A stretch of DNA of 64,000 nt. It comes from Siphonodentalium dalli. Lineage: Eukaryota; Mollusca; Scaphopoda; Gadilida; Siphonodentaliidae. Positions 1 through 64,000 of this stretch are shown here, in pieces. The first letter of the stretch is position 1; the number at the start of each line of letters is the position of its first letter. The position numbers and the translations under genes were made by a program. Below the pieces are notes generated by a model. It was given only the letters and a program-made list of their open reading frames with translations, was not told the DNA's origin and made no database searches. The stretch covers positions 217,513,982-217,577,981 of the forward strand of contig CP136063.1 in the NCBI GenBank assembly GCA_032622095.1, in the 5' to 3' direction.

Positions 1-300
1 AACATCCATACCATATTTTACCAAGATCCTATAGCCTATGGCTGAGATACCCTGGCAGACGGGCAGAAAATCTACATTTCCAGATAAACAAAGATAAATA
101 ACGTTAGAACGGAAAAGCCAAAGAAAACGATTGAGCACTCATCTGAATGTCCTCATAGTGGTGAACATCCCTACCAAATTTCATTGAGATTCAATCAACT
201 GTGGTTGAGATATCTGCTTGGATGGACAAATGGTCAGACTCATGTAATCCAGTATATCCACCATTTCCTTCAGTCAGCGGGTGTTTAATTATCTCAACTG
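1..300. repeat. Dispersed repeat with ACCAAATTTCATTGAG core
   Basis: Resembles five other stretches in the window (about 18,000-18,350, 18,840-19,070, 21,830-22,260, 25,730-25,910 and 34,010-34,200) that share 'aataactctagaacgg', 'catagtagtgaacatcc', 'accaaatttcattgagatc' and a run of 'gacagac/gacggac'. No ORF, terminal repeat or target duplication was found. The class is unknown. Confidence 0.6.
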
Positions 301-302
301 TA

Positions 303-515
303 CAGTAATGCCCTAAATAATCAACTCCTTAACCACAGCAGAGTTATGAGTAATTTTTCAGGATTTAGTCGGAAATATGTCTTGTTGCCATTCATCTGAA
401 AGCTCTCACTGAGAGCTTTCCGATGAATGGCAACAAGCCATAATTCCGACTAAATCCTGAAAAATTACCCATAATTCTGCTGTGGTTACGGAGTCTATTA
501 CTTAGGGCATTACTG
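303..515. mobile_element. Mariner-like palindromic MITE (CAGTAATGCCC family), copy 1
   Basis: A 213-bp near-perfect hairpin beginning CAGTAATGCCCTAAATAA and ending with its reverse complement, flanked by TA on both sides. TA target duplication and no ORF fit a non-autonomous Tc1/mariner-type element. The whole element can fold on itself apart from a very small loop. Confidence 0.85.
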
Positions 516-696
516 TACTTCACCTTGAAGTGGAGGTTTCTTGGAATGTAGACTACAAGGTACAGAAACGATCACTCTCCTGTCCGTCTGCTGCAGATCT
601 TTATGAAGCTTTTCAATCCTGGACATCTGTTTCAGCAGCTGATAAAAAAACAATCAAATCATTCCTGCTAGTGACATTATAAGTTATTGAGGTGGA

Positions 697-1084
697 TTAA
701 AGGTACTCAGTCCAATCAGATGCTCCTAAATTACTATTTCTTTGGCTTTAGGGGTAAAAATATTGGATTCGAGTTGAGGAGCCCACCCATCAAAGCTCAG
801 AGTGATGAGATATCAATTTTTGAAGTTTGTTAATTTCTTGAGATGTGGCCCAAAAAATGGACAAATAATAATAACCACTTGATTTTAGAGTTATCCATCT
901 TCATCCGCAATTTGTCCGTTTAACCACATGTTTTCTGGGCCACATATCGAGAAATTAACAAACTTCTAAAATTGATATCTGATCACTCTTGAGCTTTGAT
1001 GGGTGGGCTCCTTGACTCGAATCAAATATTTTTTACCCCCTGAAGCCAAATTTAGGAGCGTCTGATCGGATTTAGTACCTTTAA
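697..1084. mobile_element. TTAA-flanked MITE (AGGTACTNAATCCGATCAGA family)
   Basis: TTAA at both ends, with inverted termini AGGTACTCAGTCCAATC / GATCGGATTTAGTACCT and long internal inverted repeats (around 'cgagttgaggagcccacccat'). TTAA targeting is the piggyBac/Kolobok signature. Related copies lie at 6675-7151 and from 16940. Confidence 0.75.
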
Positions 1085-1231
1085 CTGTAATGTGGTGTGA
1101 AATTGATAGCTTGGAATTTATGTTCAACTGAGCGACGAGGCGGAGCACAGTGTCCCAGCTGTCAATGTTACACCATGTTACTGTCTATCAACCACAACAA
1201 CGTATATGTTCCGCTGAGTCCTTGTCAATCA

Positions 1232-1630
1232 TAAGCCTGCATTTAGTGTGCTTGTCATTTGCATAATTAGGTCCTCAGAGGGTGAATTTAGTGATGCTAG
1301 CCTGCTATGCTTAGGCCTCATCTTCTGTGGAAAGTTTCTTTATTATCAAATTTCTATAGAAACTTCTTCACAAAGATGCTATTTCTTTTTTAGTTCAGTT
1401 TCTCTATATCCCCAAATTGGCAGACGACACATTGCATAATCGAGGTTCCCAAAGGGTGTACATCACAATATTCACCATTTGGGAACTTTAATCTGAGTCA
1501 ATGTCTCCCATAGCAGATAAGACCATGCAAAATTAGGTCCCCAGAGGGTGAATTTGGTGATGCTAGCCCACTAAATTCACCATCTGGGGACCTCATTCTG
1601 CAAATGACAGGCACACTAAACTCAGACTTG
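1232..1630. mobile_element. hAT-like MITE with AATGAGGTCCCCAGAGGG hairpins
   Basis: Termini TAAGCCTGCATTTAG / CAGACTTG with flanking 8-mers GTCAATCA and GTCATTCG (6 of 8 identical). Each end carries a hairpin built from 'gaggtccccagagggtgaattt'. Other copies in the window give perfect 8-bp duplications, so a hAT-type non-autonomous element is inferred. Confidence 0.75.
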
Positions 1631-1639
1631 GTCATTCGT

Positions 1640-2290
1640 AGCATGTTGACATTTATTCCGGAAGAATTGTCAAAATCTCCTATCGGCCTCTCCATAACAT
1701 TGTTCAACAAAAATAACATCATAAAAATGCAAGAGAGGATGGAACCAGTGTCATGGTTTCCCTTATGTTGATGGCGCTAAACTTATCCATAGTCTCAACT
1801 TAACATTTTTGTTGTTAATTTTTCCCTTCAGTTCAGGATTCTCCTAATTTGCAGAAGATAAAGTGCATAATGGATGTGACTTTAACTGGGTAACTTCAAT
1901 CTGATAAGCAGAATGAGGAAATGTCAGACACACTATATCTGGGCTTGTTAGAAACCGCTTTATTGTTATGATGTCCGTATAACGCCAATAACCATATCGC
2001 CAAGGGCTCAGCACATAATGTTATGATGTCATTCAGCAGTGAAGAGGCTAAGTAGCATGTACTAACCCATCGACTAATCACTTCCAATTGACACAATATG
2101 CAGTAATTCTCGGGAATCCTCATACTGAAATCAACTTGGTGAATTGAGGAAGATCGTTGACTAGCAAATGGAAATAAAAGTGTCAATAACACTGTAGTTC
2201 AACTTGAAGGGGAAACAATAACTGAGTTACAGTCAATGGAGCGATTAGGAATGTTGAAATGTCTAACTAATACTTGATGTCAAGATGAAG
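1640..2290. other. Intergenic stretch, nothing recognised
   Basis: AT-rich sequence with a partial echo of the hAT-like MITE interior around 1,820-1,960 ('ttcagaagataaagtgcataatgg'). No exon with splice sites and no clear repeat boundary was seen. Confidence 0.4.
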
Positions 2291-2304
2291 AGATATATAT
2301 AAAG

Positions 2305-2735
2305 TAAAATCCAAGATGGCTGCTGGTGGCCATGTTTTCCAATGAAATTCAAAAACATTTGATAGCTCCCATCTAGTGGTCACACCGAAGACCAATATTA
2401 AGTTTGGTGATGATCGGATGAGGGAAGTGGCCTCTATGGTGTGCCGAGGGATTTAGTCATACAAAGAATAAAATCCAAGATGGCTGCTGTTAATCGAACA
2501 GAAAAAATTGATGGCTCCCATCTAGTGGTCACCCGGACGATTCATATTAAGTATGGTGTTGATCAGATGAGAGATGAGGTCTGTAGGGCAGGCCAAGGAT
2601 TTAGTCATGCAAAGAGTAAAATACAAATTGGCTGCTGGTGGCCATGTTTTTAATCAAAAATTGTTAAAATTTGATAGCTCCCATCTAGAGGTCACCCCAA
2701 AGATCCATTATGAAGTTTGGTGACAATCGGATTAG
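2305..2735 (+). repeat. Tandem ~165-bp repeat ('aaaatccaagatggctgctg')
   Basis: About 2.6 imperfect units, each starting 'aaatccaagatggctgctg', then 'gctcccatctagtggtcac', 'gatccat...aagtttggtgat' and 'ggatttagtcat'. A fragment of the same family ends the ORF relic at 16,395-16,445. The short open frame in the second unit looks incidental. Confidence 0.7.
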
Positions 2736-2739
2736 AACA

Positions 2740-3430
2740 GATTAGATTGCTAATGGAAATTGTTGATTTACAGATGCATGCGCGGACTGTGGACGCCAAC
2801 CCATGGCAACAGCTCAAAATTGACTTCGTCAAGTTGAGCTAAAAGGGATCACTTAATTATGGCTCTGAGAAAGGGGTCGGTAAATATGGTATCTGGTGAT
2901 AACCATGATAATGTATTACTTCCCAACTGTGGGAAAAAAACACTTTTCGTTATTATTTCCGACTCGTGCCAAGTTTTCTCTATGAAAATTCAACTAATCG
3001 TCATAAATAATTTTCCAACTTGAGGTCTTGTGAGTTAAAATTCTATGAGAAATAGGAAAATAGTAAACCCTAAAATCACACATTTACACTACCGGTAACA
3101 GTTGGTAATAAAATTAAAATATCAGAATAATCCTCATCTATATTCCAGTCTGATGTTACAAACTTTTTTTGAGCATGAAGTTTCTAACTGTTCAACACTT
3201 TGCATGCAGCGATTTTTCTGCCATTTTTGGGAACAGGTCCGGGGTGTTACCATTGGGATTTTGGGGGTCAGAATTGGGAAAAATGGGAATCGCAAATAGA
3301 CCTGTTTTTCCCCAATTCTGACCTCAAATTCCTAATTCACATATCACCATAGAAAAAAAACTAATTTTATTTATGGGCAAAGAATGTATTAGAGATTTTG
3401 AAAGCTGTACTGGACATCAGATAAAAGACG
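2740..3430. other. Downstream flank of METTL4 exon 7, nothing recognised
   Basis: No exon for the missing METTL4 C-terminus was found here on the minus strand. There is a small inverted pair around 3,225-3,330 ('gggtcagaattgggaaaaa' and 'ccccaattctgacctc'). Confidence 0.4.
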
Positions 3431-3522
3431 ACTCAATTGACAAAAGTTACGAAAACGAAAGCACAGACCATGTGTTGACATGTATCAGGATGGTCGCCTC
3501 CAATTGTCTGAGACACATCTAC

Positions 3523-3717
3523 CTTTTCCAGTTGTGACATCGTACATGATGTACTACTCTTTGTGTCTGATTCTGTCCCCGATTGAGGTGGTGATGCTAG
3601 TAAGGCATCAGGTTGTTGTGGAGAATAGTATGGATCGCAAACCCCAAACATGATGGACTCATAAGGCTTCTTCTGGTGTGAATGAATATCGGTTATCATT
3701 TCCCCACTCCTTGTTAC
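3523..3717 (-). CDS. METTL4: METTL4 coding exon 7 (last one seen)
   Basis: It starts after acceptor CTGTTACAG in phase 0 with VTRSGEMITDIHSHQKKPYE, the SG...HKKPYE block of METTL4, then a low-complexity serine/threonine loop. The 3' limit is inferred from a donor-like AAG|GTAGAT. Without splicing, the frame runs on 29 codons to a stop at 3433-3435, which would drop the conserved C-terminus. The 5' edge is well supported, the 3' edge less so. Confidence 0.75.
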
Positions 3718-6700
3718 CTGTAACAGTAGATCAGAACAATTAACCCTTTGTATAGTAAATGGATTCTACCACCAAGTGAAGAAAGTGTACATCGGAATGG
3801 TCTATTATTGATTTGTAGGGATGTACAGGTAATATAAGCAGATGACAGATAATAAAAGTGCAGAAGGATTCCTATTGATTGGTGGGAGATGTTCAGGTAA
3901 TAACTTAAACAATCAACCTACTTATTATCTGAACATAAGGGAGCAACTCGTCAATGAGTATTTAGTTAATAAATGGTTAATATGTAACTGGTGAATTATA
4001 GACAAGCCTTGTAATAGTGTCAGTCAATTGCAGAATGAGGTCCCCAGAGGATGAATTTAGACTAGACGCTATCCTGCACAGTGGACTAGCATAACCAAAA
4101 TCACCCTCTGGGAACCTCATTCTGCTTTGGCCTCAACTGCTATGGGAGACCTAGAATCCGATTGAAGTTCCCCAGTCGACGTTGGTGATGTTCACCCATT
4201 AATCACCTCGATTATACATTTTATCTTCTGCAAATTAGTGGATATAGAAACTTCCCAGACAGGAAAAAGTAACTAAAAATAATGTTAATTTGAGACTATA
4301 GATACTTCCCAGCAGATGAGGCCTAAGCAGAATAATGTTGCCAGAGGATGGAGTTGGTGAAGCTAGCATCACTAAATACACCCTCTGGGGACCTCATTCT
4401 GCAAATGATAGACACACTATTTGCAGGCTTGATTATTGAGTTTATCCTTTCTTTACTGAATGAAATCCCAATCATTTATAGACATATGTATTTGATTGGA
4501 CTACTATTCGTCTAGGGGGGGGGGGGGGGGTGGGTGTTTAGGAGATATGAGGAGATGACAGACAGACAAAGAGATGATAACTGGTTGGGGATTAGAAATG
4601 TCGCACAGTATATCATTTCTGGTACAGTCGCCGTAATCAGAAGAAGCTAACCCAAATCGGTTGACGCGCAACCTTTCATGGCCACGACAATCTTTTTATG
4701 GTTATATAAATTCTTCAAATTGTTACGTCTATTTTTCGATAGATGAAGGCAATTAGTGGGCCAATGTACAATTCTAACATTCTCCTGGATCAAATGTACC
4801 CTCTCCTTCAGAAGCAGAAAGATTTAGATAAAAGCTACACTATTGATATCTCAACCTGTTATGCCTTCATCATGTTGCTCAGTCCACTTAAATCAGATGT
4901 AGTCCGTTTTCAATAAGTATGCATGTTCATGGGGAACATTAATTTATTGGACAGATATTTTTAAAATTTCTCATCTGCGGGAATAGTGCTGAAGAGGGCA
5001 TTTACCGGCAGCGCAAATGTGAGTTTAGTTTGCTGATGACGGGCGGGGGCCTCAGAATGACAAGCCTGCTGACTGACCGTTTATAACTGTGTTCAGACTG
5101 GATGTAAAGTAGTCATTGTAATTTCTATAACAGTTGATTAGTCGATTCTGACTACTTTCTATGAGCATTATATGTTGCAGAAAGATGCATTGAAGTCATA
5201 AAAAATAAAAATAAAAATAGCACTTTGTTTGGTTCCAAACATAAAACAGCCATTTGCATGGCATGGAACAGAAAAGAGCATTCCATGCTAGTCTATTCCT
5301 GATATGGTAGAAATAAAGAGCATTTGTTTCATTTTTGTGCGAAAAATTTAAAACACTTGGAAAATGGCTGTGACCATGGAAATTATTTTTCAGAGCATAT
5401 GAGGCCGGTATATCAATATTTTGCATATTTGTTAACCAATCTTTATACCGCCTTCCAAATTACATAGACTGAATTTTAAGCTTGAATGAGCCATGTCCGT
5501 TTAATTAGATTCATGAGGTTCACTCACCTTCAGCCAGTACCACTGGGCACAGTACTTCACACCCCAATGAGGGAAGAGTGAGTCCCGTATATAATCCTTA
5601 TGTTTTTCTTTATTTGTCACCCATATGGCTATCAAGCATCCAGGTTTGGCAAGTTTCTTAATGGGTAACTTCAAAATGATGTCATCGTATAGAGTAGCAT
5701 AGCTGAAAGAGAATATATTGTCACTACATAAACCATAATCCAGTCTTTTTGAAAAGCCAACAAAAATGTATGTCTCTAGATGTCTTGGTTACTTTTCATT
5801 TCTACGATGACGAAGCATTCCCAACATGACGTCATAAACCGTTTCCAAATATGGAGTGCATTATGCGTAGTAAATGTTTGTGAGAATCGTAGTATTTAGT
5901 AGTAGTTATAAAAGCAACAAGATGCAATAGATTAACCAGTCATTAATATTATTGCCTGATAAAATCTCGAAAATGATGATGAGTAAAATGAATAATGTAT
6001 ATATCGCCTAACCCTTGGAACAAACGTCGCACTACCGACGACTCGAATTCAATTATTTGAACTTGAGTCGACAAAAGTGTGACGTTTGTTTAAAAGAAAT
6101 GCGAGTAGATGCACTACCGACGAAGAATGCGTGTGGGCAACACAAATCTAATTGCTGAATCTAATTGCTGATGCGTCTGAGATCCATGTTTGAAACAAAC
6201 GTCGCATCACCGTCGACTTAAATTTATATCGGAGAAATGCAAACGAGCTGCATAATGATATGCTAATGAGGGAATTCCAATTGAAACTGGAAAACACCAA
6301 CGAGCATGACGTAATTTGGTGGTATTTGAATTCGAGTCGACGAAAGTGCGACGTTTTTGTTTCAAATTAAATGCGAGTAGACGCACTAAATAAATATTTA
6401 TTCCGTTTTGATATACCCGCTACTACGCATGTACGTGTGCAAATTTCACATCAACGATGGGTTGAAATTGTTCTTGTAATTTGATTTTCCAACAATGAAT
6501 TATTGGGGAATTTGTTGTTTTAGACCAACAACTGCATATTTTCCTACTGTTGGTCCAACATTTTGACTGAAATTGCCATAAGTTGGAAGCTTGTGTCCTG
6601 GTCCCTCGTGACGCCCGTGGCCAGCCAAAACACTGCTAATTATTATCTTATGCTTTTGTTCAAAAATATTGAACTTAAAGGTACTCAACCCGATAAAACT

Positions 6701-9700
6701 CCTCTCAATTACTATTTCAATGGCTTCGGGGGTCAAAAATATTTGATTCGAGTCGAGGAAGTCACCCATCAAAGCTCAGATTTGTTAGATATCGATTTTA
6801 GAAATCTATTATTTTTCATTATCGGGAATACTATCTGGCCCAGAACTCAGTCAAAATTGCGTTAAAATTACCACTTGATTTTAGAGTTATTCATCCTTGT
6901 CTGTTTGAATAGATTTGGAGTACACATCCAGAGCAGATTACGGCAGTTATTAGTACTCATCTCGAGAACATAACAAATTTGAAAAATCAATATCTAATAA
7001 CTCTGAGCTTTGTTTGATGGGTTCCTCGACTCGAATCAAATATTTTTTACCCCCAAAGCCAAAGAAATAGTAATATAGGACCCTCTGATCGGATTGTTGT
7101 TGTTGGAATCTGTTGAGATGGGGACCCTCTTTACGGGTTGAGTACCTTTAAATGGTCATCAGTTGGAAATTTTCCAACCTTCATGGGGGTGTCAGGTTGG
7201 AAATTTCCAACACTTGGAGAGCTTGAGGCCAGTCAAGATGCTATAGGTTTTTGCGATTTTCATGTTCAGATTTCAAAACTTTTCTCCCACCGTGCCCAAC
7301 TATGATCGGATTTTCAGGTTCAGATCTCTAATTTTTCATCTACTGGCAGAACAATGGTCTGCCCAGTACATGATCACAAGTCTACTGATCCATTCAGAAT
7401 AGGCTATCATCCAGCCATGTGAAGGAACAGCCAAGCGGGGTGCAAATTGAATTACGCAAATTTATTAATTAGCCCCCCCCCCCCCCCCCCCCCCCCCCCC
7501 AACGGAGACCCTCTATCTATAGGTCCCTGCCCGCCATGTTTATTTTGCCACGTGGTATTAGATAGGCATACTGACGCAATATAGTGTTATACCGCGTTGA
7601 CCTCAACTTGCTATTAAATTGTTAAAAAGGTACAACGTTTTCGTATAAAAAGTAAACTGGACCTGATTTCTTTCAGACAAGTTCAGAGCAATATACCCCC
7701 TAAAGAATCATGTCCGACCTAAAATATGTGTCAAATACCTCGAAATAGCGATATAAAAACAATAATTTCCACTCCTCAGAATATTAACATTAATTTCGTC
7801 GCTTGGAAGTCAAATGCCACATTTTCTCACTAAATTTTACGTTTTAGAATAGATATATAACTTCATATTTTAGCTGTTTTGACCAAAACCCTCATGAACG
7901 CTTTATGCCATTTTAAGAAATCATTTAGATTCGTCGAATTAAATGCGACATTTGTTTCAACAGACGAATTTAGAATTAATCGAATTGAATTTGAGTCGTC
8001 GGTAGTGCGACGTTTGTTCCAAGGGTTAGTTTTGTGTTTGACAATGCGTGGGAAAATTGTCAACACGTCATTAACCTCTGATCTCGCAATTTAAATATAA
8101 CCAACCACGAAGCAGTCTGCGATTGTGATCGGCTTTTATTTTTAGATTGGATTCTGCCTTGAAATGATCTGTTGCATCATTAACCAATGAAATCGAGGGA
8201 ATCCCATCAATACAGAAACTTATTTTCACAAATCTAGAGACGTACATCTTGTAAGATTTTCGTCGGCTTTTCAAAGCGACTGACCATATTTCTAATAATA
8301 TTGCTACTTTCAGCCCTGGAGTTACAATGAAGGTACTTGTCGAAAAGTTGGAATTGTATATTGGGTTTATGCGAGTAGAGAAAATCTTTACCTGAATTAT
8401 GTTCCAAAAGTGGCCCAAAATAAAAAAAACTCCTGATGAGTGTTTATTCTCATTAAATAGTCTCATGGAATGTGTACATTTAGTTGAATTGTATGGCATG
8501 CATACGCCATTATTGAAATTGAGCTGCAAATTAATCATGCAAAAGAAAATGAATTTGGACAATTTTAGGTTAGAAGGAACTAAATGTTTCCATAGAGTTC
8601 AGTGTTAATGTTTGGCCACACCTTCAATAAATTTGCGATTTCCGAAGTTCATGATTCATAAGGTCATGAAAACCAACCCACTGACATCTTTTGCCACACA
8701 TGAGTAGTTTTCAAGCGAATCACCATGGATTTTTAAACATTTCAGTATACATGTATGTTTTCCATGCTACCCCACTTTTTGCACAAAATTTGAAAAGCTG
8801 ATGACAGCCAATACCCAGCCACAATTTCCCACCATTGTTCAAACAGAAACAAGTTTCGGACCAGGAAACACCCACAGTTTTACATACCATAGGTATTATA
8901 TTTTTGAATTTGTAAATTTATCTGAAATATAATACACCAATAGCGTGCCAGAATTTTCAAATCGAGAAACTCGAGAAACGCTGTAAAAACGAAAGAGACT
9001 TAATTCTACTTATTTAGATCCCTCTAACCTCTAACTGTAACATAGTCATGTCTAACCCCATTATCCTACATAGTTCAACTAAACACTATACTTGCTTTAA
9101 TAGGCCTTATTTACCCTTTCTATACTAAAGTATCTTTGATAAGTAGTTATCCCATAGGAAATGTTCAGATAATAGGTCGTTTGTTGAACTTATTATCTAA
9201 ACATTTCCCTCAATAAATAGGGCTCCTTCTGCACTTTTATTTATCTTTCGTCTGCTTTTATCACCCTAAGATCCCTACAAATCCATAATAGACCATTCCG
9301 ATGTACATTTTTCAACTGAATGGGAGAATCTATTTAGTATATAAAGGGATAAAAGTGGTCTGATATGAAAAATATATGTTTTGAAATTATTTTTGCAAAC
9401 AAGAGCAACTGTAGAATCTCATTAACAATATTGGTCATATTTTTATTGACAAAGCTGTTTTAATTGAAATATGAATGGTAAAATTTTGAAATTTGTATTG
9501 ATGTTTTTCACCTTCAGAATTATTAGAAATCCAATTTTTATCCAGACATACAAACCCTAATGTTATCATTAAACCAAAAATAAATAAAAATGGTCCTGTA
9601 TATAACAATCTAAATGAAAAGACCTATTCTTCATCAGCTACTAACCTCCGTTTACGCTTCACTGATTTATTCTGCCATGGAGGGTCTATTACTATCAAGT

Positions 9701-12700
9701 CGTAAAGATCTGTAAAAAAAAATATCCTCAGAAATATAGAAATATATTAAGCTCGTCATCTAAACTTTAGTGGGCCAGCTTAATTTCGACGAGTTTCATA
9801 AAGAACTCATTCAATTCACCTACATTATCGAATCATATTGAATCAGCATTCTTCGAATGACAGACACACTATTTGCAGACTTGATGGAGAGCTATTGAAT
9901 CCTTAGTTTTATTTGCTAACTTTGTAACAACATTGTATCAGGATATAACCTAACTATAGATGTGGGACTGTCCCAGTGGGACTAAGGATACACTGCAGTG
10001 TAATTGAGCTACATTAAGGGTAGCCATATTAACATATACAAGCTCGGACAAAATTATGCATGTTGAAATGTGGTCTCGTTTCTCTCTGGAATGAGTTATG
10101 TAGCGTCATCCAAATGTCATTTGGCATTACTCACCCTCATTTTTCTCTGGAATGAGTTATTTAGTGTCGTCCACATGTCATTTGATTATTAATCACCCTC
10201 ACTTCTCTCTAGAATGAGTTATTTAGTGTCATCGACATGTCAATTGGCATTACTCACCCTCATTTCATTTTGTTATTACTCACCATCGTTTCTCTGTGGA
10301 ATGAGTTATTTAGCGTCATTCACATGTTATTTGGGTTTACTCACCCTCGTTTCTCTCTGGAATAAGTTATGTGGCATCATCCAAATGTCATTTGGCATTA
10401 CTCACCCTCATTTTTCTCTGGAATGAGTTATTTAGTGTCATCCACATGTCATTTGGCTTTACTCACCCTAGTTTCTCTCTGGAATGAGTTATGTAGCATC
10501 TTCCACATGTCATTTGGTTATTACTCACCCTCGTTTCTCTCTGGATGATTTATTTAGTGTCATCCACATGTCATTTGGCTTTACTCACCCTAGTTTCTCT
10601 CTGGAATGAGTTATTTAGTGTCGTCCACATGTCATTTGGCTTTACTCACCCTCATTTCTCTCTGGAATGAGTTATCTAATGTCGTCCACATGTCATTTGG
10701 CTTTACTCACCCTCATTTCTCTCTGGAATGAGTTATTTAGTGCCGTCCACATGTCATTTAGCTTTACTCACCCTCATTTCTCTCTTGAATGAGTTATTTA
10801 GTGTCGTCCACATGTCATTTGGCTTTACTCACCCTCATTTCTCTCTGGAATGAGTTATTTAATCTCGTCCACATGTCATTTGGCTTTACTCACCCTCATT
10901 TCTCTCTGGAATGAGTTATTTAGTGCCGTCCACATGTCATTTAGCTTTACTCACCCTCATTTCTCTCTTGAATGAGTTATTTAATCTCGTCCACATGTCA
11001 TTTGGCTTTACTCACCCTCATTTCTCTCTGGAATGAGTTATTTAATGTCGTCCACATGTCATTTGGCATTACTCACCCTCGTTTCTCTCTGGAATGAGTT
11101 ATTTAGTGTCGTCCACATGTCATTTGGCTTTACTCACCCTCATTTCTCTCTGAAATGAGCTTACTGATGTGGTTTATGTCTGACATCATAAAAGAGCATC
11201 GTGGTGGCAGGAGGTACTCATGGCCCATAAGTTTAACCAGACCCGGCTTGTTACAGCTGTATTCAGTTAACCGATTTACACACTCCACCGGGACGTCAAA
11301 GCCTGTAAGCAGATGATAATTATTTATAACAAACCAAAGTTTTGGTTCCTACATAGTCTAATATATCGATATCATCAAATCCAACCTTGACTCAGATCAG
11401 AGTATCTCAAGCTTATAAGGAGATACAGTAATGCCCTAAATAATCGACTCCTTAACCATAGCAAAATTATGGGTAATTTTTCAGGATTTAGTTGGAAATA
11501 AGGCTTGTTGCCATTCATCGGAAAGCTCTCACTGAGAGCTTTCCGATGAGTGGCAACAAGCCATATTTCCGACTAAATCCTGAAAAATTACCCATAATTC
11601 AGCTGTGGTTAAGGAGTCGATTATTTAGGGCATTACTGTAGTATGAAATGATGGTTAACCACAATGAACTAATTATGATTTTGGAAACTTCAGATGTTCA
11701 AGGATGATATTAATTGGTTTGCTCTAATAAGATTTGAAACTAGAATGACGCTGCTGCCCATCTGTGTAGGGCATTACTATATAAGAGTGCATTTCCACTC
11801 TGTTCACACTACAACCAGTAGGAATGAACAAGAAGGACTTTTGATAGTCCCCTTATATTTCTTATGATATTAACCCTTTCATGATGGGGGTTCAGGACGG
11901 GTGCTATGCTGGTGCAGCATTAAAGATCATGTGCCAGTGCATTCTCTTATATATGCGTGTCTCCCATAGGGAGCCTCACATATATATAAGAGAATGCACT
12001 GGCTTACAAGATCAAGGAAAATATTGTTAGGCCAATGCACTCTCATGTATGCAAGGTTCACAATGGGAGATTCGTGCATATATAAGAGAATGTATTGGCA
12101 CATGGTTTTCGCAAAGGGCATAATAGTCTAGATCAATATGATACTCAAAGTCTGTCAGACAAAACGATATATGTGCATGATAATACAGTCATTGTTGTGT
12201 ATTCCCAAGATGTGAGACAAAAATACCTTGTTAGAAACCAAAAAATAAACCTGATAAAAATTTGTTCTGAAAATCGTTATTTTGAAAATTAACCAGACAT
12301 ATCATTTCTAAATTAACCATTTCATGATGGGAGCTGTGCTGGTCAAGCATTAAAGACCCTGTGCCAGTGCATTCTATTATCTATGTGGGTCTCCTATATT
12401 TACCTCACATATATAAGAGAATTCTCTGGCTGTCAAGGTAAATATTGTTACGCCAATACATTCTCTTATACATGCGAGGCTCCAGTCATGAAAGGCTTAA
12501 ATAGTGATGCTGTTGCCCCCTCCCCATTTGTTTGAAATAAGTACAATAATGCCCTAAATAATCGATTTCTTAACCACAGCAGAATTATGGGTAACTTTTC
12601 AGGATTTAGTCGGAAATATGGCTTGTTGCCATTCATCGGAAAGCTCTCACTGAGAGCTTTCCGATGAATGGCAACAAGCCATATTTCCGACTAAATCCTG

Positions 12701-15700
12701 AAAAGTTACCCATAATTCTGCTATGGTTAAGGATTCGATTATTTAGGAAATTACTGTAGATGAATGTGCACAGAACCTACAAGGGTTAAAGCTGCATACC
12801 CTTTTCACAATCATATCTGATGTACTGAATATCTCCTGGCCTCGGGATATCAACTGCCATGTCACAAAGCTGCCGCAAGCTGTCACCAGCACCAACCAGT
12901 TTTGCTGCGTTTCTAGCTGCAAGGTTGTTATCCCTCTGACTCAACTTCTGTTCAAAGTAATGCACGGTTTGCGCTAGCTGGAGTACGGAGTGGTAAGCTC
13001 TTTCTATATGTGTGTCCAGCTGAAGTTAAGAAAATGGAAGTGCATTCCTGTTTGTGAAAGATTCATATAAGAAATGACTGGAAGATCGATTGGGGTTATC
13101 GGATTTTGACCGGTCGGGTTATTAAACAAAGTGTGTGAATCCCGATGAGATTCACACAAACTGACGGTCAAACTAACGATCCCAACTGATCTTCCAGTCA
13201 TTCCTTATAATCATATACATATACCAGTACATTTTAACCCTTTACCCAACAGAACGGCCCTGTACCAATGCATTCTCTTATATATGCGAGTCGACCATAG
13301 GTCGCCTCGCATATATAAGAGAATGCATTGGCTTAACACATTAAAAATTATAAAATTGTTAAAGAATGTAAGAAAAAATGGTAAAAAGTGTTAATTTTTT
13401 TTTTTTTAGGCCAATGCATTCTCTTATATATGCGAGGCGACCTATGGTCGACTCGCATATATAAGAGAATGCATTGGCACAGGGTATAACTGTAACTATC
13501 ACAATGTGGTCAATGAGCCGGTTCCAATGATATCCATACTTGTATGGTTTTATTGAGACAGACCCAAGATAATTTAGGCTGTTGCAGCTTTATTTGGCCG
13601 TTTTTGGCCGGTTTGTTGGGTAAAGGGTTAATAGAACATTAATAACATGACAACTTTTCAATACTACCAAACAATTGTAAGTAACATAGTGTTCAAACTC
13701 CAACATGATAGGCTTGAAGTGACATAGATGGTTCATCGCATTTTATGCAGTAGAGGCTGTAGTTATTGCTTGATAAAGTTTGTGTAAACCATATGGTGAT
13801 TTGTACTGATTCTTACAGGTGCCTGTGTGAATGTAGAGGGTGTGTGATTATTATGTTTTGAAATAAGTCACTTGTGTTCAGGAATGTCGTGACAGCGAGT
13901 TTGGTAAGGGGGCATCAAACAACAAATTATAAGATAAGAAATGTGTTTTTTTCAGTGACATATCTACAATTTATGCAAGCTGTGCTCAGTTAACCCTTTA
14001 CCCAACAGAAGGGCCCTGTGCCAATGCATTCTCTTATATATGCGAGTCGACCATAGGTCGCCTCGCATATATAAGAGAATGCATTGGCTTAACACATTAA
14101 AAATTATAAAATTGTTAAAGAATGTAAGAAAAAATGGTAAAAAGTGTTAAAAAAAGATTTTTTTTAGGCCAATGCATTTTCTTATATATGCGAGGCGACC
14201 TATGGTCGACTCGCATATATAAGAGAATGCATTGGCACAGGGCATAACTGTAACTATCACAATGTGGTCAAGGAGCCGGTTCCAATGATATCCATATTTG
14301 TATGGTTCTATTGAGACAGACGAAGATATTTTAGGCTGTTGAAGCTTTATTTGGCCGGTTTTGGCTGGTTTGTTGGGTAAAGGGTTAAACATTAAGTTCT
14401 TTTTAGCCCTTTTTAGCCCTTTCTATACTAAAACTCATTGATGGAGTAGTTGGTTCCCCACATATGATTTGTTGAACTTATTATCTGAACATTTCCCACC
14501 AATGAATATGAAACCTTCAGCACTTATATTATCTTTTTGTCATACTGACGTCTATTAATTTACCCCTCCAAATGAATATAGACCATTCTAAAGTATATTT
14601 TTAAAACTGGGAGACTCAATTTAATTAAAGATACTGGCGGCGTTGGTGGTGGGTATGCTGTTAAAATATTCACCTCCGTCAAAAACTGCCATAAACAGAA
14701 ATAATAGTAAAATATAGAGACCTTGTTCTTATACCAATCAGAAATATGGCATAAACAGTATGTTATTGTCAATTTGTTTTCCTTTGTTATGTAAACAAAA
14801 GCAAAAAATGTTACGTTACCTGGCATTTGTTTAGATCCGGATATGGTAAACATAAAGAGCATTATTTGTTACTGTTTTCCTGATATGGATATACTAAAGA
14901 GCGTTTATATCATTTGTGTGTGATTAATCAATAGAATTGCGCTGTGTTATGTAAACAGAAGCACAACTTCTGTAACTCGAGCAGGCTCTACATCATCGTA
15001 CGTATTGACGACATTATACTATTTAAGCGCTGATTATGTTTGGCATATGAACAAAACTATATATATTTTAATATTCCTTCTGTTGATGGCGATTTGAACA
15101 AATATGAATATTTCTGCCTTTAAGAAACAGTTAATTTTGCAAAAAAATGACAACTTTGTAATTATAAAATATGACATAATCTTAGGACGGCTGAACAAAA
15201 CAAAAAGAAAGACCATATTTACCTCATCCAGCTCTTCATTTGATATTCTGGTTTTCTTTCTCTTCTACAAAAGATATTAAGAGTGTTATGTAACCTAGTT
15301 AACATTTCCAGACTTTTCGCCAAATAATGTAGATCACAAACAACAAAAAGATTAGTGTTCAATCAAAACACAACCAGTCAAGCAATATAGTACTAGTAGT
15401 TCTTTATAGCACTGTTTTAAAATATTGTGTGCTGTTCTTTAGAATAGAAAATAGGGACACACCATTTGAATCAAGTTGCACATGTTTGTATTTCAACACG
15501 AAACACTCTAACATAAGTGGTTTGAAGATGACTTTTGATGACTTAAACTATGAATGATGTAAAAAACATGGTAATTATAATGAAAATGAGTTAATGACTT
15601 GAGTTTAATGTAGTTCATAAAGTAAATGAGTGTATTTTGCACTCATCAGTGACTCAAATTCATTTATTCATTGCATATATTCTGTTGAGTATAATGTGAG

Positions 15701-16920
15701 ATAATCCCATAAATGTCCACTCAGCTGGACGGACGTAAGTTCGGCGTTCTCACACTAAAGTTGCTGAGCGGTCCGTGAAGTTCTTTGTCAACCTCACTGG
15801 ATTATGAGTTTATCAATAATTCCTGGAGAGGTATGCAGCACACTGAATGCCTTCCAGTCGGCCCATTGTGTGCATTGCACATACGGGTCAGGCGGAAGTG
15901 GTTCTGGATTACCAGGTCGCACCAGTAAAACCCTCAACTGGCCATGGCCTGGAGGTGAAGAAGACCAAGACCACTACAGGGAAGAAGTGGAAGAAGACAT
16001 TACCATCTCGATGCCACAGGGGTGCCTCATCGGAAGGCCAGGTGGAAACAGAGAGCTGAGAGATGCCACGCTCTCCACCACCTGGCCATGGAGCAGCACC
16101 ACAAGCCCGCCACCACCAACAACACCAATATCCCTGTGAAGGAGGCGGATGTCACCTCGGCTGCTCCTGCACTACTTGAAATGCAGCTGGGCTCACCATC
16201 AGAACCAGCACCACTTCGGATGGAGACGGACACCACCGACTACATCCCGAAGACGCCGGATAACATCTACCCGGAGTCTTCAACCGACAACAACACCACC
16301 ACCAGCAGCTCCACTGTCTCTGATGCGGATGTGTGGGAAGCTGTAAGATCTGCCCAGCAGAAATTGGCCGAAGTGCAAACACTTGTAAAAAACATGGCTC
16401 CCATCTAGAGTTCACCTATCTAGAGGACACCCCGAAGATCCATATACAGTAATGCTCTAAGTAATCGACTCCTTAACCACAGTAGAATAATGGATAACTT
16501 TTCAGGATTTAGTCGGAAATATGGCTTGTTGCCATTCATCGGAAAGCTCTCCCCAAGAGCTTTCTGATAAATGGCAACAAGCCATATATCCGACTAAATC
16601 CTGAAAAGTTACCCATAATTCTGCTGTGGTTAAGGAGTTGATTACTTAGAGCATTACTGTAATCATTGAACGCTCATGTGTGCTTATAATTGACATACCT
16701 TCTTTGAAACAGTATTCTGTGAATCATCGTCGCCATCGGTTCTCAACAATTTTTCAAACTGCGAGTCCATCATATATTTCTCATTTATCTTGAACAGATC
16801 ATCCTTGATCACGAAGGATTCCTCTCCTTCCAAGTTGCTGTGTACGTCTGTGTAGTGTTCTGCCCATGCGAGCTTGTGGTCAACTAGCCAGCCAGATTCG
16901 TTTTTCAGAATGACTGCCAT
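3523..16920 (-). CDS. METTL4: METTL4 orthologue (MT-A70 adenine-N6 methyltransferase), 7 exons seen, C-terminus outside window
   Basis: Seven exons on the minus strand join in phase: 16920-16699, 15264-15223, 13019-12800, 11302-11165, 9709-9646, 5702-5528 and 3717-3523 (1,056 nt, 352 codons, no stop). Seen: an N-terminal GWLVDH motif (residues 10-15), a basic KRKKTRISNEELDE stretch (75-88), LMGHEYLLPPRCSF just before the catalytic core, the MT-A70 catalytic DPPW at 216-219, IAIWVTNKEKH, and HQKKPYES near the end. Known of the family: METTL4 is a SAM-dependent N6-adenine methyltransferase acting on RNA (2'-O-methyladenosine of U2 snRNA) and, more debatably, on DNA. The conserved MT-A70 tail (ARN...GW.S.GN) was not found left of 3,523, so at least one more exon should lie beyond position 1. 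The start ATG follows a splice-acceptor-like TTTACAG|GAA, suggesting a 5'UTR intron. All frames are intact, so it is probably functional. Confidence 0.92.
3740..3980. mobile_element. TTAA-flanked MITE (CCCTTTNTATACTAAA family)
   Basis: TTAA plus CCCTTTGTATAGTAAA at the left and TTTAGTTAATAAATGG plus TTAA at the right (241 bp). An internal hairpin joins 'gatgttcaggtaataactt' and 'ttattatctgaacat'. A same-size copy in inverse orientation lies at 9110-9352 and diverged copies near 14,410 and 26,710. It lies in METTL4 intron 6. Confidence 0.7.
4003..4431. mobile_element. hAT-like MITE, full-length copy
   Basis: 429 bp with ends CAAGCCTTGTAATAG / CTATTTGCAGGCTTG. Flanking 8-mers are ATTATAGA and ATTATTGA (7 of 8). 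Two subterminal hairpins of 'gaggtccccagagg' surround a unique AT-rich core. It sits in METTL4 intron 6. Confidence 0.8.
4440..5527. other. METTL4 intron 6 remainder
   Basis: Contains a run of about 20 G at 4,517-4,531 and otherwise AT-rich sequence without a recognised element. No alternative exon was seen. Confidence 0.4.
5528..5702 (-). CDS. METTL4: METTL4 coding exon 6
   Basis: 175 nt from acceptor CTCTTTCAG to donor AAG|GTGAGT, phase 2 to phase 0. It encodes the middle of the methyltransferase fold (SYATLYDDI, KKLAKPGCLIAIWVTNKEKH, FPHWGVKYCAQWYWLK), which aligns by eye to the human blocks IPIPKLA, WVTNRQKH and AEWHWVK. Confidence 0.92.
6675..7151. mobile_element. TTAA-flanked MITE nested in the 6.0-8.0 kb element
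   Basis: Begins TTAAAGGTACTCAACCCGAT and ends AGTACCTTTAA, same family as 697-1084, with the inverted internal blocks 'gattcgagtcgaggaa' and 'cctcgactcgaatc'. A 44-bp insert 'ttgttgttggaatctg...' lies before the right end. It is younger than its host element. Confidence 0.7.
7471..7500 (+). repeat. Poly-C tract
   Basis: About 30 uninterrupted C. On the minus strand, which is the METTL4 pre-mRNA sense, this is poly-G and could form a G-quadruplex. Its exact length may be unreliable. Confidence 0.8.
8029..9109. other. METTL4 intron 5 remainder
   Basis: A 163-codon minus-strand open frame runs 8071-8562, but it has low-complexity, unspliced-intron-like composition and no recognisable domain. 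I treat it as chance. No repeat boundary was seen. Confidence 0.4.
9110..9352. mobile_element. TTAA-type MITE (CCCTTTNTATACTAAA family), copy 2
   Basis: Left TTTACCCTTTCTATACTAAA and right TTTAGTATATAAAGGGATAA are inverted. The interior matches 3740-3980 in reverse ('gaacttattatctaaacat', 'gaccattccgatgtacat'). 243 bp. Confidence 0.7.
9646..9709 (-). CDS. METTL4: METTL4 coding exon 5 (DPPW catalytic motif)
   Basis: 64 nt from acceptor TTTTTTTACAG to donor GGAG|GTTAGT, phase 1 to phase 2. It encodes LYDLIVIDPPWQNKSVKRKR. DPPW is the MT-A70 catalytic motif and QNKSVKR is METTL4-typical. Confidence 0.92.
9858..9886 (+). repeat. hAT-like MITE terminal fragment
   Basis: 'aatgacagacacactatttg' then 'cagacttg' matches only the right end of the hAT-like MITE family. 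The rest is absent. Confidence 0.5.
10076..11160 (+). repeat. 61-bp minisatellite in METTL4 intron 4, about 18 units
   Basis: Period 61 bp: 'tttctctctggaatgagtta', 'tttagtgtcgtccacatgtc', 'atttggctttactcaccctc'. The later units are nearly identical, the first ones more diverged. The array ends only about five bases from the exon 4 splice donor. On the METTL4 sense strand nearly every unit contains GAGGGTGAGTAAA, a strong 5'-splice-site consensus. Confidence 0.95.
11165..11302 (-). CDS. METTL4: METTL4 coding exon 4
   Basis: 138 nt from acceptor GCTTACAG to donor ATCA|GTAAGC, phase 1 to phase 1. It encodes VKLMGHEYLLPPRCSFMMSD, the diagnostic METTL4 block just upstream of the methyltransferase fold. 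The donor is followed within a few bases by the 61-bp minisatellite. Confidence 0.9.
11426..11638. mobile_element. Mariner-like palindromic MITE, copy 2
   Basis: 213 bp, CAGTAATGCCC to GGGCATTACTG with flanking TA, almost perfectly palindromic. It lies in METTL4 intron 3, so the pre-mRNA would carry a hairpin with arms of about 100 bp. Confidence 0.88.
11870..12121. mobile_element. TTAA-type double-hairpin MITE (CCCTTTCATGA family)
   Basis: Starts TTAACCCTTTCATGATG. Two successive hairpins made of 'tgcattctcttatatatgcg' and its complement are separated by 'ggtcaaggaaaatattgtta'. The right end is worn. It is related in architecture, not in ends, to the family at 13,234. Confidence 0.65.
12314..12505. 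mobile_element. TTAA-type double-hairpin MITE (CCCTTTCATGA family), truncated
   Basis: 'attaaccatttcatgatggg' start, one full hairpin, a partial second hairpin and 'cagtcatgaaaggcttaa' end. More diverged than the 11,870 copy. Confidence 0.55.
12544..12756. mobile_element. Mariner-like palindromic MITE, copy 3
   Basis: TA flanks, 213 bp, same hairpin as 303-515 with a few substitutions in the terminal block (right end GGAAATTACTG). In METTL4 intron 3. Confidence 0.85.
12800..13019 (-). CDS. METTL4: METTL4 coding exon 3
   Basis: 220 nt between acceptor AACTTCAG and donor AAGG|GTATGC (phase 0 in, phase 1 out). It is helix-rich, starting LDTHIERAYHSVLQLAQ and ending DIPRPGDIQYIRYDCEK. This is the family's variable pre-catalytic helical region. 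Confidence 0.85.
13066..13210. mobile_element. Small foldback MITE (TATAAGAAATGACT)
   Basis: Inverted ends 'tataagaaatgactggaaga' and 'tcttccagtcattccttata' with a second inner inverted block around 'tgtgtgaatc / gattcacaca'. A second copy is at 21,689-21,830. No clear target duplication. Confidence 0.6.
13234..13631. mobile_element. TTAA-flanked double-hairpin MITE (CCCTTTACCCAACA family), copy 1
   Basis: TTAACCCTTTACCCAACA and TGTTGGGTAAAGGGTTAA bound about 398 bp. Inside are two 67-bp hairpins with arms 'ccaatgcattctcttatata' and loops that are reverse complements of each other, separated by AT-rich spacer. TTAA with CCC-initial termini is the piggyBac signature. In METTL4 intron 2. Confidence 0.88.
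13990..14388. mobile_element. TTAA-flanked double-hairpin MITE, copy 2
   Basis: Same family and orientation as 13,234-13,631, only about 360 bp away, same ends and hairpins, a few substitutions and indels in the spacer. Confidence 0.88.
14403..14640. mobile_element. TTAA-type MITE (CCCTTTNTATACTAAA family), worn copy
   Basis: 'agccctttctatactaaaac', 'gaacttattatctgaacatt' and 'tagaccattctaaagtat' match the 9,110 element. The right end is not clear. Confidence 0.5.
14641..15222. other. METTL4 intron 2 remainder
   Basis: AT-rich. Two similar blocks ('ctgatatggat...gagc', 'tgtaaacaaaagcaa') suggest an old unrecognised repeat. No exon was seen. Confidence 0.35.
15223..15264 (-). CDS. METTL4: METTL4 coding exon 2 (42-nt micro-exon)
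   Basis: Fourteen codons (KRKKTRISNEELDE) between acceptor TTGTAG and donor GAG|GTAAAT, phase 0 at both ends. The lysine/arginine cluster resembles a nuclear localisation signal and corresponds to the KKRKR...ELDA stretch of vertebrate METTL4. It is far too short to show as a free-standing ORF. Confidence 0.82.
15265..15790. other. METTL4 intron 1, AT-rich part
   Basis: No recognisable element or exon. Composition is typical of the local introns. Confidence 0.35.
15804..16408 (+). pseudogene. Frame-broken GC-rich ORF relic of unknown origin
   Basis: A 600-bp island much richer in G+C than its surroundings, open only piecewise: 15847-16059 in one frame (ends in a lysine-rich stretch with KKTKTTTGKKWKKT), then 16022-16408 in another (ALHHLAMEQHHKPATTNN..., threonine/serine-rich, ending WEAVRSAQQKLAEVQTLVKN). 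This looks like one basic coding sequence with at least one frameshift, perhaps a retroelement gag-like or captured fragment. I do not recognise the family. It lies in METTL4 intron 1 on the opposite strand and its 3' end abuts a dispersed-repeat fragment. Confidence 0.4.
16447..16659. mobile_element. Mariner-like palindromic MITE, copy 4
   Basis: TA-flanked CAGTAATGC hairpin, 213 bp. The centre is slightly worn ('ctccccaagagctttctgat'). In METTL4 intron 1, immediately after the ORF relic. Confidence 0.85.
16699..16920 (-). CDS. METTL4: METTL4 coding exon 1 (start codon)
   Basis: 74 codons from ATG at 16920 to the donor AAG|GTATGT, phase 0. It contains GWLVDH, which matches the vertebrate METTL4 N-terminus, followed by an acidic poorly conserved stretch. 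An acceptor-like TTTACAG ends at 16924, three bases before the ATG, so a non-coding exon probably lies upstream. Confidence 0.85.
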
Positions 16921-16939
16921 TTCCTGTAAAGAATACATC

Positions 16940-17345
16940 TTAAAGGTACTCAATCCGATTCGATGGTCCCCATGTCATCAGATTTCAACATTTTTCTAAA
17001 TGCCGCTTCAGTTTTCAGAATCGATTAATTGCCCAAAAATAATGGTAACCACAGTCAACTATAGTATAAAATTGCCCGAAACGTGTTATTTATCAACATG
17101 TTGTTCGACGAAATCTGACCTTATTATCAACAGAAAGCCTCTTGATTTTAGAGTTATCCATCTTCATTTGCAATTTGGTTTGAGACCGTGGGCCACTATT
17201 AATTCTCAATGGTGAAAATAATAGATTTCAAAAATCGATATCTAGTAACTCTGAGCTTTGATTGGTGGGTTCCTCGACTTGAATAAAATATTTTTACCCC
17301 GAATCCAAATAAATAGTAATTGAAGGGTGCTTAATTGGATTATGC
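16940..17345. mobile_element. TTAA-type MITE (AGGTACTNAATCCGATC family), worn right end
   Basis: Starts TTAAAGGTACTCAATCCGAT. The interior 'ccacttgattttagagttat' type blocks and 'ctgagctttgattggtgggt' match 697-1084. It also contains 'aatgccgcttcagttttcag', shared with 50,870-50,900. The right terminus is lost. It begins only about 20 bp upstream of METTL4 exon 1. Confidence 0.65.
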
Positions 17346-17484
17346 GTTTTAATATGGATGTGACCTTTACAGCAAGTATGCTTCATCATGCCCTCTTTAA
17401 ATTTCCAACTTCATTCCCCTTGAACCTGGAAACAGACCAACTGCTATCTTCAACAGATACCATTTGAACATTAACTCCAAGCTA

Positions 17485-17884
17485 TTAACCCTTTACCCAA
17501 CAAACCGGCCAAAACCGGCCAAATAAAGCTTCAACGGCCTAAAATATCTTCGGTCTGTCTCAATAGAACCATACAAATATGGATATCATTGGAACCGGCT
17601 CCTTGACCACATTGTGATAGTTACAGTTATGCCCTGTGCCAATGCATTCTCTTATATATGCGAGTCGACCATAGGTCGCCTCGCATATATAAGAGAATGC
17701 ATTGGCCTAAAAAAAAGCTTTTTTTAACACTTTTTACCATTTTTTCTTACATTCTTTAACAATTTTATAGTTATTAATGTGTTAAGCCAATGCATTCTCT
17801 TATATATGCGAGGCGACCTATGGTCGACTCGCATATATAAGAGAATGCATTGGCACAGGGCCCTTCTGTTGGGTAAAGGGTTAA
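17485..17884. mobile_element. TTAA-flanked double-hairpin MITE, copy 3 (inverse orientation)
   Basis: TTAACCCTTTACCCAACA ... TGTTGGGTAAAGGGTTAA, inverse to the two copies in METTL4 intron 2. Both hairpins are intact. Confidence 0.88.
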
Positions 17885-17989
17885 TATACATGTAACACCA
17901 CCATCTTATTTTGAATCAGCTGTAATAACTTAAAATGTTGTGTAGAATATACTAGAATTAACAAGAGGTTGCACAGGCTGTGCTGGCAT

Positions 17990-18330
17990 TGCCACACATG
18001 GCGAAATCAAACGGACAAAGTATGGGTGAGATATCTGTTTGGACGAAAAAACAAACTATTTTCATATAAACAAAGATAAATAACTCTAGAACAGAAAACA
18101 TGAACAAAACGATTGAAAAATCAATTGATTGCCATCATACTACTGAACATCCATACCAAATATCATTGATATCAGTCAACCAGTGATGGAGATATGGACA
18201 AAAAACCAACACTTCCAAATAAACAAAGATGAAAAACCCAAGAATGGAAAACTGGATAAAACAATTGAACACTCAATTGATTGTCCTCATAGTAGTGAAC
18301 ATCCATGAAAATTTCATTGAGATTTGTGAA
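17990..18330. repeat. Dispersed ACCAAATTTCATTGAG repeat
   Basis: Two to three ~110-bp modules with 'caaagataaataactctaga' and 'ccataccaaatatcattg', same family as 1-300. It is interrupted by the 70-bp tandem array. Confidence 0.6.
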
Positions 18331-18838
18331 CCGGTGGTGGAGATATTAGGGCCCCTTACGGGGGATAGGCGCTATATAAATATTATTATTAGGGCCCCTT
18401 ACGGGGGATAGGCGCTATATAAATATTATTATTATTATTATAGAACCGGTGGTGGAGATATTAGGGCCCCTTACGGGGGATAGGCGCTATATAAATATTA
18501 TTATTAGGGCCCCTTACTGGGGATAGGCGCTATATAAATATTATTATTATTATTATAACCGGTGGTGGAGATATTAGGGCCCCTTACGGGGGATAGGCGC
18601 TATATAAATATTATTATTATTATTATAACCGGTGGTGGAGATATTAGGGCCCCTTACGGGGGATAGGCGCTATATAAATATTATTATTATTATTATAACC
18701 GGTGGTGGAGATATTAGGGCCCCTTACGGGGGATAGGCGCTATATAAATATTATTATTATTATTATAACCGGTGGTGGAGATATTAGGGCCCCTTACGGG
18801 GGATAGGCGCTATATAAATATTATTATTATTATTATAT
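18325..18838 (+). repeat. 70-bp tandem array containing GGCGCTATATAAAT(ATT)n
   Basis: About seven units, period 70 bp in the regular part: 'ggtggtggagatat', then 'tagggccccttacggggga', 'taggcgctatataaat' and an ATT run. 'ggtggtggagatat' belongs to the surrounding dispersed repeat. 'ggcgctatataaat(att)n' resembles SINE 3' tails common in invertebrate genomes. Confidence 0.85.
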
Positions 18839-19068
18839 CTGCTTGGACAAACAAAACAAATCAACATTTCCAGATAAACAAAGATGAATAACTCTAGAAT
18901 TGATAATCTGGAACAACGAATAAATACTCTGTTGAATGGCCTCACAGTAGTGAATATCCATACCAAATTTCATATAGATCCGACAACTGGTGTTTGATAT
19001 ATCCCCGGATGGACAGAACGGACAGATGGATAAATGTTCAGACGGATGGACTAGGTCAATCTAATAGA

Positions 19069-19169
19069 CAGTAATGCCCTAAATAATCGACTCCTTAACC
19101 ACAGCAGAATTATGGTTAATTTTTCAGGATTTATTCGGAAATATGGCTTGTTGCCATTCATTGGAAAGC
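19069..19169. mobile_element. Mariner-like palindromic MITE, half copy
   Basis: Only the left arm (CAGTAATGCCC to CATTGGAAAGCTT). It is replaced at 19,166 by an AT-rich foldback segment. Confidence 0.7.
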
Positions 19170-19437
19170 TTCTATCTTTATAAATAATAATCCATAAACC
19201 AATAAATAAAAATATGTGGCCTTAGTGACATTCATTGGTGTGCTGAAACTAGCAGGTGATAAAATACTTAATGAATATAGTTTGAGTGTTTTATTGAAGG
19301 GTATGTCAGTGTGGCCATTGGTTATATTGTGTGAAACGTTATCGTAGTTCACACTAAATGTGCCGCAGCGGCCACTGTGACATAACCCTCAATAAAACAC
19401 TCAAACTACATTCATTTCTTATATTTATAAAGCTTTT
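19166..19437. mobile_element. Foldback segment
   Basis: Outer inverted pair 'aagcttctatctttataaat / atatttataaagctt' and inner pair 'atgaatatagtttgagtgtt / aacactcaaactacattcat' with 'gtcagtgtggcca / ggccactgtgac'. No family recognised. Confidence 0.55.
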
Positions 19438-19841
19438 TTTTTTATTAATTTCTATAAATTGATTTATCTTTTCAGAAATCTGTTTTAATATTATGCCATG
19501 CAGAAAGTTAGCCCAATATATAACTTGTGAATTATCGATCGATTAGTCTATGTATGCACACTTAAAAACATGCTAAGTTATTTATTGGGACATGAAACGC
19601 ATGCATGGCTAAATTGATAGTTGACCAATCACGGAACAGAATTCAGTGTAACACAGAAGGCAATGTAAATATTCAGTGATAACTTTAACCCGCAAAAAAG
19701 AACACAACGAACTAGTTATAGTAAATGATATATTTTAATTCTTGTTTTACAATGAGTTGAATACAACAGTGTAAGGAAACATTAATTCAATGAAAAGAAT
19801 ATAAGGAGAATTATTCATGAACATAAAAAGAATAATGTATA
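19438..19841. other. Nothing recognised
   Basis: AT-rich intergenic sequence without exon-like or repeat structure that I can support. Confidence 0.35.
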
Positions 19842-20265
19842 AAAGCCTGCAAAAAGTGTGTGTGTCATTTGCAGAATGATGTCCCCAGAGAGTGAATTTA
19901 GTGACACTATCCTGCAGGCTAGCATCACCAAATTCACCCTCTGGGAGACATCATTCTGCATAGGACTCATCTTCATGGAAGCATCTAAAGTCTGAAATTG
20001 TTTTTAGTTACTTTTTCCCTTCAGGGAAGTTTTTATATCCTATAATTTGCAGAAGATATAATGCATAACCAAATTGACTAATGGGTGCACATCACCAACT
20101 TCAAATGGGGAACTTCAATCTGATCCTAAGTCTTCCATCTCTTTTGAGACCTAAGCATAATGAGGTTCCCAGAGGATGAATCTGTTGATGCTAGCCCACT
20201 GTACGGGATAGCATCACTAAATTCGGATCTCAATCTGCAAATGACAGACACCATTTTCAGGCTTG
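19842..20265. mobile_element. hAT-like MITE copy
   Basis: Ends AAAGCCTGCAAAAAGTG / CCATTTTCAGGCTTG with two 'gaggtccccagag'-type hairpins (the left one intact, the right one eroded). Flanking 8-mers are only weakly similar (AATGTATA / CATGAAAC). Confidence 0.7.
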
Positions 20266-20333
20266 CATGAAACAATCTAGTGTTTCAGTCCTAGGAATAG
20301 TCTGCATGTCTAATGTTTAAATAGAACAACATA

Positions 20334-21242
20334 CAGTAATGCCATAACTAATCGACTCCTTAACCACCTCAGAATTATGGATAATTTTTCAGGATTTAGT
20401 CGGAAATATGGCTTGTTGCCATTCATCGGAAAATTACCCATAATTCTGCTGTGGACAAAGGGGAAGGAAACCCTCGACGAATCAGGCCATTAATATATTT
20501 AGTATATCAACCATGGTAGATTAAAACACCTCTCATCTCTCAGTTATGCTCAAACACAACGATATCACACCGCTTAATACAAATCTCCCGCTAATTACGA
20601 TGCGTCCATATTAATAAGATCGTGACGTCACGGCCTCACTTCGCGTTACTCATCCTTAGTACAGATATCAATAAAGGTTATCGAACTAAAATCATTTCGG
20701 CATGTTTGTTTGTTAACCACACCCCATTGAAGAATATACACACATGTACATGTATTATAAGCCACAATTATTTGAAGTAATAATTTTGAACAACTAATTT
20801 ACGGCCAGTTAATGGTCGCATAAGATTTGAATGTGAAAATCTTGGTCAAACTCAAATGACTTCTGCATGTGCAAATATGACCAAAAAAACAATCTTTTGC
20901 GAACTAAACTATAATTTATTAACAACAGATAATCATGTAGTGCACACAACAAGCATTCAATCTGCTGTTTTATTTATTTTTTCATATCTAAAAATAACCA
21001 AGTGAGGCCGTGACGTCACAAACTATAAAGGGAGATAATATTTCTTCTAAAATGGCGGCGTCAACTTACAGGCGTAATTGCTTGTGTGGGTTAGTTTCAG
21101 ATGCCATATCACCGATCATGTGCGGAGATTTGCGCTGAAACATAAACACACAAACAGAGAACAGCTTGCTTGATACACATGCCTTTTCGTTATGCGGTAG
21201 TTTCCTTCCCCTTTAAGGAGTCGATTATTTAGGGCATTACTG
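20334..21242. mobile_element. Mariner-like palindromic MITE, copy split by a TTAA element
   Basis: Left part 20334-20454 (with the hairpin centre deleted), right part 21217-21242 ending GGGCATTACTG|TA. The intervening 20455-21216 is a separate TTAA-targeted insertion. Confidence 0.85.
20455..21216. mobile_element. 760-bp TTAA-type element nested in the mariner MITE
   Basis: Inverted ends AGGGGAAGGAAAC / GTTTCCTTCCCCT. The right flank is TTAA, exactly the TTAA of the host MITE ('gtggTTAAggag'); the left copy has decayed to ACAA. An internal inverted pair 'gtgacgtcacggcctcactt / aagtgaggccgtgacgtcac' sits at about 20,622 and 21,000. No ORF. Confidence 0.8.
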
Positions 21243-21688
21243 TAAGTGTGTGAACTGGTTGTTGTTGTCGCACAAGTTTATTTGAGTTGTACCTTGTGGC
21301 ATGACAATGAAGTCCATTAGGTGCTTCATAACCTTAAATAACCAATAGTTTACAGCAACCAATGGCACTCCAGAGTTTTGAGAATGGCAGCTTGTGGTAA
21401 AATTATTTATTGCATACCAATTGGTTTAATTTTGTGAAACAGAAAAATACAGAATGCAGGTGTTATGATAGCCACACCCCTGGAGTAAGTGTGGTCATAA
21501 ACCTATAATCACACACCCTCTAAATTCACACAATTAGCTCCAGTAGGAATCAGTACATTTCACCATAGGATTATCAAGAATGTTTCTGATGTTCATGAAC
21601 CAATAACTGAAGTCGACACTGCGTGTTGTTATTGGGAGACTGTGTTAGAATTTGATTAATATATTACTTATAATTGAACTGGTATATG
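21243..21688. other. Nothing recognised
   Basis: Intergenic. A small inverted block near 21,460-21,570 ('gccacacccctggagtaagt') is only suggestive. Confidence 0.3.
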
Positions 21689-21830
21689 ATTATAAGGAAT
21701 GACTTGCAGATAGATTGGTTTTGACCGAGTAATTAAACAAAGTTCATATGTATTCACACACTTTGTTTAATTACTCTGCAAGTCAAAATCCAATGATCCC
21801 AATCTCTCTGCAAATCATTCTTCAACAAGA
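21689..21830. mobile_element. Small foldback MITE (TATAAGGAATGACT), copy 2
   Basis: Inverted 'ataaggaatgacttgcagat' and 'ctctgcaaatcattc', with inner 'gaccgagtaattaaacaaag / ctttgtttaattactctgc'. Matches 13,066-13,210. Confidence 0.6.
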
Positions 21831-22260
21831 GATGGACTGTCATCTGGTGCATATCCCTTTATAAACAAAGATAAATAACTATCGAATGAAAAACCTAAAC
21901 AAAACAATTGCACACGTCAATGAATGTCCTCATAGTGTTGAACACCCATTCCAAATTTTATTGAGATCCGAGCATTACTGTTGAAGATATGACCTGAACA
22001 GACATTGGACGGACGAAAAAAAACAATATTTCCAAATAAAAACAAAGATGAATAACTCTAGAACGGAAAATCTTAACAAAATGATGGAACCCTCTATTGA
22101 ATATCCTCATAGTAGTGAACATCCATACCAAATTTCATTGAGATCTGAGCACTACTGTTCAAGTTATGACATGAACAGACCTCGGATGAATGGCCGTTTT
22201 GATGCACGCACAGACGGCTAGACAAATGGAAAACTGTATACCCCCCTTTTTTTTAAGTGG
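21830..22260. repeat. Dispersed ACCAAATTTCATTGAG repeat
   Basis: Two modules with 'cctcatagtagtgaacatcc' and 'accaaatttcattgagatct', ending 'accccccttttttttaagtg ggtataat', the typical family end. Confidence 0.65.
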
Positions 22261-22790
22261 GTATAATAACCACATTGACCGCCATTTTTAACCATCATAT
22301 TTCCAGAAACTCAAGAAGTTCTGGAAATCAATAGAAATGGTCAGACAGATGAGTGATCAATAGACTGCATGATTTTCATCACATTTCGATTTGGCAGCAT
22401 GTCAGAAGAAGTCAATCTTGCTCTAATTTGTATTGCAAGTAGATAAATTGAGAGATTAGCCACTTCATGAATTGTGATGAAGTTGAATAAATTATGGAAA
22501 TTTAAACCCCTAATATGAAATTGATTTAAGTACGTAAATATAAGTAAAGAATGGAAGATTCAACATGATTATGGATTCTGACTGCTAAAAAATTCATAGT
22601 CGGAAATATGGACGCTCTTTCAAAAACGCGGCACGAACTTTGAGTGTTCAGTCGGGCATTACAAAAACATGAATACGGCTGAAAGGAACAGATATAAGTA
22701 TAGGATAGTGTTCGTAAGAAGCAGAAATATGCAATACATGTATAGACATCAACTACTTGTTCAAATGTTTCTAGCATTGAGTTTTCGAGT
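22261..22790. other. Nothing recognised
   Basis: No repeat boundary or exon seen between the dispersed repeat and the CpG-rich patch. Confidence 0.3.
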
Positions 22791-22814
22791 TGTTTTTTCA
22801 CTGAAATTCTAATG

Positions 22815-23000
22815 GAATTCTCATTACGCGCTTTCGCGTCATCTGGGGACGTCGTGTGGGACAACGGTTATAGACTCGCCAATTTTTCTTAAAGTGTCAC
22901 TACGCGATGTGACTCGTCTACTGCAACGTCTATGCACATATAGATCAGGTCACGCGCTAGCCTCTCGTCCAATCAAATGCCCGCATTTCGACGAAAACGA
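22815..23000 (-). promoter_or_regulatory. CpG-rich patch, candidate promoter / 5'UTR exon (possibly METTL4)
   Basis: Roughly 20 CpG dinucleotides in about 180 bp against a CpG-poor background. It contains an inverted CCAAT box (ATTGG on the minus strand near 22,970) and, on the minus strand, a donor-like CGC|GTAATGAG at 22,828. METTL4 exon 1 has an acceptor-like site just before its ATG, and this is the only promoter-like patch upstream on that strand inside the window. Assignment to METTL4 is inference. Confidence 0.3.
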
Positions 23001-23017
23001 AAGTAGTTGTAATTATA

Positions 23018-23221
23018 TCACAATATTCACTGTTTGGGAACTTCAATCTGAGTCTATGTCTCCCATAGCAGAAAAAACTTTCCAGAGAAGATGAGGCCAT
23101 GCAGAATGAGGTCCCCAGAGGGTGATTTTGGTAATGCTTGCCCGCTATGCAGGATAGCGTCATTAAATTCAGCTCTGGGGACCTCATTCTGCAAATGACA
23201 GGCACACTAAACTCAGACTTG
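23018..23221. mobile_element. hAT-like MITE, left-truncated at the duplication edge
   Basis: Right half with an intact hairpin, ending CAGACTTG followed by AATTGAAG. The paralogue at 31,154-31,441 has AATTGAAG on both sides, so this copy lost its left end at the segmental-duplication breakpoint. Confidence 0.75.
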
Positions 23222-23451
23222 AATTGAAGAGGTGATTTTTGGTTATAAGCCTTGAAATAGTTTGGCCAAAAAGTTTGGGCAAACTAAAATTTTCTTAGGC
23301 CATTTTCGAAAAATAAATTGGCGTATTTTGCCAGCGACAGAGTTTGCTGATCATATTTTACAAACAGTGATTTTTTAATCACCAGAATATCATAATAGTA
23401 CCATAAATATTGGGACAATCAATTTAGAGGACATATCAAGGAGATGACATC

Positions 23452-23705
23452 CAAGCCTTGAAATAGGGTGTCTGTCATTTGCAGAATGAGGTCACCAGAG
23501 GGTGAATTTAGTGATGCTACCCTGCATAGTGGGCTAGCATCACCAAATTCACCCTCTGGGAACCTCATTCTGCTGAGGTGTAAGCAGAATGAGGTCCCCA
23601 GAGGGTGAATTTGGTGATGCTAGCCCGCTATGCAGGATAGCATCACTAAATTCACCCTCTGAAGACCTCATTCTGCAAATGACAGACACCCTATTTCAAG
23701 GCTTG
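23452..23705. mobile_element. hAT-like MITE inserted at the stop codon of the 23.7-kb ORF
   Basis: 254 bp with near-perfect TIRs CAAGCCTTGAAATAGGGTGT / ACACCCTATTTCAAGGCTTG, flanked by a perfect 8-bp duplication ATGACATC (23444-23451 and 23706-23713). The paralogue has the empty site ATGACGTC at 31,636-31,643. The right duplication abuts the ORF's stop codon. Confidence 0.92.
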
Positions 23706-23713
23706 ATGACATC

Positions 23714-25144
23714 TTATTTTTTTAATGCCAGCGGCTCAGTCACTGTAAATAATGGGGCTGATATTGGTCCTCGCTGGGGAACATGATCTCTCTTAACTTT
23801 CTTGAAAGGACGACAGGGAACACTGCTAGTTTTAGTTTCAAATGCAGGAACAACACTGCCAACTTGCAGAGCAGCAACACTACCGTTACTAACTGTAGAC
23901 AGATGGATTGAGTTGACTTTGCTATAAATTGTGCCGTCATTCCGGCTTTTATGATCCCATGAGCACTGTCGGTTAAACTCTGTCAGGGCGTTGTTAATTT
24001 CATCTAGCATCCTCTTTGAACTAACTTTACGTTTATCAATAAAAGTTCTCAACTGATCCAAGGTCTTTAACGTTCTTTGCACTAACTCCTCAGGTGGAAC
24101 GACATCATCGTCGTCATCACTAGAATTCCCGTCACTATCAATAGGCAAAGCTTCAGGGTCTGCCACAAAAACGTGTTTAACAGGACTAAAAGGACGGGGA
24201 GGATCTTCGCACTGAGGCACATCATAAGCACCTGATTCATCATCACTCTCATCGTCGTCAACACAAAATTTATTATTCGCTATGGCCTTGTCAATAACAG
24301 CCTTCACACACTTCCTCGTTACAGGGAATTTGTTTTCCATTGACTGAAACACTAGATCTGTCGAGTCATTCTCGGTACCACTTATTTCTCTAATGATATC
24401 AGCAATCGGAATACCTAACTGGGCTTTAATGAGGATAGCTTTCTTTACCCACCTTGGTAGAGGTTTTTTCTTTGCAACTATCATATTGATAGGGATTTCA
24501 TGATTATGCAAAGAGACATATTTTACCTCAACAGATCCAGTGGCATGAAAAACCTTGCAAATAATTCTCGCGGGGCAAACAACACCCCTTTTCATGACCA
24601 TGTCCTTATTCTTTTGTGCACGCTGCTCCAACACGGCTTCGATCTGGTCTCTTCTGTAGTGAGGACGAGCTGTGCCGTCATGACAAATGTAGTACATAGT
24701 ATTGTACTCTTTCCCAGCATGCTTACCACCTTGCAACATAAAACAAACGCCCTTATCTTCTTCTTTTTCTTTCCAATCATAGAAATCCTGCTGGGACTTG
24801 AAGGTCAAATTTTTTGTTTCAACTTCGACTGCATGATCTCGCATAAGATGCTCTGTCATGGCCTTCATATGAAAGAAATCTTTAGTACATCCCGGATAGA
24901 TGCATAACGTTAACGTTGATGTTATACTCGTTAAATTAGATGGTAGCTCCTGATTGGGATGTTTTTTCATCCAGTGCAACTTAAGATTTTTCTTCTTTTT
25001 GTAAACAAATCCACACATCTCACACTCCTCAAATTGTCCGATTTTTTCAGCTGAAGCATCATTCTCATCAGTCGGTAACACGATCTCAAAAGTGGTGTCA
25101 TCCGGAATTGAATTCAGCAACGCAACTGTCTGGCTTATCTCCAT
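23714..25144 (-). CDS. C2H2 + FAR1/WRKY-GCM1-like zinc-finger protein, paralogue A
   Basis: 476 codons from ATG at 25144 (MEISQTVALL). Two C2H2 fingers: C41-C44-H57-H62 and C81-C86-H99-H104 (C-x4-C type). Next comes a domain with FKSQQDFYDWKEK, YYICHDG, CPARIICK and HNHEI (about 115-217), whose spaced C154, C190, H213, H215 resemble the FAR1/FLYWCH/WRKY-GCM1 zinc fold of MULE transposases and of host factors derived from them. The C-terminal half is acidic (DDDESDDES, DSDGNSSDDDDD) and ends with a basic KKVKRD nuclear-signal-like motif. No MULE catalytic core is present. A likely acceptor CAATTTCAG lies about 50 bp upstream, so a 5' intron is probable. A one-base A-run difference ends it five codons earlier than paralogue B. 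DNA-binding nuclear role inferred; not identified further. Confidence 0.8.
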   Translation of the reverse strand: MEISQTVALLNSIPDDTTFEIVLPTDENDASAEKIGQFEECEMCGFVYKKKKNLKLHWMKKHPNQELPSNLTSITSTLTLCIYPGCTKDFFHMKAMTEHLMRDHAVEVETKNLTFKSQQDFYDWKEKEEDKGVCFMLQGGKHAGKEYNTMYYICHDGTARPHYRRDQIEAVLEQRAQKNKDMVMKRGVVCPARIICKVFHATGSVEVKYVSLHNHEIPINMIVAKKKPLPRWVKKAILIKAQLGIPIADIIREISGTENDSTDLVFQSMENKFPVTRKCVKAVIDKAIANNKFCVDDDESDDESGAYDVPQCEDPPRPFSPVKHVFVADPEALPIDSDGNSSDDDDDVVPPEELVQRTLKTLDQLRTFIDKRKVSSKRMLDEINNALTEFNRQCSWDHKSRNDGTIYSKVNSIHLSTVSNGSVAALQVGSVVPAFETKTSSVPCRPFKKVKRDHVPQRGPISAPLFTVTEPLALKK

Positions 25145-25296
25145 ATTGGACAATATTGAAAAACCAGCACAGATTCAAAGAACCTGAAATTGAACAAGCT
25201 TGATTTTAATTTTCCAAAGTGTTAGGTCGAAATGACCTACACAATTATGATTGGGAAGGTCATTACGAAATCAAGTAGGTCAAATTGTGGGAAGCA

Positions 25297-25558
25297 TAAC
25301 CCTTTCATGACAGGAGCTACGCTGGTGCAGCATTAAATACCCTGTGCCAGTTAATTCTCTTATATATGCAAGTCTCCAATAGGGAGCATCACATATATAA
25401 GACAATGCCCCGGCTTCCAAGGTCAAGGTAAATATTGTTGGGCCAATGTATTCTCTGATATATGTTAGGCTCCCTATGGGAGACTCGCAAATATAAGAGA
25501 ATGCATTGGCACAGGGTTTTCACAAAAATTCAGGAAGCTCCAGTCATGGAAGGGTTAA
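25297..25558. mobile_element. TTAA-type double-hairpin MITE (CCCTTTCATGA family)
   Basis: 'ataaccctttcatgacagg' start, two hairpins of the 'attctcttatatatgc' type, and 'cagtcatggaagggttaa' end. Shared by both duplication copies (33,203-33,438), so it predates the duplication. Confidence 0.75.
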
Positions 25559-26269
25559 ATCACCAAGTAAACAATATTGTCATGTTATATATTAGTTTTT
25601 GTATATTTGATATGCAGCAGCTACTTGTGTGCCTCTAATTGCTGCTTTTTTGTCTTAAAGACGTATTGTGGACTTCAGTGATTAAAACAGATAAGGTGTA
25701 AGTTCTCTTAGTTCCAGGTAAGTGGACGGACATACATCCAACATTTTCAGATAAACAAAGAGGGATTACTTTTGAACGGAAAATTTGAACAATGTCAATA
25801 ATCCCTTATTGAAAGCCCTTCTGACGACAAACTAGCATACCAAATTTCATTGAGATCCGATAACACATAGTGGGGATATATGAGCAGATGGACAGACACA
25901 TGTAATCCAGTATAGCACATTTGGACAACAAATTCAATGTAAAAAAACCATGGTATTAAGGTGCAAAGTTGCCTCTGGATCAAAATGCCAATTTCTGTAT
26001 ACTGGCCATTTTCTGTTTTATTGCAAAACAAATTAGTGACATATCAAGCATTAGATGTTTATTAAACATATTAACTCTAAATAACTGAAAAAGAAAATAA
26101 TATTTAACTAACCTCAACACTTTCTTTACGAAATACTCATTGATGAGTAGTTCCAACAGATGTTATCCCACAGATTCAATGTACATATAAAAATACTCGA
26201 GACTATTATTTTATAGTCCGGAATCTACATAAAACGTGTAGAGATAAATCAAGGAAAAATATTGAATTT
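25559..26269. other. Duplicated intergenic block, copy A
   Basis: Contains the empty TTAA (25654-25657) that is filled at 33,534-33,955 in copy B, a dispersed ACCAAATTTCATTGAG repeat (25,730-25,910) and the empty GTGACATA site (26,035-26,042) that is filled by the 34,330 element. Confidence 0.7.
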
Positions 26270-26703
26270 CAAGCCTGAGTTTCGTGTGCCTGTCATTTGC
26301 AGAATGAGGTCCCCAGAGGGTGAATTTAGTGACGCTATCCTAGCATCATTAAATTCACCCTCTGGGGACCTCATTCTGCTTATGCCTCATCTTCTCTGGA
26401 AAGTTTTTTTATTATCAAATTTCTATAGACACTTCAAATATATTCTGTTTCTTTTTTAGTTTAGTTTCTCTATATCCCAAAATTGGCAGACAGCACATTG
26501 CATAATCGAGGTTCCTAATGAGTGTAACCCACAAGATTCACCATTTGGGAACTTCAATCTGTCTATGTCTCCCACAGCAGATGATGCCATGCAGAATGAG
26601 GTCCCCAGAGGGTGAATTTGGTGATGCTATCCCGCTATGCGGGATAGCGTCACTAAATTCACCTTCTGGGGACCTCATTCTGCAAATGACAGGCTCAGGC
26701 TTG
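26270..26703. mobile_element. hAT-like MITE, full-length copy present only in copy A
   Basis: 434 bp, CAAGCCTGAGTTTCGTG at the left and a right end GGCTCAGGCTTG, with both hairpins and the AT-rich core. The target duplication is unclear (ATTGAATT / ATTACATT). Confidence 0.75.
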
Positions 26704-26704
26704 A

Positions 26705-26870
26705 TTACATTAGAGTGGTCTATTATTCATCTGGGGGCATGTTGAGGAAATATAAGCAGATGCCAGAATGAAGAAAATATAATATAAGTGCAGAAAAATT
26801 CATATTATTTGGTGGGAAATGTTCAGGTAATAAGTTCAACAAATGACCTTTGGTCATCCAACAGAATAAT
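26705..26870. mobile_element. TTAA-type MITE (CCCTTTNTATACTAAA family), fragment
   Basis: 'gagtggtctattattcatct', 'aatataagtgcagaaa' and 'gggaaatgttcaggtaataa' match the interior of 3740-3980. Ends not seen. Confidence 0.45.
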
Positions 26871-27144
26871 GGGTATAAGTCCACTATGGGCTTATATCAG
26901 AACAAAATAAGTCCAATGTCAATATTTAGGTCCAATATAAACCTATTTGCCTGATGGTATATTGAAGTACAGTAATACTTAGGGCATTACTGTAGCATAA
27001 TATTATTAATATAATAGTAGTATCTGTCTGTCATGTGTGCGAAACACACACAGGGGCCTATGCTAATGCAATGCGGACTAAAGGCTCCCAAAAGGACCCT
27101 GTTTCAACTAGATTTTTCTTAAATCAAAAAAGATATGACATATT

Positions 27145-27295
27145 TAAACCTGGTGTAGTTGCTGTTCAAATGTGGTGTAATTGCCATATGGCCATGTTGT
27201 ACTTGACCTTTAGCCAAAATGCTCAACTGAAGTTATAAACCTGGACACCACGGCCGAACAACATGTTCACCATGGTATCAGTGGACACAATGTTG
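27145..27295. repeat. Diverged copy of the 37.7-kb TIR element
   Basis: 'tgtagttgctgttcaaatgt', 'ccatatggcc' and 'gacaccacggccgaa...atcagtggacac' parallel 37,870-38,030. No clean ends. Confidence 0.4.
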
Positions 27296-27751
27296 TGGCA
27301 AAAGGGGTATTAATTGGAGTGAAATACTCAAGCATCGTAGAGTGAAAATGAATCCACAATCTTGGTGCATGCAGTTGGCGAATGGCAGGTAACCAAAACT
27401 GAGTACCACGATTCATTTGGGAATAATACAACAGGGATGGTTGTCTCAGTGTTTCTCGTGCACATATAGTTGCAGTTATTGTTATGTTAATTAGCTGCAA
27501 GTGTTCCTCTCTGCGCTTAGTGACGTGTAAACAATATGGCATCGACCAATTCAGAATAAGTTTATGGCATTGTGAGATTGATTAAATAGTTGGGAGATTG
27601 CATGCAAGAGATGACTATTTTTTATTTTAATTTTGGAATGCATAATATTACGTTCTTATTACAGATAATGTATTTGCTTGTTGGAGGTAATGGGTACTCA
27701 CAAATAAATTGAATCAGTCGTGATTAAATTCCCTCCAAAATGTTACAAATA

Positions 27752-27861
27752 CAGTAATGCCCTAAATAATCGACTCCTTAACCACAGTAGAATTATGGGT
27801 AATTTTTCAGGATTTAGTCAGAAATATGGCTTGTTGCCATTCATCGGAAAGCTCTCACTGA
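27752..27861. mobile_element. Mariner-like palindromic MITE, half copy
   Basis: TA-flanked CAGTAATGCCC left arm, ending at the hairpin centre 'gctctcactgaaaa'. The right arm is missing. Confidence 0.7.
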
Positions 27862-27927
27862 AAATCCAACTCATAACCAGTCATAATAATTCTATATCCA
27901 TATGAGTATAGTACTTGTAGCGCAAAC

Positions 27928-28223
27928 ATGGATTCATCAAAATTCGTTTCATGGTATGATCGAAAGTTAGATTTCATACTCGAAGAGTATACAAATAGTG
28001 AATGTTTTCACAAAAGATATCACCAAGAATACCAGTGAATTATGTACTGCAACAACAGTTTCCGTTGATAATTCTGAGTGCAAATCACTGATACACGACA
28101 GTCCTAATTATCAAAGTGTTGGCGAATAGGAGTACGTTTGTCCATCCTGTGACAAAGTTTACAAATCAAGGACTGGTTTGAGGGGGCACATAATGAACAA
28201 ACACGGATTACAGATCATCAACA
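27928..28223 (+). pseudogene. C2H2 zinc-finger exon, decayed (copy A)
   Basis: Opens with ATG (MDSSKFVSWYDRKLDFIL...), shifts frame near 27,995-28,010, and meets an in-frame TAG just before a clean C2H2 finger (YVCPSCDKVYKSRTGLRGHI with NKH: C-x2-C-x12-H-x4-H). It ends at a donor-like ACA|GTAAGT. Either the TAG is an intron-acceptor boundary ('gcgaatag|gag') or the exon is dead. The broken upstream frame favours a pseudogene. Paralogue at 35,922-36,006. Confidence 0.55.
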
Positions 28224-28649
28224 GTAAGTGTGAGTGTGTGCAGGGCTGGAGGGCTGGCTTTAGAAACACCAAATTATTATCACTCAGAGTAAATATAAAT
28301 TACTTGATTAACAATGCAGAGAAAACTGCCACTGGACAAGACAAGTGATAAAACATTATAAACCTGTGCATCAAAAGTGGAACATGAAAATAAAATTTGA
28401 TTCTACATTCTAGTACATATATATATTCTCGCAGCTGGGAAATATTCAGACCTTTTCTCAAGATGAGCGAATTTACTGAAGAAATGTCACCCACCCCTCA
28501 CCAATAAACGTGACATCTAAAACCCAAATAATTTATATTTGAATATCAGTACAATAATAAATGTACAATGTATCTTTCACATTTCAAATTATACCTACAT
28601 GTAGTAATAACATTTTGCATGTTCTCAAATGTCATAATGTAACAATATA

Positions 28650-29935
28650 CCAATAACATGATTTTGGTGGGCGTTATGGTTTATTAATGGCCCAACAGGA
28701 ATGATTAACAGCCCGAGGACCGCTAATAGGCCCGAGGGCTGTTAATCATTCCTGGAGGGCCATCAATAATGCCCGATAATATCATGTTATTACTATTATT
28801 ACCACGCACACGTACTGTTATTTAATGCCAAAAGTTTACCATTTTTGTTCATTTCACAAACAATATATAAGAACGCCAAGGTGACTGTTGCATGCCTGCA
28901 CAGCTGTCGAACTGAACACGTCGGGCGAACTAAGCCACTTGCACCCCTCAGTCCAAGAAGCAAGCCTTCACTCCAAACTGAGAGTTCACAAACTTAATAC
29001 ATGTATTAAGTTTACTGGGAACCTATTTGCTCATCTTCTTATTTCTGATAAAATATTTCTGATAACCATGGTGACCGCGGTCCCTCAAGTGATCAGAACT
29101 GTATGGGGTGTCTATATATAATAACACGAAAATAGGATAAATATTCGAGGTGGAGTCCAAAACCATTTTCCCCAAACCGGATGCGGGCCGCAGGCGTTAA
29201 TGAAAATTTGTTTCATTAACGCCCGTGGCCTGCTTCCGGTTATCGCACCTTGGTAATTATGGTGTTTTAACGCCCTGGAAAACTATGTTAATATACTAGA
29301 GAACGTCCGGTAAAGTGGTAATAATATAACAATAACATGATTTTTTAGGGCGTTATGGTTTATTAACGGCCCGGCTGGAATGATTAACAGCCCAAGGGCC
29401 TATTAGCGGCCCGAGACGAAGTCGAGGGACGCTAATAGGCCTGAGGGCTGTTAATCATTCCAGAGGGCCGTTAATAAACCATAATGCCCGATGAAATCAT
29501 GTTATTACTATTATTGCCACAGTTTTGGACATTTGACCCATTTGAGGATTTAGTGGAATAATGAAGTAGATTAAGATTAAGAACATTTAAATTTGATATC
29601 ATTTGACTTGTCAGCTGACATGGACTCTCGAAAATAGGACAGGGGAAAAACCAGCATTGGAGACGAGTAACAACCAATGAGAGGTTGACAGCTAAAATTA
29701 TCAATGCATACTTACATTATTTTCTTGAAATAAACATACCAGATCGGAAGTTGAAGGGACGTAACTCTCGCGATAATAAACGAGATATATAGTTTCCGGG
29801 CGGCGGGCCGATAATGAACTAGGCTTCTCATTATCGGCCCGCGGTCCGCTGTTTTGGTAACAATACGCTATTTGGAACACCCCGAAAAACATTATCAATG
29901 GCCTAGAGAACGCCCTATAAAGTGGTAATAATATT
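28650..29935. mobile_element. Tandem pair of foldback elements (AACATGAT...AGGGCGTTATGG)
   Basis: Unit 1 about 28,650-29,325 and unit 2 about 29,326-29,935. Each begins 'caataacatgatttt' plus 'gggcgttatggtttatta' and ends 'agagaacg..c', 'aaagtggtaataatat'. Each holds nested GC-rich palindromes ('gaatgattaacagccc' / 'gggctgttaatcattc', 'gcgttaatgaaa'). Copy B of the duplication lacks the whole block. Confidence 0.65.
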
Positions 29936-31150
29936 AGTTAGTTCCAGCTCCCATCAAGAAAGGGTTTAGGGACCATTGAGAACACTGAAACTAAACAAAT
30001 AATCGATAAGTTATAAGTTGAGAAAATGACAATGGAAATGTGCACGATGGGAACCGCAAAAACAGGTCTAGCCGGTAACATATATATAGAACATGTAGCT
30101 AGTGTCATCACTTCAACTGTTAATGTCCGTGAGGGGGATTTGAGCATCTATTGGGCGAGGCTCTGCCGAGTCCACTAGATGCCAAATCCACCGAGCGGAC
30201 ATAAACAGTTTAAGCGACAACATTAGCTGCATATTTTATTTATCCATCGCACAACACTTGCCTTTGTGATGTATATCTGTCATTTTCCTCTGTTTTACCT
30301 CCGTTACTTCGATTTGACCCTTATATTTATTAGGTCAAGCAAACTAATTAGCATTCATGACATGCAAAAACCGGAGTGCAGCTTAGAATGAAATAGTTTG
30401 TTGTGTTTTTTTTATAGTTATTCTAAGCTGGCCTTGCACTAATGGTTTATAGATGTTTTGTAGCGAAAACACATATCCATTTACGAATTTTCTATCAATT
30501 GCAGTGAATTATGGATGATAAAAATGTCCCAAAATCACAATGACGTCATTTAGGTCAGTTGACATCCCAAGTTACCTGTGCAATCCAGAGGCAGCAAATC
30601 AAATTGTAGGTCACGTAGGTGTGAATATAATGATATTGAACATATGATGCCTGTTATAGGTTGTAAATAATATTTGCATATGCAATTACATCATGAAAGT
30701 AGTACTAGCTTAATAAAGCTTCGTTGACCTAATAAAGTTACATTGACGTAATAAACGTAAGGTTTATTAGGCAGGCTTTATGTAGACAATAGAGGTAGTA
30801 GATAAATCAACACAAATGAGTACAGATTTGCCAAAACGGTCTTATTTTGAGACCAGCAGTGAATTTTGGTCACTTGCTTAAGAAAGGACACAGATCTGGT
30901 GACTTGTCATCATTGTTTTAATAAGTATAAGCAAGTGTTGTTTATCCACACAACTGCATATTAACAGTTAATGAATGTACAGGCAGCCCTTTTAATTCAG
31001 ATTGTTTGGCTTCGGCAATCTGCTACGGCAACCCTTTACCGTGGCCCAGTTTGCTTCAGCAAATGGCTTCAGCATTGCCGATTGCCGTAGCCAATAATGA
31101 GGGCTGGTACAGGTACTAGTAAGGGTTTCATGGATATCTGAAAACAATTG
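29936..31150. other. Single-copy stretch between the duplicated blocks
   Basis: Holds a hairpin at about 30,113-30,215 ('ctgttaatgtccg' / 'cggacataaacag' with inner 'gcatcta / tagatgc' and 'ggatttg / caaatcc') and a small GC-rich inverted block at 31,010-31,100 ('ggcaatc..gctacgg'). No gene recognised. Confidence 0.45.
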
Positions 31151-31153
31151 AAG

Positions 31154-31441
31154 CAAGTCTGAGTTTAGTGTGCCTGTCATTCGCAAATAGCGGGCTAGCA
31201 TCACTAACTTCACCCCATGACCTCATTCTGCTTTGGCCTCATCTTCTCTGGAAATTGTCAATATTCACCATTTGGGAACTTCAATCTGAGTCTTTGTCTC
31301 CCATAGCAGTTGAGGCCATGCAGAATGAGGTCCCCAGAGGGTGAATTTGGTGATGCTAGCCCACTATGCAGGATAGCGTCACTAAATTCACCCTCTGGGG
31401 ACCTCATTCTGCAAATGACAGGCACACTAAACTCAGGTTTG
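31154..31441. mobile_element. hAT-like MITE with perfect 8-bp duplication
   Basis: CAAGTCTGAGTTTAGTGTG ... CACACTAAACTCAGGTTTG, flanked exactly by AATTGAAG at 31,146-31,153 and 31,442-31,449. Internally shortened (288 bp) relative to the ~430-bp form. Confidence 0.92.
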
Positions 31442-31482
31442 AATTGAAGAGGTAATTGCTGACTATAGGCCTTGAAATAGTT

Positions 31483-31560
31483 TGGCCAAAAAGTTTAAAA
31501 TTTTCTTAGGTTATCTTCGAAAAAAATTGGCCAATTTGGCCAGCGACAGAGTTTGCTGAT
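31483..31560. mobile_element. Decayed hAT terminus downstream of the zinc-finger ORF
   Basis: 'agtttggccaaaaagttt', 'ttcgaaaaaaattggccaat' and 'ttggccagcgacag' parallel the right end of the 59.4-kb hAT ('agtttagccaaaagttt', 'ttggctaccgacag'). The same relic lies at 23,262-23,333 in copy A, so it predates the duplication. Confidence 0.5.
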
Positions 31561-31627
31561 CATATTTCACAAACAGTGATTTTTTAATAGTACCATAAAT
31601 ATTGTGACAATCAATTTAGAGGACATA

Positions 31628-33082
31628 TCAATGAGATGACGTCTTATTTTTTAATGCCAGCGGCTCAGTCACTGTAAATAATGGGGCTGATATTGGTCCT
31701 CGCTGGGGAACATGATCTCTCTTAACTTTCTTGAAAGGACGACAGGGAACACTGCTAGTTTTAGTTTCAAATGCAGGAACAACACTGCCAACTTGCAGAG
31801 CAGCAACACTACCGTTACTAACTGTAGACAGATGGATTGAGTTGACTTTGCTATAAATTGTGCCGTCATTCCGGCTTTTATGATCCCATGAGCATTGTCG
31901 GTTAAATTCTGTCAGGGCGTTGTTAATTTCATCTAGCATCCTCTTTGAACTAACTTTTCGTTTATCAATAAAAGTTCTCAACTGATCCAAGGTCTTTAAC
32001 GTACTTTGCACTAACTCCTCAGGTGGAACGACATCATCGTCATCATCACTAGAATTCCCGTCACTATCAATAGGCACAGTTTCAGGGTCTGCCCCAAAAA
32101 CTTGTTTAACAGGACTAAAAGGACAGGGAGGATCTTCACACTGAAGCACATCATAAGCACCTGATTCATCGTCACTCTCATCATCGTCAACACAAAATGT
32201 ATTATTCGCAATGGCCTCGTCAATAACAGTCTTCACACGCTTCCTCGTTACAGGGTATTTGTTTCCCACTGGCTGAAACACCAGATCTGTCGAGTCATTC
32301 TCTGTACCACTTATTTCTCTAATGATATCGGCAATCGGAATACCTAACTGGGCTTTAATGAGGATAGCTTTCTTTACCCACTTTGGTAGAGGTCTGTTCT
32401 TTGAAGCTATCATATTGATAGGGACTTCATGATTATGCGAAGAGACATATTTTACCTCAACACATCCAGTGGCATGAAAAACCTTGCATATAATTCTCGC
32501 GGGGCAAACAACACCCCTTTTCAGGATTGTGTCCTTATTCTTTTGTGCACGCCGCTCCAACACGGCTTCGATCTGGTCTCTTCTGCAGTGAGGACGAGCT
32601 GTACCGTCATGATGACAAATGTAGTACATAGTCGTGTACTCTTTTCCAGCATGCTTACCACCTTGCAACGTAAAATAAACGCCCTTCACTTCTTCTTTTT
32701 CTTTCCAATCAAAGAACTCCTGCTGGGACTTGAAGGTCAAATGTTTCGTTTCCACTTCGACTGCATGATCTCGCATAAGATGCTCTGTCATGGCCGTCAT
32801 ATGAAAGAAATCTTTAGTACATCCTGGATAGATGCATAAATTTGATGTTATACTCGTTAAATTAGATGGTAGCTCCTGATCAGCATGTTTTTTCATCCAG
32901 TGTGTCTTAAGATTTTTCTTCTTTTTGTAAACAAATCCACAGAACTCACACTCAAACTGTCTGATTTTTTCAGCTGAAGCATCATTCTCATCAGTCGGTA
33001 ACACGATCTCAATAGTGGTGTCATCCGGAATTGGATTCAGCAATGCATGGACTGTTTGGCTTATCTCCATATTGGACAACAT
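31628..33082 (-). CDS. C2H2 + FAR1/WRKY-GCM1-like zinc-finger protein, paralogue B
   Basis: 484 codons if started at MLSNMEISQ (ATG 33082); the ATG shared with paralogue A is at 33070. Same architecture as A: two C2H2 fingers, the CPARIICK...HNHEV zinc fold, acidic middle, and KKVKRD near the end. Differences are mostly conservative substitutions plus small in-frame indels (for example CHHDG versus CHDG, QTVHALL versus QTVALL). It has an extra C-terminus NKTSSH because the A-run is one base shorter. The upstream frame stays open across a probable acceptor CAATTTCAG|GTTTTTC, so a 5' intron is likely. Two intact frames after duplication suggest coding constraint. Confidence 0.8.
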   Translation of the reverse strand: MLSNMEISQTVHALLNPIPDDTTIEIVLPTDENDASAEKIRQFECEFCGFVYKKKKNLKTHWMKKHADQELPSNLTSITSNLCIYPGCTKDFFHMTAMTEHLMRDHAVEVETKHLTFKSQQEFFDWKEKEEVKGVYFTLQGGKHAGKEYTTMYYICHHDGTARPHCRRDQIEAVLERRAQKNKDTILKRGVVCPARIICKVFHATGCVEVKYVSSHNHEVPINMIASKNRPLPKWVKKAILIKAQLGIPIADIIREISGTENDSTDLVFQPVGNKYPVTRKRVKTVIDEAIANNTFCVDDDESDDESGAYDVLQCEDPPCPFSPVKQVFGADPETVPIDSDGNSSDDDDDVVPPEELVQSTLKTLDQLRTFIDKRKVSSKRMLDEINNALTEFNRQCSWDHKSRNDGTIYSKVNSIHLSTVSNGSVAALQVGSVVPAFETKTSSVPCRPFKKVKRDHVPQRGPISAPLFTVTEPLALKNKTSSH

Positions 33083-33202
33083 TGAAAAACCTGAAATTGA
33101 ACAAGCTTGATTATAATTTTCCAAAGTGTTAGGTCGAAATAACCTACACAATTATGATTGGGAAGGTCATTATGAAATCAAGTAGGTCAAATTGTCGGAA
33201 AC

Positions 33203-33438
33203 ATAAAGCTTTCATGATAGGAGCTGCGCTGGTGCAGCATTAAATACCCTGTGCCAGTGGATTCTCTTATATATGCGAGTCTCCCACAAGACAATCCCCT
33301 GACTTGCATGGTCAAGGTAAATATTGATAGGCCAATGTATTCTCTTATATATGCTAGGCTCCCTATGGGCGACTCCCATATATAAGAGAATGCATTGGCC
33401 CAGGGTTTTCACAAAGCTCCAGTCATGGAAGGGTCAAA
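33203..33438. mobile_element. TTAA-type double-hairpin MITE (CCCTTTCATGA family), copy B
   Basis: Orthologous in position to 25,297-25,558. The first hairpin is partly deleted ('gagtctcccacaagacaat'). Confidence 0.7.
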
Positions 33439-33533
33439 TCACAAAATAAACAATATTGTCATGTTATATATTAGTTTTTGTATATTTGATATGCAGCAGC
33501 TACTTGTGGGCCTCTAACTGCTGCCTTTTTGTC

Positions 33534-33955
33534 TTAACCCTTTACCCAACAAACCGGCCAAAACCGGCCAAATAAAGCTTCAACAGCCTAAAATATCTTC
33601 GGTCTGTCTCAATAGAACCATACAAATATGGATATCATTGGAACCGGCTCCTTGACCACATTGTGATAGTTACAGTTATGCCCTGTGCCAATGCATTCTC
33701 TTATATATGCGAGTCGACCATAGGTCGCCTCGAGTCGACCATAGGTCGCCTCTCATATATAAGAGAATGCATTGGCCTAAAAAAAAATCTTTTTTTAACA
33801 CTTTTTACCATTTTTTCTTACATTCTTTAACAATTTTATAATTTTTAATGTGTTAAGCCAATGCATTCTCTTATATATGCGAGGCGACCTATGGTCGACT
33901 CGCATATATAAGAGAATGCATTGGCACAGGGCCCTTCTGTTGGGTAAAGGGTTAA
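33534..33955. mobile_element. TTAA-flanked double-hairpin MITE, copy 4, with empty site in paralogue
   Basis: TTAACCCTTTACCCAACA ... TGTTGGGTAAAGGGTTAA inserted in 'gtcTTAAagac'. Copy A has the single TTAA at 25,654-25,657. The first hairpin loop carries an extra internal repeat ('gagtcgaccataggtcgcct' twice). Confidence 0.93.
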
Positions 33956-34329
33956 AGACATATTGTGGACTTCAGTGCTTAAACAGATAAGTTATAAGTT
34001 CTCTTAGTTCCCGATAAGCGGATGGACAGATATCCAACATTTTCAGATAAACAAAGATGGATTACGGAAACATTTGAACAATGTCAATAAACCCTTATTG
34101 AAAGCACTCCTGATGACAAACCTGCATACCAAATTTCATTGAGATCCGATAACACATAGCAGGGATTTATGAGCCGACGGACAGACACATGTAATTCAGT
34201 ATAGCCCATTTGGACAAAAAATTCAATGTAAAAAACCCTGGTATTAATGTGCATCAAAATGTGGATCAAAATGCAAATTTCTGTATACTGGCCATTTTCT
34301 GTTTTATTGCAAAACAAATTAGTGACATA

Positions 34330-35219
34330 CACCCCATGCATCCGGATGTGCTCGTAGTGGAAGACATGCTCGTGGCGGAATAACCACATGGCCCGCAATT
34401 TGCACACCGTTCACGGTTAGACACATGTTGCACCGAAACCAACACATACCAGTGGTTGACGGTGGTGGTACTATTTGTGGCTATAATTTACCCAACTATA
34501 CATCAAACTTCTTTAAACATGGACGCAGTTTAATCCTATTTTACCGGGAAGTTAGGCCAAAAAGTGTGGCAAAATTTGCATTTCTTACATAAAATTACGA
34601 TTTCCGTGGTAAAAGCCCAGACAATATAGTATTTGCATACATTGCTATTTCCGCGGATATTCCCTTAATATAATAGACGACATTTTCAGTCATGTTTCTA
34701 CATTTTCCATAGTAAAAAATTACCATATATGCAGGTCATAGCAAGAACATATGGTATGTCTATAGCAGTGGTTTTACGTTTGCTATAGACATGCCCCAAA
34801 ATCAAGTGAGTGCCTCCATGGAAATTAATTTTTCCGGCACTAATATGATTGACATCGCAAACATGTCCAGTTCATTTTGAAGCTAAGACATCATACTTTG
34901 AGAGACTGTATGTGATATAATGTGTCAATGCAAAGATTCATTAAAATTTGATAACACTTATATCGAGTAAGTATTTCAGGTCATAATTTTCGTATAAAAC
35001 CCGATTATCGAACAGTAATATGCAAATTGCGGAAACCACAACCACTCATTTCTGTAGACCGATTATCGCTGTTAACGTTTAAAAAAAATCAAGGTAAAAT
35101 AAACCGTGTTTTTATGAAATAACTTACGACAACTAAAGACGATGTGCAAATCGCGGGCCATGTGGTTATTCCGCTACGAGCATGTCTTCCGCTACGAGCA
35201 TGTCCGGATGCATGGGGTG
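34330..35219. mobile_element. 890-bp element with ~80-bp TIRs (CACCCCATGCATCCGGA)
   Basis: Ends CACCCCATGCATCCGGA / TCCGGATGCATGGGGTG, inverted for about 80 bp including 'gcgggccatgtggttattcc'. The empty site in copy A reads 'tagtgacatatcaagc'. Flanking direct repeat is ACATA if the TIRs are complete, or up to GTGACATA if they overlap the target. No ORF. Superfamily not resolved. Confidence 0.85.
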
Positions 35220-35341
35220 ACATATCAAGCATTAGATGTTTATTAAACATATTAACTCTAAACAAATAAAAAAAATTAAAAAAGATTTAACTAACCTCAA
35301 CCCTTTCTTTACGAAAAACTCTTTGATGAGTAGTTCACCTG

Positions 35342-35780
35342 CAGTGTTCGCGCTGTTGGTGGCCAAATTGGCCAATGGCCAATCTTTTTTGAAAATTCAA
35401 ATTTTGTTTACCCCAATTTGAGACGGAAAGCTAATTAAAAGCGCTGAATAGATCGACAGTCCAGACAAAGTTAGGCGACGAAAGTATTTCGTACTTCAGA
35501 GATATCGTACCGTAACGGCCCAATAAATAGGTGGATTTTTGTTTATACGTGGTCGATGACACCGACTATGTAAACATGTATGCTTTGAAGAGAGTTGTTA
35601 TCTGAGTGAGCACAATGAATAGGTGAATACCTAGTGATGATGCTGTTGTTTTATGGAGTTTATTTTGTAATGTCCAATAAATTGGCGGATCGAAATAGTA
35701 TACATCATTCGCATTCACTGCACATAATCAAATTTCATGAGACAGCAACAGGTAAGCTCTAACATTTAACCAGCCTAATC
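35342..35780 (+). mobile_element. Terminus and 5'UTR region of a hAT element
   Basis: CAGTGTTCGCGCTG, then repeated 'ggccaa' motifs, 'gaaagctaattaa', 'aagcgctgaatagatcgac' and 'gcgacgaaagtatttcgtac' match, in reverse, the right part of the 59.4-kb hAT. The match resumes at 'acagcaacaggtaagctcta', including a donor-like AG|GTAAGCTCT, after about 230 bp absent from the 59.4-kb units. Right end not found. Copy B only. Confidence 0.7.
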
Positions 35781-35921
35781 CTTTTTTTTTTTTTTGCTTA
35801 ATCTGTATACATGTACTGGTTATGTAGTCTGCAAGATAAAATACCTAAATGCATTGTCGCTTAATTGGATGTACCGGCGAGCAGTTCTTAACTGAATGGT
35901 TTTGTGATGTGTCTTAAACTG

Positions 35922-36006
35922 CATCCATCCTGTGACAAGGTTTATATATCAAGGAGTGGTTTGAGGGGTCACATAATGAACAAACACGAATTACAGAACA
36001 TCAACG
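35922..36006 (+). pseudogene. C2H2 zinc-finger exon, decayed (copy B)
   Basis: HPSCDKVYISRSGLRGHI with NKH and donor AACG|GTAAGT. The first zinc-ligand cysteine of the finger is lost (Cys to His) and the upstream exon part found in copy A is absent. Paralogue of 27,928-28,223. Confidence 0.55.
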
Positions 36007-36110
36007 GTAAGTGTGAGTGTGTGCTAAATGCATTTGTTATGTAATTTCTATGCAGGGCTGGACGGCTGGATTTAGAAACACCAAATTATTATTACTCAGA
36101 GAAAATATAA

Positions 36111-36702
36111 ACTAGAGGTGTGACTGTCCCAATGGGACTACGGATACCCCCCTTTAAAATACTAAGATGTTTCACATGTCAGTAAACATTTAGTTAAAAT
36201 AATAAAATAACAGTTCCCATTGCAGGTGTACAACCATAACCCTAATCTTAAACCTATTGACCAAAAAATGTAGGAATAAAAGCTTGGACAAAATTATGTA
36301 TGTTGCGAAAAAGTCGAAAAAGGGGAATAACTCCACCAAAAAATGTCGGACAGACGTCATAATCGCAGGTGCACAAGTTCCCATGGTACTAAATATCTGT
36401 GCCACGTTTTAAAAAAATTGACCGAAAATGTAGGAATAAAAGCTCGGACAAAAGTATACATGTTGCGAAACTTTTCTAAGTCGAAAAAGGGGGGATAACT
36501 CCACCAAAAAAAGTCTGACAGACGTCATAATCGCAGGTGCACAGGTTCCCATGGTGGTTGATGTCTGTGCCAAGTTTCACGGAAATTGATCAAAAAACGA
36601 CTGAGAAAAAACTCTGGACAAATTTGTGTCCACGGACGGACGACGGACGGACGGACAAGCTGACTCCAGTATACCCCCCCTAACTTCGTTGCGGGGGGTA
36701 TA
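36111..36702. mobile_element. 592-bp insertion ending GCGGGGGGTATAA, with empty site in paralogue
   Basis: Starts 'ctagaggtgtgactgtccc' and ends 'cggggggtataa'. TATAA is repeated at both edges and single in copy A ('aatataaattacttg'). Contains two ~180-bp modules ('aaaaggggaataactcca', 'gacagacgtcataatcgcag') and 'ggacggacggac' runs. Start-type sequence also at 9,963-10,060. Class unknown. Confidence 0.75.
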
Positions 36703-36991
36703 ATTACTTGATTAACAACGCAGAGAGAACTGCCACTGGACAGTGGACAAGACATGTTATTCAAGAAGTGATAAAACATTATAAACCTGTGCACCAAAAG
36801 TGGAACATGAAACTAAAATTTGATTCTATCGTTTTAGTACATACATATATTCAGGCAGCTGGGAAATAATATTACCTTTTTCTCAAGAGGAGTGAATTTA
36901 CTGAAGAATTGTCACACCCCTCACGAATAAACGTAATATCTAAAACCCAAATAATTTATATTTGAATATCAGTATCATAATAATAAACATA

Positions 36992-37324
36992 CCGCTATTC
37001 TCAAAGTAATTGACCAGAAAAACGGGGTGATACCCCGGTCATGACCACGGTGATACCGGTAATAAACGGTAGCTGTATCGAGGCGGTCATGGCAGTGGAA
37101 TTACGGTATTGGGCGATGATACCGCGGTCTTTTAGCGGGCACCGCATTAATTTTTTTGAATACCACAGTGATTTTCATGGAACACTTTGAGGGGAGGTAT
37201 TTACTCCCACATACGTTAACAAGCGGTATCAGTACCGCGGTATTGGAGGATACCGCGGTATAGTACCGCAGTATTAACGGGGTGACACCACGTTGCTGGT
37301 GGTCAATTACTTTAAGTATAGCGG
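36992..37324. mobile_element. 333-bp TA-flanked TIR element with empty site in paralogue
   Basis: CCGCTATTCTCAAAGTAATT / AATTACTTTAAGTATAGCGG inverted, flanked by TA. Copy A has 'aaatgTAcaatg' uninterrupted at about 28,565. The interior is rich in 'taccgcggta' palindromes. Tc1/mariner-type targeting inferred. Confidence 0.88.
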
Positions 37325-37395
37325 TACAATGTATCTTTCACATCTCAAATTATACCTAGTAATTGCATTTTTCATATTCACAAATGTCATAATGT

Positions 37396-37745
37396 AAAAA
37401 TATCAGTTAGTTCCCCCTGAACATGGTTACAAATAAAGAAGATAAATTTTATTTTTTATTTTTATTTTTACTCAAATTATTCTCAGTGAAATATTCAATT
37501 GCCACTACATGTGTTTCACGCTATTGTGTTTGTTCTGATGAGATAATTTTGGGACATTTAAAAAGTATTAAAAAAAAATTCTATCTTTGTGAGTTCAATT
37601 TTCAGTTTTTCACATGGTATAAATAAAGAGCATTTCTCACAACCTTCCTGGAATATTATAACTATATTTATCTATAGTTAATGAATCCATTTTGCACACA
37701 TGTACATATCCACACAATTATTGATTTAAAATTTACATACATGTA
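37396..37745. other. Nothing recognised
   Basis: AT-rich sequence right of the duplication edge. A 67-codon plus-strand open frame is low-complexity and I do not believe it. Confidence 0.3.
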
Positions 37746-38051
37746 CCCTGCTGTACAAAACAAGTGTCCACTTAACAGCGGTGCGGTTAGCGTTGCCACA
37801 GCGGCCGAAATACAACTACACCTCGGCTCCACCGGCTAACTACAGTTGGGCCGCGGTGTACTTGCCATTTGGCATGGTGTAGTTGCCGCGGTGTACTTTC
37901 ATTAAACTGTAAAAAGACGATACAAACCAGAAATCTAACCTTGTACTTGCCGTTCGGCCGCGGCGGTGCTCAACTGCAGTTACAAACTCTGACACCGCGG
38001 CCGAATGGCAAATACACCGCAGTGTCAATGGACACTTGTTTTGTCCAGCGG
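37746..38051. mobile_element. ~306-bp GC-rich TIR element
   Basis: CCCTGCTGTACAAAACAAGT / ACTTGTTTTGTCCAGCGGGG inverted, then 'gtccacttaacagcggtg / caccgcagtgtcaatggac'. The interior repeats 'gccgcggtgta'. Target duplication not clear. Confidence 0.65.
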
Positions 38052-38597
38052 GGTATGTAGCCACCCTTAAATTTCACTTTAACCCCCTTTAGAATTTAAA
38101 TAGTGTTTAATGACTATAGAAACTATTAACTGCTGACTACTCATTTTTCAAATTGGAATGCGTGGTTAGCATATGATGTGTGAATGCTTTTGGTTGGAAA
38201 TGGAGTAGTGAATGTTGTGTTTGGGCGATCTGGAGGTGGCTTGATCGATATCGAAAATGAAGGTATGGTGACACCCTAAACTAGTCACAAATTGAACACT
38301 TGCCTTGCAGTTGAATTAATGAATAACTTCTACTGAGACATGGAATTTTGATCAGATACTATACTTGTCATGATTTGAATGATTTTACGGCGCTCAATGT
38401 TTGGCAGAGAAACTTGGAAGCTGGACGTTCTGAATCAACATGACGACAAATAAAATACTCCCATAAGTGGATGTAACAGGGAGTTACATGTAAACTCAAG
38501 TAAATACAAGGACATATATTCTCCCACACACCAGCGTGCCTTAGAATCAATGATGAACGATCCATTGAACAGTCTGATTGACGAAACACATCACATA
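38052..38597. other. Nothing recognised
   Basis: Intergenic, no exon or repeat ends supported. Confidence 0.3.
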
Positions 38598-38605
38598 GGA
38601 TTGTC

Positions 38606-38964
38606 CAAGTCTGAGTTTAGTGTGCCTGTCATTTGCAGAATGAGGTAAGGCCTCATTTTCTCAGGAAAGTTTCTTTATTATCAAATTTATTCATTCTATT
38701 TCTTTTTTTAGTTTAGTTTCGCCATATCCCCAAATTGGCAGACGACACATTGCATAATCGAGGTTCCCAATGGGTGTACATCACAATATTCACCATTTGG
38801 GTACTTCAATCTGAGTCTTTGTCTCCTATAGCATATGAGGCCATGCAGAATGAGGTCCCCAGAGGGTGAATTTGTTGATGCTAGCCCACTGTACGGAATA
38901 GCATCACCAAATTCACCCTCGGGGACCTCATTCTGCAAATGACAGGCACATTAACTCAGACTTG
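38606..38964. mobile_element. hAT-like MITE
   Basis: CAAGTCTGAGTTTAGTGTG ... CTCAGACTTG. Flanking 8-mers are GGATTGTC and GGATAGTC (7 of 8). The left hairpin is deleted, the right one intact. Confidence 0.85.
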
Positions 38965-39159
38965 GGATAGTCATATAGAGCAATACTTTCACGACATGTT
39001 TTTCAAGATTTTAGAGGTCAAACCAGATGTCAGTTTACAAACAGACAGGCAACTGATATTCTCAAAGTTTCAAGAGGCACGATTTAATTCTGAAAGGATG
39101 TGCCAGAGTTCTCAGAATCCAGGGATGACGACGTTGATAAACCATGATCTTTAATGCAG

Positions 39160-39831
39160 GGTTTCCGCTATACCGGCACAGGGTCCCCTTGACGGCCCCG
39201 TTCCCCTCGCCAAGTTTTCCCCTCCTGCCATACCCCAGGACATACTGCATGTCTATAAAGGTATAAAGATGTTTAAAACTTCTGAATTTTGTTGGAATAG
39301 TACTAAGGAATTTAAAAAGGTGAATTTATTTTATATCTTGTGAGTGTACACTCTAAACGCGTTGTTAAATTAAAACAGGAAGTGATCATAACTGACATCG
39401 CTAGGAGCTATGCCTTTGAGGTCGGTTAGTTACGTTGCGGTTGTATGTAATCAGCCTTAATATATTCCGATTACGTTATGCATCCGAAACATCTGCTGTG
39501 TCTTCCACAGTGAGTCTTTTAACATTAACGAGCATGTTTAACTCGGGATTAAAATTACTGGTTTTCTGTACATGTACTTCGTAAATTAATATATATCTAA
39601 TAAATTTACTAGTTTTAAAGTTACAGGTACATGAATAAGGTTTGATAGCTTGGCACTTGGGCAGAAATGGAACAAAACAATCTGCCGTTTCTACTCTCAC
39701 ACAATTCTATTGGCCGATATAACGAAAGTAGTTCAACCAGTGCTAAAAGTAAAACAGGCTACTTTTACCTGGATTTTTCCCCTTGACGGCTACCGGCCCC
39801 ATTCCCCTACCCCTAGCGGAAACCCTGTTTA
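39160..39831. mobile_element. TIR element interrupting the 3' end of the 40-kb gene
   Basis: CAGGGTTTCCGCTA ... TAGCGGAAACCCTG, with inner inverted 'ccccttgacggc'. Flanked by TTTAATG on both sides (7 bp certain; the eighth base differs). CAGGG-initial ends and a 7-8-bp duplication fit hAT. No ORF of its own recognised. It sits inside the minus-strand ORF that otherwise continues to 39,084. Confidence 0.8.
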
Positions 39832-40766
39832 ATGTTATTAAATTTTTGTTTGTAGGTATCTGCTTCTGATCTGAGCATCCGAATTTCTTGCTTTTGGTCG
39901 TTTACTTTGGTGATAAGTTCAGTTCTATCCATGAACTTGTGTTGTAAACGTTGTACATTGGGTGTGGAAATTTCACGGTTCTTTCGCCGACTGGCTCTCT
40001 TGCGAAGCATTTCTCTTTCTACCTGACAATTATCACACCGGTTATTTGTTACCAACAGAGAGCATTTTGAAGATCTTATTGTAGAACTATATGTGAGACC
40101 TTCCGTGACAGCACAGAAATCTTGCTCCCTGAAGGCTCTAACATCACATGTTACTCCATCAGAGATCTCACTGCCAAGAGGAGCAACATAGTGATAATCT
40201 TCATCCGGATTACCAATGCAGATGGAATATGTCCTGAGTTTATCCAGTAGTTGCTGGCACAATGTCACAGAGTCGCATATCCGATCCAATCCATCCCAGA
40301 ATGGGTTGTTCCGAGGAAGTTCTTTTCTGTGTACAAAGATTTTCGGAACATAAGTATGGTCAATCTGTATTAATAATTTAATACTTGTTTTGTCTGCACT
40401 TCCTGGATAAAATTCAATAATATTGATGTCATTCACATCTGTTCGCATGATGTAAGGAGGATTCATGGTTGATATCAGATCTTGTTTCAGACATTCAGGT
40501 GACAAAGAATGTCCAAGAAGCCAGTCATTGTGCTCAGTTTGAGTTCCGTCATCACAAGCACTTATACATGTACCAGTGTCTGTCTGAGTAGCTCCGTCAT
40601 TTGTGACTTTCATGAGAATCGTTGTGTTTTTTCCTTTGAAGATTTCTTCATCAGTGTCGCTTGATGAGGCAGCATCACGATAATCACTGCATTGTTCTGC
40701 TGATTTAGTTTTTTTCCAATACCCCTTCCTCAATGGTGCAATAGCCTTTCGCTTCTTTTTTGGCAT
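39813..40766 (-). CDS. Unrecognised nuclear coiled-coil protein, 3' end interrupted by a transposon
   Basis: 317 codons from ATG at 40766, chosen because it opens with the SV40-type nuclear signal MPKKKRKA and directly follows an acceptor-like ACGTTACAG|G; eleven codons upstream are also open. An acidic/serine stretch and two T-Q-T repeats (TQTDT, TQTEH) come first. A middle region without a known motif follows (FWDGLDRICDSVTLCQQLL). Then C-x2-C with a basic tail (CDNCQVEREMLRKRASRRKN) and a C-terminal coiled coil (ITKVNDQKQEIRMLRSEADT). The last three codons and stop come from the TIR element at 39160-39831. Ignoring that insertion, the frame would run about 20 more codons to a stop at 39084-39086. 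The Cys-pair plus coiled-coil layout recalls N-terminal halves of some transposon proteins, but I cannot name the family. Confidence 0.6.
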   Translation of the reverse strand: MPKKKRKAIAPLRKGYWKKTKSAEQCSDYRDAASSSDTDEEIFKGKNTTILMKVTNDGATQTDTGTCISACDDGTQTEHNDWLLGHSLSPECLKQDLISTMNPPYIMRTDVNDINIIEFYPGSADKTSIKLLIQIDHTYVPKIFVHRKELPRNNPFWDGLDRICDSVTLCQQLLDKLRTYSICIGNPDEDYHYVAPLGSEISDGVTCDVRAFREQDFCAVTEGLTYSSTIRSSKCSLLVTNNRCDNCQVEREMLRKRASRRKNREISTPNVQRLQHKFMDRTELITKVNDQKQEIRMLRSEADTYKQKFNNIKQGFR

Positions 40767-40799
40767 CCTGTAACGTATGATAAAGCTCATTAATATCAC

Positions 40800-41255
40800 A
40801 ATGATAAAGAGGTACTGGTACAGAAAAATAATAGAATATCATAGAATTTTCTGTACTTCCAATGATAGTGATGGGAGTTTATTTCTGTTCAAATTATTGA
40901 AGTGAAATTTGTACAGGACATTGAGCCCATCGATAGAAGGTTTTGCATGCCAGATGTCGACTCACATAACAGGAAGTTTGTAACTCATTCAGAACTTTTG
41001 TCAGCCTAGCAAAAATTATAAAGAGCGTCCATGCTTCCATCACACAAAAGCAGTATATAATTAAGAGCATTCTTAATTATGACCTTTTATGATAGGTTTC
41101 AACGTATTACTTATGGACGGTTGTGTGGATTTTCTTGACACATGTGGCATACGATTGATGTTAATTTCATGTATTTAAAATTTTTCTTTTACATGGTAAG
41201 AAAATAGGCTTAGGAAAAATGGTAAATTTTGGTATCAAATTTGACAGGGCATCTT
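40800..41255. other. Upstream flank of the 40-kb gene, nothing recognised
   Basis: Would contain its 5' intron if the acceptor before the ATG is real. No repeat ends seen. Confidence 0.35.
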
Positions 41256-41257
41256 TA

Positions 41258-41575
41258 ACCCTTAACCCTTTCATGGCGGGAGCTGCGCTAGTGCAGCATT
41301 AAAGATACTGTGCCAGTGCATTCTTTTATATGGGAGAAATCTTGCTCTCTGACATCACATGTTACTCCATCAGAGTTAACCCTTCCATGACTGGAGCTTC
41401 ATGAAATTTGGCGAAAACCTTGTGCCAATTGCATTCTCTTCTATATACGAGTCTCCCATAGGTAGCCTTGAATATATGAGAGAATACATTGACCTAACAA
41501 TATGGGAGACTCGTACACTGGCACAGGACCTTCAATCATGCTCTAGCGCAATAAGCGCAGCTACCCTCATGAAAC
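41258..41575. mobile_element. TTAA-type double-hairpin MITEs (CCCTTTCATG family), fragments
   Basis: 'ttaaccctttcatggcggga' and, 110 bp later, 'ttaacccttccatgactgga', each followed by partial 'cattctctt..tat' hairpins. Two overlapping degenerate copies. Confidence 0.5.
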
Positions 41576-43570
41576 GGTTATTACCAGTATACTGTATGTT
41601 ACTTCCAATATCTTATGTATGTATAATCACCTGTCTTTAGTGTTTATGACGTTTCACTGAGCCAGATGAACACTACAAATTCTTTGTATTCCTGGAAAGA
41701 GAGAATGATATTAAAGTTTAGATAACAGTATGTACATTTATAGCCATACACAGTGAAACACTATTTTCTTTCAAGATGTATGAAAAATTCACCCCTTATT
41801 GGCCAGGGTGCCTTAAAGTATAATTACAGGCAACAGTGAAACAATAGACTCCCAAGTTGAATAAATACATGAAGTGTTGACACATGTCTATTTGAGTTGA
41901 CACATCATACATGTCTATTGACTGCATGGGGTGTTTATGTACTGGTGTCAACTGTATTGCATAAGCAACCAGTATTTTACCAAAGGAGAAAACAGTCATA
42001 ACTACTATAGGTTATTTGAAACTTTGGTATGGATTATCACACCTATATGAAGTGTTATTTTCAAGGATTATCATGTGCATTTATTTCAAATTGTCCAGTT
42101 ATTTTCCAAAAAGGAGTTGAAGTTGATACAGCCCATTGGACATTGAAAAATATTGGGAGACCAGGCATACTGTAATACCAGTGAGAATTTTATTCAACAC
42201 AAATTTATAATAAAAAAAGAAAGGAAAAAAAACAAACAAATTTATAATCATTAAATCACAAACAAAAAACTTCCCAACAAACGATTATATAAAATGCATG
42301 TTATGGGTCTATAATGCTGGAATATGAAGAAGTTTACTTTGAAACTTTTTTATTTTTCAGGCCAGTTTGGCAAAATTACCTTTTTTCAAAAAAACTTATG
42401 ATATTCTCAAGGGGGGGGGGGGGGGGGGGGGGTATTAAAATATTTGTAGGAAGGTATGCTGTTTTTGTTTTTTTGCATCTGTCAATTTTGGGTACCCACC
42501 ACCCCCAAACCTGTAAAAAAATATTGTTTTCCTCCCAAGTTGGGGAGTCCCAACACCCAAATTTAACTAATTTTCCTCTAAAACTGCATAAAAAGTATTA
42601 AAAACCCAACTGATATCACTCATATGACTGAGAATATTGTCCTTTAGTTCAAATGACAGTTTATCCTGTTCCAGAAGCTGTTTTAATTGAAACAAATGGT
42701 TAATACAGATAAATATAAAGATTTTTTTTCAAATATATGTATACCACATACATGTACATTCATTGGAGTTTCCAGGTCAGTGCGTGATGAGAGTATGCTA
42801 TAGGCAATCCTGGGTGGTCAAATTCCATACTGCTAAATGGAAATTCTAATGCATCGTTATAGTGAACAACTAAAGTAACCCATCAGAAGCTGATAGGTGC
42901 ACATAAAACACTGCATATCCAGTGAGATATAATTTTCCCCTGCAAGCTATTACCGGGTACATGTACATGTACATGAACCGAACATGTGTTTTGGCTGTAA
43001 TACATTTTAAGCAGATAACATCTCAGGTCAGTGAACTCAATCTTTACTTTTGAGTCACTGTTGACATTTTGTAGATATATCCATGACAGTTGTTAAGCTC
43101 CAATTCAAATAGAGTTGACATATTTTGAAAATAAATATTTAGAACTGCATAGAGAGGATATTTACCAGGCTGCATTTGGAAATATTATTTTATAAATTGA
43201 TGATATTTGCACAACTAGGTCATTGTGCAGGATACACACAATGACCATAGTTTCTAACTATTTCCTGATTAGTCTGTCAACCAGCCAATTATCTAGTATT
43301 ATTCCATACCACTTTTGTTCATCAACTGGAGCAACTTCTATTATACTAAATGACAGGCAGTCACTATGTCAGACTTGGAAACTTTAGGTGTGTTGTGAGA
43401 GCAACAGATCATCTGAGTTTATAAACATGCAAATAATTCATTGATTAGCTAGATGCACTGATGACAGTTATTTTCTAGCCATTGATAGCCACATTAATGT
43501 TTGAGACAGTTGCTCGCTCTTTTTCCATGCAAAAAATGCATAAATGTCAAGTAGTTAAATGAGGACATGT
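41576..43570. other. Low-information intergenic stretch
   Basis: Contains a run of about 22 G at 42,411-42,432, a short palindromic 'acatgtacatgtacatg' near 42,959 and otherwise AT-rich sequence. No exons with paired splice sites recognised. Confidence 0.35.
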
Positions 43571-43583
43571 TTATTTATTTCAG

Positions 43584-43660
43584 TTTTACGAAGCTTCTCT
43601 CCAAAGGGTGTCGGAAGGAAATTTTACACCTCACTGTCCCATTTGCAACATGCCAGATTA
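43584..43660 (+). CDS. Candidate terminal exon (HCPICNMPD end)
   Basis: A strong acceptor TTTATTTCAG is followed by an open frame of 25 codons, FYEASLQRVSEGNF... ending TPHCPICNMPD and a TAA. A Cys-x2-Cys tail at the end of a frame right after a polypyrimidine acceptor is exon-like, but I found no upstream partner exon. Could be chance. Confidence 0.25.
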
Positions 43661-43854
43661 ATGTCACCTCCACTAAGTAACATAAATAAGGTGTTTTTGC
43701 AGTTATAATATGTTTTAAACTGTTAAAAATGTCAAATCTGAGCACAAAAAGTCTTTAGTAACAAAATTGCATGAGGTTGTAAAAAATGGGTTTTTTGCCT
43801 CTCAGACTCGGACCCCCACCAACACCGGCATACCTTCCTGCAATTTTTTATTAC

Positions 43855-43870
43855 ACCCCCCCCCCCCCCC
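43855..43870 (+). repeat. Poly-C tract
   Basis: About 16 C, preceded by 'ccccaccaacacc'. One of several long G/C homopolymers in the window. Confidence 0.7.
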
Positions 43871-44298
43871 TGATATTTTAATAAAAAATTTAACCAAGTG
43901 CCCAGACACAAATATCTGGTGTATGTTGAAAATCCTTAACCACAAAGATTGTGATTATAAATATATTTATTCACATAAAGTAGTAAATTGTCTATGTACG
44001 GTACGGTAACTTACCATAATGCATGATCCAAAAGTCAGTTTTTTAACAAAAAATCTGTGTTCGCATAGTCACAACAATCTGGTATATGGCCGTTTGGTGT
44101 GCTGTCACATGACTGAGTATACACTCCGGACCGCCAGGACGTAATTACAGAAACAAATAAGAAGTCGGCTATCCCTTCTATATTAGTCCTAGAATTCATG
44201 ATTGAACAAGTTGATATTTAATGACACAACTCGCAACTTGAGTCACAAGACCAAAACATACATGTAGGCTAACACTCTTAAAAAAGTGTTTGCTATAT
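43871..44298. other. Nothing recognised
   Basis: No exon or repeat end supported. Confidence 0.3.
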
Positions 44299-44299
44299 T

Positions 44300-44398
44300 A
44301 GCCCTTTCATGACGGGGGCCACGTTGGTGCAGCACTAAATATCATGTACCAGTGCATTCTCCTAAATATGCGAGTTGCCCATAGGGAGCCTCACATAT
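44300..44398. mobile_element. TTAA-type double-hairpin MITE (CCCTTTCATGA family), left third
   Basis: 'ttagccctttcatgacgggg' then 'ccagtgcattctcctaaata', cut by the hAT-like element starting at 44,399. Confidence 0.55.
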
Positions 44399-45376
44399 TA
44401 GGCTTGCCACGATTAGTCGATTAATCGACTAACCTTTTACATGTGTGGTAGTCGATGGTTATTTACTTTCCTCAACGAATCGACCGAGGGGAGGGTCGGT
44501 ATGGTCGTGTAAGTAAGCAGGACTGTGCACCCATGACATGTCTGGAAATAAAAGTTAACAATGTATGCAGCACAATATACCACACGACAGCCTGTTCTCT
44601 CATTAGTCCAAGTCTTCTTGTACTAAAACCAGCTAAGATATTGGGATGGCGATGCTGGCATCGCCATCCCAATATCTTAGCTGGTTTTAGTACAAGAAGA
44701 CTTGGACTATTCTCTCATCAGACTCGCTACTTTGCAGCTTCCTTTACCTTTGATGTCGCAGCCATTGTTTGACAATCAGCTTCAAAGAATTCTGTGGGTG
44801 ACATGTTCTCAGTCGTGGTGGGCCAGCGGCATTCTTTGCTTTTGATGTCAGTGCTGACACAACTTTTTATTAAAAATGTCCAGGTAAAACATTGAAGTAA
44901 ATGTGACTGCATCCCCATCACCCCCCACAAAAGCTCAAGTATCTGCCAATGTCTACCAATGTCCTTGTTAACTTCAGTGCAAGTGCATGCCTTTCGCCAC
45001 AGTTTCGCTCTTTTAGCTGACTTAATGCGAAGAACATGCTCTGCCGAAATATGTATCAGTGGCTCGTGGCCTAGATTAGCTTTACTTTACTGCACAGATA
45101 CTGTAATGTTGTGTGTGCAGTTTGCAGAAACATCTGGCTCATCAGCAATTATGGGCAGTATTTATTAGTAAGGGCATGTCTATAACTACATCGGGACAAA
45201 TGCGAACATGAGTATTCCTTGTTGTATATATGAAATAAAACAAGGAACACCAGTTGACAGTTTATACAGAATGGATGTAAAGTGGTCATCGTAATCGATG
45301 ACGGAAATGGTAATCGATTATCGGCTTTGGCTTTATCAAAGGTTCATCAATTATACGATTAATCTTGGCACCCCTA
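44399..45376. mobile_element. hAT-like remnant with GATTAATCGA termini
   Basis: Left TAGGCTTGCCACGATTAG and right AATCTTGGCACCCCTA are imperfectly inverted and resemble the TAGGGGTGCCACGATTAATCG type of hAT end. A minus-strand ATG (MAATSKVKEAAK, near 44,770) could be a transposase start but stops at once. A 106-bp palindrome is inserted at 44,604. Target duplication not convincing. Confidence 0.5.
44604..44709. mobile_element. 106-bp palindromic MITE with 9-bp duplication (TAGTCCAA type)
   Basis: TAGTCCAAGTCTTCTTGTAC ... GTACAAGAAGACTTGGACTA, perfectly inverted nearly to the centre, flanked by TTCTCTCAT on both sides (44,595-44,603 and 44,710-44,718). Same TAGTCCAA start and duplication length as 46,247-48,051. 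Confidence 0.9.
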
Positions 45377-45477
45377 ACAATAATAGGGGTCAATTTAATT
45401 TTTTTAATTTGTATAGCATTTTGCACCATTGGGCAGATTTTGTATAGCATTCCCTACCAACACAAGTTTTTAACATC

Positions 45478-45872
45478 TATCTATCTACTCGATACTCCAT
45501 CGCCCTCAATGTGCTGAGGATTATGTGGAGGTCCAGGTGCTACCACGGCCGAGTAACTTTATAACCCTGTGGTGACTCCAGTAGCGTTATTTAACGTGCA
45601 CACAACGAGGCGTGTACACGGGTCAGCCATTAATGTCCGCGCCCGATCGGACAGCGTACTGAACCCACGACAACATACCTGGACAAGTGTTGTAATGGGG
45701 GGAAGTCGGCATTTTTGCATTCGGATCTTTATTCAGTGATCTCGAATGAGACTTTTCAGCCTGACAAACTTGGTATCTGACCGAGTTCTGATTTTTGTCA
45801 GAATACCCTGACCAGGTTACGATCCCCGGTTCGATAGCACGAGAGACCAGTACGCTACCTCTCGGCCACCGA
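45478..45872 (-). mobile_element. tRNA-derived SINE
   Basis: On the minus strand it starts with a tRNA-like head (A-box-like TGGCCGAGAGGTAGCG, then a worn B box GGGATCGTAACC). A ~300-bp body with 'gtgcacgttaaataacgcta' follows, ending in a GATAGATAGATAG-type tail at 45,478. No protein coding. Confidence 0.55.
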
Positions 45873-46067
45873 TTTTTTCATTGTAAATTGGTTAATAGAA
45901 GAAATTGGAAATTGCATAGCAAATTGCAATGCGAATCCAGTTAAATCGAGTCCTGAACAATAATATTTTCACAATTTTTTTTCAGAAAACCACCTCTATG
46001 ATATTTGTGTTTTGGTCGGGCAGTTCGCCATTCAGCACGATGTATCATTGACTGCTGCATTTTGAGG

Positions 46068-46140
46068 AGAGGATAGCTCAGTTGGTTTGTGGGCCGGACT
46101 GAGCTAAACCTTTGATATTGTTGAGGGTTCGAACCCGACA
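46068..46140 (+). mobile_element. tRNA-like SINE head (pseudo-tRNA)
   Basis: A box TAGCTCAGTTGG and a perfect B box GGGTTCGAACCC spaced about 45 bp apart. The flanking sequence does not pair as an acceptor stem, so this is a SINE head or pseudo-tRNA, not a working tRNA gene. The 3' limit is unclear. Confidence 0.55.
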
Positions 46141-46736
46141 TAGTATCTGTCATTCTGTCGGACTTTGTATCGCCATCTGCATCCCCAGTACCGGTACATC
46201 ACGAATCAACCACCGATGACGATGACGTCGATGTCACGATCAGTGCTAGTCCAACAAATTAGACGATTCGGATTAAGGCCTATTTTAATATTTGGACATT
46301 TACATGTATGTGGCCTTAATCCCTCATCGTCCAACCATGGGCATGAAAAATTTGAACGCTACGAAGCCACATTTTGTATGTGGCAAGGGCATGCCCCTTT
46401 AACTTACACTGTTCACGTCCAAAGACACAAATAAAACTACAAATAAAAAACACATACCTTTTGTTAGAATGTTAAATATCATGACTGAACTAACTAGCAT
46501 AAATTTGTGTCACTGTTAATCCATATAATTTTATAACAACTCAACCGACAGAAATATTCAAACCCGTCTTCGCTAGCGAACACATAGAAAACGAAAGCAC
46601 GCGCATGCGTAATAGATCAGAAATCTGGGAAAACCCCGGAAATTAACATAATTTGTTTGTATTTGAAAATGGTGTATCTGTATCTGTATGTGTTTCAGCG
46701 CTGGAGCCTCTCGACTGTATTTGCGCTGTGGGAGGA

Positions 46737-47138
46737 CTATGCTGTTTTATCCGTTGTTTCCTCGCATGTGCTATCCTCCAGGCTGTTCCACTCCTCGATA
46801 GCTCGAACAAAGAACGAGTGTCTAAATTGTGCCGTGTTAGCTCGTATCCTTTCGATGGAGTTAGAGTTAATACACTCCTCCTTTTCGACAGGGTTTGATG
46901 TTATATAGCCTGGGTACTTTTTCGCCTTTATTTTCCTTCCTTTCTTTTTTGGTATTAGTATGTCTTTTGATCGAATAGCCGGCACCAGCCCATCCACTAC
47001 TCTGCCGAACAGCTTCATTCTCATCGTGTTTCTTCTTTGGTGTAGTGGCTCCATAAGTTGTTCCATTAGCATTTCAGTTACGGCCCCTTTTGTTCTTGCG
47101 TGGTAGTTGTTTTCGATGGTGATATGTTTTCCAATCCG
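46737..47138 (-). pseudogene. Non-LTR retrotransposon (LINE) ORF2 C-terminal fragment
   Basis: The open frame reads ...ARTKGAVTEM, LMEPLHQRRNTMRMKLFGRV, VDGLVPAI, ..., FRHSFFVRAIEEWNSLED, stop. The spacing of 'L..RR....R..L', 'GLV' and 'R.SFF.R.I..WN.L' is typical of the tail of jockey/RTE/CR1-type ORF2 after the reverse transcriptase. No RT core (the YADD motif) is present upstream, so it is 5'-truncated and dead. Confidence 0.7.
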
Positions 47139-47389
47139 GGATTAAACTAACAAATATGTAATTCTGACAACTTTTATATCATAATCTATGTTTGAACACA
47201 AAGAATACTATCTCCGCTACAGGTAAGACTCATGTATTTGTAGAAAATTTCAGATAGAATGGTATTTTGAAGGGGTTATATCGGTGGTCACTGGTGTTGA
47301 CCTGCTTCAAAATTTGTGCAAACTTGGATTTCAGCTGTTTTATTAGACTAGAAGGATTAATACAATCGTAAATGTCCAAATATTAAAAT

Positions 47390-48008
47390 GGGTCCGTGAC
47401 AACCCGCCCCTTTCACTCCGAGACAACCCGCCCCGGGACAACCCGCCCCCTAAAATTAATTAGCGGTAATTAGTGGCTAATTAGGAGGTGCGAGGGGATT
47501 ATGAGATGTTTGTATAACGAAACTGGGTTGTTCTTTATAGATTTTTATTTGATATACCGTAACAATAAATACACATGTAATATAATATAACTTATGAACA
47601 CAAAAATGTATGTATGAACCTGTATGAACGAAGATTATAAACAAAATTTAATAATAATTTGGGGCTGCTGCTGTTGGCTGTTGTGATAACACATGCATGC
47701 ACTGTGATAATGAACCATTTGCATCAAATGTTTGTTTTAAAAGCTCCCCTTTTAATTAGTCTTCTCTTACCTTAGGCCTAAGTGCCGTTCATTTGTCAAA
47801 ACATCGTGTCATTCTTTACTCCAGTCCACGCATTGACATAATTAATGAATAAACACATGTTTTGTTGGTCAAAATCTTTAATAATATATCATCAAAGAAC
47901 ATAATCACTATTAACAATTTCTGGACAACCCGCCCTTATTTATCGGGACAACCCGCCCCGAAAACAGCAGAGGGGCGGGTTGTCTCGGGGGCGGGTAATC
48001 CCGTTCCC
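47390..48008. mobile_element. 619-bp GGG-ended element with GACAACCCGCCCC repeats, 8-bp duplication
   Basis: Ends GGGTCCGTGACAACCCGCCC / GGGCGGGTAATCCCGTTCCC (imperfectly inverted), flanked by ATTAAAAT at 47,382-47,389 and 48,009-48,016. GACAACCCGCCCC occurs three times near the left end and three times near the right, in both orientations. No ORF. Nested in the 46,247 element. Confidence 0.85.
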
Positions 48009-48060
48009 ATTAAAATATGTATTGATCCAAATAGTCTAATTTGTTGGACTAGATCAGTGC

Positions 48061-48456
48061 TCTGTGAACGATTCCAGAACCAAACAAATATTTTCAGTAA
48101 AAAGTTCAGGACCAAATTTTCTTTAAATTTAAAATATTGACATAATAGCAAAGAAAAAACTGTTCGTCGATTCAATTATCATTGACTGCGATACGTGTGA
48201 CGAGTTTGCTCGCGGACATTCGGATCAATTTCCCTCGAAAATAGGCAACATGGTACACACACAAACAAAGAATACCATTTCTTACAAAACAAATTAAATA
48301 CATTTACCTTCAAAATAACATACGTTTATCGCATTATCTGTCGGGCATGACCATCATTCGATCTATAATTTTCTAGACACGAAAATTTCAATTTAAATTT
48401 GCGAAATGTTCTATTTTCTTAAATAACTTTTTCGTCAATTTCCGGGTAATTTCGGA
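48061..48456. other. Short gap between elements
   Basis: A CpG-containing patch at 48,185-48,240 ('gcgatacgtgtgacgag', 'gctcgcggacattcgg') but no exon recognised. Confidence 0.35.
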
Positions 48457-49164
48457 TAATTCCGGGGACACACTATAAAGTGTATGCCGAGGCCGAGGCC
48501 GGCTCAAAATAAAAGGTGTAAACGGGGTGTTATGTAGCGTTTGGTCCGTTGTTTCTCAATGGATATTAATGAAATTTGGTGTATATGTCCGGACTGGGAC
48601 ATGGAATACAATAACGTTTTAATTGTTTTTAAATTAACAAATTTGTTGATTTTATTCAACTTTTTCGTTCTGAAACACACTATAAAGTGTAAACGGCCGG
48701 CTCGAATTAAAAGGTGTAAGCGGACTTGATGTCGCATTATCTTCTTTGTTTATAAATGGATATGACTGAAATTTAGTACGTATGTCCGGGTTATGGCATG
48801 GAATACTTTGACGTTTGAATCGTTTTTAAAATCACAAATTTGTTGATTTTATTCAATTTTTCGTTCTTTCGTTGTGTAAAGTGTAAGCGGTCGGCTCCAA
48901 TTAAAAGGTGTAAGCGGCTTATGTGCTTAGCGTTGTAGGTAATCGGATTAACTAATTGGCGACTCTAGACTATTGTGTTTTGGGTCATTTGAGGTTTTGG
49001 CGAAATAATAATTTAAATACATTTATTTTAAATGACAACTTTATTTAATCATAATGCATTATAATAAACACATCTGAATATTAATGTCACAAGTATGACT
49101 GACATAGTCTTCGTGATAAAGAACCCTCTCAATACTTGAATATATAATTAACCTTTAAAAAAAA

Positions 49165-49280
49165 TAATCTTCGGAATAGCGAACCTTCGGAATAGAGAAC
49201 CTTCGGAATAGCGAACCTTCGGAGTAGTGAACCTTCGGAATAGTGAACCTTCGGAATAGCGAACCTTCGGAATAGAGACA
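49165..49280 (+). repeat. 16-bp tandem repeat (GAACCTTCGGAATAGC)
   Basis: About seven imperfect units inside the long-TIR element, immediately before the SGNH-type relic. Confidence 0.85.
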
Positions 49281-49301
49281 TGTTCCCTGTTCAAGACTAA
49301 G

Positions 49302-49675
49302 ATGGCATTTTTTGGCAGCAGCTATATCAGACGACTACGTGATTTCGACCACATTATGACGCCTGGCAAAAAACGTTCTTTTGTAAAGGTGGAACAAAAA
49401 CAACGCTCTCAATCACCACAACCAAACTGAAACAACTAGAAAGATGGAATCATGACGTCGTTTTCATACAGTTAGGCGGCAACGATATATGCGAAGGATC
49501 AAAACCAGCAGCCATCGCAAAGAGGCTGATCAAAATAATCAAACGTCTCAACAACGGCAAAAGGGAGATATGGTTTGGGGAAATTCTCCGTCGAAGAAAT
49601 TTGGAAAAAGCTGGCAATATATCAATGGGGGACTTCGAAGAGCAGAGAACGAAGATTACATCTCTACCAGCCTGA
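49302..49675 (+). pseudogene. SGNH/GDSL-hydrolase-like ORF relic
   Basis: The first part (ATG 49302) reads MAFFGSSYIRRLRDFDHI, where GSSYIRRL corresponds to the family's G-D/H-S nucleophile block. After a frameshift at about 49,360-49,385 the next frame reads GGTKTTLS, then WNHDVVFIQLGGNDI with the block III Gly-x-Asn-Asp, then a helical AIAKRLIKIIKRLN stretch. It stops at 49,673-49,675 before the C-terminal His block. Domains of this kind are common as stand-alone or transposon-associated genes in invertebrates. Function here is lost. Confidence 0.6.
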
Positions 49676-50243
49676 GAACAAAGATCAGAATATATCGGAA
49701 TCGTCCGATATAAAAGGAGAATTGAACGTATTCTGAGAGGTGCCACCCAGCACCGAACATGAAACTGTATGCCGTATGTTTGTTTTATTCTGTGAATTTA
49801 ATGTCTTTATATTATTTTATGCGTTGTGATTAAATTTATTTTTATCATGTATTTCACTTTCTAAATTATTATTTCCCCCCAAAACCTCAAATGATACAAA
49901 ACACCCCAGACTAATAGTCTAGAGTCGTCAGTTAGTTAATCCGATTACCTATACCGCTAGGCACATAAGCCGTTTACACCTTTTAATTGGAGTCGGTCGT
50001 TTACACTTTATATTGTGTTTCAGAACGAAAAAGTTGAATAAAATCAACAAATTTGTTAATTTAAAAACAATTCAAACGTCAAAGTATTCCATGTCCCATG
50101 GTGCAGTCCGGACATATACACCAAATTTCATTAATATCCATTGAGAAACAACGGACCAAACGCCACATAACACCCCGTTTACACCTTTTATTTGGAGCCG
50201 GCCTCGGCCTCGGCATGCACTTTATAGTGTGTCCCTAATTCCG

Positions 50244-50770
50244 CCACCGAAACAAGAAACCACAGTGAATTTGTCCGGCTATTTGTTCGGGGCGAAAGTT
50301 GACATTTAGCAATCGTCACCCTCGTTGAATCGGCTTACGAGTGACGACAATCTCACACGACTTGCCAGTCGGAGGTTCGTGCAACACACCAGTCCATGCA
50401 GAGTCCATACATCTAGGAAAATCCTCCGATCGACTGACAACTTTGGTAAGACTGTTGGAGCAAACAGCTGTGAGTTTGGACACAAATGAGGTAGGCTACC
50501 GTATCAGCTTGTTTGAAAAATAATAAAACATATGCTCGTAGCTGCCAAAATACTATGTAATAATACCCTTTCCATATTTCCACATTTCTGGTAGAGTTTT
50601 CGAACACATCGGCCATTTTGAATGCGTGGTACTCATCAACTCGAAACCACGTGATTCCCCACCGTGGTGTTATAATGTGATAATTAATGGTTATGTGACT
50701 TTACCACACAGCGGAGATAACCACGCCTCGCATATATTGCCGGACTTGAGTATAGCGGGTTAGACAACAC
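50244..50770. other. CpG-containing patch with possible first exons on either strand
   Basis: On the minus strand, ATG at 50,616 in context AAAATGGCC starts MADVFENSTRNVEIWK followed by a donor-like AAG|GTATTA at about 50,568. An E-box CACGTG lies upstream near 50,648. On the plus strand an open frame 50,341-50,489 ends at a donor-like GAG|GTAGGC. Neither is connected to other exons, so no gene is called. Confidence 0.25.
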
Positions 50771-50831
50771 AACTGATATGACTGACCGCAAGGAACGACG
50801 TGTTTCAACTTTGGTGGACTTCGATGGTCCC

Positions 50832-50950
50832 CATATCACCAGATTCCAACAACAACAACATTTTTTGAAATGCCGCTTCAGTTGTCAGAATCGATTAATT
50901 GCCCAAACAACAATGCTAACCACATTCAACTATAGCATTAAATTATATTT
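50832..50950 (+). repeat. Fragment related to the 16,940 TTAA-type MITE
   Basis: 'gatggtccccatatcaccag', 'tgccgcttcagttgtcagaa' and 'tcgattaattgcccaaa' match 16,963-17,045. No ends. Confidence 0.55.
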
Positions 50951-51186
50951 TTTTTGCACATTTACCCACTGTGAGTGCCTTGCATCCCTATAAGTGGTGG
51001 GAATAACTGGAGATCCTACATATCCCATGCTAAAACTTACTCTAGATTCATTTTACAACAAGTAAAATAGAGCAAAATAACACGACTTAAACAAATTAGT
51101 TTTCTATCTGCAAATGATGAAGTTTTGATATAATTATTGAACAGCTTTCAATTAAATAAGAGGATCTTCAGATTAAATTTATTTTC

Positions 51187-51777
51187 TTAAAGGGGTACTG
51201 TACGCCATTTTCATTAAATTTCCGGTGACAACAACGATCTAATATCGATAATATATAGAAACATAAGTAATTTGAGTCGAAGATGTATTCTGTAAACGCT
51301 CAGGTTAATAGGCTATCTTAAAATTTAATAATTTAAAAGTTAATAATTTGATATAAATTGAATTTATGACTGGAGCCATAAAATGGCGTCAATTAAATTA
51401 CGAATTTGCGTAATCAAATAAAGTAAATGAGGGATACTGGCTTGTTAAACCGATCGCACACACGATCGCTTAAAATATTATGATGATACAGGGAGAACAC
51501 TCAAGCCACTCACTGACTAGCGACGATACAATAACTTAAATGATTATATGGGACTAGTATGCCTATAATATAACTTTTATTTGATTCATTTGGTTGAAAA
51601 CTGTACAAAAATTACCCGACAACGACAATTTGTATTTTTGCATTCCGGTAAATTTGTCATCCGTTACACTACTTCGTACTCAACAGACTTTCAAATAATG
51701 AAAAAAGTGTTACCTTATTCTCAGACTCGGAGACTATAGAAACCAACAACAACATTTGGCGTACAGTACCCCTTTAA
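51187..51777. mobile_element. TTAA-flanked element (AGGGGTACTGTACGCCA family), copy 1
   Basis: TTAA + AGGGGTACTGTACGCCA ... TGGCGTACAGTACCCCT + TTAA, 591 bp, no ORF. The second copy (54,630-55,220) has the same length and high identity, so both are recent. Confidence 0.9.
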
Positions 51778-51835
51778 GTGGGAAAAAAAATAAAACAAAA
51801 TGATAATAATTTGATGGTGTTGTGAAATCTTAAAG

Positions 51836-52622
51836 GTGGGCTAGCATCAATAAATTCACCTTTTGGAGACCTCAGTCAGCTTTTGCCTCATTTTCTTTGG
51901 AAAGTATCTTTATTATCAAATTAACAAATTTTTTGAGTTTTTTTAGAAATGTTTTTAAAAAGTTTCGTTTTTTTAGTTAAATTTCTCTATATCCCCAAAT
52001 TGGCACATGACACAATGCATAATTAAGATACCCAATGGGTGCACATCACCATCTGGAAACTTAAATCTGAGTCTAGGTCTCTCATTGCAGAATGAGGTCC
52101 CCAGAAGATGAATTTGGTGATGCTAGCCCGCTTAGCACAAGCCTGAGTTTAGTGTGTCTGTCATTTACAGAATGAGGTCCCCAGCGGCTGAATTTAGTGA
52201 CACTATCCAGCAATGACCAAATTCACCCTCTTGGGACCTCATTCTGCATGGCCTCATCTGCTAAGGGAGACATAGACTCAGATTGAAGTTCCCAAATGGT
52301 GAATATTGTGATGTACACCCATTGGGAACCTCGATTATGCATGTGGCATCTGCCAATTTGGTGATACAGAGAAAATAAACTATAAAAGAAATAGAATCTA
52401 TGTGAAGAAGTTTCTATAGAAATTTTATTGTAAAGAAACTTTACAGAGAAGATGAGGCATAAGAAGAATGAGGTCCCCTTTACAGAGAAGATGAGGCATA
52501 AGAAGAATGAGGTCCACAGAGGGTGAATTTAGTGATGCTAGCCAGCTGTGCGGGGTAGCGTCACTTAAATCACTTTCTGGGGACCTCATTCTACAAATGT
52601 ATGGCACCATAATTTCAGGCCT
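51836..52622. mobile_element. Cluster of hAT-like MITE copies
   Basis: At least two overlapping copies: 'gaggtccccag..gatgaatttggtgatgc' hairpin pieces at 51,836-52,130, then 'agcctgagtttagtgtgtct' (52,141) to 'tttcaggcctgcaag' (52,625), with a 45-bp internal duplication ('tttacagagaagatgaggca' twice near 52,440-52,500). Individual boundaries are uncertain. Confidence 0.6.
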
Positions 52623-52871
52623 GCAAGCTTTTGTATTTGTGCTGGCGAAGGTTTGGTTACAAGAAAACACTTTGAAACAGCAACTCATTGTGTTTATTTA
52701 CTTTCAATTACTAATCATATGCCATTAGAAATACAATTTTTAAAACTAATTTATATTAAGCTAACATCTGTTAGATTAATAAAATATGCGCTACAGCTTC
52801 TTTGCATAAAATTAAAAGCCGCAGTGAACATTTGACACTCATTATGTGACAAAAGTCATCAAAACTTGTAG

Positions 52872-53027
52872 GTAACGGAAATTGGTTAGACTGGGCAGCC
52901 TGGAGTCAATGTACGGTTTCATGCGGCGGTGGAACGAGCACACGCACCCGACAGTGTGAGAACCCTGAAGTCCGCTGTACTGGAGATGCTGAGGAGACCG
53001 TGGACTGCAACGAACATGAATGCCCTG
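52872..53027 (+). CDS. Thrombospondin type-1 repeat exon 1
   Basis: 156 nt between acceptor ACTTGTAG and donor CCTG|GTATTT, phase 1 at both ends, the usual TSP1-repeat exon phase. It encodes NWLDWAAWSQCTVSCGGGTS, then TRTRQCENP, and ends DCNEHECP. The W-x2-W-x2-W, CSxxCGGG, RxR and six-cysteine pattern are complete. TSP1 repeats are extracellular adhesion/matrix modules, found in ADAMTS, hemicentin, SCO-spondin, properdin and others. The parent protein cannot be told from two exons. Confidence 0.85.
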
Positions 53028-54052
53028 GTATTTCTTTGCCAGTTGTCCGTGGTTCACTTGATGTTTGCTGTGGGGTCAACAGCTCTAGATATTGTGCACA
53101 TATATCTGTATTTAAACATGCATCTTGATTTCTATACAAATTGTACAGTGGAGGGAACACATTTTCAGAAGTATGTGGTTAATTATGTAGTAGCTTTTCA
53201 CTCAAAATTAATTGAGTAAACCAGAGTAAAATTGAAAAAAAATAAAGATTCATTTGGGTCTTAAATTGCTACAATCTCTGAATGATGGATGATAAACATA
53301 GGGAAGATGGAATTTGAGTTCAAACTTTGTGTCAATATCTTATTGTATTCCTGTTTATGTACTTAATACACTGAAATTTTTGAAAAAAATATGTCTTTGC
53401 ATGGTAACTAAAATAGACCATACATTGAGAGCCATTGTGGTCCTTCACTGTGCTATTAACTTTTCTGCTTGAAACTAAAATAATTCTTCATATAAAAATA
53501 ACATAAGGTGATACTAGCATGCTAGAAATTTTAGCTGAAAGCTTCTACTTTTTCGGGAGCATTTCAGTTATATTTTCTCTACTCACCATTAAAAATGATC
53601 TTACTGAGCATGTTGCATGATTGTTATTGGATGTTCTAGGTGTTGCTTGCTTAGTAGTATACAAAACTGCATTCTGGGAGAGTTTGAACTAAAAGTGAAC
53701 CTTACACAATTAAAATTCACATTTTGATTTTTAAATAGAAATTAATTGCAATTTCCCTTCTATAATTAATTTAATTTTGTAAATTATTAAGAAAGAAAAA
53801 AAAATTATGACCTCCTTTTTCCATTCAGACTGTTACTTTCAGCCATAGACTTCCCAGAATTCCGTTTTATCTTCACGTAAATTGAATGTTTTCACCCACT
53901 AAGCATGGCAAGGATTTCAAATAACAATGACATCTTCATTAGCACCCTTCCTGAACAACTCGGGAACGGATGCCGTAATTTCTTCAGGAAAATAAAATTT
54001 GCAGTTTGTTATAACATTTTGTTTGAAAATGTTCAACAATAACGATGAGCAG
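53028..54052. other. Intron between the TSP1 exons
   Basis: AT-rich with no recognised transposon. It starts with donor GTATTT. Confidence 0.5.
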
Positions 54053-54185
54053 AGTCTGTGTTCTCTAACATGCGGACCTGGCATCCAGAACAGAACTCGG
54101 GAATGTGCTGATCCCGTGAATGGTGGAGAAATTTGTGTTGGGCCATCCTACCAACAACAGTCATGCAATCTCGGAAGTTGTCCAG
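54053..54185 (+). CDS. Thrombospondin type-1 repeat exon 2
   Basis: Encodes SLCSLTCGPGIQNRTRECAD, then PVNGGEICVGPSYQQQSCNL and GSCP, ending at donor CCAG|GTGAGA in phase 1. The CSxTCGPG, RxR and C...C...GxCP pattern is clear. The N-terminal tryptophans of the module are absent from the open frame, and no acceptor in the phase left by exon 1 was found, so the 5' boundary given is a guess. A small split exon or partial decay are both possible. Gene orientation and spacing match exon 1. Confidence 0.7.
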
Positions 54186-54280
54186 GTGAGAATAAAGTTA
54201 TATTATTATGTTTATATATTTAGCATTCAATTTCCATGTTCCACTTCTAGTAGCTCAAAAAGTGGATAAAATTAACAAGA

Positions 54281-54530
54281 TAAATGCCCTGAATAATCGA
54301 CTACTTAACCACAGCAGAATGATGGGTAACATTTCAGGATTTAGTCGGAAATATGGCTTGTTGCCATTCACCGGAAAGCTCTCATTGAAATATGGCTTGT
54401 TGCCATTCATCGGAAAGCTCTCATTGGGAGCTTTCCGATTAATGGCAACAAGCCATATTTCCGACTATATCCTGAAAAGTTACCCATAATTCTGCTGTGG
54501 TTAAGGAGTCTATTATTTAGGGCATTACTG
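54281..54530. mobile_element. Mariner-like palindromic MITE with duplicated centre
   Basis: Left end worn (TAAATGCCCTGAATAATC), right end GGGCATTACTG|TA. The central segment 'atatggcttgttgccattca' is duplicated (54,351 and 54,390), making the arms unequal. It lies just downstream of TSP1 exon 2. Confidence 0.8.
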
Positions 54531-54629
54531 TACACCAAATTCACATGACTGACAATAATAAGCTCTTCCCACCATTGAACTTTGCAAGTTACCTGTCACC
54601 TACTCTCGTGTTGCTGATTGGTCTGCCAT

Positions 54630-55220
54630 TTAAAGGGGTACTGTACGCCATTTTCATTAAATTTCCGGTGACAACAACGATCTAATATCGATAATATATA
54701 GAAACATAAGTAATTTGAGTCGAAGATGTATTCTGTAAACGCTCAGGTTAATAGGCTATCTTAAAATTTAATAATTTAAAAGTTAATAATTTGATATAAA
54801 TTGAATTTATGACTGGAGCCATAAAATGGCGTCAATTAAATTACGAATTACCGTAATCAAAAATAGTAATTGAGGGATACTGGATTTTTAAACCGATCGC
54901 ACACACGATTGCTTAAAATATTATGATGATACGGTGAGAACACTCAAGCCACTCACTGACTAGCGACGATACAATAACTTAAATGATTATATGGGACTAG
55001 TATGCATATAATATAACTTTAATTTGATTCATTTGGTTGAAAACTTTACAAAAATTACTCGACAACGACAATTTGTATTTTTGCATTCCGGTAAATTTGT
55101 CATCCGTAACATGACTTCGTACTCAACAGACTTTCAAATAATGGAAAAATTGTTACCTTATTCTCCGACTCGGAGACTATAGAAACCAGCAACAACATTT
55201 GGCGTACAGTACCCCTTTAA
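54630..55220. mobile_element. TTAA-flanked element (AGGGGTACTGTACGCCA family), copy 2
   Basis: 591 bp, same ends as 51,187-51,777 with TTAA on both sides. The two copies differ by scattered substitutions only. Confidence 0.9.
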
Positions 55221-57580
55221 ATGCGACAAATAGAGAGTAATCAGTTGGTTTCGATGATTGCGTAAAATAATTCACCAGGGGAGCTGGCCTTGCTGGGTTA
55301 TATTTTTATCAGTTGTAATGAGGCAAGACACTTAGCATACCTAAAGAATAAAGGAATATGAGTTATGGGGAGACATTTTCAGAACTTTAAATTGTTTTTA
55401 TGTATACCCATACCACAGTATGGAACACATAGTGTCAACATTTGGATTGATCACTCTTCGTTTGTTCATCTGTCTGTTCGTCTGTACGACCATAGACACT
55501 TTACACATGGTGCGATAATGCAAACATTTTCTATCCGATCAGAACCAAATTTTGTATGAGTTTTTCAGCCCAAAATACAGATCGAATATGAGTTTGATCC
55601 TATTTTTTTTTATGGAGTTATAGACCTTTTTTTTTTTAAATAACTGTTTAAAAAAAAGAAGAAAGATTGAATTCCTTTCTTAGTTTAACACACAAAAGAA
55701 AAAAAATATATATTAAAAAATAAATATAATAGAATATTTTTTGTTTAAATAATTAAAACAAATATTTTTGCCCTAGCAATGCTCTTGTTTTTGGTTATAA
55801 ACAGGAACATTTTACATAAAGTTCCCAAATGAGGTCGATGCTTGTGCGACTATTTTATGATACAATCGATAAAGTATATCACTGATCCTAATTGGTAAGC
55901 AGACCTTTAAAAAAAAATGGCAGGTTTTTGATGAAATGTTAAAAAAAAACCTGCTATTTAGATTTACAGGGCCAGTTGGGTCAGCAGAAACAAAGCTCTT
56001 TTTAGGCCTAACATATCATGTATATGCCTTGTTCAAGTTTGTTACAACTTTTTGTACTAGCACAAAATATAGGGCAGGTTCCAATTCTGGTTCTGCCCGC
56101 CAATTTTCACCATATGTATGGACCTAGCTTTTTGTTGGAATTTACATTAAATTTTCGTTTCCGGATTAGTCGGATTCCTTATGTCGAAAAAAATGGTCGA
56201 GCGTTTTCGGAATGTTAAAAGCGATATGAGAACAGTTTCTATACCACCAGTGTGTCTATTTTCAAAATCTACCTGTTTCCAGCTTGATATTTTAGTGGAA
56301 ACAGGTTTGTGTGAGGCTTTTGTTTGTGTACCCCTCTATTTTCCCCCATCCACCTGGTAATAAAAACATGCTATTACGCATAGCAAGTTCGGTAAGTGGC
56401 TTTCTTTGTTCTTAGAAATCGAAAACCATGGAGAGATCTTGCCACAAATTACTTAATTACATATCTTAATGTGGAATTTTATCATAAAATCATCAGATGA
56501 ATTGTATTTATGACTGCATTTTCAATTTTCTTTCCCAAATATTAAGGCATTGTATATTCTTAAAATCAGCTAGATCCCATATAGACGAACATGAACAATC
56601 TACAAGGATAGCTTGATCATATGCCACAAACAAAACTTCGATACATCGATTTTTGGTAAAGATATCACAGAAAATCTAACCCTACCCCCACCCTCACTGA
56701 TTTCACAAGTCAGATTCCTTTGGTCGAAAACAACGGTCGCGCAATTTCGGATTGTCTAAAACGACATGCGAACGGTTTATTTATCAATAGCGTGTCTACT
56801 TTCATAGTTTACCTGTGTCTAGTTGAAAATTTATTGGAAAAAGGTGTTTTTGGACTGTTTTAAGAATTTAAAGAGCGTTTGCTTATTATACAAATAGTAA
56901 TCCTCATAACTAACCTTCTGGTGGATGTGCGAGTTGAAATTAACAAAAGTATCAAATATAGCGGTCTACTTTCAGAGTCTACTTGTTTCCAGTCTGACAT
57001 TTTAGTGGAAACAAATTGTTTGGACGGTTTAAAAAATTTAAAGAGCGTTTCCTGAGTATACAGATATTAACTAACATGATTAGCCTTTTCATGAATTGTG
57101 CGAGTTGAAATTATTTTTGAGAATGATGTCGTCAGATAAGTCTCCGCGGGTAGTGTACTACAGTTGCGAACAAAACTAACGTTGGACCCTATATTGAGTT
57201 TGACAATTTACTCAAATGTTCACATTGGTGGAACTTAATGGCTATCATATATCATGTATGCATGGCTCTTACATGTAATATATCGTAACTACATGTTAGT
57301 TCACCAAATTAACTTGCAATATAGTCAGGCCACCAGATACAGTTGTTGATAAAAATGTGGTTCACATCAATCACATACATCACAATCACGTGTTTCAGTT
57401 GTAATGTCCACTATTCTACAAATGTAATGTTTATCATGACTACAATTTCAGGATTTCGTTGTAAAATTGGTTGATTGTTTTTTCATCAATTGACAAAATT
57501 AATGTTTATTGCCAGGACGAAGTACCGCATAATACGGAGTTGTTTGGTAACAATTCTGCGAGTCATATTTATGTAAGTGT
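55221..57580. other. Repeat-derived intergenic stretch without clean boundaries
   Basis: 55,540-56,140 carries a dispersed family ('aaccaaattttgtatgagtt', 'cccaaaatacag', 'ggttctgcccg', 'ttttcaccata..tatgg') that recurs at 63,745-63,830. 56,150-57,060 holds three loose repeats of 'gtctactttca..gtctac', 'tgtttcc' and 'aaagagcgttt'. No gene seen. Confidence 0.45.
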
Positions 57581-57589
57581 CAGTCAAAA

Positions 57590-58751
57590 CTTTTAGGACA
57601 TGGGAATATTTTTTTTAATTCGTGGCCACGAAATAACTAATTCGTGGCCACGAAATAACTAATTGTGATATACGATCGTCAGTACCATTGTTGTAATGGA
57701 AGCGGATAGAGATGATCTGGTTGTAGTTGTCCACCATCTTGGCATGAGTCACGGCGATTTGAGATAAAGGGTGTTGTAGGGTGGCCCGTAAAACAAATTA
57801 AGTATCACCCCTTTCACCAACCCGGGGCCACCCTACATCACCAATTCTACCACAACAAACGGTTAAGGGGCCGAGAAATTGTATATATAGGTGCCATATT
57901 TGAACCATCTGGGGCGGCCATTTTGGATCGTGGATGGTGAAAGCGGGTGAATATTTAGTTTGTTTCATCAGGCGTCACCATACAACACACTGTATTCGAC
58001 CTAAAATGGGGGGGGGGGGAGGGGGCAATTGCATGGTACCATATATGGACCCCTCTGATCATTTATCATTTTCGCTCGATTGCATATTTAGGTTGATTTG
58101 TGAGCTACCGTACAACACCCTTTATTTGATCTATATCGGTCAAGTGACCGAGAAATAATGTGTACCCTATTTGGCCCCTTCTCAGCTGCGACCATTTTGG
58201 TATGGTTGAAAGGGGTGAATATTTATAAGTTTGTTTTGGGCCCACCCTACAAAACCCCTTATTTGACTTAAATCGGTCAATATATATGCCGAGTGAAATG
58301 TCATTCCCATTCGATCCCTTGTGGTAAAAACTAATGAATATTCAGTTTTTCTTGGAACCACCTGACCCTTGTTTCCCCGTTCTCTCTGTGCTAGTTTATA
58401 TCGACGTTCATATCCCCATAGAGCGCGGGGTTCCACGCCATAAGGGGTTTATAGTAGCTTCTCTGCGATCGTACGCATAGTTTCTAAAACATCAAGTGTA
58501 ACCATACCGTAATACAGTCTAGTCTGACTATGCCACCCCTCGAATATACAATACAATATTTGTCAAATGTATTGTGTATTAATATGTGTATATTGAAATA
58601 AAATATCCTATCCTATCCAACCGTAAAGGTATCTGGATACATGCAAATGTCAATCAGTTATAATTCGCCATGAATTAGTAGTTCGTTGCCACGAATTAGT
58701 AATTTCGCGGCCACGAAATTAAATCAAAAACAATTTCCCATGTCCTAAACC
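57590..58751. mobile_element. 1.16-kb TIR element with CGTGGCCACGAA palindromes
   Basis: TTTAGGACATGGGAA / TTCCCATGTCCTAAA inverted, then repeated 'aattcgtggccacgaaata' near both ends. Flanking 8-mers AGTCAAAA and AGCCAAAA (7 of 8). The interior has four diverged ~130-bp modules ('cgaccattttgg', 'tgaaaggggtgaatatt', 'caccctacaa'). No ORF. Confidence 0.65.
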
Positions 58752-59390
58752 AGCCAAAATTGGGAGTTTTAATTATGATCATCTGATGATAAAGAAAACA
58801 CTTTCTCAGTCTACTCGATACATCCCCGGCATACATGTTTCACATACTAAATTAACACCTTAGTCAACATAACAAATCGCTCCCTCAAATCCTTTGCCAC
58901 AAGAATAAAAATAAATTGTCAGTATAAATAGGCAAGATATCTCTGGACACTTTCTAAAAGATAATTTATTTATAAGAAGATATATGTGTGCATTATGTGC
59001 TTGGTCTTATATATAGTACAACACAATGCGATGCAAGTGACACAGTGCGGGGACAATACTGTGTCGAAGAACATAGTTGAGGGGACCATTCCATCATCCT
59101 TCATAATGTATCATGGCTCCATCTGTTGTGAACAAACCATCGACTTAGGCTTAATGGATCGTTCTCCTCCAATAATATACTTGGCTTTGATCCGATCAAC
59201 ATTCTGGGTCGTGGTATTTTCCCGTAAATTAGATAGTGTCTTTAGTCGGATGGTATTGGTTATGTTCAAATGGTGACACAGATATGAAACTGTACATGTT
59301 AGTGCCCCATGGGCCATTGATCATTATAAGATCGAGAAACTTAGTCTAGGAAATTACCGGGAATTCACTGGAAATTGTAATTGTAGCTGA
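58752..59390. other. Nothing recognised
   Basis: Two overlapping short frames at 58,986-59,317 on opposite strands have no domain and no splice context. Confidence 0.35.
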
Positions 59391-60165
59391 CAGGGTCGCA
59401 GTGTTCACGCTGGGCCGAAAAAAACTTTAGCCAAAAGTTTAGCCAAATGAAAATTTTATTAGCCAAATGAAAAAAACTTTAGCCAAATGTTTTTTGGCCA
59501 AATTAAAAAAAACTTTGGCCAAATTAAATCATCGTTTTTCTGGTCGGTTCACAATTGATGACTAAAACGTAAAATCTAACAGACACAGGTAAAATACACA
59601 ATAATTTAAATAATTTTTATGAACTAGAAGTATTTTTATATATATCATTTATTAAAAATTTATTAATCTTTATGTGAAAGAGTGATTTGGGGGGGGGGGG
59701 GGGGTGGGGGTAAACCGGGATTGTCCTTCTTAATGTTATTATTTTTTTGTTTTATATCAATATTTTTTTTTAAATCATTAAATATTTATCCTTGCGAAAA
59801 AAGTGACATCTGGAAACTAATAACTTAATATTGTTACGCCATTATCAAATTACAATATGTGATAAAAGCATGCATATTATTTTGACTGTATCGGTATTGA
59901 CGACAAATAGCCACAAAATATCTGTCGTGATTCACATTTGGCTGATTAAGCTATTGTCTTACACTTGGTGCTCATAAACCTCGACCGTCATAAATACAAT
60001 GTCATCATAAACATGCATTGTGCGGGAGTCCCGTGAGTGACCAGACAGACAATGGGGGATTAGGGGATTAAATGTAAAATAATAACCTTTTGCTGTTTCG
60101 TGCAGAGTGACGTAATCTTTCTCCAGATTAAAACAGCCTGTTACGAACAAATTGCTTATATATAC

Positions 60166-60286
60166 CAGCGTCAATGCACACTTTACAAAATATTGCTTTC
60201 TTCACATTGTCATGATTCAACCACGGTCGGTTTAATGTCCATGTGGTTTTGAATGTCCGTCTTGTGAAAACTAAAGATGATTGCAT
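60166..60286 (-). pseudogene. First coding exon of a ZNF862-type hAT transposase, unit 1
   Basis: ATG at 60286, MQSSLVFTRRTF then TWTLNRPWLNHDNVKKAIFC, KVCIDAG, ending at donor GCTG|GTATAT. The W...RPWL..D...K.IFC..C pattern is the BED/TTF-like zinc finger that opens ZNF862/KIAA1586-type hAT transposases. The upstream open frame contains an 18-bp doubled module (TVQRETRS twice). The rest of the transposase (RNase-H core) is missing. Confidence 0.65.
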
Positions 60287-61498
60287 ATCACTGTGTGGTC
60301 GCTTGGTTGATAGAGTTGTCGATCGGGTTTCCCTTTGTACAGTCCGCGATCGGGTTTCCCTTTGTACAGTCGGCAATATATTCCCACTTTCGATATTTTC
60401 GGACTAGATCGTTCATATCACAGAATTGAAAACCCACTTGCCAAAATTTATGTTAGATTTGGAAATAAAAATATGTTTACTGTACACTAATTGTTAGAGC
60501 TTACCTTTTGCTGTTACGGAACGATATTTCATAAGTACGAAAATAATGAAATACTTTCGTCACCTAACTTCGTCTTGCATGTCGATCTATTGAGCGCTTT
60601 TATTAATTAGCTTTCTAACTCCATGCTTTCAGTCTCCATTTGGGGTAAAAAAAAGTTTAGCCAAAAGTTTAGCCAAATGAAATTTTTATTAGCCAAATTC
60701 GAAAAAGATTAGCCATTGGCTAATTTGGCTACAGTGTTCACGCTGGGCCGAAAAAAACTTTAGCCAAAAGTTTAGCCAAATGAAAATTTTATTAGCCAAA
60801 TGAAAAAAACTTTAGCCAAATGTTTTTTGGCCAAATTAAAAAAAACTTTGGCCAAATTAAATCATCGTTTTCTGGTCGGTTCACAATTGATGACTAAAAC
60901 GTAAAATCTAACAGACACAGGTAAAATACACAATAATTTAAATAATTTTTATGAACTAGAAGTATTTTTATATATATCATTTATTTAAAAATTTATTAAT
61001 CTTTATGTGAAAGAGTGATTTGGGGGGGGGGGGGGGGTGGGGGTAAACCGGGATTGTCCTTCTTAATGTTATTATTTTTTTGTTTTATATCAATATTTTT
61101 TTTTAAATCATTAAATATTTATCCTTGCGAAAAAAGTGACATCTGGAAACTAATAACTTAATATTGTTACGCCATTATCAAATTACAATATGTGATAAAA
61201 GCATGCATATTATTTTGACTGTATCGGTATTGACGACAAATAGCCACAAAATATCTGTCGTGATTCACATTTGGCTGATTAAGCTATTGTCTTACACTTG
61301 GTGCTCATAAACCTCGACCGTCATAAATACAATGTCATCATAAACATGCATTGTGCGGGAGTCCCGTGAGTGACCAGACAGACAATGGGGGATTAGGGGA
61401 TTAAATGTAAAATAATAACCTTTTGCTGTTTCGTGCAGAGTGACGTAATCTTTCTCCAGATTAAAACAGCCTGTTACGAACAAATTGCTTATATATAC

Positions 61499-61619
61499 CA
61501 GCGTCAATGCACACTTTACAAAATATTGCTTTCTTCACATTGTCATGATTCAACCACGGTCGGTTTAATGTCCATGTGTCTTTGAATGTCCGTCTTGTGA
61601 AAACTAAAGATGATTGCAT
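61499..61619 (-). pseudogene. First coding exon of a ZNF862-type hAT transposase, unit 2
   Basis: Duplicate of 60,166-60,286 at +1,333 bp, with one coding change seen (FKDTW versus FKTTW). Same donor site. No downstream exons. Confidence 0.65.
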
Positions 61620-62116
61620 ATCACTGTGTGATCGCTTGGTTGATAGAGTTGTCGATCGGGTTTCCCTTTGTACAGTCCGCGATCGGGTTTCCCTTTGTAC
61701 AGTCGGCAATATATTCCCACTTTCGATATTTTCGGACTAGATCGTTCATATCACAGAATTGAAAACCCACTTGCCAAAATTTATGTTAGATTTGGAAATA
61801 AAAATATGTTTACTGTACACTAATTGTTAGAGCTTACCTTTTGCTGTTACGGAACGATATTTCATAAGTACGAAAATAATGAAATACTTTCGTCACCTAA
61901 CTTCGTCTTGCATGTCGATCTATTGAGCGCTTTTATTAATTAGCTTTCTAACTCCATGCTTTCAGTCTCCATTTGGGGTAAAAAAAAAGTTTAGCCAAAA
62001 GTTTAGCCAAATGAAATTTTTATTAGCCAAATTCGAAAAAGATTAGCCATTGGCTAATTTGGCTACCGACAGCGTGAACACTGTTTGGCTACCGACAGCG
62101 TGAACACTGCAGGGTC

Positions 62117-64000
62117 GTAATTCAACGTTTGCATTTCCGATGCAGTTAATACCCAAATGGGAAATTTGAGATATACCTGGCCAGACTGGCCGCCAAAGTG
62201 AATCATATGTCTTATTTAAGGTTAGCAACGGTTGCTAATCAAATGCCACAATGGTGTACTAATCATTCATTGGTATTGCCTTAATTTAGTCAGTGTCTAA
62301 TCACATGGTGATGGTTTTGTTCAAAGTTGGGCACATGTAAGTCTAAAACTACGCAGCCATGCTTTGCATATAGGCCAATGATCATTATAAGATCGGGAGA
62401 CTTTGCCACCGGTCCCGATAACTCCTTAGTAACGGTTACTACGCCCCTACTGGGAATTTGCAGGAAAATGCAACTATGGTTGATATCTATTTTACACATT
62501 AAGCTCTACTTTAGTGGAAATTCGAATTTACTTGATTTCCACAGCTATACACGAAGCGTGGAAATTAACTGCGGTCAGAATGTTGATGGTGAATGTTGGG
62601 TTTCAGTCGCTGTACTGAAGTTGGCCAAATGTAACTGATGTGGGAAGTGCGAAAGCAAAGCCTATACCGCTACAGTAAAGATCTCAGCTGCACCGAAATG
62701 TCCATTTATCAGTAGCACAAATCATGCAAAAACACAGATTCTCTCCATGCATGTGGTATAGACTCCGATGACAACGATTGAGTTAATGACAACGAACAAC
62801 TACCATTTATATACCTGTGTATTTGTGACACGTCTACACTCCGTTATGATCAACGATGTGATTTTAAAAACTAGTCAGTGGACAACAAGACAGACAAGTA
62901 TAAAATAAAACAATAATATAATATGTAATCACATCCTGAACAGTCTTGTTGTGAATATTTTCATTTGATTCAACAGGCTGCATATTATCAAAATTACAAA
63001 GCCATTCGACTCTTACTTTTGCCAATTACTGTATCTGGATGCATAACTATATCATGTATTGCATCTATTAAATCACGGATAGTTACAGTGGGTAAAACAC
63101 GAGTGTTAGTCTACATATATAGTTGCGCACGATTGACAATAAATGATATTACAATTAACGTTTGAGCATAACACGAAATTCTCCATAGGGTTAAGTGTTA
63201 AATTTTGATCGCAACTGTACCCAGCAAGAATCATCTGATCACATCCATTCTTTTAAAAACCTCGTCTGTGTTTCATACTTAGTTTTTTTTAGAAATATCA
63301 GTACGCGCATATTATAATACGCAAAATGGCGCCATTTATCCAAAGTACTAGAATCCCCATAGGGCTCAGTGTTAAATTTTGATCACAACTGTAGCCAAAA
63401 CTAATTAACCGATCACATCAAAATTTTCAAAAATATATGTAACAGTCACATCTAGTAGTTTGGAGAAGTTTCAAATCGCATCGATCACCATACGCCAGAT
63501 GGCACCATCTATCGTTTTCTGTAAATACGAAACGCTCTCTAAATTACGTTGACCCCGATTTAGGCCGGCCCGCCAAAATTCAAGAATGGAAACAAGTGAA
63601 TCCTGAAAACACACCTACTAGGCATACATAATCCGTTTTCAGATCGCTTTTAACAAACCAAAAATGCAAAATGACATAAGGAATCCGACTAGATGATAAC
63701 TTTAGTAAAGTCTGAACAGAATGGAACTAAATTTGTTATGTGAGGTTATTATCCCAAAATACAGGTCAAGTTCAAATTTGGGTTCTGCCCGTTGCTTTTC
63801 ACCATAGCTATGGCCCTTTGTAGGTGTATTTTGCCACACCATATTATCCAGTTACAACAACAGAATTTCAACAAAAGCCGATTTAGTTATCCAAATTAAT
63901 GTTTTACAAATAAATGCTCACAACAGTTCCAAGCAATATCATATTTGCCGAAAAAGTCCTGTAATAGTGTTTTTTCTTGGCAGCTTGTACAATGAGCGAG
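62117..64000. other. Right-hand flank, dispersed repeat only
   Basis: 63,170-63,830 contains two loose repeats of 'ctccatagggttaagtgtta / ccccatagggctcagtgtta', 'aaattttgatc.caactgta' and the 'ggttctgcccgttgcttttc' family shared with 55,540-56,140. The rest shows no gene or element end. Confidence 0.45.

Follow-up and report, generated by a model that had tools for sequence, protein, structure and literature searches.

We analyzed a 64,000-nucleotide stretch of the Siphonodentalium dalli genome (hereafter the window; C3:217,513,982-217,577,981, with positions below counted within it) from an assembly of 2.23 Gb in nine sequences. A stretch of about 5-6 kb that carries an uncharacterised zinc-finger gene occurs there twice, side by side and in direct orientation, with both copies on one chromosome-scale sequence of 301 Mb. 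The two copies, A and B, and their open reading frames (ORFs) are listed here; a strand is given wherever one was assigned.

23,014-29,945: copy A, private insertions included; homology to B stops at about 29,945
31,154-37,414: copy B, private insertions included; strict two-copy homology from 31,259
23,714-25,174, minus strand: copy A ORF, 486 aa between stops or 476 aa counted from MEISQTV; a single C2H2 finger
31,628-33,151, minus strand: copy B ORF, 507 aa between stops or 480 aa counted from MEISQTV; identity to A about 90%

An earlier note on this DNA had described two direct copies about 8.2 kb apart, and this proved correct: comparison of the window with itself, together with segment alignments, reproduced a collinear chain of direct homology (A 23,021-28,648 / B 31,259-37,403), with an offset between A and B of 8,238 bp at the left and 8,761 bp at the right. 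The homology extends further left than position 23,222, where the note began, into an older MITE. When both blocks were aligned and the divergence of their backbone computed, a check that the note had proposed, we found 231 differences in 3,279 aligned bases over seven aligned segments (93.0% identity) and a pooled non-coding K2P distance between A and B of 0.091 (145/1,689). Together with an ORF that exists in two copies, these values are those of a segmental duplication, which is defined by low copy number and by homology of at least 90% identity over a minimum of 1 kb. As a qualification, the sequence at the right of the block is part of a dispersed family and is not private to the A/B pair. 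The flanks of A and B are unrelated on either side, and inspection of the block edges revealed no TSD or terminal repeat bounding the whole block. The copies are separated by a spacer of about 1.2 kb (29,947-31,146) that is partly repetitive and contains a repeat of its own; self-comparison revealed no counterpart of it left of A or right of B within the window.

The duplicated gene

Both copies of the ORF are open and intact. When the ORF protein was searched in six frames against the entire genome and all 29 candidates were scored, it had exactly two matches, A and B, which argues for a local low-copy gene duplication rather than a mobile element. The substitution pattern (dS 0.089, dN 0.045, dN/dS 0.51, bootstrap 0.32-0.87) indicates that the pair has apparently remained open under purifying selection on average. 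Pfam and PDB searches returned single C2H2 fingers only, and the AlphaFold model had a mean pLDDT of 34 and no usable fold. A one-base difference in an A-run causes the C-termini of the two ORF copies to differ (LALKK versus LALKNKTSSH). At this same end of the gene, a MITE found only in A lies 8 bases past the ORF stop (23,706-23,716), and in B the empty site of that MITE falls within the last codons of the ORF.

In addition, the coding end of the ORF contains a run of 251 bp without a single difference between A and B, a length reached in none of 20,000 shuffles, although the run was spotted post hoc. Specifically, the run shows 0 changes at about 54 synonymous sites (about 5.6 expected), compared to about 25 changes at 242 synonymous sites elsewhere. 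This suggests that gene conversion may have made the two copies uniform over the final ~250 bp of coding sequence. Alternatively, the identity could reflect coding constraint. Given these signs of conversion, the A/B pair is not a clean clock.

We also observed other repeats in the window. Two 601-bp direct repeats (51,187-51,787 and 54,630-55,230), 96% identical and 3.4 kb apart, both begin TTAAAGGGGTACTGTACGCC; they could be two separate insertions or else flank a single element as its terminal repeats. At 10,075-11,159, a unit of about 61 bp is repeated in tandem. Finally, a direct tandem duplication of about 1.33 kb (59,399-60,732 / 60,732-62,066; 99.6% identity) holds a stretch related to part (35,426-35,519) of a repeat found only in copy B, which is described below.

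Insertions shared by the copies and private to one of them

Two MITEs are shared by A and B:

23,014-23,221: older MITE with 8-bp TSD, A part; left-truncated; right TSD AATTGAAG at 23,222-23,229
31,154-31,441: the same older MITE, B part; both ends intact; TSD AATTGAAG at 31,146-31,153 and 31,442-31,449
25,297-25,560 in A and 33,204-33,434 in B: TTAA-type MITE, 8.4-8.7% from its family consensus

The right junction of the older MITE is the same in A and B, so that its insertion predates the duplication. The left part is absent from A, where the MITE begins only at 23,014, and the left end of A was probably truncated at or after the duplication. This MITE resembles hAT-type MITEs in its 8-bp TSD, its shortness, its lack of coding capacity, and its TIRs. 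The TTAA-type MITE, being present in both copies, is likewise older than the duplication; its A and B versions are 0.107 apart. In C7:110,854,787-110,883,341, the same TTAA-type MITE recurs at least seven times running, each time a nearly constant 4,057 bases further on, a run that appears to be a long-period satellite or tandem array carrying this MITE.

The remaining features are confined to one copy:

23,452-23,705, A only: MITE CAAGCC..GGCTTG; 8-bp TSD ATGACATC at 23,444-23,451 and 23,706-23,713
28,649-29,929, A only: 1,281-bp hairpin/tandem repeat; AATAT on either side, empty AATAT in B at 37,399-37,403
33,538-33,951, B only: MITE beginning CCCTTTACCCAACA; TTAA target, empty TTAA in A at 25,656-25,659
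34,330-35,219, B only: element CACCCCATGCATCC..GGATGCATGGGGTG; TIRs of about 81 bp; 5-bp TSD ACATA at 34,325-34,329 and 35,220-35,224
36,112-36,703, minus strand, B only: Pearl-like HINE, that is, a non-autonomous Helentron; inserted at TT without a TSD; A is empty between 28,299 and 28,300
36,992-37,324, B only: TA-target MITE; empty TA in A at 28,564-28,565
35,342-35,926, B only: repeat that replaces A 26,151-28,143 (about 2 kb) and cuts the zinc-finger exon
27,921-28,590, plus strand, in A: zinc-finger exon segment; exon EYVCPSCDKVYKSRTGLRGHIMNKH followed by GTAAGT (splice donor); left part absent in B

The earlier note had explained the differences between the copies by five insertions, each with an empty site in the other copy. 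We found all five empty sites within a few bases of where they had been placed, and all five insertions are real. The list nevertheless lacked the A repeat at 28,649-29,929 and the B repeat at 35,342-35,926. We consider the former a sixth private insertion, a less certain call because AATAT is low in information. The note had also held that the exact ends of the five insertions are fixed without any library. This failed for two of them, namely the element at 34,330, which has a 5-bp and not an 8-bp TSD, and the element at 36,112, which has no TSD; the other ends agree with those of further family copies.

The A-only MITE at 23,452-23,705 has its empty site, ATGACGTC, at 31,636-31,643 in B. In its family, the TSD matches at 8 of 8 positions in 9 out of 12 genomic copies and at 7 of 8 in one more. 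By this 8-bp TSD it would be a hAT-type MITE, a candidate superfamily assignment, and it is similar to such MITEs in its shortness, absence of coding capacity, and TIRs as well. The B-only MITE at 33,538-33,951 shows the TTAA target duplication that is characteristic of piggyBac/Kolobok-like MITEs, as do nearly all of the 12 family copies.

For the B-only element at 34,330-35,219, the empty site is ACATA at 26,039-26,043 in A. We found that the TSD is exactly 5 bp in 11 out of 12 genomic copies of the family and matches at 8 of 8 positions in none, which refutes the 8-bp TSD GTGACATA. The spurious reading arises because the terminal GTG of the element (CACCCC to GGGGTG) equals the GTG preceding the target. 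Assignment of this element to hAT was rejected, as it lacks the 8-bp TSD. Near-full-length copies of this 890-bp family, 96-98% identical, number at least 40 in the genome. It is a speculative and improbable idea that the element represents a recently active family of a 5-bp-TSD superfamily rare in animals, such as the Transib/RAG type, with an autonomous partner perhaps still in the genome. Transib/RAG-type ends also start with CAC.

Helentrons and HINEs are recognised by insertion at TT without a TSD, by a palindrome on the 3' side, and by subTIRs that lie 2-4 nt inside the 5' terminus and about 38-60 bp inside the 3' terminus (PMC4067079), and the Cg_HINE of oyster contains GTCY/GTCC microsatellites (PMC7492417). 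For the B-only element at 36,112-36,703, the 12 genomic copies that we compared refute TATAA as a target duplication. Instead, TT flanks the element on both sides in all 12 (one with an internal 1-base change), and the empty site in A is consistent with the absence of a TSD. On the minus strand the element begins TTATACCCCCC, with an adjacent inverted repeat near the 5' subTIR. The 5' end carries the subTIR TT|ATACCCCCC. Measured from the 3' end, the second subTIR, GGGGGGTAT, lies at about 40 bp and the palindrome GTCCCATTGGGAC at about 14 bp. The interior holds GTCC repeats and a central tandem repeat with a 168-bp period in 2.1 copies. Judged by this architecture, the element is a Pearl-like HINE. 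Its structural likeness to Pearl of bivalves and to Cg_HINE comprises the subTIRs and the inverted repeat next to the 5' one, the microsatellite of GTCC units, the tandem core (about 168 bp, 2.1 copies), the palindrome, and the TT target without TSD.

The B-only element at 36,992-37,324 is flanked by TA at either end, as are other copies, and has inverted ends (CCGCTAT / ATAGCGG), as expected for a Tc1/mariner-like MITE, although the independent sites behind this are few, since most other copies share one flank. Specifically, 10 out of 11 fetched genomic copies share a left flank of more than 1.3 kb, so that the 99.7%-identical copies cannot be independent insertions in these 10 instances. The near-identical copies of the TA element are thus mostly one insertion inside a larger repeat and offer no evidence for independent bursts of the TA family. 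The host repeat itself has been recently amplified on several chromosomes, with homology over more than 1.3 kb to the left and mostly more than 1.4 kb to the right of the MITE at 97-99.8% identity; the part that was read contains no long ORF.

In copy B, the repeat at 35,342-35,926 ends on its right at the exact point where homology to A resumes. The segment that it cuts short, 27,921-28,590 in A, contains a C2H2 exon and belongs to a dispersed family with about a dozen loci at 64-85% identity. A keeps the ~2 kb, and with it the first half of the zinc-finger exon, which other members of the family possess too, so that the loss occurred in B.

Relative ages of the insertions

If the private elements inserted after the duplication, they are predicted to lie nearer to their family consensus than the per-lineage divergence of the backbone, and shared elements farther from it. 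The per-lineage backbone divergence is about 0.046 (half of 0.091). For each of the five insertions that the earlier note had listed, the genome contains at least 39 further matches to its repeat family, and their distances to the family consensus are 0.020, 0.019, 0.003, 0.003, and 0.005. The youngest are those at 33,538, 36,112, and 36,992, which deviate from their consensus by no more than 0.5%. The shared MITE, in comparison, is 0.084 from its consensus in A and 0.087 in B. It is important to point out that each consensus was built from the closest matches, which biases these distances downwards, and that the shared MITE was handled identically. The prediction held in all 7 out of 7 cases. 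With intact empty sites and distances of 0.003-0.020 against about 0.046 per lineage, we thus agree with the note that the five insertions postdate the duplication. The relative order, that is, which insertions are younger than the duplication, is established. The repeat at 35,342-35,926 does not fit this pattern: its nearest relatives are 77-86% identical, and it does not look young, at odds with the recent insertion of the remaining private elements.

Origin of the duplication and known parallels

We propose, with a probability of about 0.88, that a gene-bearing segment was locally duplicated in direct orientation, and that the copies then independently acquired insertions of mobile elements, small indels, and one larger replacement. 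The homology, the empty sites, the copy number, and the relative divergences are direct observations; the tandem mechanism, the order of truncation, and conversion are inferred. The homologous unit would run from inside the old MITE with the 8-bp TSD, through the minus-strand ORF, to a fragment of the dispersed zinc-finger family. A tandem event would have produced one unit, the ~1.2 kb spacer, and a second unit, with the left end of A truncated later. Two shared MITE insertions would predate this event and six insertions, four in B and two in A, would follow it, and the final 250 bp of the coding region were possibly converted. As the window contains the spacer only once and the spacer has its own repeat, there are two possibilities: loss of the left end from the first unit, or a duplication other than strictly head to tail. 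A simple head-to-tail duplication without later loss is therefore unsupported, and for a clean tandem origin one more deletion or insertion would have to be assumed.

In highly heterozygous animals, haplotypes commonly differ by insertions, and the assembly could in principle have placed two haplotypes of one locus side by side. We consider such an artefact very unlikely, as the copies differ by 9% in non-coding sequence and by a dS of 0.089, lie within a single 301 Mb chromosome-scale sequence between flanks that are unrelated on both sides, and have the left MITE truncated in one copy only. There is even less reason to regard the backbone as a multi-copy mobile element, with A and B as two of its insertions. 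Parts of it are indeed repetitive, namely the shared MITEs and the zinc-finger fragment with its family of about a dozen loci, but the 480-aa ORF matches exactly two places in the genome (six-frame search, 29 candidates scored) and the block has no bounding TSD or terminal repeat. On the grounds of the two-copy ORF, we rejected the block as a single mobile element.

The polarity of the differences could also be reversed, with an ancestor that held all elements and precise deletions from it, since deletion between target duplications can recreate an empty site. This would require five or six independent, base-exact deletions. Moreover, an ancestral element should resemble the shared MITE at 0.085 from its consensus, but the private elements lie at 0.003-0.020, compared to 0.046 for the backbone. 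Precise deletion thus strikes us as scarcely credible, and local duplication followed by insertion remains our preferred reading.

The locus opens no long-standing question. It provides a worked example of how a duplicated segment separates older from younger insertions, in which the shared-element control behaves as predicted. It also illustrates a limit of the method: where a single empty site was available, the ends of the element matched the target by chance and gave the wrong TSD in 2 out of 5 cases, and only other copies of the family settle the ends. The use of a paralogous empty site to prove insertion is established, as for MITEs in Pandoravirus/Acanthamoeba (PMC4495683) and likewise for Helentrons (PMC4067079), and the present locus is a tidy new example of an ordinary kind of event. 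It shares with these published studies the logic and the method of reading insertion polarity, and likewise exceeds 1 kb and 90% identity; it differs from them in that several unrelated families are scored together at one duplicated locus.
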